DNA from: Guptibacillus hwajinpoensis
Lineage (GTDB): Bacteria > Bacillota > Bacilli > Bacillales > Guptibacillaceae
Direction: 5' to 3'
Assembly: GCF_001039475.1 (NCBI RefSeq)
Contig: NZ_LELK01000004.1
Span: forward strand, 772,981 to 836,980
Length of the DNA stretch: 64,000 bases
A model generated the notes under the pieces. The model saw only the letters and a list, made by a program, of their open reading frames with translations. It made no database searches and had not been told where the DNA came from. Both the position numbers and the translations under genes were made by a program. Positions 1-64,000 of this stretch are shown one piece after another. Each line of letters opens with the position of its first letter. Position 1 is the first letter of the stretch.

Positions 1-414
1 AAAAAAGGCTATATTGTTTATATCAAAGAAGGCGAGAAAATCACAGAGTTTCTAAGTGTAGTAGGTGCACATCAGGCGCTCCTCTATTTCGAAGATGTCC
101 GCATTATGAAAGATATGCGCAATTCGGTTAATCGAATTGTAAATTGTGAAACTGCCAATTTGAACAAAACTGTCGGCGCAGCTTTTCGTCAGGTTGAAAA
201 CATCCGTTTCATCGAAAAAGAGGTTGGACTTGAGATTCTCCCTGATAAATTGAGGGAAATCGCTGTTCTTCGTGTAAAGCATCAGGATGTCACGTTGAAA
301 GAACTTGGTGAAATGGTAACTGGTGGAGCAATAAGCAAATCGGGCATCAATCATCGTTTGCGTAAGATTGATCAGATTGCCGACAAACTGCGAACAGGTA
401 GTCCTATTTCATAA
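1..414 (+). CDS. whiA: WhiA, DNA-binding protein (C-terminal part, 5' end outside window)
   Basis: Open frame from base 1 to the TAA at 412-414, giving the last 137 residues. WhiA is a DNA-binding protein of Gram-positive bacteria with an N-terminal LAGLIDADG-like fold and a C-terminal helix-turn-helix; in Bacillus it affects cell division and chromosome segregation. The visible part is the C-terminal region, including the conserved [12 protein letters not shown] helix-turn-helix near the end and the [10 protein letters not shown] stretch before it. The next gene is crh, which is the usual whiA-crh order in Bacillus and supports the call. The start lies upstream of the window. Confidence 0.95.
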
Positions 415-434
415 ATGAACAGTTGAAAAAGAAA

Positions 435-469
435 AGCTTCCACCAGCAGTTGGTGGAGAGCTACTTTTT
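435..469 (+). terminator. Probable terminator after whiA
   Basis: AGCTTCCACC pairs with GGTGGAGAGCT (one bulge) across a 7-base loop, followed by ACTTTTTC. It lies 20 bases after the whiA stop. The T tract is short, so termination may be partial. The rest of the 415-658 gap holds the crh leader; no gene is seen there. Confidence 0.6.
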
Positions 470-658
470 CTACTAATAAGTAAGTTACAATAAGAAAAAC
501 GTTGTCTTCAGAATGGAGCACACGTTTTTCTAACTTTTTCTGATTTTGAGATAGCGCTTACTTATCCAAATAATAAGAAAGTATAGAATTCAGTGATGTC
601 TTGCCATAACGCTCAGGTAGGTTAATCATCTGCTCTATTTAATGGGAGGAATGAAGAA

Positions 659-913
659 GTGGTTCAAAAAGAAGTTGTTGTTACGTTAGATACAGGATTG
701 CAAGCACGCCCTGCGGCATTATTCGTTCAGGAAGCAAATCGATTTAACTCGGACATTTTCCTCGAAAAAGATGGGAAAAAAGTAAATGCCAAAAGCATTA
801 TGGGTATCATGAGCCTAGCTGTTGGAACAGGAGCTTCTGTTATCTTGACAGTAGACGGCAATGATGAAGAAGATGCGATCTCTTCATTAATCGAATTTGT
901 ACAAAAAGGTTAG
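659..913 (+). CDS. crh: Crh, catabolite repression HPr-like protein
   Basis: An 84-residue HPr homologue. HPr carries phosphate on His15 in the sugar phosphotransferase system; here residue 15 is Gln (GLQARPAA), which is the hallmark of Crh, so it cannot act in phosphotransfer. Ser46, the HPr kinase target, is present in AKSIMG. Ser46-phosphorylated Crh acts with CcpA in carbon catabolite repression. It starts at GTG, set by the GGGAGGA site about 10 bases upstream and by alignment of MVQKE with the family N-terminus. It follows whiA as in other Bacillus genomes and is closed by its own terminator. Confidence 0.96.
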   Translation: MVQKEVVVTLDTGLQARPAALFVQEANRFNSDIFLEKDGKKVNAKSIMGIMSLAVGTGASVILTVDGNDEEDAISSLIEFVQKG

Positions 914-919
914 CATGAC

Positions 920-954
920 AGGCTTCCGCTAAAACCTAGCAGAAGCCTTTTTTT
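920..954 (+). terminator. Rho-independent terminator of crh
   Basis: AGGCTTC and GAAGCCT form a stem around the crh 3' flank, followed by a run of seven T. Directly after the TAG stop of crh. Confidence 0.85.
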
Positions 955-970
955 ATGTTTTCTGGTGTTA

Positions 971-1094
971 TTTCCGCTCCAGGGTGCTCGCTTTCCGCGG
1001 GGCGGGCGGTGAGCCTCCTCGTCGCTTACGCTCCTGCGGGGTCTCACCTGTCCCGCTAATCCCGCAGGAGTCGAGCACCCTTCCGCTCCAATCA
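971..1094 (-). repeat. Family A dispersed repeat, copy A1
   Basis: GC-rich core running from TTTCCGCTCC to CCGCTCCAATCA, in the reverse orientation (minus strand reads GGAGCGGAAGG...). The inner arms GGGTGCTCG and CGAGCACCC are complementary. The AT-rich flanks and terminal GGCTCTTTTC ends seen in other copies are decayed here. It lies between crh and clpP, overlaps no gene, and accounts for the spurious reading frames in this stretch. Confidence 0.85.
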
Positions 1095-1174
1095 ATTATG
1101 TCGTGCGTTTCTCATATACTAAACCGTTCGAAAGCAATAAACTCTTTAGAAAGAAGCTTCTATTAAAACACGAC

Positions 1175-1210
1175 AAAAAAACGCCTCTCCCATTTCGGGA
1201 GAGGCGTTTT
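1175..1210 (-). terminator. Terminator of clpP
   Basis: A perfect stem, AACGCCTCTCCC / GGGAGAGGCGTT, flanked by A and T runs on both sides. It lies just past the clpP stop and would work on the minus strand. Confidence 0.88.
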
Positions 1211-1217
1211 GAACGTT

Positions 1218-1802
1218 TTAAGCTTTTTTCTCCATTACTTCGTCGATCAAGCCGTATTCTTTCGCTTCATTTGCTTCCATGAAACGGTCACGATCAGTGT
1301 CGCGATCAATTGTTTCAAGTGGCTGACCTGTACGCTCAGCAAGAATTTTGTTAAGCTTTTCGCGCATTTGGATAATGCGTTTTGCGTGAATCTCAATGTC
1401 TGATGCTTGACCTTGCGTACCACCTAATGGTTGGTGAATCATAACTTCACTGTTTGGAAGTGCATAACGTTTTCCTGGCTCACCAGCTGCAAGAAGGAAT
1501 GCCCCCATGGAAGCTGCCATACCAATACAGATAGTAGAAACTTTTGGTTTAATGAACTGCATTGTATCGTAAATTGCCATTCCTGCTGTGATTGAACCAC
1601 CAGGGCTGTTAATGTAAAGTGAAATATCTTTGTCAGGATCTTCAGCTGCTAGGAAAAGTAGCTGTGCTACTACTGCGTTTGATACGTTATCATCGATTGC
1701 AGTACCAAGCATGATGATGCGGTCTTTAAGAAGACGAGAATAGATGTCGTACGCTCTTTCACCGCGGTTTGTTTGTTCAATTACCGTTGGAATTAAAACC
1801 AT
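1218..1802 (-). CDS. clpP: ClpP, ATP-dependent Clp protease proteolytic subunit
   Basis: A 194-residue serine protease subunit that forms the 14-mer chamber and degrades proteins fed by ClpX, ClpC or ClpE. The catalytic triad is Ser98 (GMAASMGAF), His123 (MIHQPLGG) and Asp172. The start at 1802 ([10 protein letters not shown]) matches the B. subtilis protein and sits 7 bases after a GGGAGG site; a longer frame from 1826 would start upstream of that site and was rejected. The promoter at 1851-1880 carries a CtsR box, so heat and protein-stress control is expected. Transcribed opposite to crh, with a strong terminator after the stop. Confidence 0.97.
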
Positions 1803-1850
1803 TTTAAATTCCTCCCTTATTTTCATTAAATATGTAGTTGCTGTACGTTC

Positions 1851-1880
1851 ATCATACCTAAAAGGTCAATATAGGTCAAA
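1851..1880 (-). promoter_or_regulatory. clpP sigma-A promoter overlapped by a CtsR operator
   Basis: On the minus strand TTGACC (1874-1879), 17 bases, then TATGAT (1851-1856). The plus strand shows GGTCAAT-ATA-GGTCAAA at 1864-1880, the heptad direct repeat spaced by three bases that CtsR binds in low-GC Gram-positives. The operator covers the -35 and spacer, so CtsR would block RNA polymerase until heat or thiol stress. Confidence 0.85.
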
Positions 1881-1966
1881 TGAAGTGCTGTGCGATTTTA
1901 TCAATAGAGGAATAGAGGTTGCTTTCCCCCGTCCACCTACATCCATTTTCCCCGCGTTCCTTTATT

Positions 1967-2353
1967 TTAAACGGATCGACTGTTCCTTTTTTGAAAGCGA
2001 CTATCCGTAAGAAAGTATGCGGTGATTCTTCTCTCTACTTGATTTCTTATTTGAACAGAACTATAACGGTACGTTTGATTATAGCCACGACAATACACTG
2101 TACAAATAACAATCTCATCTTTTGTATTCTCTATATAAACTCGAATACCTTTCGAATAGAGAAGCGATTTTGCTTGTTTTAAATCTTGAACAGCAAGTGA
2201 AACGACATGACGTAAAAGTTCCAAATAAGGTCGTGGAAGTTTCATATGAGAATGTGCAATCCAATTCATATCGAGTTCCAGCACTTTTTTAAGGTAAGGA
2301 AGTATGATGTAATTTCGTACAGCCTTAGTCTCTTCTTTACTTAATTGGAACAT
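1967..2353 (-). CDS. Conserved hypothetical protein, 128 residues
   Basis: The family is not securely recognised; the layout resembles small Bacillus proteins of the YhjD type, but that is only an impression. The start at 2353 (MFQLSKEET) has GGCGGTGG about 6 bases upstream; the longer open frame reaching 2530 would run into the tRNA promoter and codes for low-complexity residues, so it was rejected. The protein is mostly helical at the N-terminus (KAVRNYIILPYLKKVLELD), with a C-terminal Tyr/Arg-rich stretch (YCRGYNQTYRYSS). No signal peptide or membrane segment. It stands alone between clpP and the tRNA and is probably cytoplasmic. Confidence 0.72.
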   Translation of the reverse strand: MFQLSKEETKAVRNYIILPYLKKVLELDMNWIAHSHMKLPRPYLELLRHVVSLAVQDLKQAKSLLYSKGIRVYIENTKDEIVICTVYCRGYNQTYRYSSVQIRNQVERRITAYFLTDSRFQKRNSRSV

Positions 2354-2483
2354 GAATGCCACCGCCTGTTGAGAACATGTGTTTGGTTCAACTTTACTAT
2401 GAGACGTTTGAGACGTCAAGAAGTAGTATAAAAGCAATAGGGTATTTGAATAAGTAAAGCCGGTAGGATAGGGAAAACTCATC

Positions 2484-2512
2484 TTGCAAAAAAGAGGGTC
2501 ATCACGTATAAT
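2484..2512 (+). promoter_or_regulatory. Promoter of tRNA-Arg
   Basis: TTGCAA, 17-base spacer, TATAAT, ending 18 bases before the mature tRNA 5' end. A typical strong sigma-A stable-RNA promoter. Confidence 0.8.
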
Positions 2513-2530
2513 AATCCTTGCGCTGAACAT

Positions 2531-2606
2531 GCGCCCGTAGCTCAGTCGGATAGAGCGGTGGTTTCCGGTACCGCGTCAGTCGGGGGTTCGAATCCCTCCG
2601 GGCGCA
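2531..2606 (+). tRNA. tRNA-Arg (anticodon CCG)
   Basis: Cloverleaf: acceptor GCGCCCG/CGGGCGC, D stem GCTC/GAGC, anticodon stem GTGGT/ACCGC with loop TTCCGGT (anticodon CCG at 2565-2567, reads CGG), T stem GGGGG/CCCTC with loop TTCGAAT, discriminator A. CCA is encoded at 2607-2609. The variable region is 7 bases, slightly long. Its own promoter and terminator flank it, so it is a single-gene unit. Confidence 0.96.
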
Positions 2607-2624
2607 CCAATTACATAATTTCAC

Positions 2625-2656
2625 AATCCCTCTCGCAATGCGAGGGGGATTTTTTG
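2625..2656 (+). terminator. Terminator of tRNA-Arg
   Basis: AATCCCTCTCGC / GCGAGGGGGATT around a short loop, followed by a T run. It begins about 16 bases after the encoded CCA. Confidence 0.88.
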
Positions 2657-2718
2657 TGCTCAATAGATCAGGGTGCGATAAAGACTGTTATGGATGGTTT
2701 CTTGTTTTCTATGAAATA

Positions 2719-2950
2719 AAAAGGCTCTTTTCGTAAACATCGTTGCTATAGGAGTGGGGTAATTTCCGCTCCAGGATGCTCGCTTTCCGCGGGGCGGGAC
2801 ACTTGAGCCTCCTCGTCGCTATCGCTCCTGAGGGGTCTCACCTGTCCCGCTCATCCCGTAGGAGTCGAGCATCCTTCTGCTCCAATCACTAATTGTGGTT
2901 TTTTTTCAATATTTGTATCAAAAGCTACAATCTTTTAGATAAGAGACTTT
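2719..2950 (-). repeat. Family A dispersed repeat, copy A2 (nearly full length)
   Basis: Begins AAGGCTCTTTTCG and ends CAATCTTTTAGATAAGAGACT, so the inverted ends are still visible. The core reads TTTCCGCTCCAGGATGCTCG ... GAGCATCCTTCTGCTCC. In place of the usual GCGGGCGGTGAG it has GCGGGACACTTGAG, a change shared with copy A8. It fills most of the 2657-2963 gap; no gene is seen there. Confidence 0.85.
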
Positions 2951-2963
2951 AGAAAAAAGCCAA

Positions 2964-2996
2964 TAAAAAAGAAGAGTAGAACTCGTCCACTCTTCG
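2964..2996 (-). terminator. Terminator of the 3015-3296 gene
   Basis: GAAGAGT / ACTCTTC stem with an A run on the left, so a U tract on the minus-strand transcript. It lies just past the stop of the small membrane protein gene. Confidence 0.75.
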
Positions 2997-3014
2997 TGCT
3001 ATTAGTCTTACCTT

Positions 3015-3296
3015 CTAACACGGCTTATTTTCATCTTCGTCTTTTTGTTTTTTGCTTGCTCCAATCATCGTGTTTTTGAAGCCTGAGTGCATTCCAGTAG
3101 CGCATAAACCAAGCCATAATCCAACAAAGAAGGCTTTCTTGAAATCTCCGGGATCGACATAAACATGACTCATCACAATTCCGATAACGATTGAAAGGAT
3201 GGGTGAAAATCTACACGGAAAACCAAACACCTTAAAAAGGTGAACAATTCCAATGATGACTGGAAGCAAAGCAATTCCATATACAGCTAAATCCAT
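3015..3296 (-). CDS. Small integral membrane protein (holin-like), 93 residues
   Basis: Function not assigned. Three hydrophobic segments are visible (residues about 3-22, 29-45 and 54-72) followed by a charged tail rich in Lys, Asp and Glu (KKQKDEDENK). The size, three spans and polar C-terminus resemble phage-type holins or small Bacillus inner-membrane proteins, but no phage genes lie nearby, so it is unlikely to be a lysis protein of a local prophage. AAAGGAGG lies 6-7 bases before the ATG. It is monocistronic and divergent from the sigma-54 gene. Confidence 0.72.
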   Translation of the reverse strand: MDLAVYGIALLPVIIGIVHLFKVFGFPCRFSPILSIVIGIVMSHVYVDPGDFKKAFFVGLWLGLCATGMHSGFKNTMIGASKKQKDEDENKPC

Positions 3297-3485
3297 GGTA
3301 TTTGCCTCCTTTTCTCTCTATAAGACAGTTTATGTAGAAATTTGACCTAAGGACGGGCTTTTTCATCAATTTACATAAAAAAAGGTGTCAAGACCTGCCG
3401 TTAAGTAACAGAAAATTCTGGTGATTTTCTTTTTTCCATACCATAAGATAAAGCTATATAGTATGATAAAGGTGGAGGGATTGCG

Positions 3486-4781
3486 ATGGAATTAGGATTG
3501 ATTCAAAAGCAGACAACGAAACTAGTCATGACAACCCAGTTGCATCAGGCAATTTCGATACTACAATATTCTACGGCTGAATTAATGGAGTATGTGAAAG
3601 AGCAGGCTCTTGAGAATCCTCTTATAGAATTGCAGACTTCATCCTGGGAAGGTGGCGTTCGTTCTTCGAAACGAGTATATGATGGGGAGACCAAGAAGGA
3701 TCCACTCGAGTATGCGGAATCAAGAAAAACCTTACAGGATGAGCTTCACGAACAAGCTAGATGTTTAAAGCTGACACCCAGGATTGAAAGTCTTGTTCAT
3801 TACCTTATCGATAACGTGGATGATGCCGGCTATTTAAGATTGAATGAATTTGAAATGATGTCTTTACTTCATGTACAGAAAGACGAAATAGACGAAGCGG
3901 TTCGACATGTTCAGCTTCTTGATCCTATAGGAATTGGCGCGCGTTCTCTTTCGGAATGTCTTTATTTACAGCTTAATGAATCGAATTCATTAAATGAGCT
4001 GGCTCGTGTTTTAGTTCAAGAGAATTTGAAAGCGCTAGCAGAGAAAAAGTTTAGAGACCTTGCTAAAGAGTACAGCGTATCCACAGTAGAAATACAGCGT
4101 GCAGCTGACCTAATTGCAACACTCGATCCTCGTCCAGGGTCAAAATGGGCTGTTGAGAGACCGTCTTACGTTGTGCCAGATGTAATGATTGTCGAAAAGA
4201 ACGGTACATTTACAATCACCTTATTAGATGACGAATTACCCGCTATGAAAGTAAGTAACGACTATAAATCATTTAAAACGATTGAAGCAGCTGAATATTT
4301 AAAAGATAAGTACCAGCAGGTTAACTGGCTATTAAAAAGCATCGAGCAAAGGAAGCAAACGCTGCGTTCAATTATGAAAGTTTTTATAATGCATCAGCAA
4401 AGATTCTTGAAATATGGTGTAGCTGATCTTGCACCTTTAACATTGAAAGAAGTGGCGTTGGAAGCGAACGTTCATGAGTCAACGGTGAGTCGAGCAATCA
4501 AAAGTAAATATGTCCAAACGCCTCATGGTTTGTTTGCATTAAAAGATTTATTTACTTCACGACTATCGAGTGACTCATTAGAAGGTACCTCTTCATCTAG
4601 TGTAAAATTGTTCATTAAGGAACTTGTTGAGAATGAGAGTAAGCTAAAGCCACTCTCGGATCAGAAAATAGTAGAAGCGCTTCATATCCAGAAAGGCGTG
4701 GAAGTATCGAGAAGAACAATTGCGAAGTATCGAGATGAATTGAACATCGTTAGTTCTTCAAAACGAAAAAGGTTTGTATAA
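3486..4781 (+). CDS. rpoN: RNA polymerase sigma-54 factor (SigL/RpoN)
   Basis: A 431-residue sigma-54 protein, which directs RNA polymerase to -24/-12 promoters and needs AAA+ activators. The N-terminal Gln-rich activator-interaction region (LHQAISILQYS) is followed by an acidic linker, the core-binding region (about 85-300), a helix-turn-helix (LKEVALEANVHESTVSRAI, about 320-340) and the C-terminal RpoN box, RRTIAKYRDEL, at about 409-419 that reads the -24 element. The ATG follows GGTGGAGGG. In Bacillus SigL controls amino-acid and levan use, and sigL likewise lies near cggR. No sigma-54 activator gene is in the window. Confidence 0.97.
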   Translation: MELGLIQKQTTKLVMTTQLHQAISILQYSTAELMEYVKEQALENPLIELQTSSWEGGVRSSKRVYDGETKKDPLEYAESRKTLQDELHEQARCLKLTPRIESLVHYLIDNVDDAGYLRLNEFEMMSLLHVQKDEIDEAVRHVQLLDPIGIGARSLSECLYLQLNESNSLNELARVLVQENLKALAEKKFRDLAKEYSVSTVEIQRAADLIATLDPRPGSKWAVERPSYVVPDVMIVEKNGTFTITLLDDELPAMKVSNDYKSFKTIEAAEYLKDKYQQVNWLLKSIEQRKQTLRSIMKVFIMHQQRFLKYGVADLAPLTLKEVALEANVHESTVSRAIKSKYVQTPHGLFALKDLFTSRLSSDSLEGTSSSSVKLFIKELVENESKLKPLSDQKIVEALHIQKGVEVSRRTIAKYRDELNIVSSSKRKRFV

Positions 4782-4808
4782 CAGCTGCAGAGGCAGCTGA
4801 TTTTTTTT
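4782..4808 (+). terminator. Terminator of rpoN
   Basis: CAGCTGC AGAG GCAGCTG followed by ATTTTTTTT, starting one base after the rpoN stop. Confidence 0.88.
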
Positions 4809-4859
4809 GCTTAGAATTCTTCTATTCAGTAAACTAAAGAAAGACAGGAGGTTTAGTAG

Positions 4860-5096
4860 ATGGGAAAGTCGGTTATTTTGTATACGAAGGAGAATTGTCC
4901 TCTTTGCGATGAAGCATATTACCTTCTCCAAGATCTCCAAGAAGAGGTGGACTTTACCTTTGAAACAGAGGATATTTATCAAGATGAAGAACTTTTGGAG
5001 AAGTTTATGGTGATGATTCCAGTAGTTGAAGTGGATGGAGAAGTAGTCGATTATGGGCGATTATCAAAAATATCGCTAAGAAAACGCTTACTTTAA
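4860..5096 (+). CDS. Glutaredoxin-like thiol protein
   Basis: A 78-residue thioredoxin-fold protein. The CPLC pair (Cys13, Cys16) follows the first beta strand (VILYTKEN), as in glutaredoxin/DUF836 proteins that handle thiol-disulfide exchange; Pro51 of MIPVVEVDG corresponds to the conserved cis-Pro. It is shorter than classical glutaredoxins and the substrate is unknown. GACAGGAGG precedes the ATG. It sits between sigL and cggR, a place where Bacillus genomes often carry such a gene, and is separated from cggR by its promoter, so it is a separate unit. Confidence 0.82.
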   Translation: MGKSVILYTKENCPLCDEAYYLLQDLQEEVDFTFETEDIYQDEELLEKFMVMIPVVEVDGEVVDYGRLSKISLRKRLL

Positions 5097-5115
5097 AATT
5101 TTCAGTATATCATAG

Positions 5116-5144
5116 TTGCCCATGCTTTTGGCAACTGCTACAAT
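5116..5144 (+). promoter_or_regulatory. cggR-gapA operon promoter
   Basis: TTGCCC, 17 bases, TACAAT; expected transcript start near 5151, about 25 bases before the CggR operator. Confidence 0.72.
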
Positions 5145-5176
5145 GAAAATTGTAAGAAGTTCTTTTTTGATCCAGG

Positions 5177-5212
5177 TGGGACTAAAAATGTCTAAGCGGG
5201 ACATAATACGTC
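5177..5212 (+). promoter_or_regulatory. CggR operator
   Basis: TGGGAC-N6-TGTC, 4 bases, CGGGAC-N6-CGTC: two direct half-operators in the same arrangement as the characterised B. subtilis CggR operator (CGGGAC-N6-TGTC-N4 repeated). It lies between the promoter and cggR, where bound CggR would block elongation until fructose-1,6-bisphosphate is high. Confidence 0.88.
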
Positions 5213-5251
5213 TCAGTTAGGAAAAGAAAAGAATCACAGGGGAGACGAATT

Positions 5252-7338
<2,087 letters not shown>

Positions 7339-7358
7339 TAAGAATTGTTAATAGAGGA

Positions 7359-7386
7359 GGAGGAAGTCTTGAGCCTTCCTCCTTTT
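7359..7386 (+). terminator. Leaky terminator between gapA and pgk
   Basis: GGAGGAAG / CTTCCTCC with an 8-base loop and only four T. The downstream glycolytic genes show no clear promoter of their own, so readthrough is expected. Confidence 0.65.
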
Positions 7387-7468
7387 CCATGTATTTTAGG
7401 AATTATAGCTCCATTTAAAAGGTTTGAGAGATTACCTTTATTAATTTTTGCAGAGGAGGACACGCGTG

Positions 7469-8653
7469 ATGAACAAAAAATCAATTCGCGACGTCGAGTT
7501 AAAAGGCAAAAAGGTATTTTGCCGCGTTGATTTCAATGTACCTATGAAAGATGGAAAGGTAACAGACGAAACACGCATTAAAGCTGCACTTCCTACGATT
7601 CAGCATTTGTCTGATCAAGGAGCAAAAGTAATCCTTGCAAGTCATTTGGGTCGTCCTAAAGGTGAAGCTGTTGATGAGTTACGTCTTGATCCGGTTGCAG
7701 ACCGCTTAAGTGATCTCATTGGCAAAACCGTTACAAAAACAGACGCTGTCTATGGTGAAGAAGTAGACCGTGCTATTGAAGACCTTCAAGAAGGCGATCT
7801 TCTTCTTATTGAGAATGTTCGTTTTGAAGCTGGAGAAGAGAAGAATGATGAAGAACTTGCGAAGAAATTTGCTGCAATGGCAGATCTCTATGTAAACGAT
7901 GCTTTTGGAGCTGCACACCGTGCGCATGCTTCAACAGAAGGTATTGCTCATCATATTCCTGCTGTAGCTGGTTTCTTGATGGAAAAAGAGCTTGAAGTAC
8001 TTGGTAGTGCTCTAACAGAGCCATCTCGTCCTTTCACAGCTATCGTTGGTGGAGCAAAAGTAAAAGACAAAATCGGTGTAATTGATCACCTACTTGATAA
8101 AGTAGATAACTTGATCATTGGCGGCGGTCTTGCTTATACATTTGTGAAAGCACTTGGACATGAAGTTGGTTTGTCTCTTCTTGAAGAAGACAAAATCGAT
8201 CTTGCTAAATCATTCATGGATAAGGCAAAAGAAAAAGGCGTTAACTTCTACATGCCAGAAGACGTTATCATTGGTGATGATTTCTCAAATGATGCAAACA
8301 CGAAAGTCGTAAGCATCGAAGAAATTCCTTCCGATTGGGAAGCACTTGATATCGGACCGAAAACGAGAGAAACGTACAGCAAAGTAATCGCTGACTCTAA
8401 ACTCGTTATCTGGAACGGACCAATGGGTGTATTTGAACTAGAAGTTTATGCTAATGGTACAAAAGCTGTAGCTGAAGCTCTAGCAAATGCAAATGACACG
8501 TACTCTGTTATCGGTGGCGGAGATTCTGCAGCAGCTGTAGAGAAATTCGGATATGCTGATCAAATGAGTCATATTTCTACTGGTGGCGGTGCATCTCTTG
8601 AATTCATGGAAGGTAAAGAACTTCCAGGCGTTGTCGCACTTAATGACAAGTAA
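7469..8653 (+). CDS. pgk: Phosphoglycerate kinase
   Basis: A 394-residue enzyme transferring phosphate from 1,3-bisphosphoglycerate to ADP. N-terminal substrate domain with [13 protein letters not shown], the [10 protein letters not shown] motif, then the C-terminal nucleotide domain with [11 protein letters not shown] and the glycine-rich [13 protein letters not shown] loop. The start is ATG 7469 ([10 protein letters not shown]), matching family N-termini and lying 9 bases after GAGGAGGA; an in-frame TTG at 7448 lies upstream of that site and was rejected. Second structural gene of the glycolytic operon. Confidence 0.97.
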
Positions 8654-8686
8654 AATACTTATGTTTAATTCTAAAAAGGATGGTGA

Positions 8687-12293
<3,607 letters not shown>

Positions 12294-12300
12294 GTTGAAC

Positions 12301-12330
12301 AACCCCCGCGTGAAAGCGCGGGGGTTTCTT
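12301..12330 (+). terminator. Terminator of the glycolytic operon
   Basis: AACCCCCGCG TGAAAG CGCGGGGGTT followed by TCTTTTG. Very stable stem just after the eno stop. Confidence 0.92.
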
Positions 12331-12353
12331 TTGATGGGTGCTTTTCTTTTTCT

Positions 12354-12550
12354 AGGCTATGTTAATAAACGGTATTGATTTTTGGCTCATTTACGCCCTG
12401 GGGTGACCAAACGCTTCGAGCAAATTCATTTGCTCAGACGATTGGTCACCCCAGGGCGACCTTTCAGCAGAGCTGAAAGGCGAGTGAAACTGAGGTTTCA
12501 CTCGAATAAGCCAAAAATCGAGAAATTAACAATATGAGCTAACATAGCCT
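12354..12550 (+). repeat. Family B dispersed repeat, copy B1 (fullest copy)
   Basis: A 197-bp element bounded by perfect 11-bp inverted ends AGGCTATGTTA / TAACATAGCCT. Inside are nested arms ATTTTTGGCT / AGCCAAAAAT, a long palindrome (CGCCCTGGGGTGACCAA ... TTGGTCACCCCAGGGCG), a GAGCAAAT ATTTGCTC tip, and two small hairpins (CTTTCAGC/GCTGAAAG and GAGTGAAAC/GTTTCACTC). No reading frame. It occupies much of the 12331-12906 gap with copy A3. Confidence 0.85.
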
Positions 12551-12607
12551 TTTTTAAGTGATTTTGTTTTGAAGACGGGTTTGTATGACGAACCACACTT
12601 CACAGCT

Positions 12608-12730
12608 GATTGTAGCGGAAGGTGCTCGACTCCTGCGGGATTAGCGGGACAGGTGAGACCCCACAGGAGCGTAAGCGACGAGGAGGCTCACCGCCCGCCC
12701 CGCGGAAAGCGAGCACCTGGAGCGCAAATC
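12608..12730 (+). repeat. Family A dispersed repeat, copy A3
   Basis: Forward-orientation core from AGCGGAAGGTGCTCGACTCC to GAGCACCTGGAGCGCAAAT. Arms GGTGCTCG/CGAGCACC. The stem CCTGCGGG pairs with CCCACAGG through a G-T wobble. The end sequences are decayed. Upstream of secG. Confidence 0.85.
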
Positions 12731-12906
12731 AGCCACCACTCTTATCGCAACAAGGTCTACAAAAACAGTTGGTACCACTCAAGAAGTGTTAACACAATGT
12801 TAAGAAGGTATGAGAATGTCCTCTATTCCCGAAATAGATTGCTTTTACTGAAAATTTTATGGTAAATTTATAGTATTGGAAAGGCTATAGTCCGGGAGGT
12901 GGAATC

Positions 12907-13137
12907 ATGCATCTTGCAGCAACAATTGCGTTAGTTATCGTATCAGTCTTATTAATCACTGTTGTCTTGCTTCAATCAGGTAAAAGCGCTGGATTATCAG
13001 GAGCGATTACAGGTGGAGCGGAACAATTATTCGGAAAACAGAAAGCCCGTGGGTTTGAAGCGGTTTTAAATAAAGTAACGGTCGTACTCGCCGTTTTGTT
13101 CTTCGTTCTTTCAATTCTCGTTGCGTATCTTGTGTAA
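12907..13137 (+). CDS. secG: SecG, protein translocase subunit
   Basis: A 76-residue small subunit of the SecYEG channel in the cytoplasmic membrane. Two transmembrane helices (about 2-22 and 53-75) separated by the conserved cytoplasmic loop [30 protein letters not shown] precedes the ATG. The order secG-carboxylesterase-rnr-smpB-ssrA is the standard Bacillus arrangement. Its own terminator follows. Confidence 0.96.
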
Positions 13138-13148
13138 CGTATTAGAGA

Positions 13149-13182
13149 AAGCAGCAGGTGTGATCCACTTGCTGCTTTTTTC
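13149..13182 (+). terminator. Terminator of secG
   Basis: AAGCAGCAGGTG / CACTTGCTGCTT stem followed by T6. Confidence 0.87.
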
Positions 13183-13222
13183 ATTTATAAAGAATGATTT
13201 TTTTAAATGGCTCTTTTCTAAA

Positions 13223-13447
13223 GGCTCTTTTCTAAAAGATTGTTGTTTTTGAAACAATTATTGAATAAAAAACCACACTTAGTGATTGGAGCGGAAGGAT
13301 GCTCGACTCCTGCGGGACTAGCGGGACAGGTGAGACCCCGCAGGAGCGTTAGGGACGAGGAGGCTCACCGCCCGCCCCGCGGAAAGCGAGCATCCTGGAG
13401 CGGAAATTGAACCACTCATATAGGAACATTGTTTACGAAAAGAGCCT
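13223..13447 (+). repeat. Family A dispersed repeat, copy A4 (full length)
   Basis: The best complete copy: starts GGCTCTTTTCTAAAAGATTG and ends ACGAAAAGAGCC, giving inverted ends. The core carries GGATGCTCG/CGAGCATCC, CTCCTGCGGG/CCCGCAGGAG and CGGGACAGGTGAG with CTCACCGCCCG further on. A second half-copy of the left end lies just before it at 13208. Confidence 0.9.
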
Positions 13448-13587
13448 TTCTAAAAGATTGTTGTTTTTGAAAGTATTTTCGTAAAAGAACCTGACTACGC
13501 TAATTGGAGCGGAAGGATGCAAGTCCCGTAGAAAGCGAGCACCTGGAGCGGAAATTAACATTTCTCCATAGAAACAATGTCTATGAC
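13448..13587 (+). repeat. Family A copy A5, internally deleted, tandem with A4
   Basis: Starts TCTAAAAGATTGTTGTTTTTG directly at the right end of A4 and ends with ...GAAACAATGTCTATGA. The core is reduced to GGAGCGGAAGGATGCAAGTC...GAAAGCGAGCACCTGGAGCGG, about 80 bases having been lost. Together A4, A5 and the est leader explain the 13183-13793 gap. Confidence 0.82.
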
Positions 13588-13793
13588 ACCAACGATTAAG
13601 CTAAATTCAAAAAGCTGGTTTTTTGTCGAATAGAAGAGGGAAAGAAGAGAGAAGACGAATTTCTTTTGCCTTCCGTTCCAAACAGGTAAAATATAGTAAG
13701 AGAGATACATTACAACTTTCAAGGGCAGGATAAACCGCATTTTTGAAGGTAAAACTAATATTATGACCGGATCACTATGAGGAGGATTACAGC

Positions 13794-14540
13794 ATGAAAG
13801 TAGTTGCACCCAAGCCATTTACATTTGAGGGAGGCAATCGCGCGGTATTAATGTTGCATGGCTTTACAGGAAATTCAGCTGATGTAAGAATGATGGGAAG
13901 ATATCTACAGGAGCAAGGTTACACATGTCATGCGCCCCAATATGATGGACATGGTGTGCCACCTGAGGAGTTAGTACATACAGGTCCAAAAGACTGGTGG
14001 AAAAACGTAATGGATGGCTATGAAAAGCTTAAGGGGATGGGCCATGATGAAATTGCAGTTGTTGGGTTATCTCTTGGAGGCGTATTTTCTCTAAAGCTAG
14101 GCTATACTGTTCCTGTAAAGGGAATCGTACCCATGTGCGCTCCAATGGATATGAAAGATGAAGAAACGATGTATCAGGGTGTCCTCTCCTATGCGAGAGA
14201 ATATAAGAAATTCGAACGTAAAACTCCTGAACAAATTGAAGAGGAAATGGAAGCATTTAAGGAAACGCCTATGAACACGCTTGGTGAATTAAGAGACTTA
14301 ATCTACGACGTTCGCGAAAACATTGATATGATTTATGCACCAACATTTGTCGCACAAGCTCGTCATGACGAAATGATCAATACAGAAAGCGCAACTATTA
14401 TTCACGATCATATTGAAGCGGATGAGAAAAGTCTTAAATGGTACGAGAACTCGACGCATGCCATCACGCTTGGTAAAGAGAAAGAACAGCTTCATAAAGA
14501 TGTACATGCATTTTTAGATGGCCTTGAGTGGTCAGAGTAA
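13794..14540 (+). CDS. Carboxylesterase (Est30/YvaK family)
   Basis: A 248-residue alpha/beta hydrolase acting on short- to medium-chain carboxyl esters; the physiological substrate is unknown. Oxyanion region LHGFTGN (about 21-27), nucleophile Ser93 in GLSLGG, acid Asp of ARHDEMI near 192 and His of STHAITLG near 223 complete the triad in the order and spacing of Geobacillus Est30. No signal peptide, so cytoplasmic. GAGGAGG lies before the ATG. It lies between secG and rnr, as in B. subtilis, with rnr 33 bases downstream and probably co-transcribed. Confidence 0.93.
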
Positions 14541-14573
14541 TAATTTAGTTAACTAGAAAGAAGGTGGAAGACA

Positions 14574-16901
14574 ATGGCAGAAGAACATTATGAGAAAATA
14601 TTGAGCTTCATGAGAGACGAGGCATACAAGCCTCTTACCGTTCAGGAGCTTGAAGAAGTGTTTGGTCTAAAAGACTCCAGTGAATTTAAGGAATTTGTTA
14701 AAACGTTAAATGGTTTGGAAGATGAAGGGTTAATCGTTAGAACAAGAAGCAATCGCTACGGTATTCCTGAGAAGATGAACCTAGTACGAGGTAAGCTTCA
14801 GGTTCATGCGAAAGGATTTGCATTTCTCATTTCCGATAGTGATACAGGTGAGAAAGATGTATACATTAATCAAGGTGATTTAGAAGGAGCAATGAATGGC
14901 GACCGCGTGATCGTTCGTCTTCATCAAAAATCATCAGGAACTCGTCCGGAAGGTACAGTCATCCGGATTATTGAGCGTGGTGTGAAGCGCACGGTCGGTA
15001 CGTATTCTGATAGCAAGCACTTTGGTTTTGTTATTGCTGATGATAAACGCATCCCTCACGATATCTTTGTTCCAAAAGGTTCAACCGGTGGTGCTGTTGA
15101 TGGCCACAAAGTAGTTGTCGAAATTACCAAATATCCTGAAGGTCGCATGAGTGCTGAAGGACGTATTACCGAAATCCTTGGCCACAAAAACGATCCAGGC
15201 GTCGATATTTTATCAATCATCTATAAGCACGAGCTTCCAGGTGAATTCCCTGAAGCTGCGATGGATCAAGCTCATAAAACCCCAGATCAAATCGATGAGA
15301 AAGAAATTGAAGGAAGACGAGATCTTCGTGAAGATACCATCGTTACGATTGATGGTGCCGATGCGAAAGACTTGGATGATGCTGTTAATGTTGAGAAGCT
15401 TCCAAACGGTAACTATAAGCTTGGCGTTCACATTGCTGACGTAACGTATTATGTAACAGAGAATTCTCCTATTGATCAGGAAGCTCTTGATCGTGGAACG
15501 AGTGTCTATCTTGTAGACCGCGTTATTCCAATGATTCCACATCGACTTTCAAATGGTATTTGTAGCTTAAATCCTCAAGTCGATCGTTTGACCATTTCTT
15601 GTGAAATGGAAATTTCGCCACAGGGTGAAGTTGTAAACCATGAGATCTTCCCAAGTGTCATTCGTACGAATGAACGAATGACTTATACAGATGTACGTAA
15701 AATCCTTCAGCGTGAAGATGATGAAGTGCTTGAGCGCTACAAATCTCTTGTACCATTTTTCGATGGCATGGGTGAGCTTGCAGAAATTCTACGTAAAGGT
15801 CGTTTCGAACGAGGCGCAATTGATTTTGATTTCGCTGAAGCGAAAGTCCTTGTCGATGAAGAAGGAACTCCACAAGAAATTGTACAGCGTGAACGTTCAG
15901 TAGCTGAGCGATTAATTGAAGAATTTATGCTTGTCGCAAACGAAACCGTCGCACAGCATTTTCACTTTATGGAAGTGCCGTTCATGTATCGTATTCACGA
16001 AGATCCAGATGCGGATAAGCTTAATACGTTCTTCGAGTTCATTACAAACTTCGGTTATGTTGTGAGAGGGAATGCCAATACGGTTCATCCTCGCGCGTTG
16101 CAGAAGCTTTTAGAAGAAGTGAAAGGTGAGCCTGAAGAAGCTGTTATTAGTAAAGTGATGCTTCGTTCTATGCAACAGGCGAAGTATTTCCCTGAAAGTC
16201 TAGGTCACTTTGGACTATCTACAGACTTCTATACACATTTCACATCACCAATTCGTCGTTATCCTGATTTGATTGTGCATCGTTTAATTCGCACGTACCT
16301 CTTCGAGAAGAAGGTTGATAATCAGACGATTTCCAAATGGAACGAATCGCTAGGTGAAATCGCTCAGCACGCTTCCGCAATGGAAAGACGTGCAGTCGAG
16401 GCAGAACGCGAAACAGATGATCTGAAGAAAGCTCAGTTTATGTTAGATAAAATTGGGGAAGAGTTTGAAGGTGTCATTAGTGGCGTAACGAACTTTGGTT
16501 TGTTTGTTGAATTACCGAATACAATTGAAGGTCTTGTTCACGTTAGTTATTTAACAGATGACTATTACCATTATGACGAAGGTGCTTATGCGATGATTGG
16601 CGAACGGACAGGTAATGTCTATCGCATCGGTGATGAGATCTCGATTCGCGTATTGAATGTTAACATTGATGATCGCGCAATTGACTTTGAGATCGTTGGT
16701 ATGAAGCCACCGAAAGAACGTCGCAGAAGAGAGACCCCGAAAGTTATTGAAGGCGGTAAGCGTAAAAAACGCGGTAAGTCTTCAAACAAAACAACAGATG
16801 CCGGCTCTAAAAAGCGAAAGTTCTCTCCGCCAAAAGACGGTCAAGGAACGAAAAAGAAGCCGAAAAACAAAAAGAAAAAGCGTCGAAATAACAATGCTTA
16901 A
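14574..16901 (+). CDS. rnr: Ribonuclease R
   Basis: A 775-residue 3'-5' exoribonuclease of the RNB/RNase II family that degrades structured RNA and takes part in tmRNA quality control. Order: N-terminal winged helix (about 1-65), cold-shock-like RNA-binding domains (about 70-225), the RNB catalytic domain with the acidic motif [12 protein letters not shown] (about 260-275), an S1 domain (about 630-710) and a Lys/Arg-rich tail (720-775), which in other RNase R proteins binds stalled ribosomes. GAAGGTGG precedes the ATG. It is followed by smpB and ssrA, the trans-translation partners. Confidence 0.97.
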
Positions 16902-16921
16902 ATAGAAAGAAGCAAGTCATC

Positions 16922-16954
16922 GGTCAGAGTAAGTCATCTTGACTTATTCTGACC
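16922..16954 (+). other. Strong hairpin between rnr and smpB
   Basis: GGTCAGAGTAAGTCA TCT TGACTTATTCTGACC: 15-bp stem with one G-T pair and a 3-base loop. It is followed by AAATTGATATAC, not by a T run, so it is not a classical terminator. It may be an RNase III or other processing site that separates rnr from smpB messages, or a stability element. Confidence 0.6.
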
Positions 16955-16997
16955 AAATTGATATACTGGAGTTCGACGTTTGAGAGGGGGGACGGTC

Positions 16998-17465
16998 ATG
17001 CCAAAAGGTGATGGTGGACTCATTGCACAAAACAAAAAGGCTAGACATGATTATTCAGTTATTGAAACATACGAAGCAGGATTGGTTCTACAAGGTACTG
17101 AAATCAAATCCATCAGGGCAAGACGCGTAAACCTGAAAGACTCTCATGCGATCATTCGTAAAGGTGAAATCTTTCTCTTGAATATGCACATCAACGAGTA
17201 TGAGCAGGGCAATCGATTTAATCACGATCCAACTCGTACACGTAAGCTGTTGATGAAACGCAAAGAGATTGATAAGCTCATAGGCCTTACGAAAGAGCAA
17301 GGTTATACGGTCATTCCGCTTAAAGTCTACATCAAGAATGGTTACGCTAAAGTGCTTCTTGGTCTTGCCAAAGGTAAGAAAAAGTACGACAAGCGTCAGG
17401 ATCTGAAAGATAAGACGATGAAGCGTGAAGTAGATAAAGCATTGAAAGAGCGTCAACGGATATAG
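16998..17465 (+). CDS. smpB: SmpB, tmRNA-binding protein
   Basis: A 155-residue RNA-binding protein that escorts tmRNA to stalled ribosomes for trans-translation. The OB-fold core shows the family motifs [35 protein letters not shown] and the basic C-terminal tail [13 protein letters not shown] that enters the empty mRNA channel. ATG 16998 (MPKGDGG) follows a G-rich site (GAGGGGGGA); the in-frame TTG at 16980 lies before that site and was rejected. It is immediately upstream of ssrA. Confidence 0.97.
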
Positions 17466-17472
17466 TTTCCAT

Positions 17473-17500
17473 TTGATTGGAAGTTCGTTTATGTTATACT
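17473..17500 (+). promoter_or_regulatory. Probable ssrA promoter
   Basis: TTGATT, 16 bases, TATACT, between smpB and tmRNA. It would give a precursor of about 55 bases before the mature 5' end, to be cut by RNase P. Confidence 0.6.
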
Positions 17501-17564
17501 AAAATTACCGAAACACATTACTAAGCTTAACTGCTTACCCGTTTTCGGTTCTCATTTCTTATAT

Positions 17565-17923
17565 GGGGACGTTACGGATTCGACAGGGGTAGGTCGAGCT
17601 TAAGTCGCGAGTCGAGTTGGCGAGCTACGTTAAAAACGCCATGCCTATAACTGGCAAAGAAAACAACAACTTCGCACTAGCAGCGTAAGCTGTTTTGCGG
17701 TTCCTCCCTCCATCGCCCATGTGGTAGGGTAAGGGACTCAACTTAAGTGGGATACGCCAACAATCCACCGTCTGAGGAAAGTTGGAAGAGATTAACCAGA
17801 CTAGCTACAAAGACGCCTGTCGTTAGGCAGAATTGTAGTGAAACAATAATATAACGACTACACTCGTAGAAGCTTAAGTGCCGATACTTCTGGACGTGGG
17901 TTCGACTCCCACCGTCTCCACCA
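17565..17923 (+). ncRNA. ssrA: tmRNA (SsrA)
   Basis: Mature RNA from GGGGACG to the encoded CCA; the 5' GGGGACG pairs with CGTCTCC at 17913-17919 to form the tRNA-like acceptor stem, with TTCGACT as T loop. The tag reading frame GGC...TAA at 17653-17688 encodes GKENNNFALAA, preceded in translation by the Ala carried on tmRNA. It works with SmpB and RNase R encoded just upstream to rescue stalled ribosomes and mark nascent chains for ClpXP-type proteases. Confidence 0.97.
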
Positions 17924-17946
17924 AATACATATTTGGTGGTTTTTTT
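17918..17946 (+). terminator. Terminator of tmRNA
   Basis: CCACCAAAT ACAT ATTTGGTGG followed by seven T; the left arm uses the CCA end of tmRNA. Confidence 0.88.
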
Positions 17947-17962
17947 ATATCTAAAAACTTTC

Positions 17963-18045
17963 TCTATGTGATTGTTGTTCTTAAAAGAAAAAAAGTCACA
18001 CATAGCTAATTCCCGCTTTCAGCAACAATATATACGAAAAGATCA
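17963..18045 (+). repeat. Family A remnant, copy A6
   Basis: GTGATTGTTGTTCTTAAAAG ... CACACATAGCTAATTCCCGCT ... CAGCAACAATATATACGAAAAGATC keeps both end regions of family A while almost the whole GC-rich core is gone. Confidence 0.65.
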
Positions 18046-18058
18046 TACCTAAATGACC

Positions 18059-18091
18059 AAGGATTTGCCACCTCAGGCAAATCCTTTTTTG
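18059..18091 (+). terminator. Orphan terminator-like hairpin
   Basis: AAGGATTTGCC ACCTC AGGCAAATCCTT then T4. No gene lies between it and ssrA, so it may back up the ssrA terminator or be left over from a lost gene. Confidence 0.65.
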
Positions 18092-18213
18092 TATTGATTT
18101 ATCGTGCATCGTTAATAATGAAAGAAGACCTTAACATCTCAACTTCGAAGTCCGATACTTTAAATATAGCGAAACGACATACCCGCAAATGCAATTAACA
18201 AAGGAGTTATCCA

Positions 18214-19155
18214 GTGATATACGGAACTGATCAACAAAGACAGATCTATCTTGTACTAGAATACATAGAAGAGCATTTAGAGGAATCACTGCCTCTCGAA
18301 AGACTCTCCAAAGTTTCAACCTATTCGTCTTTTTATTTTCAAAAGTTGTTCAAAGGCATTGTTGGTGAAACACCAGCTAACTACGTTAAACGACTCCGAA
18401 TCGAGAGAGCTGCCCATTTATTAATCTATGAACAAGGCATACCGATTACAGAGATAGCGTTTATGTGTGGTTTCACATCGCTATCCTATTTTACGTATTC
18501 ATTTAACACCTATTTTCAGGTTAGCCCGAAGAAATGGAGAGAGGGTGCTTATTTAGAGCATTTTTCGAGAGAATATCATCATAGCAAGAAATCTAAACAA
18601 ATGAGCCATAATGTGAAAGATAATAGTAGCAGTAGCACGTATACTACATTTAAGTGGTTGGCGTTAGAGAGAGTGAAAGTAGTTGAATTACCGAACCGCT
18701 CCATTGTGAAAAGGTACAGTAGAGGACCATACACAGAAGGGATCCCGCAAGTTTGGGAAGAATTCTTTCACTACGCCAATGCGAGAGGTTTGCTCAATCA
18801 AGGGATGGTCTTTGGTACCCCAAAGAATAATCCATATATTACACCACCAAGTAAAAGTCGCTATGATTACTGCATTGAAATAAAGAAAGGTAATGCAGAA
18901 GACCTTGAAAATGAGATTGTAACTCAATTTACAGGTGGAAAACACGTTTTGTATGAATTCGCTGAGCCAGTTGATTACGCTGAACGAAACAAATTAATTG
19001 AATGCTATGCAGAGCTGTATAGCTACTGGTTACCGGGAAGTGGTTATAAGTATCTTGGCAATCCCATTGAACTAGTTCAATTTGAACAGCAAAATTCTTC
19101 TTTAACAGTAGTCACGAAAATAAAGGCGATCGCTTTAGCCATAGAGCCAAAATAA
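18214..19155 (+). CDS. AraC-family regulator with GyrI-like effector domain
   Basis: A 313-residue protein. N-terminal double helix-turn-helix of the AraC/XylS type (about 8-105; ESLPLERLSKVSTYSSFYFQ and TEIAFMCGFTSLSYFTYSF), a Ser-rich linker (about 125-140), then an effector-binding domain (about 145-310) of the GyrI/Rob-like fold, which in relatives binds lipophilic cations or drugs. GTG 18214 follows AAGGAG by 7 bases. The membrane protein gene 14 bases downstream is probably its target and operon partner. The ligand is unknown. Confidence 0.88.
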   Translation: MIYGTDQQRQIYLVLEYIEEHLEESLPLERLSKVSTYSSFYFQKLFKGIVGETPANYVKRLRIERAAHLLIYEQGIPITEIAFMCGFTSLSYFTYSFNTYFQVSPKKWREGAYLEHFSREYHHSKKSKQMSHNVKDNSSSSTYTTFKWLALERVKVVELPNRSIVKRYSRGPYTEGIPQVWEEFFHYANARGLLNQGMVFGTPKNNPYITPPSKSRYDYCIEIKKGNAEDLENEIVTQFTGGKHVLYEFAEPVDYAERNKLIECYAELYSYWLPGSGYKYLGNPIELVQFEQQNSSLTVVTKIKAIALAIEPK

Positions 19156-19169
19156 TAGGGGGTAACAAT

Positions 19170-19562
19170 ATGTTAGCAATTAATTATTTAGCAGTACTTA
19201 TAGGGGCAATCGTATACATGATGTACGGAGGAATTTATTATTCTATTTTACTTTCTGATAAAAAAGGAGCTCATAACGAGGAAATTATAAGCAATCAAAG
19301 TAAAGGTTTAGGCAAATATGTTTTCGCTGTCATCATTGCATTTATTAGTTCATTTTTCGTAGCTGTTCTAGTACAAGCAACTGGTTCTGACAACATCCTT
19401 ACGGGAGGTGCTATAGGTTTTGTCATCGGCCTGCTGATCTCAATCGTATATTTTAAAAATCAATTATTCGGGCTGATGTCAACGAGAGCATTTTTGATGG
19501 CTATCGGTGATCACCTTGTTGTTTTCACCTTGCTCGGGCTTATTCATGGGATTATGTCATAA
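19170..19562 (+). CDS. DUF1761-type membrane protein
   Basis: A 130-residue protein with four hydrophobic segments (about 5-25, 50-70, 77-95, 103-128). The pattern of an N-terminal span with a Tyr/Gly-rich region (YMMYGGIYY) followed by three further spans fits the DUF1761 family, whose function is unknown. AATAGGGGG lies before the ATG. Co-transcribed with the AraC-type regulator and closed by a terminator. Confidence 0.75.
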   Translation: MLAINYLAVLIGAIVYMMYGGIYYSILLSDKKGAHNEEIISNQSKGLGKYVFAVIIAFISSFFVAVLVQATGSDNILTGGAIGFVIGLLISIVYFKNQLFGLMSTRAFLMAIGDHLVVFTLLGLIHGIMS

Positions 19563-19566
19563 GTTT

Positions 19567-19596
19567 AGCCACCAAATCATAATTTGGTGGCTTTTG
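19567..19596 (+). terminator. Terminator of the AraC/DUF1761 unit
   Basis: AGCCACCAAAT / ATTTGGTGGCT with a short loop, then TTTTGTTTT. Confidence 0.85.
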
Positions 19597-19623
19597 TTTT
19601 GAAGTTCGCTTCCATTGGTATGT

Positions 19624-20088
19624 TCATACTTTAAAGGAGTAGTAAAGTAACCCAAGTGTCGAAACCGTTAAGAATGATATAAAGGAGGATAGAACAATAA
19701 TAGACTGATTTAACATCGCTTCATTAACCGCTGGCAAGCGACATAGAGAAGGATTATAGACGACTACTCCTAACATCATGCCCATTAGCGCTCCGACTGT
19801 GCCATGGAAGAAGCCGGCCAAAACAGAGTGGAACTTGACGATAGATCCAATTATGACCCCAGACCCACCCCCAATTACAACAACTACACAACTAATGAAT
19901 TCAGCATAATCAGGCAGCAGAAGATAAAGGTGCATTCCAATAGAGAAGTTGAATACACCGCTGTAAGTAGTTGCTACAATCATCCCGAATCGATCACTAA
20001 ATAACTTACGAGATTGAAACATTTTTCTGAATAGTAGCAGGCCTAATAATAAGGTAAATAGCAATGATCCTAATACATAGTGCTCCAT
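19624..20088 (-). CDS. Polytopic membrane protein, 154 residues
   Basis: Family not recognised. Four to five hydrophobic segments (about 5-20, 37-57, 62-83, 91-110, 127-150), Gly-rich in the middle (VVVIGGGSGVIIGSIV and GTVGALMGMMLGVVV). It resembles its neighbour (20104-20496) in size, direction and Gly-rich spans, so the two may form a paired membrane complex. It starts with ATG 15 bases after the neighbour's stop, suggesting one operon. It lies beside the divergent mnx-like genes; a role in that system is only inferred from position. Confidence 0.72.
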   Translation of the reverse strand: MEHYVLGSLLFTLLLGLLLFRKMFQSRKLFSDRFGMIVATTYSGVFNFSIGMHLYLLLPDYAEFISCVVVVIGGGSGVIIGSIVKFHSVLAGFFHGTVGALMGMMLGVVVYNPSLCRLPAVNEAMLNQSIIVLSSFISFLTVSTLGLLYYSFKV

Positions 20089-20103
20089 TTACATTACCTT
20101 CTT

Positions 20104-20496
20104 TTATGAATTTCGTATGGCTAGAAACAAGATAATGAACGATATACCAAATGCTGCTTCGACTAGTCCAATAAATAATGTACTAAAGTTTGCAGATGCT
20201 CCAATCATGGGTGCCATTAATCCCATCGTCATTCCACTTCCATAGCCTGTTAAAAGGGTTTGATAATCAAACATACCCCCGAATAAACTTCCAATAAAAA
20301 TTCCTGTTAAGGTTGAGATAATGGTTATCCAAGTAAAGTGGAAAGGATATTGGTAAATCAAAAGGATACCAGTTGTCATTGCAGCCATTCCACCTATAAT
20401 GGTCGAAATATTCATACCCAGTTGAAAACCAATTAGTTTACGATTTTTATTTACATAATAGTAACTAATAGACATCATTAAGAAATTTCCGTACAA
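20104..20496 (-). CDS. Polytopic membrane protein, about 130-137 residues
   Basis: Family not recognised. About four hydrophobic spans, Gly-rich (STLTGIFIGSLFGGMF and GSGMTMGLMAPMIG). The frame given starts at TTG 20496, but the best Shine-Dalgarno (GGGGGAGGGAG) lies further upstream and points to an ATT codon at 20517; starting there adds a hydrophobic N-terminus (ITILGWIL) that completes the first membrane span. The true start is therefore probably 20517. First gene of a two-gene unit with 19624-20088, divergent from the mnx-like operon. Confidence 0.7.
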   Translation of the reverse strand: MYGNFLMMSISYYYVNKNRKLIGFQLGMNISTIIGGMAAMTTGILLIYQYPFHFTWITIISTLTGIFIGSLFGGMFDYQTLLTGYGSGMTMGLMAPMIGASANFSTLFIGLVEAAFGISFIILFLAIRNS

Positions 20497-20713
20497 AATC
20501 CAACCAAGTATAGTAATGAATATCTCCCTCCCCCATGAAACACGATTTTTTCCTAGAGCAAATCAAAACACCGCATAACGTTATAATATTAAGTTAAACC
20601 TTCGTACATAACCATTACATTAACTTGTGGAATAAGTTGTATTGAAAAAGAATGACATATATGTGAAGAGAATTCGATATATATAGCTGAGGTTAGAATG
20701 ATGGGGGAAGCTT

Positions 20714-21493
20714 ATGAAGCAAAATAAAACGATTCGATTACCGGAGTATACAAAGGAGTTACTCGAAAAACGTGAAAGAGAAGTGATTACAGAAGACCTT
20801 TACAATCTTGCAGATAGTGATGATCAGTTAACATCTCCGACGACTTCAACCACTACAGAAGAAACTAGGCTTTTTATGGAATACATGTCGCTTAGTAATT
20901 TGCAAAATATCGCAAGTACAGATGAATTAAAAGGGAAGTATTTGACTCTTAAGAAGTTTTTTAAGTCGAAACGGAACCAACAGGTTGAAGTTTACTCAAG
21001 ATCTGGTGTCAACGAGAAAATCTACACAGAAGGGAAGGTGAGTGCTATTGGGCGAGATTTTGTAATGCTTACAAATCTAAAAGACCGTATTTGGATTCCA
21101 TATGACTATATTGACAGAGCGAATATTCCGTTTGGTATACCGAATTATTCCAATTCGCATCAACATTATATCTATGACAATGATCTACGGACCAAACTCT
21201 TAAGGAACTTTGGAGAAACGGTTTCAAAACGAGAAGTTTTGCGGCAACAATTCTATGAAGAGACGTTGCAAACCAATCTTAGCTCATGGAAAGGTTCCTG
21301 GGTAGATGTTCACATTAAGGATGGGGCCAAGAAGAAAGGAAGGATTACAAATTCTGAACAAGGAAAGCTTACCCTTTATTCTCAGGTGAAAGATGATGGT
21401 GTGGAAATGCAAAATATACAATTTATTAAAACCCTTCGCTTTTTTCAAGTGACGGCTTTTTTATTTAGAAGAGTACTAAAGGGTAGTGAGTAA
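20714..21493 (+). CDS. Hypothetical protein at the head of the mnx-like operon (possible MnxD position)
   Basis: A 259-residue soluble protein without signal peptide or membrane span. An N-terminal charged helical region (1-60) with a Thr/Ser-rich linker (SPTTSTTTEE) is followed by two beta-rich modules: NQQVEVYSR ... GKVSAIGRDFVMLTNL ... WIPYDYI (about 95-138) and WVDVHIKDGAKKKGRITN ... LTLYSQV ... IQFIKTLRF (about 196-245). The modules resemble small Sm-like barrels and the patterns seen in 21533-22168 and 25890-27049. In Bacillus SG-1 the gene before mnxE is mnxD; whether this is its homologue cannot be verified here. GGGGGAA site before the ATG; first gene of the operon. Confidence 0.7.
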   Translation: MKQNKTIRLPEYTKELLEKREREVITEDLYNLADSDDQLTSPTTSTTTEETRLFMEYMSLSNLQNIASTDELKGKYLTLKKFFKSKRNQQVEVYSRSGVNEKIYTEGKVSAIGRDFVMLTNLKDRIWIPYDYIDRANIPFGIPNYSNSHQHYIYDNDLRTKLLRNFGETVSKREVLRQQFYEETLQTNLSSWKGSWVDVHIKDGAKKKGRITNSEQGKLTLYSQVKDDGVEMQNIQFIKTLRFFQVTAFLFRRVLKGSE

Positions 21494-21532
21494 TGGAATG
21501 AAGAATGAAGCAGTGAAAAGGGAGGTCTGTTT

Positions 21533-21838
21533 GTGGAGAGTAAACGTCATCCAAAACAAGAGGATCGGTTATATAAAGAGTTAAAATCTCATTTGGGGAA
21601 AGAGGTATTGATTATAACTGAATCAGATCAATTGAATTTATTCGGGCAAACGTTTCGACCTATTTTCTGCGGGAAGTTGATAGATGTTTATCGTGGTCAT
21701 ATCGAGTTATTTCCGGTCATTATTAAAATGGTAAATGCACCATTTTTTGAATTTCCGACGCCCCTTTGTGTTCCATTAGAAAAAGTTTCGCAATTCACGT
21801 TGGATTTTGATTGTGACAGACAATTTCCTCTTACTTAA
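21533..21838 (+). CDS. mnxE: MnxE-like subunit of the manganese oxidase complex
   Basis: A 101-residue protein starting at GTG (8 bases after GGGAGG). In Mn-oxidising Bacillus spores MnxE and MnxF are small proteins of about this size that assemble with MnxG into the active Mnx complex. The visible pattern is a beta-rich module (LGKEVLIITESDQLNLFGQTF ... FCGKLIDVYRGHIELFPVII ... CVPLEKVSQFTLDF). The assignment rests on position (two genes of equal length directly before mnxG) and general pattern rather than clear motif identity. No export signal. Cys at 57, 83 and 98 could be metal ligands. Confidence 0.72.
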   Translation: MESKRHPKQEDRLYKELKSHLGKEVLIITESDQLNLFGQTFRPIFCGKLIDVYRGHIELFPVIIKMVNAPFFEFPTPLCVPLEKVSQFTLDFDCDRQFPLT

Positions 21839-21862
21839 ACTAGAGAGGTGGAATGATTTTAA

Positions 21863-22168
21863 GTGCCAAATAATGAAGATTATATTGTGAAGGTTCCTAC
21901 CATAAATGATATACACGATCAAATGTTAATTAAGTACTTTGAAGATGAAGTAGGAAGAAAAGCGATAATCTTATGTTCTTCTTTTCCATTTGTTTTTATA
22001 GGAGTTATTATAGAGGTCATTGATGACTATGTGGTTGTTGATGTAGAGACAACGAGTATTTCTCAATTAGAAGACAGGGACTGGTATATTCATATTCATG
22101 ATATAGAGGTTTTCTATATTGAAGATGGTGAAGGGCCACGAATTCCTGAGTTAAGAGACGGAGATTAA
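21863..22168 (+). CDS. mnxF: MnxF-like subunit of the manganese oxidase complex
   Basis: A 101-residue acidic protein directly before mnxG (19-base gap). Same length and module pattern as the preceding gene (EVGRKAIILCSSFPFVFIGVI ... DYVVVDVETTSIS ... IHIHDIEVFYIED), pointing to an old duplication of mnxE/mnxF. The HIHDIEVFYIEDGEG stretch is rich in His and acidic residues that could bind Mn or Cu. GTG 21863 is preceded by AGAGAGGTGG at about 12 bases, a slightly long spacing. The call rests on position next to mnxG; gene symbol by analogy with Bacillus SG-1. Confidence 0.75.
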   Translation: MPNNEDYIVKVPTINDIHDQMLIKYFEDEVGRKAIILCSSFPFVFIGVIIEVIDDYVVVDVETTSISQLEDRDWYIHIHDIEVFYIEDGEGPRIPELRDGD

Positions 22169-22187
22169 AAATTAGGAGTGGTGAGGA

Positions 22188-25100
22188 ATGAAACGTTGTT
22201 ATCATGTCGTTGCCATTCCCATTCGGATTGTTCTTAATCATTTTGGTGACTACAATCCAAATGGCATGATGTATGTGCTCAAAGAAAATGAATGTAAAGT
22301 AAAAGAATTGGTAGAGAAGCATCCATTTAGTCCAGTCGACTTAGTTCAGCCACTAGTGATTCGTGCGAATGAGGGGGATGAAGTAGAAATCCTTTTTGAA
22401 AACCAACTCCCTTTTGCTACGGGAATGAATTTTCAGGAAGCAGATTATGATGTTCAAACTTCGGATGGGGCGAATGTTGGATTTAACGAGAATACACTAG
22501 TAGATTGCGGCGAACAAACACTGTACCAGATAACCGCCTATCATCAGGGTGTCTATTTTTTCTCGGATTTAGGTAATCCTGCTAGTAGTGATCAGGGATC
22601 AAATATTAACGGATTATTTGGAGCGTTATTTGTTCAATCAAGAGGATCTTCATGGACAGATCCGATAACAGGGGGATGTATTGAAAGCGGAATGTATGCG
22701 GATATCCACCATCCCTTTCTACCTTCTTTTCGCGAATATGCTTGGATATTTCATGATGAAATGCCTACTGTGGATTTAACTGGTAATAAACCTCTCGATC
22801 CTGTTACGAATCAGGAAAGAGAGTCGACTCATGCTATTAACTATCGATACGAACCACTTGAGAATCGGAAAAAACTGATTGACGAAGGAGTGGTATGTCC
22901 AGATTGCGATGGGGAGGAAGTCCACCATGACTCATGGGTGTTTGGAGATCCCGCATCTCCAATTCTAAGAGGGTATGTTGGAGATCCAGCGACGATACGA
23001 ATCGTTCATGGTGGCGTTAAAGAAACTCATGCTTTTCACTACCATGTCCATCAATGGTTTGATGATCCTACAAACCAGGATTCAGAGATCTTTGATTCAC
23101 AGGCAATCAGTCCTCAAACATGGTACGATATTAAGCCATTTTATGGACTAGGAAGTCTACAAGGAGCAATAGGCGATGCGATTATACACTGTCATCTTTA
23201 TCCACATTTTGCTGTTGGTATGTGGGGGATGAATCGAATATTTGACACGCTTCAGGATGGGAGTCAATGCTATCCAAATGGAGAACGGATTGATGCTCTT
23301 CAACCACTACCTGATCGTCCTAGACCCCCTTCTCCGACGAAAAAAAGACCAGGATTCCCTAATTTTATTCCAGGTAAAGTAGGATGCAAGGCACCAAGAC
23401 CACCACTCGGAATTGTTGGTGGAAGAGGTTTAACAGAATTAGAAAAGAATGCTGCGGTGAGAAATCCAAGACCTGGCGCCGTATTTGCCGACCCATGTGC
23501 CGTAGCGGATGCACCAGTTGTGAAAGAGTTTAATATATCAGTTATTCAATTGCCTCTTATCTACAACCGTCAGGGTTGGAATGATCCAAAAGGTAGGATT
23601 TTTGTGAAAGATGAAGATATTGAAGATATATGTGCAGGAAGGAAAGAACCAGAACCACTCATTATTCACATGACAGCAGGAACGTGTATTAGAATTAATT
23701 TCACGAATCGCCTTCCACATGTAGCAGATGGCGATGTTTTTCAGTTAGTTACGCGGACATATGAGGTAGGTATGCATATCCACTTCGTGAAATTTGATGT
23801 ATTGGTAAACGATGGTGCGAATGTGGGATGGAACTATGACTCAAGTGTTTTACCAGGAGAAACAATTAGATACGAATATTTTGCTGATGTTGAATTAAAA
23901 GCATGGTTTTTTCACGACCATTTGTTTGCCAATTATCATCAGCAGCATGGGTTGTTTGGATCAGGCGTTGTTCATCCTAGGTTCACCAAGCTTCTCGATT
24001 CATGTTCAGGCAAAGAAGTTGATAGCGGAGCACAGGTTACTGCGACGCAGCCTCTTATTCCAGATTATCGAGACCTAACATTAATGGTCCATGACTTTGC
24101 ACTTATCTATGATCAAGATGGATGTCCTCTCAATCCACCAGAGTATCCAAGTTCGCCTGATGATCCAGGATTGTTCGGGGTGAATTATAAATGTGAACCA
24201 CTCCAATTTCGTCTAAATAGTCCTGAATGTGATCCTGCTTATTCATTTAGTTCCTTTGTTAATGGTGATCCAGTTACGCCTATTCTTCATTGTTACAAAG
24301 GTGATTCGTTGCGCATTCGTTTATTGCAAGGTGCTCAAGAAGAGTCACATAGCTTTAATATTCATGGACTAAGGTGGAAGACAGAAAGACCTGACGTAGA
24401 ATCACGATTTGATTCTCAACAGCATATTGCCATTTCAGAATCGTTTACATTTGAGACATACGCAAAGAACTCAGGAGATTATTTGTGGACATTTGAAACG
24501 GAGGAGGACTTATGGAATGGGTTGTGGGGCTTAATTCGTGCGTATGACGAAAAAGTTGATTTCCTCATACCACTTCAAGATCGAGACCCACCACCGAAGC
24601 GAACGCAGCCCCTACCTGAATGTACTGGGTGTCCGCCGGCTCCACCGAGTGTGATTGAAAGCGCTGCTCCATCTAATGCACCTTTAAAGCGCTTTGAAAT
24701 TGTCGCTTTTCAAATTCCTATTCTATATAGCCATTTTGGTGAACGTGATCCATTTGGGATTGTATTCGCGTTAGAAAAAGACATGAATGATATTCTAAAA
24801 GGTTATAAGGATCCAGAACCGCTTATTATAAGAGCAAATGTAGGAGACGAGGTTGAAGTTCACTTAACGAGTTTCTTAAATTTTAATCAATTTCCATTTC
24901 TCGATGGTATTTGGCCATATCCACCAGTTAAAGAACAGGCATTCTATCCACCATCGGTTCGAATTTCACTTCATCCTCAGTTAATTGATTACGATATTAA
25001 AACATCTTCTGGAGAAACAGTAGGATTTAATCCAGATCAAACAGCAGGTCCGAATGAAACCGTTACGTATCGGTGGTATGTGGATAACCCAGTTGGTACA

Positions 25101-25838
25101 TGTGGTATGTGGGATATGACCGATATTCGAAATCATCGGTCCCTTGGAACATATGGAGCTTTCATCGCTGAACCAAAAGGAACAAAGTATTATGACCCTT
25201 ATACCCTTCAGCCAGTCAATAGCGGAGCTCAAGTGATCGTAGTAAATCCACTACTTCCTGTTACAAGAGAATTCGTCCTCATTATGTATGACGGTGCAAG
25301 ATTGGTGGATAAATCAAAACAACTAATTGTCGATCCAGTTGATGGAATTCTTCTTCTTGATGAAATCGATGAAGATCTTGTTGATACGTATGATAATGGA
25401 TCGAGAGGGTTTAATTATCGTACTGAGCGTTTGATTAATCGCTATACTAAACGTGCAGTATTGAAGGATTTGTTTAGTTCAAACGTACATGGAGACCCTT
25501 CAACTCCATTGCTTGAAGCCTACAAGGGAGATCCTATTACGATACGATTATTAAATCCTTCGGAAAGAAGACGTGCCCATGGGTTCCACCTTCATGGTCA
25601 CTATTGGAACTCAGATGATACGGATTTATCTTCACAAATTAGGTCATTCTCACCTGGAATCGTAACAGGATTCACTGCTGACTTACCTTTGCATTATGGT
25701 GCTGGTAGTTTCTATAACCTCTCAGGAGATTATATGTATCGTTCTGGCAATATCCGCTGGGATCTCGAACAGGGAATATGGGGGATAATGCGAGTTTATG
25801 ATGCGATACAGGCACACTTACCCCCTTTGGAAAAATAG
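22188..25838 (+). CDS. mnxG: MnxG-type multicopper oxidase (manganese oxidase)
   Basis: A 1216-residue multicopper oxidase; MnxG of marine Bacillus SG-1 has almost exactly this length and oxidises Mn(II) through Mn(III) to Mn(IV) oxide on the spore surface. All four copper motifs are visible: HxxHxH at 281-286 (HAFHYH), the type-1 site HCHLYPHFAVGM at 334-345, HIH at 530-532 and HDH at 576-578. The C-terminal-type motifs come before the N-terminal-type ones, as expected for a large permuted six-cupredoxin protein. Further cupredoxin-like domains follow (SHSFNIHG near 780, AHGFHLHGH near 1110) without a full copper set. No signal peptide, in keeping with assembly from the mother cell. Fourth gene of the operon; AGGAGTGGTGAGG precedes the ATG. 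Confidence 0.93.
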   Translation: MKRCYHVVAIPIRIVLNHFGDYNPNGMMYVLKENECKVKELVEKHPFSPVDLVQPLVIRANEGDEVEILFENQLPFATGMNFQEADYDVQTSDGANVGFNENTLVDCGEQTLYQITAYHQGVYFFSDLGNPASSDQGSNINGLFGALFVQSRGSSWTDPITGGCIESGMYADIHHPFLPSFREYAWIFHDEMPTVDLTGNKPLDPVTNQERESTHAINYRYEPLENRKKLIDEGVVCPDCDGEEVHHDSWVFGDPASPILRGYVGDPATIRIVHGGVKETHAFHYHVHQWFDDPTNQDSEIFDSQAISPQTWYDIKPFYGLGSLQGAIGDAIIHCHLYPHFAVGMWGMNRIFDTLQDGSQCYPNGERIDALQPLPDRPRPPSPTKKRPGFPNFIPGKVGCKAPRPPLGIVGGRGLTELEKNAAVRNPRPGAVFADPCAVADAPVVKEFNISVIQLPLIYNRQGWNDPKGRIFVKDEDIEDICAGRKEPEPLIIHMTAGTCIRINFTNRLPHVADGDVFQLVTRTYEVGMHIHFVKFDVLVNDGANVGWNYDSSVLPGETIRYEYFADVELKAWFFHDHLFANYHQQHGLFGSGVVHPRFTKLLDSCSGKEVDSGAQVTATQPLIPDYRDLTLMVHDFALIYDQDGCPLNPPEYPSSPDDPGLFGVNYKCEPLQFRLNSPECDPAYSFSSFVNGDPVTPILHCYKGDSLRIRLLQGAQEESHSFNIHGLRWKTERPDVESRFDSQQHIAISESFTFETYAKNSGDYLWTFETEEDLWNGLWGLIRAYDEKVDFLIPLQDRDPPPKRTQPLPECTGCPPAPPSVIESAAPSNAPLKRFEIVAFQIPILYSHFGERDPFGIVFALEKDMNDILKGYKDPEPLIIRANVGDEVEVHLTSFLNFNQFPFLDGIWPYPPVKEQAFYPPSVRISLHPQLIDYDIKTSSGETVGFNPDQTAGPNETVTYRWYVDNPVGTCGMWDMTDIRNHRSLGTYGAFIAEPKGTKYYDPYTLQPVNSGAQVIVVNPLLPVTREFVLIMYDGARLVDKSKQLIVDPVDGILLLDEIDEDLVDTYDNGSRGFNYRTERLINRYTKRAVLKDLFSSNVHGDPSTPLLEAYKGDPITIRLLNPSERRRAHGFHLHGHYWNSDDTDLSSQIRSFSPGIVTGFTADLPLHYGAGSFYNLSGDYMYRSGNIRWDLEQGIWGIMRVYDAIQAHLPPLEK

Positions 25839-25889
25839 AGTATACGGCGGTTGTTCTATTTTGGGGAGTGGTAAAGGAGGTCACCTTTT

Positions 25890-26600
25890 TTGGGGAAGAA
25901 AAAGAAAGCAAAGTCAAGACGTTCAAAGGAATGCAAAAAGGAACAATTCCCATCACCAAATAGTTGTTTACCTAAAGATGTTCTAGAAAAACTAGAAGCT
26001 GAGATTAAAGAAGCGAATGAATTACTGTTAGATTTGGCGTTATCCGGAGAAAGGACTCTAGATGAATCGTTCAGTGAAGCGTTTAAAGGGTTAATAGGTC
26101 AGGTTGTAGAGTTGAAATTAAATTGTGAGAACGAATGTGAGGTTCAAGAAGAGGAAGAGGAAGAGGGAGAGGAAGACACTTTAACCGTTACAGGTCGAGT
26201 ATTTCTAGCAGGCACCAACTTTTGTTCATTGAAATCAGATGAAAAAGAACGATTAGTTCCTTATGAAAGTATTTGTTTTATCTATCCTAACAATCGATTT
26301 GCTAAGCCCATTCATGAGCCAGCGCTACTTGATATTGGTCCTCTTTTTCGTAAATGTCTTACAACAGACTTCGGTTCAATTGTCTCTGGTTCACCTGAGT
26401 TAATCCAACTATTCTATGGTTTAGATTTAGCGGTATATTTGTTGCGGTTCATTAATGAAGATCTAGTTGTTCATATAGGAAATAAAAAAAATCAGGGGAT
26501 ATTAAAATGTGTAGACAAAAGTTCACTCGTTCTATGTATAGAAGAAGAGAATCAACTTATTTCGTTTGGTGATCTATGTTTTATTGAATTAAAGAAGTAA
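25890..26600 (+). CDS. Hypothetical protein, last gene of the mnx-like operon
   Basis: A 236-residue protein starting at TTG, 9 bases after AAAGGAGG and 51 bases after mnxG. N-terminal Lys/Arg/Cys stretch (GKKKKAKSRRSKECKKE), a helix (LEKLEAEIKEANELLLDL), then module one (LIGQVVELKLNCENECEV, a run of glutamates at about 87-96, VTGRVFLAGTNFCSLKS ... LVPYESICFIYP) and module two (LVVHIGNKKNQGILKCVDKSSLVLCI ... SFGDLCFIEL). These modules match the pattern of 26648-27049, including the acidic insert and paired Cys. Function unknown; co-transcription with mnxG suggests an accessory or spore-surface structural role. Confidence 0.75.
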   Translation: MGKKKKAKSRRSKECKKEQFPSPNSCLPKDVLEKLEAEIKEANELLLDLALSGERTLDESFSEAFKGLIGQVVELKLNCENECEVQEEEEEEGEEDTLTVTGRVFLAGTNFCSLKSDEKERLVPYESICFIYPNNRFAKPIHEPALLDIGPLFRKCLTTDFGSIVSGSPELIQLFYGLDLAVYLLRFINEDLVVHIGNKKNQGILKCVDKSSLVLCIEEENQLISFGDLCFIELKK

Positions 26601-26606
26601 AAAGTC

Positions 26607-26640
26607 AAAGAAAGTATGCTTAATTAAGCATACTTTCTTT
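26607..26640. terminator. Bidirectional terminator between convergent genes
   Basis: A perfect 34-base palindrome: AAAGAAAGTATGCTTAA and its complement. It serves the mnx-like operon on the plus strand and the 26648-27049 gene on the minus strand. Confidence 0.85.
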
Positions 26641-26647
26641 ATAATCT

Positions 26648-27049
26648 TTATTTGCAGTTGCAATCACAATCGCATCTGCAGCAATTATTAACTTTTATTC
26701 CGCTAATGTTCTTTATTGGAATAATAAATGTGTCTTTTTTATTTACTTCACATTCATCACCTGGGTCAGAATCTACTTTTCTAATCTCTACGTAGTCACT
26801 GCCAACAAAACAAATTTTCGCAATAACCTCTTCACACTCTCCACCACATTCAACTGTTAATTTAACTTCACAGTCAATAAGTTGACGAAGCCGGAAATTC
26901 AATCCACTTTGTAAACCACCTAAACGAACTTTAAATCGATCATCACAAATAAAACGATCGCATTTTGAATGTCTATCGTACCGACTATGGTATTTATCAT
27001 AATAAGGTTTTCTACATTTTGGGCAATTTGAATCATAAGAACAACTCAA
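26648..27049 (-). CDS. Cys-rich, spore-coat-like protein
   Basis: A 133-residue protein of unrecognised family. N-terminus CSYDSNCPKCRKPYYDKYHS with a CxxC pair and many Tyr, Arg and Lys; a beta-rich middle (DCEVKLTVECGGECEEVIAKICFVGSDYVEIRK split over about 59-90) like the modules of 25890-26600; and a C-terminal CCRCDCDCNCK tail. Such Tyr- and Cys-rich composition is typical of cross-linked Bacillus spore coat or exosporium proteins. Convergent with the mnx-like operon. AGGAGG site before the ATG (reading the minus strand). Suggested role: spore outer-layer protein linked to the Mn oxidase. Confidence 0.75.
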   Translation of the reverse strand: MSCSYDSNCPKCRKPYYDKYHSRYDRHSKCDRFICDDRFKVRLGGLQSGLNFRLRQLIDCEVKLTVECGGECEEVIAKICFVGSDYVEIRKVDSDPGDECEVNKKDTFIIPIKNISGIKVNNCCRCDCDCNCK

Positions 27050-27082
27050 TTCTATTCCTCCTCTATTTTTGTTTTATTTATC

Positions 27083-27171
27083 TAGCTAAGTTAGCTCATA
27101 ATGTTGATTGATCGATTTGTCACAACAGGGCGTAAATGAGCCAAAAATCAACACTGTTCATTAACATAGCC
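27083..27171 (-). repeat. Family B dispersed repeat, copy B3 (core deleted)
   Basis: Keeps both ends of family B in reverse orientation: AGCTAAGTTAGCTCATAATG at the left and GGGCGTAAATGAGCC ... ATTAACATAGCC at the right, but the central palindromes are lost. It lies between the two Cys-rich protein genes. Confidence 0.78.
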
Positions 27172-27209
27172 ATTTATTTAAATGGAATCACCTTTATTGA
27201 ATAATAATT

Positions 27210-27425
27210 TTAACGATACTTTCTCCTTGTAGATCTAGGTCTTTTTACAGGTTCGTCAAAGAGTGAAGAGGATCTCCACTTCCTCTTACTTTTAACCTTC
27301 TGATTGGCATGACATAAATCAGCCTGTGGATAAGTGCAAAAGTTGTATTCATCGCAATTGCAATATTCTTCACAAACGCAATACTCATCACACATACAAT
27401 ACTCGCCGTTAGCATGATAATCCAT
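27210..27425 (-). CDS. Small Cys/Tyr-rich protein with basic tail
   Basis: A 71-residue protein. Residues 7-31 repeat the unit (D/E)EYCxC several times (EYCMC, EYCVC, EYCNC), giving nine or so Cys in a short acidic, Tyr-rich stretch; residues 40-71 are strongly basic (KVKSKRKWRSSS ... RPRSTRRKYR). Strong GGGGGG Shine-Dalgarno before the ATG. It matches no family I recognise; the make-up suggests a metal-binding or cross-linked spore-surface protein. It lies between the mnx-like genes and the SCO1 gene, and a shifted frame over the same DNA was set aside for lack of such composition. Confidence 0.65.
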   Translation of the reverse strand: MDYHANGEYCMCDEYCVCEEYCNCDEYNFCTYPQADLCHANQKVKSKRKWRSSSLFDEPVKRPRSTRRKYR

Positions 27426-27530
27426 CTAATACCCCCCAATCTGTTTCACCACTAATAGCTTATGTGAACTTCAATTAGGTGCTTGGTTCATTATCATGAT
27501 TTTAAATAAGTAATTTACAAACAATTGGAT

Positions 27531-27555
27531 AATGAGAATCTATTCTGTTCTCATT
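27531..27555. promoter_or_regulatory. Inverted repeat upstream of the SCO1-type gene
   Basis: AATGAGAA, 9 bases, TTCTCATT: a perfect 8-bp inverted repeat about 46 bases before the ATG at 27602. It is an operator-like site for a dimeric regulator, with some likeness to Fur-family sites (ATAATGAGAAT). The identity of the regulator is unknown. Confidence 0.5.
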
Positions 27556-27601
27556 CACTACAGTTGTTCATACGTTTACTACTAAGGGAGGGGCGGAGCA
27601 A

Positions 27602-28180
27602 ATGAGGAAAATGATTTATTTGTTTCTATTCCTATTAGGGTTTTGCTTAGTTTATTTTTTTTGGCCACAAGATGAATTACCAGTGATCAAAAAGGTTAAT
27701 TCATTTGAATTAATTTCGACCGAAGAAGAGACCTATCAGTTAGATAACTCAAAAGTGAAAATTATAAGCTTTTTTTATACGAATTGTCCGGATATTTGTC
27801 CATTAACTCTCTCTGATATGAAGGAATTGCAAACCACTTTAAAGGAAGAGGGCTTATTCGAGACAGAAGTAGAACTTGTAGCGATTACGCTTGATCCAGA
27901 AGTGGACGATCTTGCAAAAATCAAAGAGTACGCACTTTTATATGATGCGGACGTTCAAGGATGGAAATGGTTATCTGGTTCAAAAGAGAAAATCGAAGAA
28001 GTGACTACTACGTTTAACATGGTTGCTAAGAAGATGGATGATGGCTTTGTAACACATAGTACGAATATGTATTTAGTAGATGGAAAGCAACAAATACGGG
28101 GGATCTATGATATGGCAACAATTAAACAGAATGTTGATAACGATAAAATTATGGAAGATGTTCACGCTTTACTTCAGTAG
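27602..28180 (+). CDS. SCO1/SenC-type copper chaperone (MnxC-like)
   Basis: A 192-residue protein with an N-terminal membrane anchor (about 4-21) and an extracytoplasmic thioredoxin fold. The SCO motif CPDIC (Cys62, Cys66) and the distant His152 (FVTHSTNMYLVDG) form the Cu-binding site used to load copper into oxidases. In Bacillus SG-1 the mnx cluster includes mnxC, a SCO1/thioredoxin-like gene, though it lies upstream of mnxG there. Here it lies downstream in its own unit, behind an inverted repeat, and could load copper into MnxG. It could instead serve cytochrome oxidase, but no oxidase genes are near. Confidence 0.88.
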   Translation: MRKMIYLFLFLLGFCLVYFFWPQDELPVIKKVNSFELISTEEETYQLDNSKVKIISFFYTNCPDICPLTLSDMKELQTTLKEEGLFETEVELVAITLDPEVDDLAKIKEYALLYDADVQGWKWLSGSKEKIEEVTTTFNMVAKKMDDGFVTHSTNMYLVDGKQQIRGIYDMATIKQNVDNDKIMEDVHALLQ

Positions 28181-28189
28181 TAATCGTAA

Positions 28190-28360
28190 CTATTAGAACA
28201 AGTAGATGCTTACGGTTCTTTTGGTGATGTCGATCCGTCTAAATACGACGGATTAATGATTCCAGGTGGAAGGGCACCTGACTATATTCTCTTAAACGAA
28301 CATGTGTCCAATTTGGTTAGACACTACTTTGAGGAGAAAAAAACCTGTAGTCGATTTGCC
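28190..28360 (+). pseudogene. Fragment of a DJ-1/PfpI-family gene, frameshifted
   Basis: Reads DAYGSFGDVDPSKYDGLMIP, then GGRAPDYI and HVSNLVRHYFEEKK, which is the middle of a PfpI/YraA-type protease or deglycase domain. A run of seven A at about 28337-28343 shifts the frame; removing one A restores EEKKPVVDLPH, close to the family's EEKKPVVAICH nucleophile elbow. The start and the rest of the gene are missing, so this is a remnant. It lies between the SCO1 gene and repeat A7. Confidence 0.78.
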
Positions 28361-28375
28361 ACACACCCATTTTCC

Positions 28376-28472
28376 GTGTGGCGGGCGATGAGCCTCATTC
28401 TGCTCCAATCACTGAGTGTGATTTATCTCACTATTTGTTCAAAAAACAACAATCTTTTAGAAAAGAGCCATT
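28376..28472 (-). repeat. Family A copy A7, partial
   Basis: Has GTGGCGGGCGATGAGCCTCATTCTGCTCCAATCACTGAGTG (in two parts) and the right end AACAATCTTTTAGAAAAGAGCC; the left half is lost. It may have taken part in truncating the PfpI gene beside it. Confidence 0.75.
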
Positions 28473-28482
28473 AAGATAAACG

Positions 28483-28516
28483 AAGAAACCCCTGGCGTGA
28501 AGTCCAGGGGTTTCTT
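28483..28516. terminator. Terminator of the 28515-29051 gene, symmetrical
   Basis: AAGAAACCCCTGG / CCAGGGGTTTCTT, 13-bp perfect stem, overlapping the stop of the minus-strand gene by a base or two. Confidence 0.82.
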
Positions 28517-29051
28517 ATGGATATTTTGTTTGCCCAATAGCTGAAATAACCGATCCAACAGCTTGAATCCAGCTTCCGACTACATTTAGTTCTTGCCCTT
28601 CTTTACCTTGAAGTTCTTTAATGCCTGATATTGATTGTAGGGAGTTACCAATAGCCTGTAATAAGTTTCCGTAGATTGAGTAGAGTGCACTTGTTGAACG
28701 CTCCCCACCTAACGCATCCGCAAGGGAGACACCCCCACCGAGCGCTTGAAGCCAGTTTCCATCAATATTTAATATTTGTTTCACATCGTTAGTAAAGTCG
28801 ATTAATATACCAGTAATGACAGTGGAGTTACCAACAGCCTGAATCTGATTCCCTAATTTATCTAGCGTTTCAGTTTCTATTGTATCGGCAATTAGAGCAT
28901 TGCCTGTTCCCTGCATAACGTTACCGATTAAGTTAAGGCTATCAAGGAGGTCTGTGCTCAGTTCTTTTATCGGCGTGCTTCCAATTGCTGATAAAATGGT
29001 TCCGATTGCCTGAACCCAAGAACCAAATACTGCTTTTACTTCATTATCCAT
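28515..29051 (-). CDS. Repetitive protein (DUF6944-like)
   Basis: A 178-residue protein built of degenerate repeats around a (G)xWxQAxG(xxxxA) unit: GSWVQAIGTILSAIG near the N-terminus, GNQIQAVGN, GNWLQALGG, GNLLQAIGNSLQ and GSWIQAVGSVISAIG at the C-terminus. It lacks Cys and a signal peptide and has amphipathic helices. It matches the Bacillus DUF6944-type repetitive proteins, of unknown function. The near-identical first and last repeats suggest a closed or paired structure. Monocistronic with its own terminator. Confidence 0.75.
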   Translation of the reverse strand: MDNEVKAVFGSWVQAIGTILSAIGSTPIKELSTDLLDSLNLIGNVMQGTGNALIADTIETETLDKLGNQIQAVGNSTVITGILIDFTNDVKQILNIDGNWLQALGGGVSLADALGGERSTSALYSIYGNLLQAIGNSLQSISGIKELQGKEGQELNVVGSWIQAVGSVISAIGQTKYP

Positions 29052-29135
29052 ACCGAATCGCCTACTCTATAGTCGTCCTATAGTATTCTATACAAACGAT
29101 AAGCGATTGGTTAATTAAAACTTATATCATTTTTT

Positions 29136-29334
29136 AAGGCTTTTTTCGTATACATCTTGCTATAAGAGTAGGGGGATTTCCGCTCGAGGATGCTCCCTTT
29201 CCGCGGGGCGGGACACTTGAGCCTCCTCGTCGCTCACGCTCCTGCGGGGTCTCACCTGTCCCGCTAGTCCCGCAGGAGTCGAACATCCTTCCGCTCCAAT
29301 AAGCTAAGTGTGTTCTTTATTAAAAAGTTCCTTT
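29136..29334 (-). repeat. Family A copy A8
   Basis: Left end AAGGCTTTTTTCGTATACAT, core TTTCCGCTCGAGGATGCTCC ... GTCGAACATCCTTCCGCTCC, right end AAAAAGTTCC decayed. Like A2 it has GCGGGACACTTGAG. It abuts the end of the MFS gene. Confidence 0.85.
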
Positions 29335-29339
29335 ATTGA

Positions 29340-30542
29340 TTACCCTGCTTTCACATTTACAATTTCAGAAGTATTGCTTCGACGGTACTTTGAGAAGAAC
29401 GTTATCGTGATGGTAAGTGATACTACCCCAAAAACGATCGCCATTGCTTGTAAGCCAATTAAGTCTAGCATCAATCCTGTGAGTAAAAGAACAGCCTGGA
29501 AGATGATCCGGTCAAGCATATTTCGAAACGAGAAGAATCGACCGTGATATTCTTTTGGAACTCTTGTTTGAAAGATGGTCGCAGCGGTTGGGAAGAAACA
29601 TCCGACAGAGAAACCAAACGTGACAAATGCGATGATTGCTAACACTGGACTGGACGCAAAAAATAATAAGAGCTGTGATAATCCGATGATAAATGAGAAA
29701 AGGAATAAGATCGTATAAGGTGACATGTGCTTCGATAATCGCTTAACTGTGAACGCGCCAATCATGAATGAAAGACCTTCTGCTGTGTAGATCCAGCTTT
29801 TTATTAACGAACTGTCTTGAATTTCACTAATATTAATAACGATTAAATTGAAGCCACCGATAAATAATAACGGCACCATTGTCATGATAAGTGTCATCGT
29901 TACGATCGGCAGCTGCTTAACGATCGGAAATAGATTTTTAAACCCACCGCGATTGTTCGAAGCGCTTTGCTTCTGATCTTGATCTTCATCAATTTGAATG
30001 AAGAATGTCATAATAACTAAACATAAGTAAGCTGCTAATGAAACAACATACATCATCGATAACGACATCATAACGAGAAAAATACCTGCAACAGCTGTCC
30101 CGAGGATTCGTGACAATGTTGCTACATTCATGTGTACACCGTTCATTTCCAATAGTTCATGATCTTTCACAACAAGCGGAATCGCAGCCTGTAAAGCAGG
30201 GAAGTAGAAAGCGGCAGATACTTGAATCATGACAAGAAACACCACCATCCATAACACTGAATCAGTTTGGATCGCAATTAACATAAAAACGACACTAATT
30301 GTTCGGGCGAAACCTGCTACAAGCATGACCGTTTTCTTCTTATGCTGATCAGTCACCCTTCCTGCAAGCGGTCCTATCGCGACCCCTGCTAATAACCCTG
30401 CAGCCAAAATCACAGATTTCATAAAGTCAGATGGAACCTTTTCCTGCATAAATTCAAGATTACCTATAATTCCGAGCCATAACCCTAGACCTGCCACAAA
30501 TTCTCCAATAAGCAAAATCCATACATTTTTATTTCTCCACAT
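29340..30542 (-). CDS. MFS transporter (drug/siderophore exporter type)
   Basis: A 400-residue polytopic protein with about 12 membrane spans and a central cytoplasmic loop (about 190-205, QIDEDQDQKQSA). The early loop motif GRVTDQHKKKTVM between spans 2 and 3 matches the MFS motif A (GxLaDrxGrkxxl), and the layout resembles the EntS/MFS_3 exporters. Substrate unknown. The start at 30542 (MWRNKNVW) has AAGGTAG upstream; the longer frame to 30575 was rejected because its extra residues are charged and lack a ribosome site. Confidence 0.85.
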   Translation of the reverse strand: MWRNKNVWILLIGEFVAGLGLWLGIIGNLEFMQEKVPSDFMKSVILAAGLLAGVAIGPLAGRVTDQHKKKTVMLVAGFARTISVVFMLIAIQTDSVLWMVVFLVMIQVSAAFYFPALQAAIPLVVKDHELLEMNGVHMNVATLSRILGTAVAGIFLVMMSLSMMYVVSLAAYLCLVIMTFFIQIDEDQDQKQSASNNRGGFKNLFPIVKQLPIVTMTLIMTMVPLLFIGGFNLIVINISEIQDSSLIKSWIYTAEGLSFMIGAFTVKRLSKHMSPYTILFLFSFIIGLSQLLLFFASSPVLAIIAFVTFGFSVGCFFPTAATIFQTRVPKEYHGRFFSFRNMLDRIIFQAVLLLTGLMLDLIGLQAMAIVFGVVSLTITITFFSKYRRSNTSEIVNVKAG

Positions 30543-30670
30543 TGTTTCACTACCTTGATCTTTTTTTATTATCATACCACGAACAGTAATCGTCTTTTAT
30601 GCGATTGTTTATTGGATAGTGGTATGGTGTCCTATAGAGTGGGCAAGCTAAGACTAAGGAGGTGAAGGGG

Positions 30671-30829
30671 ATGGCATTGGATGTATTGTGTGAAGTTGCA
30701 AACTGTGTCCACAACCGTAACGGCCAGAAATGCGGTGCTGATGAAATATTCGTTGTTAGCCATAAAGGAAAACAAGCTAGCAATAGTGAAGAAACGGATT
30801 GTAAGACGTTCGAACCTGGAACCTTATAA
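30671..30829 (+). CDS. DUF1540-type small Cys-rich protein
   Basis: A 52-residue protein behind a strong AAGGAGGTGA site. Cys7, Cys12, Cys21 and Cys44 have the spacing of the DUF1540 domain (LCEVANCVHNRNGQKCGADEI ... ETDCKTFE), a likely zinc-binding fold common in spore formers and of unknown function. It stands alone, divergent from the MFS gene, with a terminator 67 bases after the stop. Confidence 0.87.
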   Translation: MALDVLCEVANCVHNRNGQKCGADEIFVVSHKGKQASNSEETDCKTFEPGTL

Positions 30830-30895
30830 TTCGAAAGCAGCACACCTGATGGCTTCTTCATCTTCTCGATAGCGTGATTCAAATGATATAAGTAA

Positions 30896-30928
30896 AAGCC
30901 GGTACCTATGGGGACCGGCTTGTTTGTT
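30896..30928 (+). terminator. Terminator of the DUF1540 gene
   Basis: AAGCCGGT / ACCGGCTT with a 10-base loop, then GTTTGTT. Confidence 0.75.
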
Positions 30929-31095
30929 ATTTCTCTAACAACTTTTTTAGATTTCTATAATCGTTAGTCACAGATTTTTGTACCATTTTCTTCATAAGCG
31001 GTTTTGCGAGCTTAAATAAGTTGCCAGGATTTCCTTCTACAAAAGCTGTAACCTCTGCTCCATTTCTACAAGTTCAACTACACGTGTAACGGTTA
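30927..31095 (-). pseudogene. C-terminal remnant of an SRPBCC (polyketide-cyclase-like) gene
   Basis: Minus-strand reading gives GAEVTAFVEGNPGNLFKLAK, then PLMKKMVQKSVTNDYRNL and KKLLEK to a TAA at 30929-30927, the C-terminal helix of the SRPBCC ligand-binding fold. Upstream, TVTRVVEL is in another frame, so there is at least one frameshift, and the N-terminal two thirds are absent. The remainder to 31262 holds the ilvD leader. Confidence 0.6.
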
Positions 31096-31166
31096 TGGTG
31101 AAAGTACTCTTTATACAATCGCATACATGTAATTATTGGTTGTGAAATAAAATTTCTGATAATTGT

Positions 31167-31195
31167 TTGCGTTAACGTGTGAAAACTAGTATCAT
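31167..31195 (+). promoter_or_regulatory. Probable ilvD promoter
   Basis: TTGCGT, 17 bases, TATCAT; about 68 bases before the chosen start. No T-box leader was seen. Confidence 0.5.
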
Positions 31196-31262
31196 CAAAG
31201 AATATAAATTTTGAATTGAGTAAATTATCTAATTTCATATGCGACTTGGAAGGGTGATTGGA

Positions 31263-32957
31263 ATGGAAGGAAAGAAAGACTTACGTATTCGAAGCAAAGT
31301 GATCAGTGAAGGAGTAAACCGTGTTCCAAACCGCTCCATGCTTCGAGCTGTTGGGTTTACTGATGAGGATTTCAAGAAACCAATGATTGGCATTGCAAGT
31401 ACATGGAGTGAAGTTACGCCGTGTAATGTACATATTGATGGGCTTGCTCGCGAGGCGAAGAGTGGAGCGAAGGATAATGGTGGCGCGCCGATGATCTTTA
31501 ACACGATTACAGTTTCTGATGGCATCGCCATGGGACATGAAGGAATGTTCTATTCACTACCGAGTCGTGAAATCATCGCTGACTCCATCGAAACCGTGAC
31601 AAATGCCGAGCGCTTAGACGGCATCGTTGCAATTGGTGGCTGTGATAAAACAACACCAGGCTGTTTAATGGCAATTGGGCGCATGAATATCCCATCTGTC
31701 TATGTATACGGTGGAACCATTCAGCCTGGAAAATTAAATGGCAATGACATCGATATCGTCTCTTCTTTTGAAGCCGTTGGACAATATAAAGCTGGCACAA
31801 TAAATGACGAAGAACTTCACAAAGTCGAATGCAATGCCTGTCCAGGTGCTGGAGCGTGCGGTGGAATGTACACTGCAAACACAATGGCTTCAGCAGTTGA
31901 AGCGCTCGGTATGAGTATCCCTGGCTCTTCATCAACACCAGCAGTAAATAATTACAAAGAGTCAGAATGTCGCCAAGCTGGGGAACTTGTCGTGAATCTT
32001 CTTGAAAAAGACATTTATCCTCGCGATATCATGACAAAAGAAGCTTTTGAGAATGCGATCACAGTCGTCATGGCGCTTGGTGGGTCAACAAATGCTTTCC
32101 TACATCTAACAGCGATGGCTCATTCAGCGGGTGTCGATTTATCGCTTGATGATTTTGAGCGTGTTCGTGAGCGCGTGCCACATATCGCAGACATGAAACC
32201 AAGTGGTAAATACGTGATGCAGGACCTTTATGAAATTGGCGGTGTTCCAGCTGTAATGAAGCTTCTTCATGAACATGGATTGCTTCACGGTGATTGTCTA
32301 ACAGTAACAGGGAAAACAGTTGCAGAGAATTTGGAAGAAGCACCTTCATTAAAAGAAGGACAGGAAATCATTCGTTCTCTAAACGATCCAATTAAAGCAA
32401 GCGGTCCACTTGTCGTGCTTCGTGGTAATCTAGCTCCAGAAGGTTCTGTTGCGAAAATGTCCGGTCAGAAGATCAGTCGTTTCGAAGGACCTGCTCGTGT
32501 CTATAATAACGAAGCGGAAGCGACAGCAGCGATTGAAGCCGATGATATTAAAGAAGGTGACGTTCTCGTTATCCGCAATGTTGGTCCAAAAGGCGGACCA
32601 GGTATGCCAGAAATGCTTTCCATCACATCTATGATTGTAGGAAAAGGATTGAACGGTAAGGTAGCCCTTATGACGGACGGCCGATTCTCAGGCGGTTCAC
32701 ACGGATTCGTAATCGGCCACGTATCGCCAGAAGCGTTCGTCGGCGGACCAATTGGCTTATTAAAAGAAGGAGACACCATTACAATTGATAGCGACAAACA
32801 ACAAATCAATTTCGCCGTCTCCGACGAAGAGCTAGAAAGACGCCGAGCAGAGTGGGTTAGACCCGAGCTAAGATACAAAACAGGCATCCTAGGAAAATAC
32901 GCAAGACTCGTTTCCTCATCTGCAAAAGGTGCGGTAACGGATCTGGATATTGAGTAG
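31263..32957 (+). CDS. ilvD: Dihydroxy-acid dehydratase
   Basis: A 564-residue Fe-S enzyme of branched-chain amino acid synthesis, converting 2,3-dihydroxy-3-methylbutanoate or -pentanoate to the 2-oxo acid. The cluster-binding motifs [11 protein letters not shown] and [19 protein letters not shown] are present, with [14 protein letters not shown] near the C-terminus. ATG 31263 follows GGAAGGGTG by about 7 bases; an in-frame ATG at 31239 lies before that site and was rejected. It stands alone, away from any ilvBHC-leu operon. Confidence 0.96.
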
Positions 32958-32982
32958 AGCATAGAATAGAAGAGAAGAGTTC

Positions 32983-33017
32983 AGCCAGCTTTCCTTTTTT
33001 TGGGGAGCTGGTTTTTT
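32983..33017 (+). terminator. Terminator of ilvD
   Basis: CCAGCT ... AGCTGG around a T-rich loop, followed by T6. Its presence also argues against starting the next gene at 33000. Confidence 0.72.
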
Positions 33018-33092
33018 GTGAGGGGGAGAGAAGGGAATTGGATAGGGAGAGGAGAAGAGGAAGGAAGAACTGAAAAAGGAGCGATAAATGAA

Positions 33093-34064
33093 TTGATTGG
33101 AAAGCTACATGATGCCCCGCTTAACCTCCTCAAGATGGACGCACTATTGCGTCGACTGCCGCCTTATCACAACCGATATGAAGAAGTGAAAGAACAACTG
33201 AAAATGTATAGCGCAGGATTTTATGGTGAAAAATCAATAGGTTTCCCACTTAGCTTTTTAGAAGAGAAACGGTTTATGATCTATCATGATTTGCGTTTAT
33301 ACGATGGCGCCCACCACTTTCAAATTGATACGCTCGTGATCTCTCAACACTATATTCTAATTATTGAAGTGAAGAACATTTCAGGAACTTTAATGTTTGA
33401 TCCGAACTTTAATCAAATGATTCGTATTTCTAATACAAAAGAAGAAGCTTTCCCAGATCCTCTTACACAAGTCGAGAGACAGAGATACCAGCTTCAACTC
33501 TTTTTATCAAAATTAAAGTTACGCAAAATTCCAATTGAAACATTGATTGTAATAAGTAATCGAAGCACGGTCTTGAAAGCCACTCATGAAATCGATGCTA
33601 TCACTTCTAAAGTGATTCGTAGTGAGTATTTGCCTACAAAAGTTAGATCTATTGATAAACGGTATCCTATTGAGATTCTAACGATGAAAGAAGTACGTAA
33701 ATTAGGTCGCTTTTTAGTAAAACAACATGATCCTCTTGACCGGGATATATTAAAACAGTTTTCTATTCCCGTTGCTGATTTGTTAGTTGGTGTTCAGTGT
33801 TCAGGTTGTGCGCGGTTGCCTATGCTAAGAGTACATGGAAAGTGGTTTTGTGAGAGTTGCTCATTTGCTTCTAAGAATGCTCATTTAAAAGCTATAAATG
33901 ATTATGCACTGCTTATTTCAAAGGAGATTACGAATCAAGAGTTGAGAGGATTCCTGGAATTAAGTTCAGAGGATGCGGCTACAAGACTATTAAAATCGAT
34001 GAATCTCGAATTTAGTGGTGCAAACAAAGGTAGGCGGTATTTGCTCGAAATACATCAACTTTAA
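33093..34064 (+). CDS. NERD-domain protein with zinc ribbon
   Basis: A 323-residue protein. The NERD (nuclease-related) domain (about 42-165; AGFYGEKSIGFPLSF, FQIDTLVISQHYILIIEVKN with the Asp and ExK residues of a PD-(D/E)XK-like core) is followed by a helical linker and a C-terminal zinc-ribbon CSGC ... CESC (about 243-263). The start is TTG 33093, giving MIGKLHDAPLNLLKMDALL, which lines up with the N-termini of other Bacillus NERD proteins; the longer frame from 33000 overlaps the ilvD terminator. Possible nucleic-acid processing role; substrate unknown. Confidence 0.85.
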   Translation: MIGKLHDAPLNLLKMDALLRRLPPYHNRYEEVKEQLKMYSAGFYGEKSIGFPLSFLEEKRFMIYHDLRLYDGAHHFQIDTLVISQHYILIIEVKNISGTLMFDPNFNQMIRISNTKEEAFPDPLTQVERQRYQLQLFLSKLKLRKIPIETLIVISNRSTVLKATHEIDAITSKVIRSEYLPTKVRSIDKRYPIEILTMKEVRKLGRFLVKQHDPLDRDILKQFSIPVADLLVGVQCSGCARLPMLRVHGKWFCESCSFASKNAHLKAINDYALLISKEITNQELRGFLELSSEDAATRLLKSMNLEFSGANKGRRYLLEIHQL

Positions 34065-34066
34065 GG

Positions 34067-34160
34067 TTTCGCGGATATATTTGAAAAATCGCGGATATAT
34101 CATCCGAATTCGCGGATAAAAAGAAAATTTCGCGGATATATTCAATATTTCGCGGATATC
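34067..34160. repeat. Short tandem repeat, five TCGCGGATA units
   Basis: CGCGGAT starts at 34070, 34090, 34111, 34131 and 34151, each usually preceded by TT and followed by ATAT. The 20-21 base step equals two helix turns. It begins three bases after the NERD gene stop. No reading frame. Confidence 0.85.
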
Positions 34161-34216
34161 TCACTATTTCGCCCCCTCTCACCGTCCCCACCACCCCTCC
34201 CTTAAATCCACCCACC

Positions 34217-34244
34217 AAAAAAGCCTGCCACCACCGTGACAGAC
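34217..34244 (-). terminator. Terminator of the VOC gene
   Basis: On the minus strand GTCTGTCAC GGTG GTGGCAGGC (two wobble pairs) followed by T6. Confidence 0.72.
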
Positions 34245-34253
34245 TCAAATACC

Positions 34254-34673
34254 TTATTTAGATTTCGCTTTTTCGTAGTTTAGATCCCAAATTACACCGT
34301 ATGCATCCTTCACTTTAGCAAATGTTGCTCCCCAGAATGTATCTTGAAGCTCCATGTACACTGTTCCTTTTTCTTTTAGACGAGAGTATAGCTTTTGGAT
34401 TTCTTCTTCACTATCAAGTTCGAGAGCTAGTGAGATGTTGTTACCGACAGTCACTTTCTGATTCAAGAATACGTCTGAGACCATGAAAAAGAGGTCGTCC
34501 TTTTTGAAGCGAGCATGCATGATATGATCATCGAGTTCAGGTGGAGATTCGAAATCTGCCTCACCAAACGTTTGGATATCAGTAATCTCACCTTCAAATA
34601 CTTCTTTGTAATAATTTAATGCTTCACGCGCTGTTCCTTCAAATGAGAAATAGGGAATAGGATGGTGCTTCAT
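34254..34673 (-). CDS. VOC-family (PhnB-like) protein
   Basis: A 139-residue glyoxalase/bleomycin-resistance fold protein of the PhnB-like subgroup. The start IPYFSFEGTAREALNYYKEVFEG, split by a Gly, and the later AKVKDAYGVIWDLNYE motif are typical. Whether it binds a metal or acts as an enzyme is not clear. AAAGGAG lies 10 bases before the ATG. Monocistronic, convergent with the NERD gene and divergent from catalase. Confidence 0.85.
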   Translation of the reverse strand: MKHHPIPYFSFEGTAREALNYYKEVFEGEITDIQTFGEADFESPPELDDHIMHARFKKDDLFFMVSDVFLNQKVTVGNNISLALELDSEEEIQKLYSRLKEKGTVYMELQDTFWGATFAKVKDAYGVIWDLNYEKAKSK

Positions 34674-34906
34674 TTACTTCACTCTCCTTTGTGATTAAGT
34701 AGGATGCTTCCTTCCTCATTATAGTCTAAGTGAATCGAAAAGAAAAACGAGAACATTTGTTTTCTTTTCATATAAATTCCTATCTATTATTATTCAAATT
34801 CAAGTTTACGAATGGTAGCTTCTGGGAACATATCCTAAGTGACTAAGGATTACTTTTCCTGCATTATTTTCTGCAGGGAATATCTATATAATAAGGAGTG
34901 TTTTGC

Positions 34907-36388
34907 ATGGACGATCAAAACAAAAAGAAGTTCACGACCAATCAAGGTGTACCGATCTCAGACAATCAGAATTCAAAAACGGCCGGGCAGAATGGTCCAA
35001 CACTTTTAGAAGACTATCAATTACTTGAAAAAATTGCTCACTTTGACAGAGAACGTATTCCTGAACGCGTCGTTCATGCGCGAGGAGCAGGCGCTCACGG
35101 TGTTTTTGTAACGAAAAATAGCATGAAAAAATATACAAAAGCTGCATTTCTTCAAGAAGAAGGAAAGGAAACGGAGCTATTCGCTCGTTTCTCAACAGTT
35201 ATTCATGGGAAGCATTCGCCCGAAACAGCGCGTGACCCACGTGGCTTTTCTATTAAATTCTATACAGAAGAAGGAAACTATGATTTCGTAGGAAACACGT
35301 TGCCTATCTTCTTTATTCGCGATGCGATTAAATTCCCGGATGTTATTCATTCATTAAAACCAGATCCGGTTACAAATATTCAAGATCCTGCACGCTACTG
35401 GGATTTCTTTTCACTTTCCCCAGAGACAACGAACATGGCGATGCACCTGTTCACAGATGAAGGAATTCCGGCAACTTACCGTAACATGCGCGGATCGAGC
35501 GTCCATGCGTTTAAGTGGTTTAATGAAGATGGCGAGACATTCTACGTGAAGCAACGCTGGCAGCCGAAAGATGGTATTAAGAACCTTTCGCTTGAAGAAG
35601 CTGAAAAAGTTCAGGGGATGGACTTTAATCATGCGACGGGTGATCTTTATAATGCCATTGAAAAAGGAGAATTTCCTGAGTGGGATCTATATATACAGGT
35701 TCTTCGCCCAGACGAATTGAATAACTTTGACTTCAATCCACTTGATGCGACGAAAGACTGGCTTGAAGAGGACGTTCCATGGGAGTTTGTCGGTACAATG
35801 ACACTTAACCGTAACGTAGATAACTTCTTTGCTGAAACCGAGCAAGTTAGCTTTAATCCTGGTGTACTAGTACCGGGTATGCTTCCTTCAGAAGATAAGT
35901 TGCTACAAGGTCGTTTGTTCTCTTATTCTGATACACAGCGCCATCGTGTCGGTACAAACTACCTTCAATTGGATATTAATAAACCAAAGACTAAAGTGAA
36001 CAACTATCAGCAAGAAGGAAGCATGAACGACAATAAAGATATGGGTCATGTTAACTATGAGCCAAATAGTGCTTCTGGTGCTCCTTCTGAAGTGCCAGGT
36101 TATGAAGACGCTATGCAGCCAGTTTCTGGTCAAGCTGGACGTCAAGTAATCGATAAAGTAAACCATTTCGGTCAGACTGGACGTATTTATCGCAGTTGGG
36201 ATCAGAATACGAAAGAGACGTTAATCAAGAACTTAATGAATGATTTCGATGGTATAGAAGATCGAGCAATTGTTGGACGAGCGATTGCTAACTTCTATCA
36301 AGCGGATGAGGAGTTAGGAAATACGCTTGGAGAGAAAGCGGATGTGAACTTCAAGCAATTTATTAACGAAGAACAATATCAATCATAG
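34907..36388 (+). CDS. katA: Catalase (haem, clade with 480-500 residues)
   Basis: A 493-residue monofunctional haem catalase converting hydrogen peroxide to water and oxygen. Catalytic His57 lies in RVVHARGAGAHG, the distal Asn in the GNTLPIFFIRDA region, and the proximal haem Tyr in RLFSYSDTQRHR. The start at ATG 34907 follows AAGGAGTG by 7 bases. An inverted repeat (CCTGCA/TGCAGG) sits just before the ribosome site. No clear PerR box was found. A strong terminator follows. Confidence 0.96.
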   Translation: MDDQNKKKFTTNQGVPISDNQNSKTAGQNGPTLLEDYQLLEKIAHFDRERIPERVVHARGAGAHGVFVTKNSMKKYTKAAFLQEEGKETELFARFSTVIHGKHSPETARDPRGFSIKFYTEEGNYDFVGNTLPIFFIRDAIKFPDVIHSLKPDPVTNIQDPARYWDFFSLSPETTNMAMHLFTDEGIPATYRNMRGSSVHAFKWFNEDGETFYVKQRWQPKDGIKNLSLEEAEKVQGMDFNHATGDLYNAIEKGEFPEWDLYIQVLRPDELNNFDFNPLDATKDWLEEDVPWEFVGTMTLNRNVDNFFAETEQVSFNPGVLVPGMLPSEDKLLQGRLFSYSDTQRHRVGTNYLQLDINKPKTKVNNYQQEGSMNDNKDMGHVNYEPNSASGAPSEVPGYEDAMQPVSGQAGRQVIDKVNHFGQTGRIYRSWDQNTKETLIKNLMNDFDGIEDRAIVGRAIANFYQADEELGNTLGEKADVNFKQFINEEQYQS

Positions 36389-36398
36389 ACACCACGTT

Positions 36399-36433
36399 AG
36401 AGCTTCCAGGTTATGCACCTGGAAGCTCTTTAC
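36399..36433 (+). terminator. Terminator of katA
   Basis: AGAGCTTCCAGGT / ACCTGGAAGCTCT around TATGC, then TTTACG. Confidence 0.85.
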
Positions 36434-36492
36434 GTTTTGAAAAAGGGAAGGTTTATAGTGATAACGAATACATAGTAAAAAGGAGTGACGTT

Positions 36493-36906
36493 ATGTTTGA
36501 GAAAGTTATTGAGCCCCGCGTTTCTGAAACAGATGGGGCCGGGCATATTAACAATACGGTTATACCAGTATGGTTTGAATCAGGTCGGGATGATATTTTT
36601 CGTATGTTTAATCCCGATCTAGCGTTTCATGATTGGCATTGCGTTCTATTGAAAATGAATGTGGAATATCTTGCCCAGCTCTATTATGGGAAAGTGGTTA
36701 CGGTTAAGACGTGGATCAGTCGGATTGGTAACAAAAGCTTTGAGGTGTATGAGGAAATTCACCAAGGGGATTCCGTATGTGTTAAGGGACGCGCTACATA
36801 TGTGAATTATCATTTCGATGTTCAGAAAAGTGAACCGATTCCTGAGCACATTCGTGAACAACTTGAAGCGCATCTCTATGACAATAAAAAAACCGCTAGA
36901 GAATAA
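36493..36906 (+). CDS. Acyl-CoA thioesterase, hot-dog fold
   Basis: A 137-residue protein of the 4-hydroxybenzoyl-CoA thioesterase type. The start RVSETDGAGHINNTVIPVWFE corresponds to the active-site Asp/His/Asn segment (usually RYxDTDxxGHVNN) and is followed by the long central helix and the strand YYGKVVTVKTWISRIGNKSF. Substrate unknown. AAAAGGAGTG before the ATG. Its end overlaps a bidirectional terminator shared with the lipoprotein gene. Confidence 0.85.
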   Translation: MFEKVIEPRVSETDGAGHINNTVIPVWFESGRDDIFRMFNPDLAFHDWHCVLLKMNVEYLAQLYYGKVVTVKTWISRIGNKSFEVYEEIHQGDSVCVKGRATYVNYHFDVQKSEPIPEHIREQLEAHLYDNKKTARE

Positions 36907-36922
36907 ATCTCTAGCGGTTTTC
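36885..36922. terminator. Bidirectional terminator between convergent genes
   Basis: AAAAAAACCGCTAGAGA ... TCTCTAGCGGTTTT, overlapping the last codons of the thioesterase gene. Confidence 0.87.
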
Positions 36923-36927
36923 ATCGA

Positions 36928-37656
36928 TTAGACGTTCATTTCAACATCTGCATCTTTTTTAAGCTTCTCTACGAGTTCTTGCATTTTCTTACCTTGTTTC
37001 TCTTTTTCTAAGCCTTCTTTAATCTGAGGCTTAACGTCTTCATAAGCAGGCATCTCTTCAGAGCTTCCTTGCTCTTTTGCTTTATCATAAGATTCTTTCA
37101 TTTCTTCTTCAGTTACATCATCAACTTTTATTTCTTTCTCTACGTAAGTGGTATATAGAACGTTATTCGCGAGTTGCTCTCTAAGTTCCTCAACCTTCAT
37201 ATCATTTTCCTTAAGTGCAGCTTCAAATTGATCTTCGCTCTCAAAACTTTCTTTTACACCTTTAAGCTCTTCATCAACTTGTTCTTCAGTAGCTTCGTAG
37301 CCTTTATCCTTTGCATCTTGAAGGATTAGTTCCTGGCCAACAAGGCTTTCAACGATTTGTGTTTTCATCTGTTCAAGCTGTTCTTTAGGAACTTCTTGTC
37401 CCATCTGAACGTACTGCATTTGATTCTGAGTGTAGACCGGATTAAAGTCTTCCCCAGTAATTTCTGTTCCATTGACGGTAGCCATCACTTTATCTGCATC
37501 TACTTCATCAACTTCAGGTTGTTTCTGTTCCCCGGCTTTTTCTTCTGTTTTTGTATCTTCTTGTTTCTTGTCATTACTGCTGTTTTCATTACCTCCACAG
37601 GCTGCTAGAACGACTAACAATAATCCTGTGATAAGTAGATAAGTTAATTTACGCAA
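36928..37656 (-). CDS. SurA/PrsA-like lipoprotein (foldase-type, no PPIase domain)
   Basis: A 242-residue lipoprotein. Signal peptide RKLTYLLITGLLLVVLAAC with lipobox LAAC (Cys20), a charged linker (about 23-55), then a helical SurA N-terminal-type chaperone domain (about 55-240; TVNGTEITGEDFNPVY, EQMKTQIVESLVGQELIL). The parvulin domain of true PrsA is missing. The start is TTG 37656, 8 bases after AAAGGAG; the longer frame to 37746 places extra residues before the signal and was rejected. Likely works outside the membrane as a chaperone. Confidence 0.85.
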   Translation of the reverse strand: MRKLTYLLITGLLLVVLAACGGNENSSNDKKQEDTKTEEKAGEQKQPEVDEVDADKVMATVNGTEITGEDFNPVYTQNQMQYVQMGQEVPKEQLEQMKTQIVESLVGQELILQDAKDKGYEATEEQVDEELKGVKESFESEDQFEAALKENDMKVEELREQLANNVLYTTYVEKEIKVDDVTEEEMKESYDKAKEQGSSEEMPAYEDVKPQIKEGLEKEKQGKKMQELVEKLKKDADVEMNV

Positions 37657-37841
37657 TTCACATGCTCCTTTCGAAATGCTGTGTCTATTGTTCCACATAT
37701 ATACTGAATTGAAAACCCTTTTGCATAAGTATGGGATAAAAACCATATTATTATTACATTTTACAGGATAAAGGCATGTGCACTGTCTCCTCCTATCATT
37801 AGTGCATAGTGTAGTAAAGAAGCTATAAGGGAGGTGACTGT

Positions 37842-39287
37842 GTGATTAATGGTAAGGAGTATATTAATAGAATGGATGCTCTTCAAAGTGAAATTTGGAT
37901 TAAGGGAGAGAAGTGTTCAGGGAAGCTTACAGAACTCGCTCCTTTTAAAGGAATACTGAAGAGCAAGGCTGCTCTTTATGACTACCAGTGTCAAGAAGAA
38001 AATCGCGAGCTTTTTCGTTATTCTCATCCTGACGGCAAAGGAGAATATGGCTTTTCTTATCATCAGCCTCTTTCATTGGAAGACTTAATTAATAGACGGA
38101 AAGCTACTCAGGAATGGGCGCGTATGAGTGCGGGTCTCATGGGACGTTCCCCAGATTACATGAATACGTTACTCATGGCACTAGGTACTGCAGCACCTCA
38201 CTTTGCAAAAGATAGACAAGAATTTGGGGATAACATTAAACGGTTGTATGAACGTGCAAGGGACGAAGATCTATCGATTACCCATACATTTATTAATCCT
38301 CAAGTTAACAGGTCAATGGGACATTACTTGAATAGTTCAACTGTCACAGCAGCAAAAGTAGTAGAAGAGAATAAGGAAGGTATTGTTATTCAAGGTGCCA
38401 GATTACTTGCAACACAGGGAGGATTAACTGACGAGTTACTTGTTCTTCCTGCTGGCGGCCCTAGTTTTGATGATTCGTATATATTTGGGTTTATGATTCC
38501 GGCGAATACAAAAGGGTTGAAATTTCTATGTAGAGAATCCTTTTGCTACAGTGACTGTACTTTCGATCATCCACTTGCATCGCAATTTGAAGAGACCGAT
38601 TCCATCGTTGTTTTTGAACAAGTTCTTGTTCCGTGGGAATGTGTTTTCGTTTACAAGAACCTCGAAGCGATGTCAACTGTTGATGAGGAAACAGGTATGT
38701 ATGCCTTTTTACAGTACCAATCTGTTTGTAGGCAAATTGTAAAGCTCGAATACATTCTAGGTCTCTGTGAAATGATCGGAGATGCGATTCAAATACAAGA
38801 GTATGAACACGTGAAGCTGAAAATGAGTGAGATTATTAACGCTCTTGAAATTATGAAAGCACTTCTATTATCCTCAGAAGTTAATAGCCAACCGAATCGT
38901 TACGGTACAGTTATTCCAGCAAGTACCCCTTTGAAAGCAGCTATTCAATATTTTCCAGGTGTCTATCCAAGACTGATCGAAATTATTGAGATGTTAGGCG
39001 CTAGTGGGCTCATCTCTATCCCAACACAAGAGGATTTTCAATCGGAGATAAAAGAAGATCTTGAGCGCTATCTTCAAGGAGCAAATATTGAAGCAAAAGA
39101 ACGTGTAAGGCTGTTTCGAGTGGCGTGGGATTTGAGTATGAGTGCATTCGGATCAAGACAAACGCAGTTTGAGAGGTTTTTCTTTGGAGATCCTGTTCGC
39201 CTGCAGGCTGTGCATTACAATAGTTATCCTATGCAGCCTTTTGTTGATCAGGTACAGGAGTTTCTTAACAGAATAGAGGAGAATTAA
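37842..39287 (+). CDS. 4-hydroxyphenylacetate 3-monooxygenase-type oxygenase (HpaB family)
   Basis: A 481-residue flavin-dependent monooxygenase of the HpaB family, which hydroxylates phenolic substrates using reduced FAD from a partner reductase. Family motifs: YINRMDALQSEIWIKGEK, THTFINPQVNRS and the C-terminal FGSRQTQFERFFFGDP. GTG 37842 follows GGGAGGTGA. No reductase gene (HpaC) is adjacent, so it would need one elsewhere. The AtoE-type transporter downstream may be in the same metabolic setting. The exact substrate cannot be fixed from sequence. Confidence 0.87.
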   Translation: MINGKEYINRMDALQSEIWIKGEKCSGKLTELAPFKGILKSKAALYDYQCQEENRELFRYSHPDGKGEYGFSYHQPLSLEDLINRRKATQEWARMSAGLMGRSPDYMNTLLMALGTAAPHFAKDRQEFGDNIKRLYERARDEDLSITHTFINPQVNRSMGHYLNSSTVTAAKVVEENKEGIVIQGARLLATQGGLTDELLVLPAGGPSFDDSYIFGFMIPANTKGLKFLCRESFCYSDCTFDHPLASQFEETDSIVVFEQVLVPWECVFVYKNLEAMSTVDEETGMYAFLQYQSVCRQIVKLEYILGLCEMIGDAIQIQEYEHVKLKMSEIINALEIMKALLLSSEVNSQPNRYGTVIPASTPLKAAIQYFPGVYPRLIEIIEMLGASGLISIPTQEDFQSEIKEDLERYLQGANIEAKERVRLFRVAWDLSMSAFGSRQTQFERFFFGDPVRLQAVHYNSYPMQPFVDQVQEFLNRIEEN

Positions 39288-39310
39288 GTCGCATTTATGC
39301 GGCTTTTTGC
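39288..39310 (+). terminator. Weak terminator after the HpaB-type gene
   Basis: GTCGCAT TTATGCGGC then T5; short stem. Confidence 0.6.
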
Positions 39311-39406
39311 CTATTTATGAAAGCGTTTTCTGATTTTGTGGAGGAATCGTGGTGAAATTCCACGAATGGATTTGGGATAGGATCATTGATTAAAGGAGTT
39401 GTCGTT

Positions 39407-40732
39407 ATGCTAAAAGCCTCTATTGCGTTGTCGAATCGAATCATGCAGCGTTACTTACCCGATCCATTCTTATTTGTTGTCATTTTAACGTTAGTAGTGT
39501 TTGGTCTTGGATTGATCTTTACAGGTAGTTCGCCTGTTCAGATGGTTCAATACTTTGGGGAAGGATTTTGGAGTCTTCTAGCCTTCTCCATGCAAATGGT
39601 GCTTGTTCTTATGACAGGTTATGTGCTAGCAAGCAGTCCCCTTTTTAAAAAAGGGCTTAGCTATTTAGCTACTCTTGCAAAAACACCTGGACAAGCTATC
39701 ATTTACGTTACGCTAGTTTCACTTGTTGCAAGCTGGATTAATTGGGGATTTGGACTTGTTATTGGCGCATTATATGCAAAGGAACTTGCAAGGAAAATAA
39801 AGAAAGTGGACTATCGTTTACTCATTGCGAGCGCTTATAGTGGTTTTCTTGTATGGCATGGCGGACTTGCAGGATCAATTCCACTAACGGTTGCAACACC
39901 TGGCCATTTTACAGAGGAGCTCATTGGTGTGATATCAACGAGTGAAACAATCTTTTCATTTTTTAATTTAATGATTGTTGCTTCTCTATTTGTAGTTCTA
40001 CCTGTTGTCAATTATTTGATGTCACCTTCTGAAGATGAAAGAGTACATGTAGACCCCTCTTTACTGAGGGAGGACAATCTTCAAGCTGCAGCCTCGGAGA
40101 TGGAATGGACTCCTGCTGAGCGTTTAGAAAATAGCAAAATTGTTTCAATCATAATAGCTTTTGTAGGTCTTTCATATCTGGTCTATTATTTTGTAAATGC
40201 AGGATTTGAACTTAATCTCAATATCGTTAACTTTGGGTTTCTCTTCTTAGGGATTCTATTTCATGGAACTCCACGAAACTTTCTTGAGTCAGTGAGTGAT
40301 GCCGTAAAAGGAGCAAGTGGAATTATTATTCAGTTTCCATTCTATGCGGGAATTATGGGGATGATGGTTGCTTCTGGTCTTGCTGCTCAGCTTTCACAAG
40401 GTTTCGTATCAATTTCGAATGAATTCACTTTTCCATTCTTTGCGTTTCTAAGCGCAGGAATCGTGAACTTCTTTGTCCCCTCTGGAGGAGGACAGTGGGC
40501 GGTTCAGGCGCCAATTATGCTTGATGCAGCTAAAGAGCTTGGTGTTTCTATCCCGAAGACCGCAATGGCGGTAGCATGGGGAGATGCCTGGACAAACATG
40601 ATTCAACCATTCTGGGCGTTACCTGCCCTTGCTATAGCGGGATTGAAGGCAAAAGATATTATGGGTTATTGTTTCATTGTATTACTAGTAAGTGGGGTAG
40701 TTATCTCTGCAGGGTTAGTAATCATTAATTAA
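39407..40732 (+). CDS. AtoE-type short-chain fatty acid transporter
   Basis: A 441-residue polytopic protein with about 11-12 spans of the AtoE family, which in E. coli imports short-chain fatty acids such as acetoacetate. Conserved stretches: MQRYLPDPFLFVVILT at the N-terminus, SWINWGFGLVIGA, WHGGLAGSIPLTVATPGH, FFVPSGGGQWAVQAPI and WGDAWTNMIQPFWALP. ATG 39407 follows AAAGGAG; the in-frame TTG at 39386 lies before that site. The TAA lies in a TTAA tandem repeat. Confidence 0.9.
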   Translation: MLKASIALSNRIMQRYLPDPFLFVVILTLVVFGLGLIFTGSSPVQMVQYFGEGFWSLLAFSMQMVLVLMTGYVLASSPLFKKGLSYLATLAKTPGQAIIYVTLVSLVASWINWGFGLVIGALYAKELARKIKKVDYRLLIASAYSGFLVWHGGLAGSIPLTVATPGHFTEELIGVISTSETIFSFFNLMIVASLFVVLPVVNYLMSPSEDERVHVDPSLLREDNLQAAASEMEWTPAERLENSKIVSIIIAFVGLSYLVYYFVNAGFELNLNIVNFGFLFLGILFHGTPRNFLESVSDAVKGASGIIIQFPFYAGIMGMMVASGLAAQLSQGFVSISNEFTFPFFAFLSAGIVNFFVPSGGGQWAVQAPIMLDAAKELGVSIPKTAMAVAWGDAWTNMIQPFWALPALAIAGLKAKDIMGYCFIVLLVSGVVISAGLVIIN

Positions 40733-40751
40733 TTAATTAATTAATTAATTA
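40725..40751. repeat. TTAA tandem repeat (nearly seven units)
   Basis: TTAA repeated without interruption at the end of the transporter gene. The first unit overlaps the last codons and the stop; the repeat gives stops in all three frames. Confidence 0.85.
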
Positions 40752-40789
40752 GATAAAGGAAAAAGCATCTTGATGCTTTTTCCTTTATC
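40752..40789. terminator. Long bidirectional terminator
   Basis: GATAAAGGAAAAAGCATC TT GATGCTTTTTCCTTTATC, perfect 18-bp arms, between the convergent transporter and small membrane protein genes. Confidence 0.83.
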
Positions 40790-40794
40790 TAAGG

Positions 40795-40995
40795 CTATCG
40801 AATCGACTGTTTTACACGTCGATTTCTAATCAATCCGTAAGCTAAAAAGAGGATGAAAAAGATACAGAGTCCGATAAATGTTAGGCTATACCCGGTTTTG
40901 TTTTCAGTGTACATATCATGAGCTAACATCCCCATTGTTAGTGCGTTAATAAGCAAAATAATAAGAATAAGAGGTTGTATTTTAGTTTTATCCAT
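40795..40995 (-). CDS. Small membrane protein, 66 residues
   Basis: Two membrane spans (about 7-25 and 36-56) with a basic C-terminus (RNRRVKQSIR), so the ends probably face the cytoplasm. The family resembles small Bacillus proteins of the YczI type, but that link is weak. GAGGAGGG site before the ATG. Monocistronic; function unknown. Confidence 0.7.
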   Translation of the reverse strand: MDKTKIQPLILIILLINALTMGMLAHDMYTENKTGYSLTFIGLCIFFILFLAYGLIRNRRVKQSIR

Positions 40996-41158
40996 TATTT
41001 CCCTCCTCGTAATTTAATACTATCATAGATACCTCTTTTTTTTTAGACTAGATCTAAAATCACCTCTCGAAACGAATATTGTTATGAGTTCGTCATAGAA
41101 CGTAACTAGTTCTTCTATGTAGCTATGATATGTTATCTGTTGAGAGGATGATTTAGGA

Positions 41159-41827
41159 ATGAATAAGGATTTCCAAGAGAGAATTGAAGAGTGGAAGAAT
41201 TTTTTATTTATATATAAATTCGCACTAGATGAAATCAATACAAAATTGACGATATTAAACGATGAATTCCAATTTGTTCACCAACATAATCCAATTGAAC
41301 ATGTAAAGTCACGTATAAAATCACCAGAAAGCATCATGTCTAAACTTCAGAGAAAAGGTCTTGAAGTAACAACAGAAAATGTAGAAAAGCACATTAAAGA
41401 TATTGCAGGCGTCAGGGTTACCTGTTCATTTACGACAGATATCTATCGAATCTATGACATGATTGAGAGCCAAGATGATATTAAGGTAATTAACGTAAAA
41501 GATTATGTTAAGAATCCCAAACCTAATGGATATAAAAGTCTTCATTTAATTGTAGAAATACCAGTATACCTATCAAAAGGACCTGAGTATGTAAAAGTAG
41601 AGATTCAAATTCGTACGATCGCAATGGATTTCTGGGCGAGTTTGGAACATAAAATCTACTATAAATTCGAAGGTGAAATACCAGGTAATCTTAGTACTGA
41701 ATTAAAAGAAGCAGCTGATATTGTTCATTACCTGGATTCAAAAATGATCCGAATAATGGAAGAGGTTACAGAGTTCAAAGAACATGAAAAAGAAGCTGAA
41801 TTAGAAGAAATGGGGGTGGAGAAATGA
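41159..41827 (+). CDS. sasA: Small alarmone synthetase (SasA/YwaC/RelP type)
   Basis: A 222-residue single-domain (p)ppGpp synthetase that makes pppGpp/ppGpp from ATP and GTP or GDP. The RelA/SpoT synthetase domain (about 30-200) shows the ATP-binding RIKSPESIMSKLQRKG, the catalytic Asp in IKDIAGVRV, the GYKSLHLIVE loop and EIQIRTIAMDFWASLEHK. Throughout it resembles B. subtilis YwaC more than YjbM (for example NPIEHVKSR and the NPKPNGYKS loop). It lacks the hydrolase domain of Rel. YwaC is induced by cell-envelope stress. It overlaps the next gene by ATGA, so the two are coupled. Confidence 0.94.
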   Translation: MNKDFQERIEEWKNFLFIYKFALDEINTKLTILNDEFQFVHQHNPIEHVKSRIKSPESIMSKLQRKGLEVTTENVEKHIKDIAGVRVTCSFTTDIYRIYDMIESQDDIKVINVKDYVKNPKPNGYKSLHLIVEIPVYLSKGPEYVKVEIQIRTIAMDFWASLEHKIYYKFEGEIPGNLSTELKEAADIVHYLDSKMIRIMEEVTEFKEHEKEAELEEMGVEK

Positions 41828-42822
41828 GAACGATTAGATGGGGCATTATTGGATGCGGAAATGTAACAGAGAAGAAAAGCGGACCTGGGTTTCAGAAAGC
41901 AGATCATTCGGAGCTTGTAGCGGTGATGAGACGAAATAAAGAGCTAGCAGAGGATTATGCCAAACGACACAATGTTCCTAAATGGTATACAAATGCTGAA
42001 GAACTAGTGAACGATGAAGACGTGGATGCGGTTTATATTGCAACACCTCCTTCGAGTCACAAAGAGTATGCGATCCTCGCTGCAAAAGCTTCGAAACCAG
42101 TTTATGTTGAAAAGCCCATGGCGTTAAATAGTACAGAGTGTAGTGAAATGATTGAAGCGTGTAACGAAAACGGTGTTCCATTATTTGTCGCATTCTACCG
42201 TAGGGCAATGCCTGCATTTCTGAAAGTGAAGGAAGTAGTGGAAAGCGGCGCGATTGGTAACATTCGATTTGTTACAACTGTACATCACAAAAAGGCATCA
42301 GAGCAGGAGAAAAATGGTGAATTGCCTTGGCGAGTACAGCCTGAAATTGCTGGTGGTGGTCACTTCTTTGATCTCGCGAGTCATACGCTCGACTATTTGG
42401 ATTTCCTATTAGGTCCAATCGACAAAGTAAATGGGGTTGCTAGTAACCAGGGCGGTCTATATAAGGCAGAAGATATGGTCTCTGGGTCATATATATTTCG
42501 TTCAGGTGTACAAGGAACAGGGCAGTGGTGCTTTAATTCTTATAAGAATGAAGATTGGAATGAAATCGTGGGGGACAAAGGTTCCTTACGATTTTCCACA
42601 CTACAGGAAAAGCCGATGATTTTGAAAAATGCTGATGGTGAACAGGAAATTAACATGATCTACCCTGAGCATGTTCAGCAGCCGCTCATTCAAACCATTG
42701 TAAATGAGTTAAACGGTGAAGGAGAATCACCAAGTACCGGTCAATCAGCACTCAGAACAAGCAGAGTAATGGATCAGATGGTAGCTTCTTTCTATAATGA
42801 TACTACTCTAAAAGATTGTTGA
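41824..42822 (+). CDS. Gfo/Idh/MocA-family oxidoreductase
   Basis: A 332-residue NAD(P)-dependent sugar or sugar-alcohol dehydrogenase-like protein. Rossmann motif GIIGCGNVTEKKSG at the N-terminus, then VYIATPPSSHKEY and the catalytic-type EKPMAL motif at about residue 97, and a C-terminal alpha/beta substrate domain with GGGHFFDLASHTLDYL. The substrate is unknown. It overlaps the alarmone synthetase by 4 bases. Its last codons (LKDC-stop) lie within the left end of family A repeat copy A9, so the natural C-terminus may have been changed by the element. Confidence 0.88.
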   Translation: MRTIRWGIIGCGNVTEKKSGPGFQKADHSELVAVMRRNKELAEDYAKRHNVPKWYTNAEELVNDEDVDAVYIATPPSSHKEYAILAAKASKPVYVEKPMALNSTECSEMIEACNENGVPLFVAFYRRAMPAFLKVKEVVESGAIGNIRFVTTVHHKKASEQEKNGELPWRVQPEIAGGGHFFDLASHTLDYLDFLLGPIDKVNGVASNQGGLYKAEDMVSGSYIFRSGVQGTGQWCFNSYKNEDWNEIVGDKGSLRFSTLQEKPMILKNADGEQEINMIYPEHVQQPLIQTIVNELNGEGESPSTGQSALRTSRVMDQMVASFYNDTTLKDC

Positions 42823-42867
42823 AACCAGATAGGAGCGGAAATCAACCCTCTACGAAAAGAGCCCTTC
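42808..42867 (+). repeat. Family A copy A9, core deleted
   Basis: CTAAAAGATTGTTGAAACCAGATAGGAGCGGAAAT (given in parts) ... CTCTACGAAAAGAGCCC: both ends remain with only one GGAGCGGAAAT between them. Overlaps the 3' end of the oxidoreductase gene. Confidence 0.75.
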
Positions 42868-42892
42868 ACCAAAAGACGCCTAGTTTTTCTAA

Positions 42893-43107
42893 AAAAGGTT
42901 TTGTTTTAAAAACTAAACTTCGCAAATTGGAGCGGAAGGATGCTCGACTCCTGCGGGACTAGCGGGACAAGCGGGACAGATGAGACCCCGCAGGCGCAAT
43001 GATTTTGTGCGCCGAGGAGGCTCATCGCCCGCCCCGCGGAAAGCGAGCATCCTGGAGCGGAAATTCCCCCTACCTTAAAGCAACAATATCTACGAGAAGA
43101 GCCATCT
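42893..43107 (+). repeat. Family A copy A10, variant core
   Basis: Core GGAGCGGAAGGATGCTCGAC ... CGAGCATCCTGGAGCGG and right end ACGAGAAGAGCC. Two changes: AGCGGGACA is tandemly doubled, and the usual GGAGCGTTAGCGACG is replaced by GGCGCAATGATTTTGTGCGCCG, a new small hairpin. Confidence 0.85.
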
Positions 43108-43128
43108 GCAATCGAAAAGCTTACACAA

Positions 43129-43170
43129 AAAAACAGCTACCTTTTCACTAGTGAAAAGGTAGCTGTTTTT
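43129..43170. terminator. Terminator of the CstA-family gene
   Basis: AAAAACAGCTACCTTTTCAC and its perfect complement; symmetrical, with a T run on each strand. It lies directly after the minus-strand stop. Confidence 0.88.
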
Positions 43171-43172
43171 GT

Positions 43173-44612
43173 TTATGCAACTTGTTCTACCGTAACAGGG
43201 TTACTTCTACGAGCTTTCCATAGTTGATAACCAAACCATCCGGCTGTTAAAGCTGTAATGCCTGCGCCAAACATCATTGACACATTGTATGGCAGTTCAA
43301 ATCCTTCTGGTGCAAGGAATAGATAGGTTGAGACGGTCATGGTCATGAAAAGTGCTGGCAAAGAACAAATCCAGTGGAATTTTTGCTTTTTGACAAGATA
43401 CATGGCGGCTGTCCATAGCATGACGGTTGCAACTAGTTGATTAGTAAAGCCTACGTATCTCCACAAAAATGTGTAGTCAATTTGTGTTAATAGGAAGGTC
43501 GGTGTTGCAACTACTGCAGTTAGTAGCAACGTTTTACCTTTGCCGCCATTACCCTTGTTTTCTTTCTTTACGAATAAATCAGCAAGCATCATTCGAGAAG
43601 ATCTAAGCGATGTGTCCCCAGTTGTGATTGGTAAAATGATAACGCCAATGATCGCTAACACACCACCGAATGTGCCGAGTAAGGATGAACTGATTTCATT
43701 TACAACGCCTGACGGGCCACCAGCAGCAAGTGCACCTTGAAGACCACCTGTGTTTCCGAAGAAAGTCATTCCTGCAGCTGCCCAGATCAAAGCAATAACA
43801 CCTTCAGCAATCATGGCACCATAGAATACTTTTTTTCCGTCGCTCTCTTTTTTCATCGTTCTAGCGATAATTGGACTCTGTGTAGAATGAAAACCTGAAA
43901 TCGCTCCACAAGAGACGGTAATCATTAAGAGTGGCCATAGTGGCAGATTATCAGGATGAAGGTTAGCCATTGTTAAATTGGGAACAGGATTGTCCATAAA
44001 GAAAAGCCCAATACCGATAGATACAGCCATCAAGATAAGAATGACACCAAAAATAGGATAGATTCGACCGATGATCTTATTAACAGGAAGCACGGCAGCT
44101 AGTACGAAATAAGCGAAAATTACGACCAAACACATTGTGAAACTAAGTGGTGTAACTTGTGCCATTAGCTGTGCGGGACCTGCAGTAAATGCAGCTGCCA
44201 CAAGAATCATCAATACGATAGAAATAATGTTGATTGTTCCTTTTGCACCTTTTCCAAGATAGCGTCCAACAAGTGAAGGATATTGTTCGCCATTGTGTCT
44301 AAGCGACATCATTCCTGAGAAGTAATCATGAACAGCTCCTGCAAAAATTGACCCAATGACGATCCAGATAAAAGCAACTGGTCCGTATAGTGCCCCTAAT
44401 ACTGCTCCAAAGATAGGTCCAAGTCCAGCAATATTTAAAAGCTGGATCAAACTACCTTTCCACCAGCTCATCGGCATATAATCCATTCCGTCTTCTTTTG
44501 TATATGCAGGGGTCTCACGATCATCGTCTATGCCGAAAATTCGCTCAACCACCTTTGAATAAACGTAATAACCTACGATCAATAAACAGATAGCTCCGAC
44601 AAATGTGATCAT
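43173..44612 (-). CDS. CstA-family peptide/pyruvate transporter
   Basis: A 479-residue polytopic membrane protein of the carbon-starvation CstA family, whose members take up peptides or pyruvate. Twelve or more spans; family motifs PISWWKG-like MSWWKGSLIQLLNIAGLGPIFG and VHDYFSGMMSLRHNGEQYPSLVG (each written in part), and SGFHSTQSPIIARTM. The start at 44612 follows GGAGG by about 8 bases; the longer frame to 44663 was rejected. An upstream cre-like site suggests CcpA repression, fitting a starvation gene. The rest of the 44613-44950 gap holds control DNA only. Confidence 0.92.
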   Translation of the reverse strand: MITFVGAICLLIVGYYVYSKVVERIFGIDDDRETPAYTKEDGMDYMPMSWWKGSLIQLLNIAGLGPIFGAVLGALYGPVAFIWIVIGSIFAGAVHDYFSGMMSLRHNGEQYPSLVGRYLGKGAKGTINIISIVLMILVAAAFTAGPAQLMAQVTPLSFTMCLVVIFAYFVLAAVLPVNKIIGRIYPIFGVILILMAVSIGIGLFFMDNPVPNLTMANLHPDNLPLWPLLMITVSCGAISGFHSTQSPIIARTMKKESDGKKVFYGAMIAEGVIALIWAAAGMTFFGNTGGLQGALAAGGPSGVVNEISSSLLGTFGGVLAIIGVIILPITTGDTSLRSSRMMLADLFVKKENKGNGGKGKTLLLTAVVATPTFLLTQIDYTFLWRYVGFTNQLVATVMLWTAAMYLVKKQKFHWICSLPALFMTMTVSTYLFLAPEGFELPYNVSMMFGAGITALTAGWFGYQLWKARRSNPVTVEQVA

Positions 44613-44716
44613 GTTTCCCGCCTCCTTTTGCGTGTTCGAAAATATAACATTCATTTTACTCACCTAATCTAGAAAAAACAACATGATTATTCAGAAAAAA
44701 TTAATTTTTCTATTAA

Positions 44717-44730
44717 TTAAAACGTTTCCA
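44717..44730. promoter_or_regulatory. Candidate cre (CcpA) site
   Basis: TTAAAACGTTTCCA matches the cre consensus TGWAANCGNTNWCA at 12 of 14 positions. It lies about 105 bases upstream of the CstA-family start. Confidence 0.55.
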
Positions 44731-44950
44731 AATGAAATTAGTTCAATTTACCTTGTTTTAATTAGTAAATATGTCATATTTTCATGAGAACTATAGTTCG
44801 AATAGTTCTACTTTTCGTTTGAATGACAGAATAATAAACATTTAGTACGAATAATCTACAAAGAATATAGTTGAATTCATGAAAAAATGGGTATATAGAA
44901 GAAGACGAATCTTCACAATCGTCTCTTGTATCATTGAGGAGGTTGTTTTC

Positions 44951-45928
44951 GTGTCAAAGCGAATTGCATTTTTTGATAACAGCAAAGCTATATTAATATT
45001 GTTAGTTGTGGGGGGACATTTGCTCACGCCTTATCTTGATGACTCACGTTTCCTTTATAGTCTTTATCATGTGATCTTTATTTTCCACATGCCTGCATTT
45101 ATCTTTCTAACAGGTTATTTCACGAGGAAAGCGTCCGGAACTAAATATTTCTGGAAGATATTCACAACGTTTTTGTTGCCTTATATTATTTTTCAAGTGG
45201 TTTATTCTATTTATTACACAAATCTTTATCAAAAATCGTTTGCGATCGAGCTCTTAACGCCTAGATGGGCGATGTGGTTCTTGTTATGTATTGCAGCATA
45301 CAAGCTAATCTCGCCAATCCTACTGAAGATGAGAGCAAGCACGTTACTTCCATTAAGTATTGCGGCTGGATTAGCTGTTGGATACTTTGATATTGAAAGG
45401 TTCCTATCACTAGATCGTCTCTTCGTATTCCTCCCATTTTTCGTGCTAGGTATGATGATGGGACGAAGAGAACAGCCAATTCGCATGCCACAAATGAAGT
45501 GGGTTGCGCCAATTGTATTAAGTGGTCTATTCGTAATATTTTATCTTTACCAAATTGAAGGCTTAACGAATCTTCTTTATGGTACTTACGTGTACGACTC
45601 CAATAGCGATCTTCTTGTACGTCTAGTCTATTATGTTGGAACTGCACTTGTAATGTTCCTGTTTTTCTCTATGATACCTGAAGGTCCAATGGTGTTTACA
45701 CCGATTGGGTCACGTACATTTGCTATTTACCTGTTCCATGGATTTATCATTAAATGGTTCTTAGAACAGCAGTCCTCAGACGTTATTGCTACGGTATGGG
45801 GTGTCCCGTTTATTGTTATATTCACCATATTCATATCAGCAATACTAAGCATGCCGTTGTTCTCGAAGTTACTTGCGTTCGATCGATGGCTTCCTTCACC
45901 TGAGAAATTAACGTCAGCACGTAGATAG
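44951..45928 (+). CDS. Membrane acyltransferase (acyltransferase 3 family)
   Basis: A 325-residue protein with about ten membrane spans, of the OafA/YkrP type that transfers acyl groups to surface sugars or polymers. N-terminal FDNSKAILILLVVGGHLL carries the conserved His (about 21), followed by the HMPAFIFLTGYF motif. GTG 44951 follows GAGGAGG by 8 bases; a longer frame from 44879 starts with a basic stretch and lacks a ribosome site. The acceptor is unknown. Terminator downstream; the 44731-44950 leader holds a GAACTATAGTTC palindrome. Confidence 0.87.
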   Translation: MSKRIAFFDNSKAILILLVVGGHLLTPYLDDSRFLYSLYHVIFIFHMPAFIFLTGYFTRKASGTKYFWKIFTTFLLPYIIFQVVYSIYYTNLYQKSFAIELLTPRWAMWFLLCIAAYKLISPILLKMRASTLLPLSIAAGLAVGYFDIERFLSLDRLFVFLPFFVLGMMMGRREQPIRMPQMKWVAPIVLSGLFVIFYLYQIEGLTNLLYGTYVYDSNSDLLVRLVYYVGTALVMFLFFSMIPEGPMVFTPIGSRTFAIYLFHGFIIKWFLEQQSSDVIATVWGVPFIVIFTIFISAILSMPLFSKLLAFDRWLPSPEKLTSARR

Positions 45929-45929
45929 T

Positions 45930-45963
45930 AAAAAGCGGTACGCCATATGGCGTACCGCTTTTT
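45930..45963. terminator. Terminator of the acyltransferase gene
   Basis: AAAAAGCGGTACGCCAT and its perfect complement, symmetrical 34-base palindrome. Confidence 0.88.
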
Positions 45964-46144
45964 GCATTTACTCGGTTTAAAAAGATCTTCTTCTGCAATC
46001 AAAAAATTAAGGGTTAGAAACAAAATACGTTACACTAAATGAAAGTTAATATAATCGTAATACTTTCTTCAGAAAACACTAATTTTTATTTTTTATTATA
46101 AGGTTATCTATCTTAATAAGAATACTGAATCGAGGTGAAGCGCG

Positions 46145-46840
46145 ATTGCTGAGAAAATATTGCTTGTTGATGATGAGGAATCGATCATTGATGTTAGCAC
46201 AAGGTATTTACAGCGAGATGGTTATGAAGTGATAACTGCTGCAAATGGGGAAGAAGCCATTGTGAAGTGGAGAAATGAAAAGCCAGATCTTATCGTGCTA
46301 GATCTCATGATGCCGTTAAAAGATGGGATTGAAACAGCTGAGGAAATTCGTGCCGTGGAAGATGTTCCAATTATTATGCTTACTGCTTTAGGGCAGGAAC
46401 GTGATCGCCTTCTCGGACTGACAGTAGGAGCAGATGATTATCTAACGAAACCGTTTAGTCCAAGGGAACTGGTTCTCCGAGTTCGAAATATCTTACGCCG
46501 TACAAAGAAGGTTGAATCAGACAAGAGTCCTTCCATTATCACTTATGGAGATTTAGTAATTGATGAATCAAGACGAAAAGTGATGCTGAGTGGGAATGAA
46601 ATCGAACTTACGGTTAAAGAATTCGATATTCTATTCTTACTTGCAAGTCATCCAACTCTTGTTTTCCCAAGATCACAGTTAATTGAGGCCATTTGGGGTT
46701 ACGAATTTGATGGAGATGGTAACACCGTCAACGTTCATATTAGACGACTTCGTGAGAAAATCGAGAAAGATTCGGCAGAACCAAAGTGGATAAAGACCGT
46801 ATGGGGTATTGGATATAAGTTTGAAGGACAATCTACATGA
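46145..46840 (+). CDS. OmpR-family response regulator, probable ATT start
   Basis: A 231-residue regulator: receiver domain (1-120) with Asp9, Asp10, phosphoacceptor Asp53 (LIVLDLMMP) and Lys102-region TKPF, then an OmpR/PhoB winged helix (about 130-228). The family N-terminus MAEKILLVDDEE is encoded from ATT at 46145, exactly 7 bases after GAGGTG; an in-frame TGA lies just upstream. The first canonical alternative, TTG at 46160, would remove the first beta strand and has no ribosome site. The histidine kinase gene overlaps by ATGA and MsrAB follows, so the system may sense oxidative or envelope stress. Confidence 0.9.
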   Translation: MAEKILLVDDEESIIDVSTRYLQRDGYEVITAANGEEAIVKWRNEKPDLIVLDLMMPLKDGIETAEEIRAVEDVPIIMLTALGQERDRLLGLTVGADDYLTKPFSPRELVLRVRNILRRTKKVESDKSPSIITYGDLVIDESRRKVMLSGNEIELTVKEFDILFLLASHPTLVFPRSQLIEAIWGYEFDGDGNTVNVHIRRLREKIEKDSAEPKWIKTVWGIGYKFEGQST

Positions 46841-47883
46841 ATCTTAGAACGATGCTCATGTTAGCCAACGCCTTATCCATTGTGCTCATTCTAGTATTCC
46901 TCATTATTAGTTATGCACGTATGTTGCTGTCACCTGAGCTTATTCTAACACTCACGCTTATCACAATAGGTGCAGGTTCTCTCTCAATGATTGCGCACTT
47001 TGTTTTCACTTCAAAAATCCTTAAATCGGTTAACCAAATGACGGCTGATACTAGCAGAATAGCAGAAGGGAAATTTGATGTGAAGGTTGCAGAAGAGGGG
47101 CCGACGGAAATACGGGAGCTTGCACAACATTTTAATGCAATGTCTGAGAAATTAAATTTAATGTTCAGAGAAGTAAAGCGTTCTGAACAATATAAAACAG
47201 AGCTTATTGCTAATGTTTCTCATGATCTGCGTACACCAGTATCGTCTATTCGGTCATTTGCTGAAGCACTTCAAGATGGAGTCATTACAGATGAAGAAAC
47301 ACAGCAAAAATACTTACAAACCATTGAGCAGGAAACTGAACGACTTAGTCATTTAATTGAGGAGCTCTTAAATTTGTCACAGCTTGAAAGCGGAACGTCT
47401 CCGTATGAGCCTTCACTCGTTCATCCAGACGTGGTGCTAGTTGAAACGCTGCAGCAATTTGAACGAAAGTTACAAGAGCGGCAACTTGAATTTGAAGTAC
47501 ATGTTGATGATAAGATCGAAGTCATCCCCATGATGCCAGATTCAATCAAGCGTGTACTAACAAATCTAATCCAGAATGCAATTGCTTATTCTAACGATCA
47601 ATCAACGATTCACATTAGCTTGAAAAAAGTAGATGGAGCAGCACTCTTCCTTATAAGAGATGAAGGAAGCGGGATTCCAACCGAATCGTTAGATCGTATT
47701 TTTGATCGTTTCTATCGTGTTGAGAAATCACGTAATAGTAAACATGGAGGATCAGGACTCGGGCTTGCTATCTCAAGACAATTAATTGAACTACACGGCG
47801 GTGAAATTGGAGTGAAAAGCACGATTGGAGTGGGAAGTGAGTTCTATTTTACACTTCCATTGGAAAAGAAGGAGGATTTGTAA
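46837..47883 (+). CDS. Sensor histidine kinase
   Basis: A 348-residue membrane kinase. Two spans (about 7-27 and 36-57) with almost no extracellular loop, HAMP domain (about 58-112), dimerisation domain with phospho-His129 in NVSHDLRTP, and an ATPase domain (N box NLIQNAIAYS, G1 box DEGSGIP, G2 box HGGSGLGLA). The short outer loop points to intramembrane sensing, as in envelope-stress kinases. Coupled to the response regulator by a 4-base overlap; msrAB starts directly after the stop. Confidence 0.94.
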   Translation: MNLRTMLMLANALSIVLILVFLIISYARMLLSPELILTLTLITIGAGSLSMIAHFVFTSKILKSVNQMTADTSRIAEGKFDVKVAEEGPTEIRELAQHFNAMSEKLNLMFREVKRSEQYKTELIANVSHDLRTPVSSIRSFAEALQDGVITDEETQQKYLQTIEQETERLSHLIEELLNLSQLESGTSPYEPSLVHPDVVLVETLQQFERKLQERQLEFEVHVDDKIEVIPMMPDSIKRVLTNLIQNAIAYSNDQSTIHISLKKVDGAALFLIRDEGSGIPTESLDRIFDRFYRVEKSRNSKHGGSGLGLAISRQLIELHGGEIGVKSTIGVGSEFYFTLPLEKKEDL

Positions 47884-49011
47884 ATGAAGGCAACGAGATG
47901 GATTCTATTAGTTGGTATAGCTGTCGTACTGATTTTTGCAGTACCGAAATTATATGATGTTGTATTCAAACGGTCTTATGGTAGCGAACCTGCACAGGCA
48001 ATTGAAAATAATGATTCGGTAGCAACATTTGCAGGTGGCTGTTTCTGGTGTATGGAACCGCCATTTGAGAAGTTGGATGGTGTCAGTGAAGTCGTATCTG
48101 GCTACATTGGAGGAGAAACTGAAAATCCGTCCTATGAAGAAGTATCTGCAGGAGAAACGGGACATATTGAAGCCGTCCAAGTTTACTATGATCCCGATGT
48201 TGTTTCGTATGAAACACTGTTAGATGTATTTTGGAGACAAATTGATCCTACAGATGATGGCGGCCAGTTCGTGGATCGCGGTGATCAGTATGTGTCAGCT
48301 ATTTTCTACCATAGTGAAGATCAGAAAAAAGCAGGAATGCAATCGAAGGAGGATATACAAAACTCTGGTCGATTCGATCAATCAATTGTAACGCCGATTG
48401 AAGAAGCAACAACATTCTATGTAGCTGAAGATTACCATCAGGATTACTACAAAGAGAATGAGTTACGTTATAAATTCTACCGAAAGAATTCAGGAAGAGA
48501 TCAGTTTCTTGATAAATACTGGGGTAATGAACGAGAAGTGGATATCCCAGAAGTAAAGTCAACTTCCTATTCAAAAGCAGAACTTAAAGAGATGTTAACA
48601 CCGATACAATATGAAGTGACTCAAGAAGATGGTACAGAAAAGGCATTTGATAATAAGTACTGGGACAATAAAGAACAAGGTATTTATGTAGATATCGTAT
48701 CAGGAGAACCACTGTTCAGCTCTTCAGATAAGTATGAATCCGGAACGGGTTGGCCTAGTTTTACGAAGCCGCTAGTTCCTCAGAATATCGTAGAGAAAGA
48801 AGACAAAAGCTTTTTTACGGTACGAACTGAAATTAGAAGTAAAGAAGCGGATTCCCATCTTGGTCATGTGTTTGAAGATGGACCGGAACCAACGGGTCTT
48901 CGCTACTGTATGAACTCAGCTGCAATGGATTTTATTCCGTTAGATGAGATGGAGGAAAAAGGGTACGGAGAGTATATCGAAACTGTGAAAAATGGAGCAG
49001 AATCCGAATAG
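47884..49011 (+). CDS. msrAB: Membrane-anchored MsrA-MsrB methionine sulfoxide reductase fusion
   Basis: A 375-residue fusion. N-terminal membrane anchor (about 5-21), MsrA domain (about 44-200) with GGCFWC (Cys53, Cys56) that reduces Met-S-sulfoxide, then MsrB domain (about 225-365) with SGTGWPSF and catalytic Cys of [11 protein letters not shown] for Met-R-sulfoxide. The MsrB part lacks the usual zinc CxxC pairs (FSSSDKYES). The anchor and no cleavage site place it facing outward, repairing oxidised surface or lipoprotein residues. Its start follows the kinase stop with AAGGAGG inside the kinase gene, so it is co-regulated with the two-component system. Confidence 0.94.
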
Positions 49012-49025
49012 GGTTCTGCTTTTCT
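48996..49025 (+). terminator. Terminator of the two-component/msrAB operon
   Basis: AGCAGAATCC GAATA GGGTTCTGCT then TTTCTT; the left arm overlaps the final codons. Confidence 0.8.
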
Positions 49026-49124
49026 TCATTATATGGGACATAATAAAAGAGAGGTTGGTTGCACGAATTATAGATGAGAGATATAGTAAAGGATATTACA
49101 ATAATACAGGCGGGGGTATAAAAT

Positions 49125-49499
49125 GTGAGCATTGAAAATAAAAAAGCTGATGGCAGAGTACAACAGCTTCTTGCGAATGAGAGAACGTTTCTTGCCTGGG
49201 TACGAACTTCAATTGCGATTATAGGGATTGGCTTTTTAACTGCGAGTCTTCACTTTACAAGGGCAGTAGGTGAGAGAGCAGATGATCAAGTAGCCGTTTT
49301 TATTAGTTTTTCTTCTCTCTTCTTTGGATTGCTAACGATGGTAGGTGGAGCGATTCAGTTTTACCAAACCAAGAAAAGAATCTTGAAATTTGAAGTTCCA
49401 TCCTCTTCATGGATCGTCATCTTCCTAATGGTAGTTGTACTATTAATCATTGTTCTAATAGCAGCGTACTTTATCATTCAAATCAATTGGCTTAGCTAA
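49125..49499 (+). CDS. YidH/DUF202-family membrane protein
   Basis: A 124-residue protein with three spans (about 27-45, 60-82, 96-120) preceded by the family motif LLANERTFLAWVRTSIAIIG. Function unknown. It starts at GTG 49125; an overlapping ATG one base earlier is followed at once by TGA. The leader GCGGGGGTATAAA contains a half-site like the CstR-type operators downstream, so it may belong to the same regulon. Expected in the cytoplasmic membrane. Confidence 0.85.
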   Translation: MSIENKKADGRVQQLLANERTFLAWVRTSIAIIGIGFLTASLHFTRAVGERADDQVAVFISFSSLFFGLLTMVGGAIQFYQTKKRILKFEVPSSSWIVIFLMVVVLLIIVLIAAYFIIQINWLS

Positions 49500-49509
49500 T
49501 ACGAGCCTA

Positions 49510-49552
49510 TTGACATGTAAATCATGTACGTTATAATACCCTTATAGGTATT
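49510..49552 (+). promoter_or_regulatory. Promoter with CstR-type operator (copy 1)
   Basis: TTGACA, 16 bases, TATAAT, with ATACC-CTTATA-GGTAT at 49536-49551 overlapping the -10. No gene follows within 350 bases; about 30 bases are nearly the same as at 49715-49757. Confidence 0.72.
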
Positions 49553-49585
49553 CGAAGAAAGCAATTAATTCACAAATTTTTTTGG

Positions 49586-49614
49586 TTGACTATATACCCA
49601 ATGGGGTATATAGT
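49586..49614 (+). promoter_or_regulatory. Promoter with perfect CstR-type palindrome (copy 2)
   Basis: TTGACT, 17 bases, TATAGT. TATATACCC AATG GGGTATATA fills the whole spacer, so a bound repressor would block the promoter fully. Confidence 0.78.
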
Positions 49615-49714
49615 AATAAGAGTAATACAACAAGCCAACGTTCTTTTGATGGTTATCGCTTTACTGAGATGTACTTTTCATTATAGACAATTGGCTGAGT
49701 TCATTCCCGCCTAT

Positions 49715-49757
49715 TGACAAATAAATCACATACGTTATAATACCCCTATAGGTATTT
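49715..49757 (+). promoter_or_regulatory. Promoter with CstR-type operator (copy 3)
   Basis: TTGACA, 16 bases, TATAAT, and ATACC-CCTATA-GGTAT at 49741-49756. It is the nearest good promoter to cstR and would give a leader of about 160 bases. Confidence 0.75.
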
Positions 49758-49873
49758 AATTAATCAAAAACGTTGTATGAACATTTTGCTTTCTGAAAGA
49801 TTATTATTTAAAGAACTTCGTATAGAGAATCAATCACTACTCAAGGCAACATTCATATTTTTTTACTTTATTT

Positions 49874-49890
49874 TATACCCCTTAGGGTAA
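49874..49890 (+). promoter_or_regulatory. CstR-type operator just before cstR
   Basis: TATACCCCTTAGGGTAA, a ten-base inner palindrome ending six bases before the cstR Shine-Dalgarno. Suggests autoregulation. The remainder of the 49500-49908 gap holds only these control sites. Confidence 0.7.
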
Positions 49891-49908
49891 AAATGAGGAG
49901 GATTATAA

Positions 49909-50169
49909 ATGCAATACGATAAAGCCGTTACGAATCGATTGAAGAGAATTGAAGGTCAGCTTCGCGGCGTAATTAATATGATCGAACAGGGAAAAAGTTG
50001 TGATGAGATCGTTACGCAGCTTTCAGCTACAAGGTCAGGTATAGATCGTTCAATTGGACTGATGGTAAGTTCTAACCTAGAACAATGCCTGCAGGACCAA
50101 ATTGAAAAAGGTGAATCAACAGATGATGTTGTGAAAGAAGCCGTTAACTTACTTGTAAGAAGTAGATAA
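49909..50169 (+). CDS. cstR: CstR-type persulfide-sensing repressor (CsoR family)
   Basis: An 86-residue all-helical repressor. The CsoR copper sensors need Cys-His-Cys; here Cys31 (KSCDEI) and Cys60 (EQC) are kept but the His position, four before Cys60, is Asn (SSNLEQC). That is the signature of CstR, in which the two Cys form di-, tri- or tetrasulfide links with sulfane sulfur and release DNA. The Cys numbers equal those of Staphylococcus aureus CstR. Operator-like ATACCC/GGGTAT sites lie upstream and at two other places in the cluster. It heads the sulfur operon; GAGGAGG precedes the ATG. Confidence 0.9.
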   Translation: MQYDKAVTNRLKRIEGQLRGVINMIEQGKSCDEIVTQLSATRSGIDRSIGLMVSSNLEQCLQDQIEKGESTDDVVKEAVNLLVRSR

Positions 50170-50186
50170 AAAAATTTTAAAAACAA

Positions 50187-50206
50187 ATATACCCTAGGGT
50201 GTATAT
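50187..50206 (+). promoter_or_regulatory. CstR-type operator between cstR and the DsrE-like gene
   Basis: ATATACCCTAGGGTGTATAT, a near-perfect 20-base palindrome just before AGGAGG of the next gene. Confidence 0.75.
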
Positions 50207-50220
50207 TAGGAGGAAATAGA

Positions 50221-50700
50221 ATGAGTGAACAGAAGAAAACAACGATTGTACTATTTAGTGGTGACTATGATAAAGCAATGGCAGCTTACATTATTGCAAA
50301 CGGTGCAGCTGCATATGATCATGAAGTGACGATCTTCCATACGTTCTGGGGCCTAAACGCACTTCGAAAAGATCAGCAAGTTGACGTGAATAAAGGCTTT
50401 CTAGAAAAAATGTTCGGTAAAATGATGCCACGTGGCGCTGATAAAATGGGTCTTTCTAAGATGAATTACGGCGGTATGGGTAAGAAAATGATTAAGGATG
50501 TTATCAAGAAACATAACGTAACCGAGCTACCACAGCTTATTGAACTTGCTCAGGAACAAGAAGTGAAGCTTGTTGCATGTACCATGACGATGGACCTTCT
50601 TGGACTTCAGAAAGAAGAACTATTAGAAGAAATCGATTATGCAGGTGTTGCAGCATATCTAGGCGATGCTGAAGATGGTAATGTAAATCTCTTCATCTAA
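50221..50700 (+). CDS. DsrE/DsrF-like sulfur carrier protein
   Basis: A 159-residue protein of the DsrE/DsrF/DrsH-like family. Start TTIVLFSGDYDKAMAAYIIANGAAA, with FWGLNAL and the single conserved Cys in KLVACTMTMDLLG (about residue 120), which in relatives carries persulfide. A Met/Gly/Lys-rich middle (MFGKMMPRGADKMGLSKM) is typical of the Bacillus members. Cytoplasmic. It follows cstR behind its own operator and AGGAGG site, and precedes two rhodaneses. Confidence 0.88.
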   Translation: MSEQKKTTIVLFSGDYDKAMAAYIIANGAAAYDHEVTIFHTFWGLNALRKDQQVDVNKGFLEKMFGKMMPRGADKMGLSKMNYGGMGKKMIKDVIKKHNVTELPQLIELAQEQEVKLVACTMTMDLLGLQKEELLEEIDYAGVAAYLGDAEDGNVNLFI

Positions 50701-50713
50701 GGAGCGATAGGTT

Positions 50714-51073
50714 ATGGAATTAGTTATTGTGGCGGCAGTATTGATAGTGGGCTGGCTTTTGTATAAGAAAGTAGGCCCTGGAAAAAATGTTAAAACGATT
50801 ACTTCTGAAGAAGCTAAATCGAAGTTGAAAGAACCTAATGTACAATTTATTGATGTTCGAACAAAAGGTGAATATAAAGGACAAAAAGTAAAGCAGTTCA
50901 AAAATATGCCGCTCCACGAACTTGGAAAACGCGCAAATGAACTTGATCCTAATAAAGAAGTTGTTGTGCTTTGCCAAAGTGGAATGAGAAGCGCCAAAGC
51001 TTGTAGCGAACTGAAGAGACAGGGATTTACGAATGTGTCTAACGTTCGTGGCGGATTGAATATGTGGAGATAA
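50714..51073 (+). CDS. Membrane-anchored rhodanese
   Basis: A 119-residue protein: one N-terminal span (about 2-18), then a rhodanese domain with active-site Cys87 in CQSGMRS, which takes sulfane sulfur to form an enzyme persulfide. The Asp of FIDVRTKGEY is present. Anchor at the membrane with the domain probably inside the cell. Second sulfur-transfer gene of the operon; the next gene starts 14 bases later. Confidence 0.9.
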   Translation: MELVIVAAVLIVGWLLYKKVGPGKNVKTITSEEAKSKLKEPNVQFIDVRTKGEYKGQKVKQFKNMPLHELGKRANELDPNKEVVVLCQSGMRSAKACSELKRQGFTNVSNVRGGLNMWR

Positions 51074-51087
51074 GAGGAGGAATAAGA

Positions 51088-51396
51088 ATGTCTGGTTATG
51101 TAAAAGATGTGACACCTACAGAAGTAAACGAAATGGTTAAACAAAATAAATCCATTAGTGTTGTAGATGTTCGTGGACCAGAAGAGGTGGCAAGCGGTAA
51201 AATTCCTGGCGCATACAATCTACCTGTAAATGAGCTTCAATCACGAATGGATGAACTTGATAAAGATACAGAGCATATTATTGTATGTCAATCTGGTGGA
51301 AGAAGTAGTATGGCTTCAATGGTGCTGAAATCAAATGGATATAAAGTATTGAATATGACCGGCGGTATGCTTCAATGGTCAGGAGATACAGAATAA
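51088..51396 (+). CDS. Rhodanese, single domain
   Basis: A 102-residue soluble rhodanese with Cys67 in CQSGGRSS and VVDVRGPEEVASGKIPGA. Start ATG 51088 (MSGYVKD) follows GAGGAGG; the frame open from 51064 overlaps the preceding gene and lacks a ribosome site. Likely partner of the TusA-type carriers in passing persulfide sulfur. Confidence 0.92.
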   Translation: MSGYVKDVTPTEVNEMVKQNKSISVVDVRGPEEVASGKIPGAYNLPVNELQSRMDELDKDTEHIIVCQSGGRSSMASMVLKSNGYKVLNMTGGMLQWSGDTE

Positions 51397-51416
51397 TAAC
51401 TTTCAGGAGGTAGATT

Positions 51417-51980
51417 ATGATTAAAACAGATCATATTTTGGATGCGAAAGGGCTCGCTTGTCCGATGCCAATCGTCAAAACGAAGAAAACGATGAAAGAT
51501 CTTGAAGCTGGTGTTGTTTTAGAGGTCCAGGCTACAGATAAAGGCTCTAAGGCAGATATTAAAGCATGGGCAGACAAAGTAGGACATCATTATCTTGGAA
51601 CAGTAGAAGAAGGAGAGATTCTAAAGCATTATCTTCGTAAAGCGTCAGATAGTGAAGTAGAATCCGAAAAGAATCACCCAAACATTATCTCAAATGATGA
51701 CCTTGAAACGAAATTGGCTGATGAAAACATCACAATCGTTGATGTAAGAGAACCAGCAGAATATGTATTTAGTCATCTTCCGAATGCGATTTCTATCCCA
51801 CTTGGAGAAATGGAAAATCGTATGTCTGAACTCTCTTCTGACAAACAAATTTATGTGATCTGCAGAACAGGTACACGCAGTGACCTTGCAGCTCAACAAC
51901 TAGCTGATAGCGGTTATGATGTAATCAATGTTGTTCCAGGAATGTCCGAATGGGCTGGACCAACAACTTCAAGTCTATAA
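51417..51980 (+). CDS. TusA-rhodanese fusion
   Basis: A 187-residue fusion. N-terminal TusA-like domain (about 5-75) with Cys15 in GLACPMPIV; C-terminal rhodanese (about 90-183) with Cys149 in CRTGTRSD. Related to the multidomain CstA protein of the S. aureus cst operon, which combines such modules. The direct link would let sulfur pass between the two Cys. AGGAGG precedes the ATG. Confidence 0.92.
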   Translation: MIKTDHILDAKGLACPMPIVKTKKTMKDLEAGVVLEVQATDKGSKADIKAWADKVGHHYLGTVEEGEILKHYLRKASDSEVESEKNHPNIISNDDLETKLADENITIVDVREPAEYVFSHLPNAISIPLGEMENRMSELSSDKQIYVICRTGTRSDLAAQQLADSGYDVINVVPGMSEWAGPTTSSL

Positions 51981-51998
51981 AAAAATTTAAAAACAATA

Positions 51999-52014
51999 AT
52001 ACCGCAGGGGGTAT
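51999..52014 (+). promoter_or_regulatory. CstR-like operator overlapping the ribosome site of the persulfide dioxygenase gene
   Basis: ATACCGCAGGGGGTAT, a slightly imperfect palindrome whose GGGGG also serves as Shine-Dalgarno 8 bases before the ATG at 52020. A T-rich/A-rich flank like that before the DsrE gene (AAAAATTTAAAAACAA) precedes it. Confidence 0.6.
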
Positions 52015-52019
52015 AAAGA

Positions 52020-53141
52020 ATGGATTTGAAACAAAGACAAGCAAGTGAAGTTGCTTCAAAAGTATTGAACAAGGAAGATCTCTTTATTCTCGATGTGCGT
52101 AACGAAGAAGCATACGGGGATTGGAAGATTGAAGGGGAATCTGTTACTTCAATTAATGTTCCATATTTTGATTTGATTGATGGAGTAGAAGATCTTCTTC
52201 CTGAACTTCCGAAAGATAAGGAAATTCTAGTCGTATGTGCGAAAGAAGGTTCTTCGGTATTCGTTGGTGAAGAGCTGATTGAAGCAGGTATTGAGAATGT
52301 ATCTTATCTATCAGGTGGGATGAAAGCGTGGAGTGAGTATCTAGAGCCTGTTAAAGTAGGTGATCTTCCTGGAGGAGCGCTCTATCAATTTGTTCGAATC
52401 GGTAAAGGATGTCTTTCTTACCTAGTTGAATCAAACGGAGAAGCTGCAGTTGTTGATGCAACTCGCATGATTGAGAATTATACGACATTCGCTGAAAACA
52501 AAGGTCTTACTATTAAAGCAACAATGGATACACACCTGCATGCAGACCACATTTCTGGGGGAAAAGCATTAGCTGATCAAGTTAATGGAACTTACTACCT
52601 ACCGGAAGAAGATGCAGGAGAAGTAACGTTCCCATTTACTGCTCTTAAAGAGGGTAATAACGTTACAATTGGTGAAGTTACAATTGAGCCTATCTATTCT
52701 CCAGGACACACAATCGGTAGTACATCGTTAATGATTAATGATGCTTATCTTTTAACTGGTGATATATTGTTTGTTGAATCAATTGGTCGTCCGGATCTAG
52801 CTGGAAAAGCTGAGGATTGGGTACTTGACCTTCGTACTACGCTTTATAACCGTTACAAAGAAATGGCCGGCGAATTAGTCGTTTTACCAGCTCACTTTTC
52901 AAAAATGGCTGAGCTTGGTGAGACAGGTGTCGTTTCAGCTAAGCTTGAAGAACTTTACGAGAAAAACGAGGGACTTCATGTGGAAGAAGAAGCTGAATTC
53001 CGTAGAATGGTAACAGAAAACCTTCCACCACAGCCGAACGCTTACCAAGAAATACGTGAAACAAATATGGGGAAAATCACCCCAGATGAAGAAACAAGAA
53101 GAGAAATGGAAATTGGACCAAACCGCTGTGCGGTTAACTAA
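52020..53141 (+). CDS. Rhodanese-persulfide dioxygenase fusion (CstB/ETHE1 type)
   Basis: A 373-residue fusion. N-terminal rhodanese-like domain (about 1-108) with Cys73 in CAKEGSS, then a metallo-beta-lactamase-fold persulfide dioxygenase (about 118-310) with THLHADH (His172, His174, Asp176, His177), PGHTIGS and [16 protein letters not shown]. Such non-haem iron enzymes oxidise glutathione or low-molecular-weight thiol persulfide to sulfite or thiosulfate. The domain order is rhodanese first, unlike S. aureus CstB. Central enzyme of the cluster. Confidence 0.9.
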
Positions 53142-53157
53142 TAAGGAGGATTTAACA

Positions 53158-53385
53158 ATGGAAGCACAAAAAACACTAGACGCAAAAGGGCTAGCTTGCC
53201 CAATGCCTATCGTTAAAACGAAGAAAGCAATCAAAGATATGGAATCTGGTCAGGTTCTTGAAATTCAAGCAACTGACAAAGGTGCACAAAGTGATCTTAC
53301 AGCATGGGCAAAATCTGGCGGACACGATCTTATGAAATCAGAAGAAGCAGATGGCGTTTTCTATTTCTGGATCAAAAAAGCCTAA
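53158..53385 (+). CDS. tusA: TusA-type sulfur carrier
   Basis: A 75-residue TusA homologue with Cys14 in GLACPMPIVKTKKAIKDME. It closely resembles the TusA half of the 51417-51980 fusion (LDAKGLACPMP, LEIQATDKGAQSD), showing recent duplication. ATG 53158 follows AAGGAGG. Last gene before the terminator. Confidence 0.93.
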   Translation: MEAQKTLDAKGLACPMPIVKTKKAIKDMESGQVLEIQATDKGAQSDLTAWAKSGGHDLMKSEEADGVFYFWIKKA

Positions 53386-53394
53386 CAGCATTAT

Positions 53395-53425
53395 AAGGAG
53401 GTACTGATTCAGTACCTCCTTTTTA
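53395..53425 (+). terminator. Terminator after tusA
   Basis: AAGGAGGTACT GATTC AGTACCTCCTT then TTTA. It may be partial, since the sulfite exporter gene follows 20 bases later. Confidence 0.82.
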
Positions 53426-53446
53426 TTTGAAAAGAGGTGAAACACC

Positions 53447-54229
53447 ATGGATTTTGGTTTTATTGTTACGATTTTTGCGATTGGTTTTATAGGTTCGTTT
53501 ATTTCAGGAATGGTTGGTATTGGTGGTTCGATTATTAAATATCCAATGCTTCTTTATATCCCATCTGCACTTGGATTTGCCGCATTTAGTGCGCATGAGG
53601 TTTCAGGAATTAGTGCGGTGCAGGTGTTTTTTGCTACGATTGGTGGTGTTTGGGCCTATCGTAAGGGTGGTTATTTAAATAAACAATTGATTCTTTATAT
53701 GGGTGTTAGTATTCTGATCGGTAGTTTTATCGGTGGGTACGGCTCAACGATTATGTCTGAACAGGGAATCAATGTTGTTTACGGTGCCCTAGCTGCGATT
53801 GCTGCAGTCATGATGTTTATTCCGAAAAAGGGTATTGATGATATTCCACTTGATCAAGTGAAATTCAATAAGCTGCTTTCAGCTAGTCTTGCCTTTATCG
53901 TAGGTATTGGCGCGGGTATTGTTGGTGCGGCTGGTGCGTTTCTACTCGTTCCGATTATGCTTGTCGTATTGAAAATTCCTACCCGCATGACGATCGCATC
54001 GTCACTAGCGATTACGTTTATATCTTCAATCGGTTCAACGGTTGGTAAGCTAGCCACAGGGCAGGTACTACTGCTTCCAGCTGCAATCATGATTGTTGCG
54101 AGCTTAATTGCTTCACCACTTGGTGCAAATGCAGGTAAGAAAATAAATACTAAGATTCTCCAATGGGTTCTTGCAGCCCTAATTCTTGGAACGTCGATTA
54201 AAATATGGTTTGATTTACTAGTTAAATAA
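53447..54229 (+). CDS. TauE/SafE-family anion exporter
   Basis: A 260-residue membrane protein with about eight spans, of the TauE/SafE (DUF81) family that moves sulfite or organosulfonates. Gly-rich repeats [21 protein letters not shown] and [15 protein letters not shown] are the internal duplication of the family. In S. aureus tauE belongs to the CstR regulon; here it would export the sulfite made by the dioxygenase upstream. GAGGTG before the ATG. Confidence 0.9.
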
Positions 54230-54232
54230 TCG

Positions 54233-54275
54233 AAAAGCTGTCTCCCTGGTTTATAAACCAGGGAGACAGCTTTTT
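54233..54275. terminator. Bidirectional terminator between convergent genes
   Basis: AAAAGCTGTCTCCCTGGTTT ATA AACCAGGGAGACAGCTTTT: 20-bp perfect arms with T runs on both strands. Confidence 0.9.
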
Positions 54276-54301
54276 GTTTCATCATGATAAGTTGAATTCC
54301 G

Positions 54302-55588
54302 TTATTCTAGCTTCTTAATCTCGAGCTCTTTGATCTGATGTCCATCAATTTCGCGAACGGTAAATTCGTATTCATTAACTGTAAATGTGGTTCCTTGTTC
54401 AGGTTCAATATCGTGTGTCAAGACCCACCCGCCAATCGTATCCACGTCCGTATGATCAAGCGAAGTTCCGAGAAGTTCGTTAATATCAGTGATTAGCGCT
54501 TTGCCATCAACGATTGTTTTTCCTTTTCCATCTTCACGTATTGGAAGTTTCTCATCAAAATCAAACTCATCCTGAATTTCGCCAACGATTTCCTCAAGAA
54601 TATCTTCTACAGTAACAAGCCCAGCCGTACCACCATATTCATCAACGACGATCGCAATATGATTATGGCTTTCTTGCATCTTTTTAAGAAGCGTTTTAAT
54701 TGGCGAAGTCTCAATAACGTGGTTGATTGGATGAATGTAGTCGTTAAGAATAAGCTCTTCGCCCCACTTATATTGAGTTAAAATCTCTTTAATATTAACG
54801 ACACCGATGATTTTATCTTTGTCTCCATCTGCGACTGGATAGCGAGTGTACTTACCGTTTTTCATAATTTCTAGATTTTCTTCGGTCGTATTGTTTACAA
54901 ATAGACACGTCATTTCAGTACGGGGAATCATGATTTCTCTCGCCATACGCTCATCGAACTCGAAAATATTATTAACGAATTCCATCTCTGACTTGTTTAT
55001 TTCACCACTCTTATAACTTTCCGATAAAATGAGACGAAGCTCTTCCTCTGAGTGAGCTTGCTCGTGTTCATTGGCGGAATGTAAGCCGAACAGTTTAACA
55101 ACGCCTCTCGCTGAGCCATTTAGTGCCCAAATGAATGGATACATAATCCAATAGAACCAAATAAGTGGTCTTGCTAGAAGTAAACTAACTTTCTCTGCTT
55201 TCTGTATGGCAAATGTCTTAGGCGCAAGTTCACCAAGTACAACATGGAGAAAAGTGATAATACTGAAAGAGAGAGCAATAGTTAGCGGTGATACAATGGC
55301 TTCTGGAACGTCAATAAGTTCAAATAGTGGATGCAGTAGCTGTTCAACTGTTGATTCACCAAGCCAACCGAGTGCTAGTGCTGTAATGGTTATACCTAGC
55401 TGACAAGCAGAGAGATACCCATCCAGGTTTCCTAGCACTTTTTGAACAGCTTTTGCTTTTTTGTTTCCCTCACGTGCAAGTGAATCGATTCTCGTTCTTC
55501 GAATCTTGACGATTGCAAATTCAGAAGCCACAAAGAACGCCGTTAATACAATAAGTAGAAGTACAGCAATTATTTTAATAATTTCCAA
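54302..55588 (-). CDS. CNNM/CorC-type hemolysin-family membrane protein
   Basis: A 428-residue protein of the YhdP/YugS group. N-terminal DUF21 (CNNM) membrane domain with four spans (about 1-190), two CBS domains (about 205-325) and a CorC_HlyC domain (about 340-425). Linked to Mg2+ or Co2+ efflux in bacteria. TTG 55588 gives MEIIKIIAVLLL, lining up with B. subtilis YhdP. The AGGAGG site is 29 bases from it, but an 8-bp hairpin between brings the effective spacing to 9 bases. GTG 55618 overlaps the Shine-Dalgarno and was rejected. Confidence 0.88.
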   Translation of the reverse strand: MEIIKIIAVLLLIVLTAFFVASEFAIVKIRRTRIDSLAREGNKKAKAVQKVLGNLDGYLSACQLGITITALALGWLGESTVEQLLHPLFELIDVPEAIVSPLTIALSFSIITFLHVVLGELAPKTFAIQKAEKVSLLLARPLIWFYWIMYPFIWALNGSARGVVKLFGLHSANEHEQAHSEEELRLILSESYKSGEINKSEMEFVNNIFEFDERMAREIMIPRTEMTCLFVNNTTEENLEIMKNGKYTRYPVADGDKDKIIGVVNIKEILTQYKWGEELILNDYIHPINHVIETSPIKTLLKKMQESHNHIAIVVDEYGGTAGLVTVEDILEEIVGEIQDEFDFDEKLPIREDGKGKTIVDGKALITDINELLGTSLDHTDVDTIGGWVLTHDIEPEQGTTFTVNEYEFTVREIDGHQIKELEIKKLE

Positions 55589-55783
55589 TGATGCCCTTAC
55601 AGTAGTGTAAGGGTTCACCTCCTATGTAGTAGTATGTTTATCGTTAGCATAATGATGTTTTCCTTAATAGGGATAATGTGAAACTAACTTTCTCATAATA
55701 CTTGATTGGGTAGTGGTCTTTTAAGTGATATTAATGGATTACAATGAGATCTGGTGCTATGATAAGCTTTGTCTTAATTAAAG

Positions 55784-55934
55784 CTCTTTTCGTAGACATT
55801 GTTGCAATAAGAGTGGTGTAATTTCCGCTCCTGCGGGGTCTCACCTGTCCCGCTAGTCCCGCAGGAGTCGAGCATCCTTCCGCTCCAATTAGCGAATTTT
55901 GGTTTTCTATACAAAAATCTTTTAGAAAACAGCC
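55784..55934 (-). repeat. Family A copy A11, internally deleted
   Basis: Left end AAAGCTCTTTTCGTAGACATTG, then TTTCCGCTCC joined directly to TGCGGGGTCTCACCTGTCCC..., so the left half of the core is missing; right end ATCTTTTAGAAAACAGCC. It lies in the 55589-55992 gap. Confidence 0.82.
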
Positions 55935-55992
55935 TTATAAAGTCACTTAAATGCCTCTTCACATACTAGTTTTTTCAGAAAGGGGATTAATT

Positions 55993-56691
55993 ATGAAAAA
56001 GAACGTATCTCCCCTTAAATGGACAGGGTTAGCTTTACTCATTATGATTCCAATTATTTTCTTTATAAATCCACAATGGTTTACTGCGATTCGTTCGTTT
56101 CTATCACTTGAATCGCTGTCGCTCCTTGCAGATTATTTTCGGTCGCTTGGGATCTGGGCGCCTTTTATTAGTATTGCCTTAATGATTGCTCAGGGTATCA
56201 TTGCACCTCTACCTTCATTTGTTATTACAGCAGCAAATGGACTTGCTTTTGGAATACCGCTTGGAATAATTATTTCATGGACAGGTGGAATGGCTGCTGC
56301 ACTTGTTATGTTCCTTCTAGCTAGAATACTTGGGGCTTCGTTTGTTGAAAAAATAACGAAGAAAAGCGATCTGCTTGCTAAAGCGAACAGGTATAGTGGT
56401 GAGAATGGATTTTTCTTAATTCTTGTTGCAAGGATTATTCCAATTGTTTCCTTTGATATCATTTCCCTGATTGCTGGACTAAGTAACATTAAGTTCCGAT
56501 CGTTTGTTATTGCAACTGGTATAGGACAGATTCCTGGTACAGTTCTATATACGATTGTTGGGCATGATATTGCAAACCTTGATCAATACCAGGATCGCTT
56601 CATATGGACAAGCATTGTTCTAGTTGTCTTATTAATCATTGGAAAGCTGAGAAGTTCTCAAAAGGCAAATCAAACGAAAGCTAATTCATAA
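55993..56691 (+). CDS. TVP38/TMEM64-family (VTT domain) membrane protein
   Basis: A 232-residue DedA-like membrane protein. After an N-terminal span come the VTT/SNARE-assoc region with FVITAANGLAFGIPLGIIISWTG (in part), a reentrant GG motif and the ARIIPIVSFDIISLIAGLS segment, which is the family core. Suggested roles of relatives include lipid scrambling. ATG 55993 follows AAAGGGGAT; the frame from 55951 was rejected for lack of a ribosome site. Monocistronic. Confidence 0.88.
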   Translation: MKKNVSPLKWTGLALLIMIPIIFFINPQWFTAIRSFLSLESLSLLADYFRSLGIWAPFISIALMIAQGIIAPLPSFVITAANGLAFGIPLGIIISWTGGMAAALVMFLLARILGASFVEKITKKSDLLAKANRYSGENGFFLILVARIIPIVSFDIISLIAGLSNIKFRSFVIATGIGQIPGTVLYTIVGHDIANLDQYQDRFIWTSIVLVVLLIIGKLRSSQKANQTKANS

Positions 56692-56773
56692 AAATGCATT
56701 TCACTTTCTTAATTTAATTCTTGAGATTATGATGAACGTGAGAAAGAAATAAAAATGACAGGAGAGATTTGCA

Positions 56774-57076
56774 TTGGCTAAAATTATGGTGATTTATCAA
56801 GAACCTAAGGACGTTGCTGAGTTCAAACAATATTACGAGAACAACCACATGGCACTTGTAAAAGATGTGCCAAACGTGAAGCATGCGGAAGTGAATTATG
56901 TTTCTGCTGCGATGAACACGGACAAACCATATTTTCTAACAGCTACAATTGAATTTGGTTCGAAAGAGCAGTTAGAAGATGCAATGCAGTCACCAGCATG
57001 GGCTAAAGTATCGGAAGATGGCCAGAACATGATGAAGTTTCTTGATGAGCCACCACTTCTACTTATTACAGAATAA
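56774..57076 (+). CDS. EthD-family protein
   Basis: A 100-residue dimeric alpha-beta barrel protein of the EthD family: IMVIYQEPKDVAEFKQYYEN, HMALVKDVPNVKHAEVN and a C-terminal MMKFLDEPPLLLIT. The family was first described in ether degradation, but most members have unknown roles. TTG 56774 follows AGGAGAG. A terminator closes it. Confidence 0.85.
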   Translation: MAKIMVIYQEPKDVAEFKQYYENNHMALVKDVPNVKHAEVNYVSAAMNTDKPYFLTATIEFGSKEQLEDAMQSPAWAKVSEDGQNMMKFLDEPPLLLITE

Positions 57077-57083
57077 GAATAAT

Positions 57084-57119
57084 AAGAGCACTCGATTATA
57101 CAATTCGAGTGCTCTTTTG
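57084..57119 (+). terminator. Terminator of the EthD-like gene
   Basis: AAGAGCACTCGA / TCGAGTGCTCTT with a 9-base loop, then TTG. Confidence 0.85.
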
Positions 57120-57183
57120 TTTAAGCTTCGCTTCAAAAGGTAATAGGTTTGAAAAGACGATGATTTAGAGAGGAGACGATCGC

Positions 57184-57801
57184 ATGAAAGCATTATTTCT
57201 TAACTGTTCACTAAAAACGAGCGATGAACCATCAAACACAGACGCTTTATATAAAGAGGCGGAAGCTATCTTTGATAAAGAAGGTGTTGAAACCGAGAGT
57301 GTCAGATTAGCTGATTATAAAATCGCTTATGGGATATCTGATGATGAAGGCAATGGTGATGAGTGGCCAGCGATTTTTGAGAAAGTAAAAGCTGCGGATA
57401 TCGTTGTACTTGGAACACCCCTTTGGCTTGGTGAGAAAAGTAGTATCGCGACGCTTGCCATTGAGCGCCTATATGGCGGAAGCGGATTAACAAACGACCT
57501 CGGACAATCTCTTTACTATAATAAGGTAGGCGGAGTAGTCATTACAGGTAATGAGGATGGAGCAAAGCATGCAGCAGCTTCTGTCCTATACGGCTTCTCA
57601 CATATTGGGATAACCGTGCCTCCGAATGTAGATGCTTATTGGGTAGGTGAAGCAGGACCAGGTGATTCGTATATTGAAGCGAATGGTCAGAAAAATGATT
57701 TCGCTACAGGTCACGCCAAAACAATGGCACATAATTTAGTACATTTCGCACGAATTTTTTGTGATAACCCAATCCCAGCTAAAGGAAACACAATGGAATA
57801 G
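57184..57801 (+). CDS. Flavodoxin-fold NAD(P)H-dependent oxidoreductase
   Basis: A 205-residue FMN reductase-type protein. Phosphate loop LNCSLKTSDEPSNTD (about 6-20), the flavin-binding LGTPLWLGEKSS (about 79-90) and VVITGNEDGAKHAAASVLYG. It could reduce quinones, azo dyes or act as FMN reductase; substrate unknown. AGAGGAGACG before the ATG. Monocistronic. Confidence 0.88.
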   Translation: MKALFLNCSLKTSDEPSNTDALYKEAEAIFDKEGVETESVRLADYKIAYGISDDEGNGDEWPAIFEKVKAADIVVLGTPLWLGEKSSIATLAIERLYGGSGLTNDLGQSLYYNKVGGVVITGNEDGAKHAAASVLYGFSHIGITVPPNVDAYWVGEAGPGDSYIEANGQKNDFATGHAKTMAHNLVHFARIFCDNPIPAKGNTME

Positions 57802-57810
57802 ATCATTATC

Positions 57811-57842
57811 CTCCCTCCTCTTAATAGGAGGGAGTTCTTTAT
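57811..57842 (+). terminator. Terminator of the oxidoreductase gene
   Basis: CTCCCTCCT CTTAAT AGGAGGGAG then TTCTTTATT. Confidence 0.78.
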
Positions 57843-57921
57843 TGGTTCAAGATCCTCCTTCATTCACCGGGGTGCCCAGTATTCCATAAGATAGAAGATA
57901 AACAAAAATGGGGGGATTTCA

Positions 57922-57999
57922 GTGGAAGAACTGATCTTGTTTCTTGTCCTTTTTATTCTTCTCATCATTATTTTGCTTGCAGTAGCTGGGATCATCTAA
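57922..57999 (+). CDS. Tiny hydrophobic protein (YjcZ-like), 25 residues
   Basis: MEELILFLVLFILLIIILLA is followed by VAGII and a stop. GTG start behind GGGGGGA. A single membrane span with the LFxLLxI pattern seen in the two neighbours. YjcZ-type peptides are made during sporulation in many Bacillus species; function unknown. Confidence 0.62.
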   Translation: MEELILFLVLFILLIIILLAVAGII

Positions 58000-58110
58000 A
58001 AACATACAAATAGGCTTAGGATATTTCTAACAGAATATGGACACCTGCCTACCCTTCTTTTTCATTGCAACATATAGTATTAGTAACCTTCCAGGAAAGG
58101 GGGTTTTCTA

Positions 58111-58287
58111 ATGAGTGGAAAAGAGCAAGTACGTGGCGGCGGCTACGGTAAAGGATTTGCGTTAATTGTTGTATTGTTCATCCTCTTGATTATCGTAGGA
58201 GCAGCAGCAGTTGGCGGAGCAGGTTACGGATGCGGTCCATGTGGCGGAAAAGGTGGTTACGGCGGCTACGGCGGTTATGGCTACTAA
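58111..58287 (+). CDS. YjcZ-family sporulation protein with Gly/Tyr tail, 58 residues
   Basis: N-terminal RGGGYGKGF, membrane span ALIVVLFILLIIVGAAA (about 17-33), then a Gly/Tyr/Cys tail with GYGCGPCGG and repeated GGYGGYGGYGY. GAAAGGGGG before the ATG. The span is almost the same as in the next gene; the Gly-Tyr tail is like those of coat or adhesive proteins. Confidence 0.85.
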   Translation: MSGKEQVRGGGYGKGFALIVVLFILLIIVGAAAVGGAGYGCGPCGGKGGYGGYGGYGY

Positions 58288-58325
58288 ACCTTTCTTGTTG
58301 AACTAGCATGAAAGGAGGGATAAGT

Positions 58326-58412
58326 ATGAGTTACGGTTATGGTCAAGGATTTGCGTTAATCGTTGTATTGTTTATTCTTTTGATTATCGTTGGCGCAGTA
58401 TGGGCTTACTAA
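58326..58412 (+). CDS. YjcZ-family sporulation protein, 28 residues
   Basis: MSYGYGQGFALIVVLFILLI then IVGAVWAY. AAAGGAGGG before the ATG. It shares GFALIVVLFILLIIVGA with the previous gene, so the pair arose by duplication. A terminator follows, and the two are probably co-transcribed. Confidence 0.88.
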   Translation: MSYGYGQGFALIVVLFILLIIVGAVWAY

Positions 58413-58419
58413 TATAAGC

Positions 58420-58446
58420 AAAAGCACCCAATTTGGGTGCTTTTTT
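58420..58446 (+). terminator. Terminator of the YjcZ-like genes
   Basis: AAAGCACCCAA / TTGGGTGCTTT then T3, seven bases after the stop. Confidence 0.85.
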
Positions 58447-58563
58447 CCTTGATATAAAGTTGGTTATAGCGGTGAAGTTATTAATTGAGGGGCGTTTTTG
58501 TACATATTGTTGTGTTAAATATAGTTATTCACAATACCTCTTTTGAAAACAAAGTCTTTTAGA

Positions 58564-58672
58564 AAGGCTCTTTTCGTAGACATTGTTGCTTTTCAAAGGT
58601 TTTTCTATAGAGAATCCCATATCATAGTTGATTAGAGCGGAAATCAACCACTACTTTTATAGTAACAGTGCC
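58564..58672. repeat. Family A copy A12, strongly decayed
   Basis: AAAGGCTCTTTTCGTAGACA at the left; GAGCGGAAATCAACCACTAC and AGTAACAGTGCC at the right. The core is replaced by AT-rich DNA, and both ends look like right ends, suggesting rearrangement between two copies. Confidence 0.65.
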
Positions 58673-59536
58673 TTATTGAAAAACAATTGTCTTATTACCG
58701 TGAACAATCACTCGTTTTTCAAGATGCCATTTGACCGCACGATATAACACAATTCGTTCTATGTCTTTACCATGTCGTTTAAGATCGGTTACATTGTAGC
58801 GATGTGTAATGCGTGTGATGTCCTGTTCAATAATAGGTCCTTCGTCCAGTTGCTCGTTCACATAGTGTGCGGTTGCACCAATGATCTTTACACCACGGTC
58901 GAATGCTTGTTGATACGGGTTTCCACCGATAAAAGCTGGGAGAAAGGAATGATGAATATTAATAATTTCATTCTGATAACGTTGAATAAGCTGTTCAGGA
59001 ATAATTTGCATATATCGTGCAAGAATGACCGTGTCAATTCGATTTTCTTCGAGAATTGAGAAATGGGCTGCTGTTGCTTCTGCTTTCGTATCCTTTGTTA
59101 CAGGCACGTGATAGAAAGGAATCCCAGCTGACTCCGCTAATTCTCTGAAGTGATTGTGGTTACTAATCACCAATGCAATTTCAGCATGAAGTTCACCTAA
59201 CTGCCATCTCCAAATTAATTCTTGTAAGCAATGATCTTCTTTCGTAGCAAAGATGGCAACGCGAGGCTTTTTCGATGTGGCTGTGATGGACCACTGCATG
59301 GAGAAGGGAGAAGCTGTTTCGGCAAAAGCTGCTTCAAGTTCTGGTAGTTTTTCAAGCAAGTTTGGGTGACTAAATTCTATTCTCATGAAGAAATGACCTT
59401 GAACAGGGTCTGTGGAGTGCTGATCTGAGTGGACGATGTTTGCCCCGTTAGAGAAAAGGAAGGTGGAGACTGCGGCTACAATTCCTTCGGTGTCTGGGCA
59501 TGATACTAGTAAGATACCTTTTTCAGTTTGGTTCAT
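58673..59536 (-). CDS. purU: Formyltetrahydrofolate deformylase
   Basis: A 287-residue enzyme hydrolysing 10-formyltetrahydrofolate to formate and tetrahydrofolate, balancing one-carbon pools. N-terminal ACT domain (about 7-85; LLVSCPDTEGIVAAVSTFL) and a C-terminal formyltransferase-type domain with INIHHSFLPAF, the catalytic Asn-His, and LDEGPIIEQD with the catalytic Asp. ATG 59536 follows AGGAGG by 6 bases; GTG one codon earlier is too close to it. Monocistronic, next to repeats on both sides. Confidence 0.95.
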   Translation of the reverse strand: MNQTEKGILLVSCPDTEGIVAAVSTFLFSNGANIVHSDQHSTDPVQGHFFMRIEFSHPNLLEKLPELEAAFAETASPFSMQWSITATSKKPRVAIFATKEDHCLQELIWRWQLGELHAEIALVISNHNHFRELAESAGIPFYHVPVTKDTKAEATAAHFSILEENRIDTVILARYMQIIPEQLIQRYQNEIINIHHSFLPAFIGGNPYQQAFDRGVKIIGATAHYVNEQLDEGPIIEQDITRITHRYNVTDLKRHGKDIERIVLYRAVKWHLEKRVIVHGNKTIVFQ

Positions 59537-59632
59537 CACTGGCCTCCTATTGGTGTTAAATAGTTAAAATCATACACTATTTCGATGTGAAGCGCAAAAG
59601 GATTTTAAGGTTTTGCGAGGACTGTGGGAGTG

Positions 59633-59772
59633 ATTTTTGACTCATTTACGCCTAAGAAGGACGGTGAGGTTTGAGCAAATGAATTTGCTCACCGCACCGT
59701 CCTTCTTAGACGACCTTTCAGCTCTGCTGAAAGGCGAGTGAAACTGGGGTTTCACTCGAATGAGTCAAAAAT
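59633..59772 (+). repeat. Family B dispersed repeat, copy B2
   Basis: ATTTTTGACTCATT / AATGAGTCAAAAAT arms enclose a palindrome (CTAAGAAGGACGGTG ... CACCGTCCTTCTTAG), a TGAGCAAATGAATTTGCTCA tip, and the two hairpins CTTTCAGC/GCTGAAAG and GAGTGAAAC/GTTTCACTC. The AGGCTATGTTA ends of B1 are absent. The 59537-60146 gap holds this and A13. Confidence 0.83.
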
Positions 59773-59802
59773 CGAGCGGGTTACATGATAAGTGGTTTTG
59801 AA

Positions 59803-60021
59803 AGGCTCTTTTCTAAAAGATTGTTGCTTTTGAAATAATTATTGAATAAAAACCACACTTCGCTAATTGGAGCGGAAGGATGCTCGACTCCTGTGGGACT
59901 AGCGGGACAGGTGAGACCCCACAGGAGCGTTAGCGACGAGGAGGCTCACCGCCCGCCCCGCGGAAAGCGGGTAGGAGCGGAAATTCACCTATTATAGTAA
60001 CAATGTCTACGAAAAGAGCCT
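59803..60021 (+). repeat. Family A copy A13 (near full length)
   Basis: Left end GGCTCTTTTCTAAAAGATTG, right end ACGAAAAGAGCC. The stem is CCTGTGGG / CCCACAGG, a compensated change from CCTGCGGG / CCCGCAGG. The right arm of the outer stem (CGAGCATCCT) is partly deleted (AAAGCGGGTAGGAGCGG). Confidence 0.88.
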
Positions 60022-60146
60022 TTTGAAAACATGATAAAATCTTTAATTAACTTACAAATGCTTAATAAAAATTAATAATACTTATTTATATTGATTATAT
60101 ACTTACGTTAACTTATAATGTAAGGGAATGGAAACGAGGGAATGGG

Positions 60147-60908
60147 ATGTATCAAGAGGAGAGAATGTTAGCTATATTGGACTATCTTAAAAAGCATGAG
60201 CGTATTTCTGTTGATCAGATTTGCGATCTATTTCTCGTTTCAAGAGATACGGCTAGAAGAGATTTGGTGAAGCTTGAAGAAGAAGGTGCTGTAACAAGAA
60301 CGAGGGGTGGAGCGGTGCTTCCGCAGCTTCGGCATGAAATTAAGTCTTATCAGGATCGATTGAATGTCGTATCTGAAGAGAAGCAGCGGATAGGAAAGAA
60401 AGCCGCCACTTTTGTTACAGATGGGGATGTCGTCATTCTTGATGCGTCTACTACTGTTCAGGCGTGTGCTGAATTTCTGCTCGATAAGCAAGCAACTGTG
60501 ATTACGAATTCAATCCACCAAGCTGATATTCTCTCGAATGGTGAGTTGCTTAATATTCACCTTCTTGGAGGAAAGCTTGAGAAGGATCACCGTTTTCTAT
60601 ACGGATCAGCAGTTGTTGAGAAAGTATCTTCTTATAATGCCGATATTGCTTTTATAGGGGTTGTTGGAATTTCTGAGCAAGGATTAACAATTGCTCATGA
60701 AGAAGATGGAATGGTTAAAAGAAAAATGATTGAGCAATCGAACTATGTAATAGCTCTCGCAGATTCATCAAAGTTTGGGCGATCAGAATTCTTCCGTTTT
60801 GCAAAGCTAGAAGATGTGGATCTGATTATTACGGATAAAACACCTGATCAGCATGTTGAGCAAATGCTCGATGCTCATCACGTGAAACTTATCATTGCAG
60901 AGAAGTAG
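60147..60908 (+). CDS. DeoR-family transcriptional regulator
   Basis: A 253-residue repressor: N-terminal helix-turn-helix (about 6-57; RISVDQICDLFLVSRDTARRD, split) and a C-terminal sugar-phosphate-sensing domain (about 75-250) with the VILDASTTV loop, and ALADSSKFG near 208. Ligand and targets unknown; no sugar gene is adjacent, but members of this group control glucose or fructose use. GAGGGAATGGG before the ATG. A terminator follows. Confidence 0.92.
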   Translation: MYQEERMLAILDYLKKHERISVDQICDLFLVSRDTARRDLVKLEEEGAVTRTRGGAVLPQLRHEIKSYQDRLNVVSEEKQRIGKKAATFVTDGDVVILDASTTVQACAEFLLDKQATVITNSIHQADILSNGELLNIHLLGGKLEKDHRFLYGSAVVEKVSSYNADIAFIGVVGISEQGLTIAHEEDGMVKRKMIEQSNYVIALADSSKFGRSEFFRFAKLEDVDLIITDKTPDQHVEQMLDAHHVKLIIAEK

Positions 60909-60947
60909 TGAATAGCCAGTAACAGCTTAGGCTGCTGGAATAATAGA

Positions 60948-60990
60948 AACGGACCGGCGTAACCAATTGGGCGTGACGGTCCGTTTTTTT
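60948..60990 (+). terminator. Terminator of the DeoR-type gene
   Basis: ACGGACC ... GGTCCGT with a 22-base loop, followed by T6. Confidence 0.8.
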
Positions 60991-61096
60991 GTATGCGATA
61001 AGGGGAACGGGTTAAAAGCAGAAAGCTTGGTCAGATTAAGAAAAGCTGTTACGATAAACTGTAATTATTCAATTTACATTAAAGGGGCAATTTGAT

Positions 61097-62125
61097 ATGA
61101 AATTAAGTGTGCTTGATCAATCTCCTGTATCAAGAGGTAATACACCAGTAGATGCACTTAGAGAAACGACTAAGTTAGCTCAAGAGACAGAGAAGCTTGG
61201 GTATCATCGTTTTTGGGTTTCTGAGCATCATAGTACGAAAAGCCTTGCAGGATCTAGTCCAGAGGTGTTGATTTCACATTTGGCTGCAAATACAAACACA
61301 ATGAGAATCGGATCAGGTGGCGTGCTATTGCCACATTACAGCCCATATAAAGTAGCAGAAAATTTCCGAATGCTAGAAACACTGAATCCCAATCGAATAG
61401 ACCTAGGACTAGGACGAGCTCCAGGTGGCATGCCTAACGTTACAAAAGCACTTGCCGGTGGAAATAGTATGGGTATGGATCGCTATTTAGAACAAGTGAA
61501 TGAATTAGCTTCTTATCTAAAAGGTGAAGATCCACATCGAATGAATGTACGAGCAACGCCGCTAGGTCATACAACTCCTGACATGTGGTTGCTTGGCTCA
61601 AGTGCCGCAAGTTCGATGATGGCAGCTCAGCGTGGACTAGGTTACACCTTTGCACATTTCATTAATGGTGACGGGGGAGCCACGGTAGTCGATCGCTACT
61701 TGAATCGCTTTGTGCCGTCAGAATTCAATGATACACCCAAAACAAACGTCGCTATCTTTGTTATTTGCGGAGAAACGGAAGAAGAAGCAGAATACTTAGC
61801 TTCAAGTCTTGACCTTGCTATTCTTTTAATTGAACAGGGGAAATCTGGGGAAGGATTCCCATCTCCAGATGAAGCACATCAGTTTCCTTATAGCGTGTTT
61901 GATAAAGAACGTATTCGGGAAAACAGAAGTAGAATGATCGTAGGCGACCCTAGGCAGGTAAAGCAACAAATCGAGGAACTTGCCTCGAAATACCAAACCC
62001 AGGAAGTTATTGTTAATACGATCACTCATGACTTTGAATCACGTCTGAAGTCATATAGACTCATTGCTGAAGCGTTCGAATTAAAGGAAAACGCTAGTCT
62101 TGACAAAACCAACTGTAATAATTAA
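61097..62125 (+). CDS. Luciferase-like (LLM) flavin-dependent oxidoreductase
   Basis: A 342-residue TIM-barrel protein of the bacterial luciferase family (MsnO8-type). N-terminal LSVLDQSPVSRGNTPVDAL and YHRFWVSEHHSTKSLAGSSP carry the flavin-binding His-His region; GLGRAPGGMPN and WLLGSSAASSMMAAQRGLG follow, and MIVGDPRQVKQQIEEL near the C-terminus. Needs reduced FMN; substrate unknown. AAAGGGGC before the ATG. Monocistronic. Confidence 0.9.
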   Translation: MKLSVLDQSPVSRGNTPVDALRETTKLAQETEKLGYHRFWVSEHHSTKSLAGSSPEVLISHLAANTNTMRIGSGGVLLPHYSPYKVAENFRMLETLNPNRIDLGLGRAPGGMPNVTKALAGGNSMGMDRYLEQVNELASYLKGEDPHRMNVRATPLGHTTPDMWLLGSSAASSMMAAQRGLGYTFAHFINGDGGATVVDRYLNRFVPSEFNDTPKTNVAIFVICGETEEEAEYLASSLDLAILLIEQGKSGEGFPSPDEAHQFPYSVFDKERIRENRSRMIVGDPRQVKQQIEELASKYQTQEVIVNTITHDFESRLKSYRLIAEAFELKENASLDKTNCNN

Positions 62126-62189
62126 AATTACACTATAGCTCGAATCAGTTGGAACACAAACTAGTCTTCCAAATTAGGAGGGAGAAACA

Positions 62190-62540
62190 ATGATGAACCA
62201 ACTACATCAACAATCTCTTTACCAAAAAGGTGATTGGGTTAAAGGAAAGTCAGTCCATGATGAATTGATTCATGGTTATGTAGAATCAGTTAATAACTAT
62301 CTCGGAACGATTAAAATCTTCGTTCTTGAGTGCGATAATCCAGAAACAGTAGGCAAAACAATTGAAACTTTCCAAAATCGTATTGCTCAACTTGAAGAGC
62401 CAGATTTCGAAAAAGACGAATCATATCTTTTAAACTTAATTGAGGTATCCTTAATTACGAAAGATAAGGAATGGTTTATGGAACTTTCCGATCAGCTCAA
62501 CCAGCTGCGAAATGAATCAGAGGAAGTCATTCCCTGTTAA
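62190..62540 (+). CDS. IDEAL-domain protein
   Basis: A 116-residue protein. N-terminal part (15-60) has a strand pattern (GDWVKGKSVHDELIHGYVES) and the C-terminus carries the short IDEAL helix motif LNLIEVSLITKDKEWFMEL (about 82-101), found in several Bacillus proteins of unknown function. Rich in Glu and Gln. AGGAGGGAG before the ATG. The role may be protein binding. Confidence 0.78.
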   Translation: MMNQLHQQSLYQKGDWVKGKSVHDELIHGYVESVNNYLGTIKIFVLECDNPETVGKTIETFQNRIAQLEEPDFEKDESYLLNLIEVSLITKDKEWFMELSDQLNQLRNESEEVIPC

Positions 62541-62610
62541 AATTTTCTTGCAAGCTATAAAAGAAATACGGTAGGATGGAAGTGGAAGAAAGTGTAGGGA
62601 GGCGCTGGAA

Positions 62611-63027
62611 TTGAATAGTGATTTTACTCTCGCCGTGCACAGCCTGGCGTTGCTTGCGATAAAGCCTGGACAAATGGCGACAAGTGACTACCTAGCTGGA
62701 AGTGCTTCAGTCCATCCCGTTCGTATGAGGAAAATTCTTAGTTTACTCAAAAAAAGCGATTATATCGCTTCTAAAGAAGGCGCGGGTGGTGGCTTCACCC
62801 TCGCTTGTAGGGTAGAAGATGTTACGCTTGATAAGATCTACAACTTAACATCTGTTGGGGCTCTTAAGCCAAAGTGTCCTGATTCAAATGAATATTGCCT
62901 CGTAGGAGCGAATTTGTCTAGTGTACTTGGCGACATATTTACAGATGCTGAGAATCATTTAACAGCATTTTTGCAACAATACACGATTCGTGATATTATT
63001 CAAAGCCTAAAACAAAAACAATTGTAA
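62611..63027 (+). CDS. Rrf2-family transcriptional regulator
   Basis: A 138-residue winged-helix protein. DFTLAVHSLALLAIKPGQM, then the recognition region SVHPVRMRKILSLLKKSDYI and the wing SKEGAGGGFTLA. Cys at about 90 and 97 (KPKCPDSNEYC) could bind an Fe-S cluster or form a thiol switch, though the spacing differs from IscR or NsrR. TTG 62611 follows GGGAGG. Possibly controls the redox genes downstream (nitroreductase). Confidence 0.88.
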   Translation: MNSDFTLAVHSLALLAIKPGQMATSDYLAGSASVHPVRMRKILSLLKKSDYIASKEGAGGGFTLACRVEDVTLDKIYNLTSVGALKPKCPDSNEYCLVGANLSSVLGDIFTDAENHLTAFLQQYTIRDIIQSLKQKQL

Positions 63028-63097
63028 TCGATTGTTTTTGTTTATTGTTTAAACTGTAATAAAAATAATTTCAATATTTTATTGGGGGTGAGCAGAC

Positions 63098-63598
63098 ATG
63101 AGTACAGGTCTGGCAGAAAGAAATGTAGAAAGCAAGTTGAACATGAAGGATTGGAACAAGTTAGAACGTTCTGGTCGGTTGATGAAACGAAATGAAGCTA
63201 GAATGCTAATTAAGCCAGAACATACAAATCGCGATGTTTACATTATCAAAAAGGGAAGTGTGGCAATCTACCATGCCGACAATATGGAAACACCACTCGC
63301 GGTGCTAGGTGCAAATGATGTTCTTGGTAACCGATCCATTTTTGTACATGAGAATTTGTATGCAAAAACCATTACTAATGTTGAGCTCATTCAACTCGAT
63401 CAAGCATCGTATCGAGCTTTATACCTGTCATATCCAGAACTCGCAATCAAGTTAACGACGGAACTTTCGCGATTGAAATTAATTATTGATTTTCCAGAGC
63501 GAACAGCAAACTCATTCATGAAACAAGTGAAAAGCGGTATCCAAAACTGGGTTAATAAAACGACAGGCAAAAAGGGAAGATACTGTCATAATTGCTAA
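63098..63598 (+). CDS. Cyclic-nucleotide-binding-domain protein without DNA-binding domain
   Basis: A 166-residue protein with a Crp/Fnr-type cNMP-binding beta-barrel (about 30-120; VYIIKKGSVAIYHADN, LGANDVLGNRSIF). The usual C-terminal helix-turn-helix of Crp (about 170-220) is missing; instead there is a basic helix and a CHNC tail. It may bind a ligand and act through another protein, or be a shortened regulator. GGGGGTGAG before the ATG. Confidence 0.82.
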   Translation: MSTGLAERNVESKLNMKDWNKLERSGRLMKRNEARMLIKPEHTNRDVYIIKKGSVAIYHADNMETPLAVLGANDVLGNRSIFVHENLYAKTITNVELIQLDQASYRALYLSYPELAIKLTTELSRLKLIIDFPERTANSFMKQVKSGIQNWVNKTTGKKGRYCHNC

Positions 63599-63709
63599 GT
63601 ATTTTTGGTTACTAACTGTAACTTAATATGTTACATTATGGTTGTGGATAACAGCATCGACTGTTAACTGGACTAAACTACACCTTAGATAACTTAAAGG
63701 AGCGAAATC

Positions 63710-64000
63710 ATGTCTGTAGATACTCAAGAAAAGCAAAGTGTATTAGAAGTTATGAAAGATCGACACTCAGTAAGAAAGTTTGAAAAGGGTGTTGAAATCC
63801 CTGAAGACGTAATGGATGAAATGCTCAATGCGACTATTGAAGCACCATCATCTTGGAACCTGCAACATTGGAAGTTCTTAGTTATTCAAAATCAAGAGCA
63901 GAAAGAAAAGTTGCTGCCAATTGCGTTTAACCAACAACAAATTGTTGATAGTTCTGCAACAATTGTGATTCTAGGTGACACAGAAGCTAACCTACACGCA
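63710..64000 (+). CDS. Nitroreductase-family protein (3' end outside window)
   Basis: The first 97 residues of an FMN-dependent nitroreductase. MKDRHSVRKFEKGVEIPEDV carries the FMN phosphate-binding RxSxRxF motif, and EAPSSWNLQHWKFLVI the flavin-contacting segment (APSSxNxQPW type). AAAGGAG lies 8 bases before the ATG. The gene runs off the end of the window. Confidence 0.93.
   Translation, partial: MSVDTQEKQSVLEVMKDRHSVRKFEKGVEIPEDVMDEMLNATIEAPSSWNLQHWKFLVIQNQEQKEKLLPIAFNQQQIVDSSATIVILGDTEANLHA

Follow-up and report, generated by a model that had tools for sequence, protein, structure and literature searches.

The 64,000-nucleotide stretch of Guptibacillus hwajinpoensis DNA analysed here (the window) very probably carries a complete spore mnx locus of a species of the Pseudalkalibacillus group, in which two genes, X and Y, are ordinary accessory parts. 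The full mnx block occupied 19.6–28.2 kb of the window, in the order mnxB< mnxA< mnxD> mnxE> mnxF> mnxG> X> Y< mnxC> (arrowheads give the strand), with the mnxB–mnxA pair divergent from the mnxDEFG-X series (Table 1). The ORFs claimed by the original prediction were all present where it had placed them, and its range of 20714–28180 omits the two left-hand minus-strand genes. The mnxE and mnxF genes lay directly upstream of mnxG, with intergenic gaps of 24 nt (E–F) and 19 nt (F–G), and X started 51 nt past mnxG, preceded by a ribosome-binding-like stretch. The mnxB product has hydropathy segments and, by its hhalign match (99.7%), mnxB is a distant paralogue of mnxA. Orthologue lengths suggest that the mnxA start lies 24–27 nt further upstream.

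Table 1. Features of the mnx block, in window coordinates
Feature	Position	Strand	Description
mnxB (U1)	19624..20088	-	154-aa membrane protein; beside mnx genes in relatives; second gene of the SG-1 series
mnxA (U2)	20104..20496	-	Membrane protein, about 130-139 aa; first gene of the SG-1 series
mnxD	20714..21493	+	259 aa; 55% identity to the SG-1 protein at the mnxD position
mnxE	21533..21838	+	101 aa; phmmer to 9bxa_B MnxE, 3.6e-33
mnxF	21863..22168	+	101 aa; phmmer to 9bxa_E MnxF, 3e-30
mnxG	22188..25838	+	1216-aa multicopper oxidase; phmmer to 9bxa_A MnxG, 1969 bits
X	25890..26600	+	236 aa; closes the mnxDEFG-X series; not one of the seven named mnx genes
Inverted repeat	26606..26641	both	Separates X from Y; resembles a terminator on either strand
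Y	26648..27049	-	133 aa; unpermuted form, with a Cys/His-rich N-terminal part and one predicted Sm-like barrel; not one of the seven named mnx genes
71-aa Cys-rich ORF	27210..27425	-	Doubtful gene
mnxC	27602..28180	+	192 aa, SCO1/SenC type; Pfam SCO1-SenC PF02630, 1e-27

The four copper motifs that had been claimed for the large oxidase were intact, including the type 1 and trinuclear-site motifs (H281-x-x-H284-x-H286-x-H288; H334-C335-H336...H340...M345; H530-x-H532; H576-x-H578), and they were invariant across 10 aligned MnxG proteins; their residues, assigned by motif, are presumably the type 1 and trinuclear ligands. The protein matched PL-12 MnxG (PDB 9bxa_A) from end to end (residues 2–1215), the second-best PDB match reaching only 34 bits, and each copper-motif residue aligned with an identical residue of 9bxa_A, save position 340, where 9bxa carries its own H340A mutation. 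Together with the matches of the two 101-aa proteins to the same complex, this upholds the proposed Mnx identity: by homology, the 1216-aa protein is MnxG and the two 101-aa proteins are MnxE and MnxF. An alternative is that MnxG is a spore-coat multicopper oxidase of the laccase or bilirubin-oxidase type acting on another substrate, with a link to manganese by homology only, and the NCBIfam MnxG model NF041487 did score below threshold (275.9 bits versus a cut-off of 3100). However, that model spans 1894 positions and fits a different, longer MnxG-named protein, which we take to be the Pseudomonas one, whereas the match to the PL-12 enzyme covers its whole length and extends to the copper motifs and to its two partner subunits. 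We consider this alternative very unlikely, and an unrelated coat oxidase was rejected. The PL-12 complex is MnxE3F3G (PDB 9bxa; PMC5622069). The window encodes the same three subunits, with copper motifs aligned residue for residue, but its predicted proteins are diverged in sequence.

The closest known locus is that of the marine Bacillus sp. SG-1 (L099, NZ_ABCF01000025.1). Computed from a primer position quoted in PMC3039467, the SG-1 database fragment starts about 358 nt ahead of the mnxA reading frame; therefore, the seven named SG-1 genes are these ones, in the order mnxA> B> C(SCO)> D> E> F> G> X> Y<. Orthologues of mnxA–G were all found in the window, mnxA–D included, and the identities to SG-1 over the aligned parts were 55% (A), 31% (B), 39% (C), 55% (D), 63% (E), 54% (F), 37% (X), and 47% (Y). 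Both loci share all seven genes, X, Y, and an identical mnxDEFG-X> Y< core, whereas in the window mnxA and mnxB are inverted and divergent and mnxC lies downstream of Y. Judged by gene content and homology, the window holds in full, though rearranged, the mnx cluster by which the spores of certain Bacillus convert dissolved manganese to manganese oxide. The classic one-strand order mnxA-B-C-D-E-F-G was absent from the window, but gene order varies widely across the family, so that this order is not regarded as strictly defining; the order and strands of the window were common to the genus's other two mnx-bearing members (L049 and L050) and to L123.

The original prediction had described a gene set going beyond mnxA–G, with a SCO1 gene and new partners. 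This description was for the most part not supported: the SCO1 gene, whose product has an N-terminal membrane segment, a CPDIC motif, and H152, is mnxC by its homology and its position in SG-1, which rules it out as a new partner; the 259-aa gene, likewise ruled out as new, is mnxD of SG-1; and X and Y directly follow mnxG in SG-1 too. Two points favour an enlarged mnx system whose novel partners are restricted to G. hwajinpoensis: the order and strands that differ from those of SG-1, and the 71-aa Cys-rich ORF, for which a similar ORF was found in one of 24 relative loci searched (L025, 45% over 51 aa). SG-1, however, has the other genes, as do most of the 78 named loci (X in 68, Y in 63, and mnxC in 47), and we regard such a host-specific expansion as extremely unlikely.

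Of the named loci, 65 were 23 kb or longer; among these, mnxG and mnxF were present in all 65, mnxE in 63, X in 58, Y in 55, mnxD in 55, mnxA in 52, mnxB in 44, and mnxC in 42. X was found in 20 of the 21 mnxG genomes, with a best match of 1.5e-6 among 129 mnxG-less relatives, and Y in 19 of the 21, plus two of the 129. Within the G. hwajinpoensis genome, Y matched itself only, whereas X, besides itself, matched mnxD and, weakly, a single further place (0.026). X and Y might be unrelated spore-coat genes that stand beside mnxG by chance, as Y lies on the opposite strand, X is missing from seven and Y from 10 of the 65 long loci, and weak barrel matches occurred in 15 genomes without mnxG. However, both genes keep beside E-F-G through many rearrangements, including five long loci without mnxA–D in the stretch; of the 150 genomes searched, only those with mnxG gave full-length X matches; and between the two relatives G003 and G011 the entire block, including X, Y, and mnxC, was present or absent as one piece. 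A chance neighbourhood is therefore unlikely. Comparison among loci shows X and Y, outside the seven named genes, to be conserved parts of the mnx cluster across many Bacillales genera, and we infer that they are accessory parts of an ordinary Mn-oxidase machine rather than additions peculiar to G. hwajinpoensis. On the other side, the mnxABC genes were also found without mnxG in G021 and G053.

Pfam and NCBIfam assigned mnxA, mnxD, mnxE, X, Y, and the 71-aa ORF to no family, and gave only sub-threshold, chance-like matches for mnxF. When the members were scanned singly with Pfam, X showed weak signs of an Sm-like fold: the RimP C-terminal domain was matched in 29 of 55 X members (best 2e-8), Spore_GerQ in three, LSM in two, and Hfq in one, and the 40 Y members gave scattered matches, each in one to three members. 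By hhalign, D, X, and Y are homologous (D–X 99.9%, X–Y 97.1%, D–Y 73%), mnxD being so to X over most of its length; further values were 85.7% for E–F, 46% for E–X, and 4% for F–X, with unrelated control pairs reaching up to 5.5%. The model of X (mean pLDDT 86.7) consists of two predicted Sm-like barrels and helices, and Hfq chains made up most of its best 50 Foldseek matches. Y is predicted to form one Sm-like barrel preceded by a Cys/His-rich N-terminal part; residues 51–90 and 111–120 had a mean pLDDT above 90 (72.5 for the whole protein), about two thirds of the best 50 Foldseek matches were Sm-like, the best PDB match was MnxF (9bxa_E, at a modest E-value of 5.5e-3), and MnxE ranked ninth, none of the matches reaching 1e-3. 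In the predicted models, X and Y therefore have the small five-stranded barrel seen in solved Sm-like chains. Since hhalign linked neither D nor Y with either E or F (F–Y 16%, D–E 8%, E–Y 6%, D–F 2%) and 9bxa was not among the best 50 matches of the X model, the case for one group of five members is a fold argument. Y and each half of X are predicted to fold like the small beta-barrels of Sm, LSm, and Hfq proteins, and the PL-12 MnxEF hexamer is like many Sm-like rings, whereas here the gene context is metal oxidation on spores and X is a tandem.

In two branches of the MnxG tree, Y is a circular permutant, and the window's Y has the unpermuted form. There is, in our estimate, an even chance that MnxD, E, F, X, and Y form one gene family of Sm/Hfq-like barrels from which the spore Mn oxidase is built and which serves structure and metal handling, with Y, a barrel bearing a His/Cys-rich arm, as the metal-loading member that was permuted twice. 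Under such a scheme, the permutation would have changed the order arm-Nhalf-Chalf to Chalf-arm-Nhalf and put the new ends between strands 1 and 2, which suggests that the place of Y in the assembly may be set by the barrel and arm and not by the end at which the arm is attached. The natural circular permutants of Y, such as that of Sutcliffiella, offer ready-made test cases.

For the complete locus with ordinary accessory parts, the following mechanism may be proposed. In the mother cell, late in sporulation, MnxG would be made along with a ring in which MnxE and MnxF alternate (the E3F3 ring of PL-12), and the membrane-anchored SCO1-type MnxC, with the membrane proteins MnxA and MnxB, would supply or reduce copper for MnxG, which would oxidise Mn(II) to Mn(III)/Mn(IV) and pass the electrons to O2. 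X, Y, and, by homology, MnxD would carry small Sm-like barrels of the same fold as MnxE and MnxF, two in X and probably in MnxD and one in Y. In the likeliest arrangement, these three proteins would sit against or about the E3F3G ring and fix it in the outer spore layer, where the His/Cys-rich part of Y may bind metal (Cu or Mn). Because X and Y are conserved beside mnxG, full-length X matches came only from mnxG genomes in the set of 150, and their predicted fold is that of MnxE and MnxF, they are concrete candidates for fixing the enzyme to the spore and for metal loading. On the other side, an mnxDEFG construct gave active PL-12 enzyme (PMC5622069), so that A, B, C, X, and Y are dispensable for activity in E. 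coli.

Upstream regions were scanned with a consensus of the mother-cell (sigma-K) type. Perfect sites were enriched across the loci, being found for D in 12/72 (1.0 expected), A in 8/69 (0.7), X in 11/77 (0.8), Y in 15/71 (0.7), and C in 3/51 (0.2); the operon-internal genes had them for E in 1/80 (0.6 expected), F in 0/84 (1.0), and B in 0/57 (0.2). Sites with at most one mismatch were, over all loci, little above chance (D 25/72 versus 21.0 expected, A 24/69 versus 19.7, X 22/77 versus 17.0, Y 27/71 versus 22.8, and C 8/51 versus 10.1); the one-mismatch scan was dropped as uninformative. In the window, none of the eight genes scanned had a perfect site upstream, and no one-mismatch site lay upstream of D, A, Y, or C. 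The terminator-like sites in the region did not exceed those in shuffled sequences (8 versus a mean of 6.5, SD 2.4); the inverted repeat between X and Y, which forms 15 pairs on one strand and 16 on the other, had the longest stem of the eight.

In an open-access literature search, no paper joined MnxG, MnxE, and MnxF with mnxC or named two of mnxH, mnxI, and mnxG; neither Pseudalkalibacillus nor hwajinpoensis was among the matches listed for Mn-oxide terms, and no match for MnxE with Hfq/Sm-like and related terms contained MnxE. Spores that oxidise Mn(II) serve as a model for manganese oxides of biological origin. The host genome carries CotE and Spo0A, which makes the earlier proposal that this host makes Mn-oxidising spores a reasonable one.

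All reading frames on which the original prediction of a manganese-oxidation locus was built were found in the window where it had placed them. The 1216-residue protein, which carries Pfam Cu-oxidase_3 and Cu-oxidase_2 matches, proved to be MnxG as predicted: it scored 1969 bits against MnxG of Bacillus sp. PL-12 (chain A of 9bxa, the PDB structure of the Mnx complex) with residues 2-1215 aligned, and the second-ranking PDB match, a copper oxidase, scored 34 bits. The predicted copper motifs were all present (H281, H284, H286, H288, H334, C335, H336, H340, M345, H530, H532, H576, and H578), and these 13 residues showed no variation across 10 aligned MnxG proteins; 9bxa has the identical residue opposite each of them except for an alanine at 340, the solved protein being the H340A mutant. 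The two 101-residue genes were identified as mnxE (9bxa_B, 3.6e-33) and mnxF (9bxa_E, 3e-30). The window protein fell below the cut-off of the 1894-position NCBIfam MnxG model (275.9 versus 3100 bits), which presumably describes a longer, same-named Pseudomonas protein. In one relative (G126, locus L041), mnxG was divided between two frames that cover residues 1-166 and 166-1216, which looks like a frameshift or an error of sequencing.

Features of the mnx region in the window
Feature	Coordinates	Strand	Description
smpB/tmRNA to ilvD	17465-31239		variable slot in the genus
X	25890-26600	+	236 residues, after mnxG
Y	26648-27049	-	133 residues, Cys-rich
DJ-1/PfpI-like remnant	28202-28342		directly past mnxC; 47 of ~183 residues, 62-70% identical; family assigned by eye

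A ten-sequence MnxG alignment was compared with named genomes, yielding 78 loci, Bacillus sp. SG-1 included, after the 80 top-ranking of 148 confirmed stretches had been retained, and HMMs of the window genes were mapped onto these and onto 24 loci from relatives, some of which are the same places. The SG-1 order was U2, U1, SCO1, the 259-residue gene D, E, F, G, and X, all in one direction, followed by Y in the opposite one; seven of these genes bear the names mnxA to mnxG. By our calculation from a primer position in an excerpt of PMC3039467, the SG-1 database fragment begins ~358 nt before the first (U2) reading frame. The order and the primer position together indicate that mnxA-G are U2, U1, SCO1, D, E, F, and G in that order. 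SCO1 is thus mnxC, the third gene of the SG-1 series, and not an addition to mnxA-G as had been claimed, whereas X and Y do lie outside the seven named genes but are not new relative to the classic arrangement, since SG-1 carries both. The window has the same genes but differs in order and strand (mnxB and mnxA reversed, then mnxD, E, F, G, and X forward, Y reversed, and mnxC forward), and its locus is a real, complete mnx locus in rearranged order. On profile comparison (99.7%), mnxA and mnxB are paralogues.

The comparison adds two conserved genes beyond the named seven, X and Y, with a predicted MnxE/MnxF fold, the second of which appears to have been circularly permuted twice. Among named loci 23 kb or longer (n = 65), G and F occurred in all 65, E in 63, X in 58, Y and D in 55 each, mnxA in 52, mnxB in 44, and mnxC in 42; the remaining 13 of the 78 loci, which are shorter, added X in 10 and Y in 8. 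X was retained where mnxA-D were all absent from the stretch (E-F-G-X-Y in five loci, E-F-G-X in one), although the absent genes may have another genomic location, as is the case for mnxABC in G063 and G100. Among 150 relative genomes, X matched at 8.8e-40 or better in 20 of the 21 with mnxG, the exception being G052, and the 129 without mnxG gave only weak matches in 15 genomes (best 1.5e-6). Y matches came from 19 of the 21 genomes with mnxG and from 2 of the 129 without it (G102, 4.4e-11; G096, 8e-4); the search model was derived from unpermuted Y and is less sensitive to permuted forms. In the window, 51 nt separate mnxG from the start of X, which has a ribosome-binding-like stretch ahead of it, and after X comes a long inverted repeat that resembles a terminator on either strand.

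Profile comparison gave 99.9% for D-X (E 1e-32), 97.1% for X-Y, 85.7% for E-F, 73% for D-Y, 46% for E-X, and 16% for F-Y. The pairs D-E (8%), E-Y (6%), F-X (4%), and D-F (2%) were indistinguishable from controls, in which D, E, F, X, or Y against mnxA, mnxB, or SCO1 reached 5.5% at most. These sequence profiles lend good support to common descent of D, X, and Y and moderate support to that of E with F. For Y, AlphaFold2 run on 40 aligned sequences (mean pLDDT 72.5, pTM 0.55) predicted an ordered barrel (pLDDT >90 at residues 51-90 and 111-120, 73-78 in the intervening loop) with a low-confidence Cys/His-rich part N-terminal of it. The top Foldseek match of this model in the PDB was MnxF (E 5.5e-3), and MnxE was ninth; no PDB match reached 1e-3, and approximately two thirds of the 50 matches listed were Sm-like (Hfq, SmAP, LSm, and Gemin), with retroviral integrase and ribosome-assembly chains among the others. 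The X model, based on 55 sequences (mean pLDDT 86.7, pTM 0.74), showed two five-strand barrels plus helices; its best matches were the viral protein 2x4j (1e-4), the 30S assembly complex chain 7afi_X, which we take to be RimP, and many Hfq chains, and 9bxa was absent among the 50 listed. D, E, F, X, and Y are taken as one predicted fold group.

Barrel-half HMMs assigned the usual order to 55 of 71 Y proteins, including that of the window, the reverse order to 12, and an ambiguous order to 4, three of which (L055, L062, and L075) were permuted by eye. In the resulting 15 (L051, L052, L053, L054, L055, L056, L060, L062, L075, L100, L102, L107, and L118, plus L116 and L119), the C-terminal barrel half comes first and the N-terminal half last, with the Cys/His-rich part as a linker between them. 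After rotation, 13 of these proteins scored higher against the unpermuted barrel model (gains of 0.3 to 20.4 bits) and 2 scored lower (losses of 0.1 and 2.2 bits), and the reverse rotation of five direct Y proteins cost 26 to 54 bits in 5/5. On a FastTree phylogeny of 79 MnxG proteins (64 with known Y state), built from MnxG and not from Y, the Y state required two changes, compared with a shuffled mean of 13.8 (0/500 as low). One permuted branch comprised Sutcliffiella, Cytobacillus, Metabacillus, Oceanobacillus, and Priestia; the other comprised Geomicrobium and A. pseudalcaliphilus, and its fork with the direct-Y locus L126 lacks resolution.

According to an excerpt of PMC5622069, Mn(II) and Mn(III) are oxidized in PL-12 by MnxG with an alternating MnxE3F3 hexamer, the minimal gene set consists of mnxE, mnxF, and mnxG, and MnxE and MnxF bind copper. 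Copper would be supplied by MnxC and the membrane proteins MnxA and MnxB; MnxD, X, and Y may pack against the ring or surround it and fix it to the spore, and the Cys/His-rich part of Y could hold metal. The set mnxA-mnxB-mnxC also occurs in two genomes without an mnxG match, G021 (L048; a weak match to another oxidase only) and G053 (L141; no match), suggesting a wider use of these genes and hinting that they can serve other copper enzymes. The L048 set adjoins a catalase-like gene (by eye). G097 (L142) has mnxA-mnxB with no mnxC beside them.

Upstream regions were scanned for what we take to be the sigma-K pattern (AC, 15-17 nt, CATANNNTA). Perfect sites preceded D in 12/72, mnxA in 8/69, X in 11/77, Y in 15/71, and SCO1 in 3/51 cases (1.0, 0.7, 0.8, 0.7, and 0.2 expected in first-order random sequences); related loci are non-independent, and Y is permuted in 12 of its 15 site-bearing loci. 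The operon-internal genes gave 1/80 for E (0.6 expected), 0/84 for F (1.0), and 0/57 for mnxB (0.2), and a looser scan showed little excess. In the window, none of these eight genes had a perfect site, nor was one present in SG-1; among D, mnxA, X, Y, and SCO1, only X had a one-mismatch match, within the end of mnxG.

The host genome encodes CotE and Spo0A, as expected of a spore-former. Loci were also observed in Bhargavaea (L088 and L104) and Filibacter (L067), presumably genera without spores or of doubtful sporulation. mnxG was found in 21 of the 150 relatives (20 strong matches, one of them the split gene, plus 1 partial) and in 3 of 14 genomes of the host's genus. The nearest relatives with mnx, both in this genus, were G002, apparently Pseudalkalibacillus hwajinpoensis Y2 (NZ_SWFM01000002.1; MnxG 95% identical), and G003, apparently Alkalihalobacillus algicola AmN0-13. 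Second mnxG copies were observed at L045, L046/L113, L066, L069, L076, L084, and L103; the L045 and L046/L113 stretches hold E-F-G alone, without D, X, or Y.

Both flanks of the G003 locus aligned with the mnx-less relative G011, in which ~70 bases stand opposite the mnxC-to-mnxB block, X and Y included (L026, ~5.67-13.99 kb). The difference may be a gain or a loss; a second, smaller difference (~1.1 versus 0.13 kb) lies outside the block. The smpB-ilvD distance ranged from ~2.4 to 21.8 kb in the 14 genomes. The DJ-1/PfpI-like gene is full-length in G003, G011, and G013. In G012 (L150) and G005 (L151), the variable smpB/tmRNA-ilvD slot holds an insert whose genes include, judged by eye, integrase-like and restriction/methylase-like ones. 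The tmRNA end recurs in L150 as a 117-base copy (98%) ~10.5 kb away, resembling an integration site.
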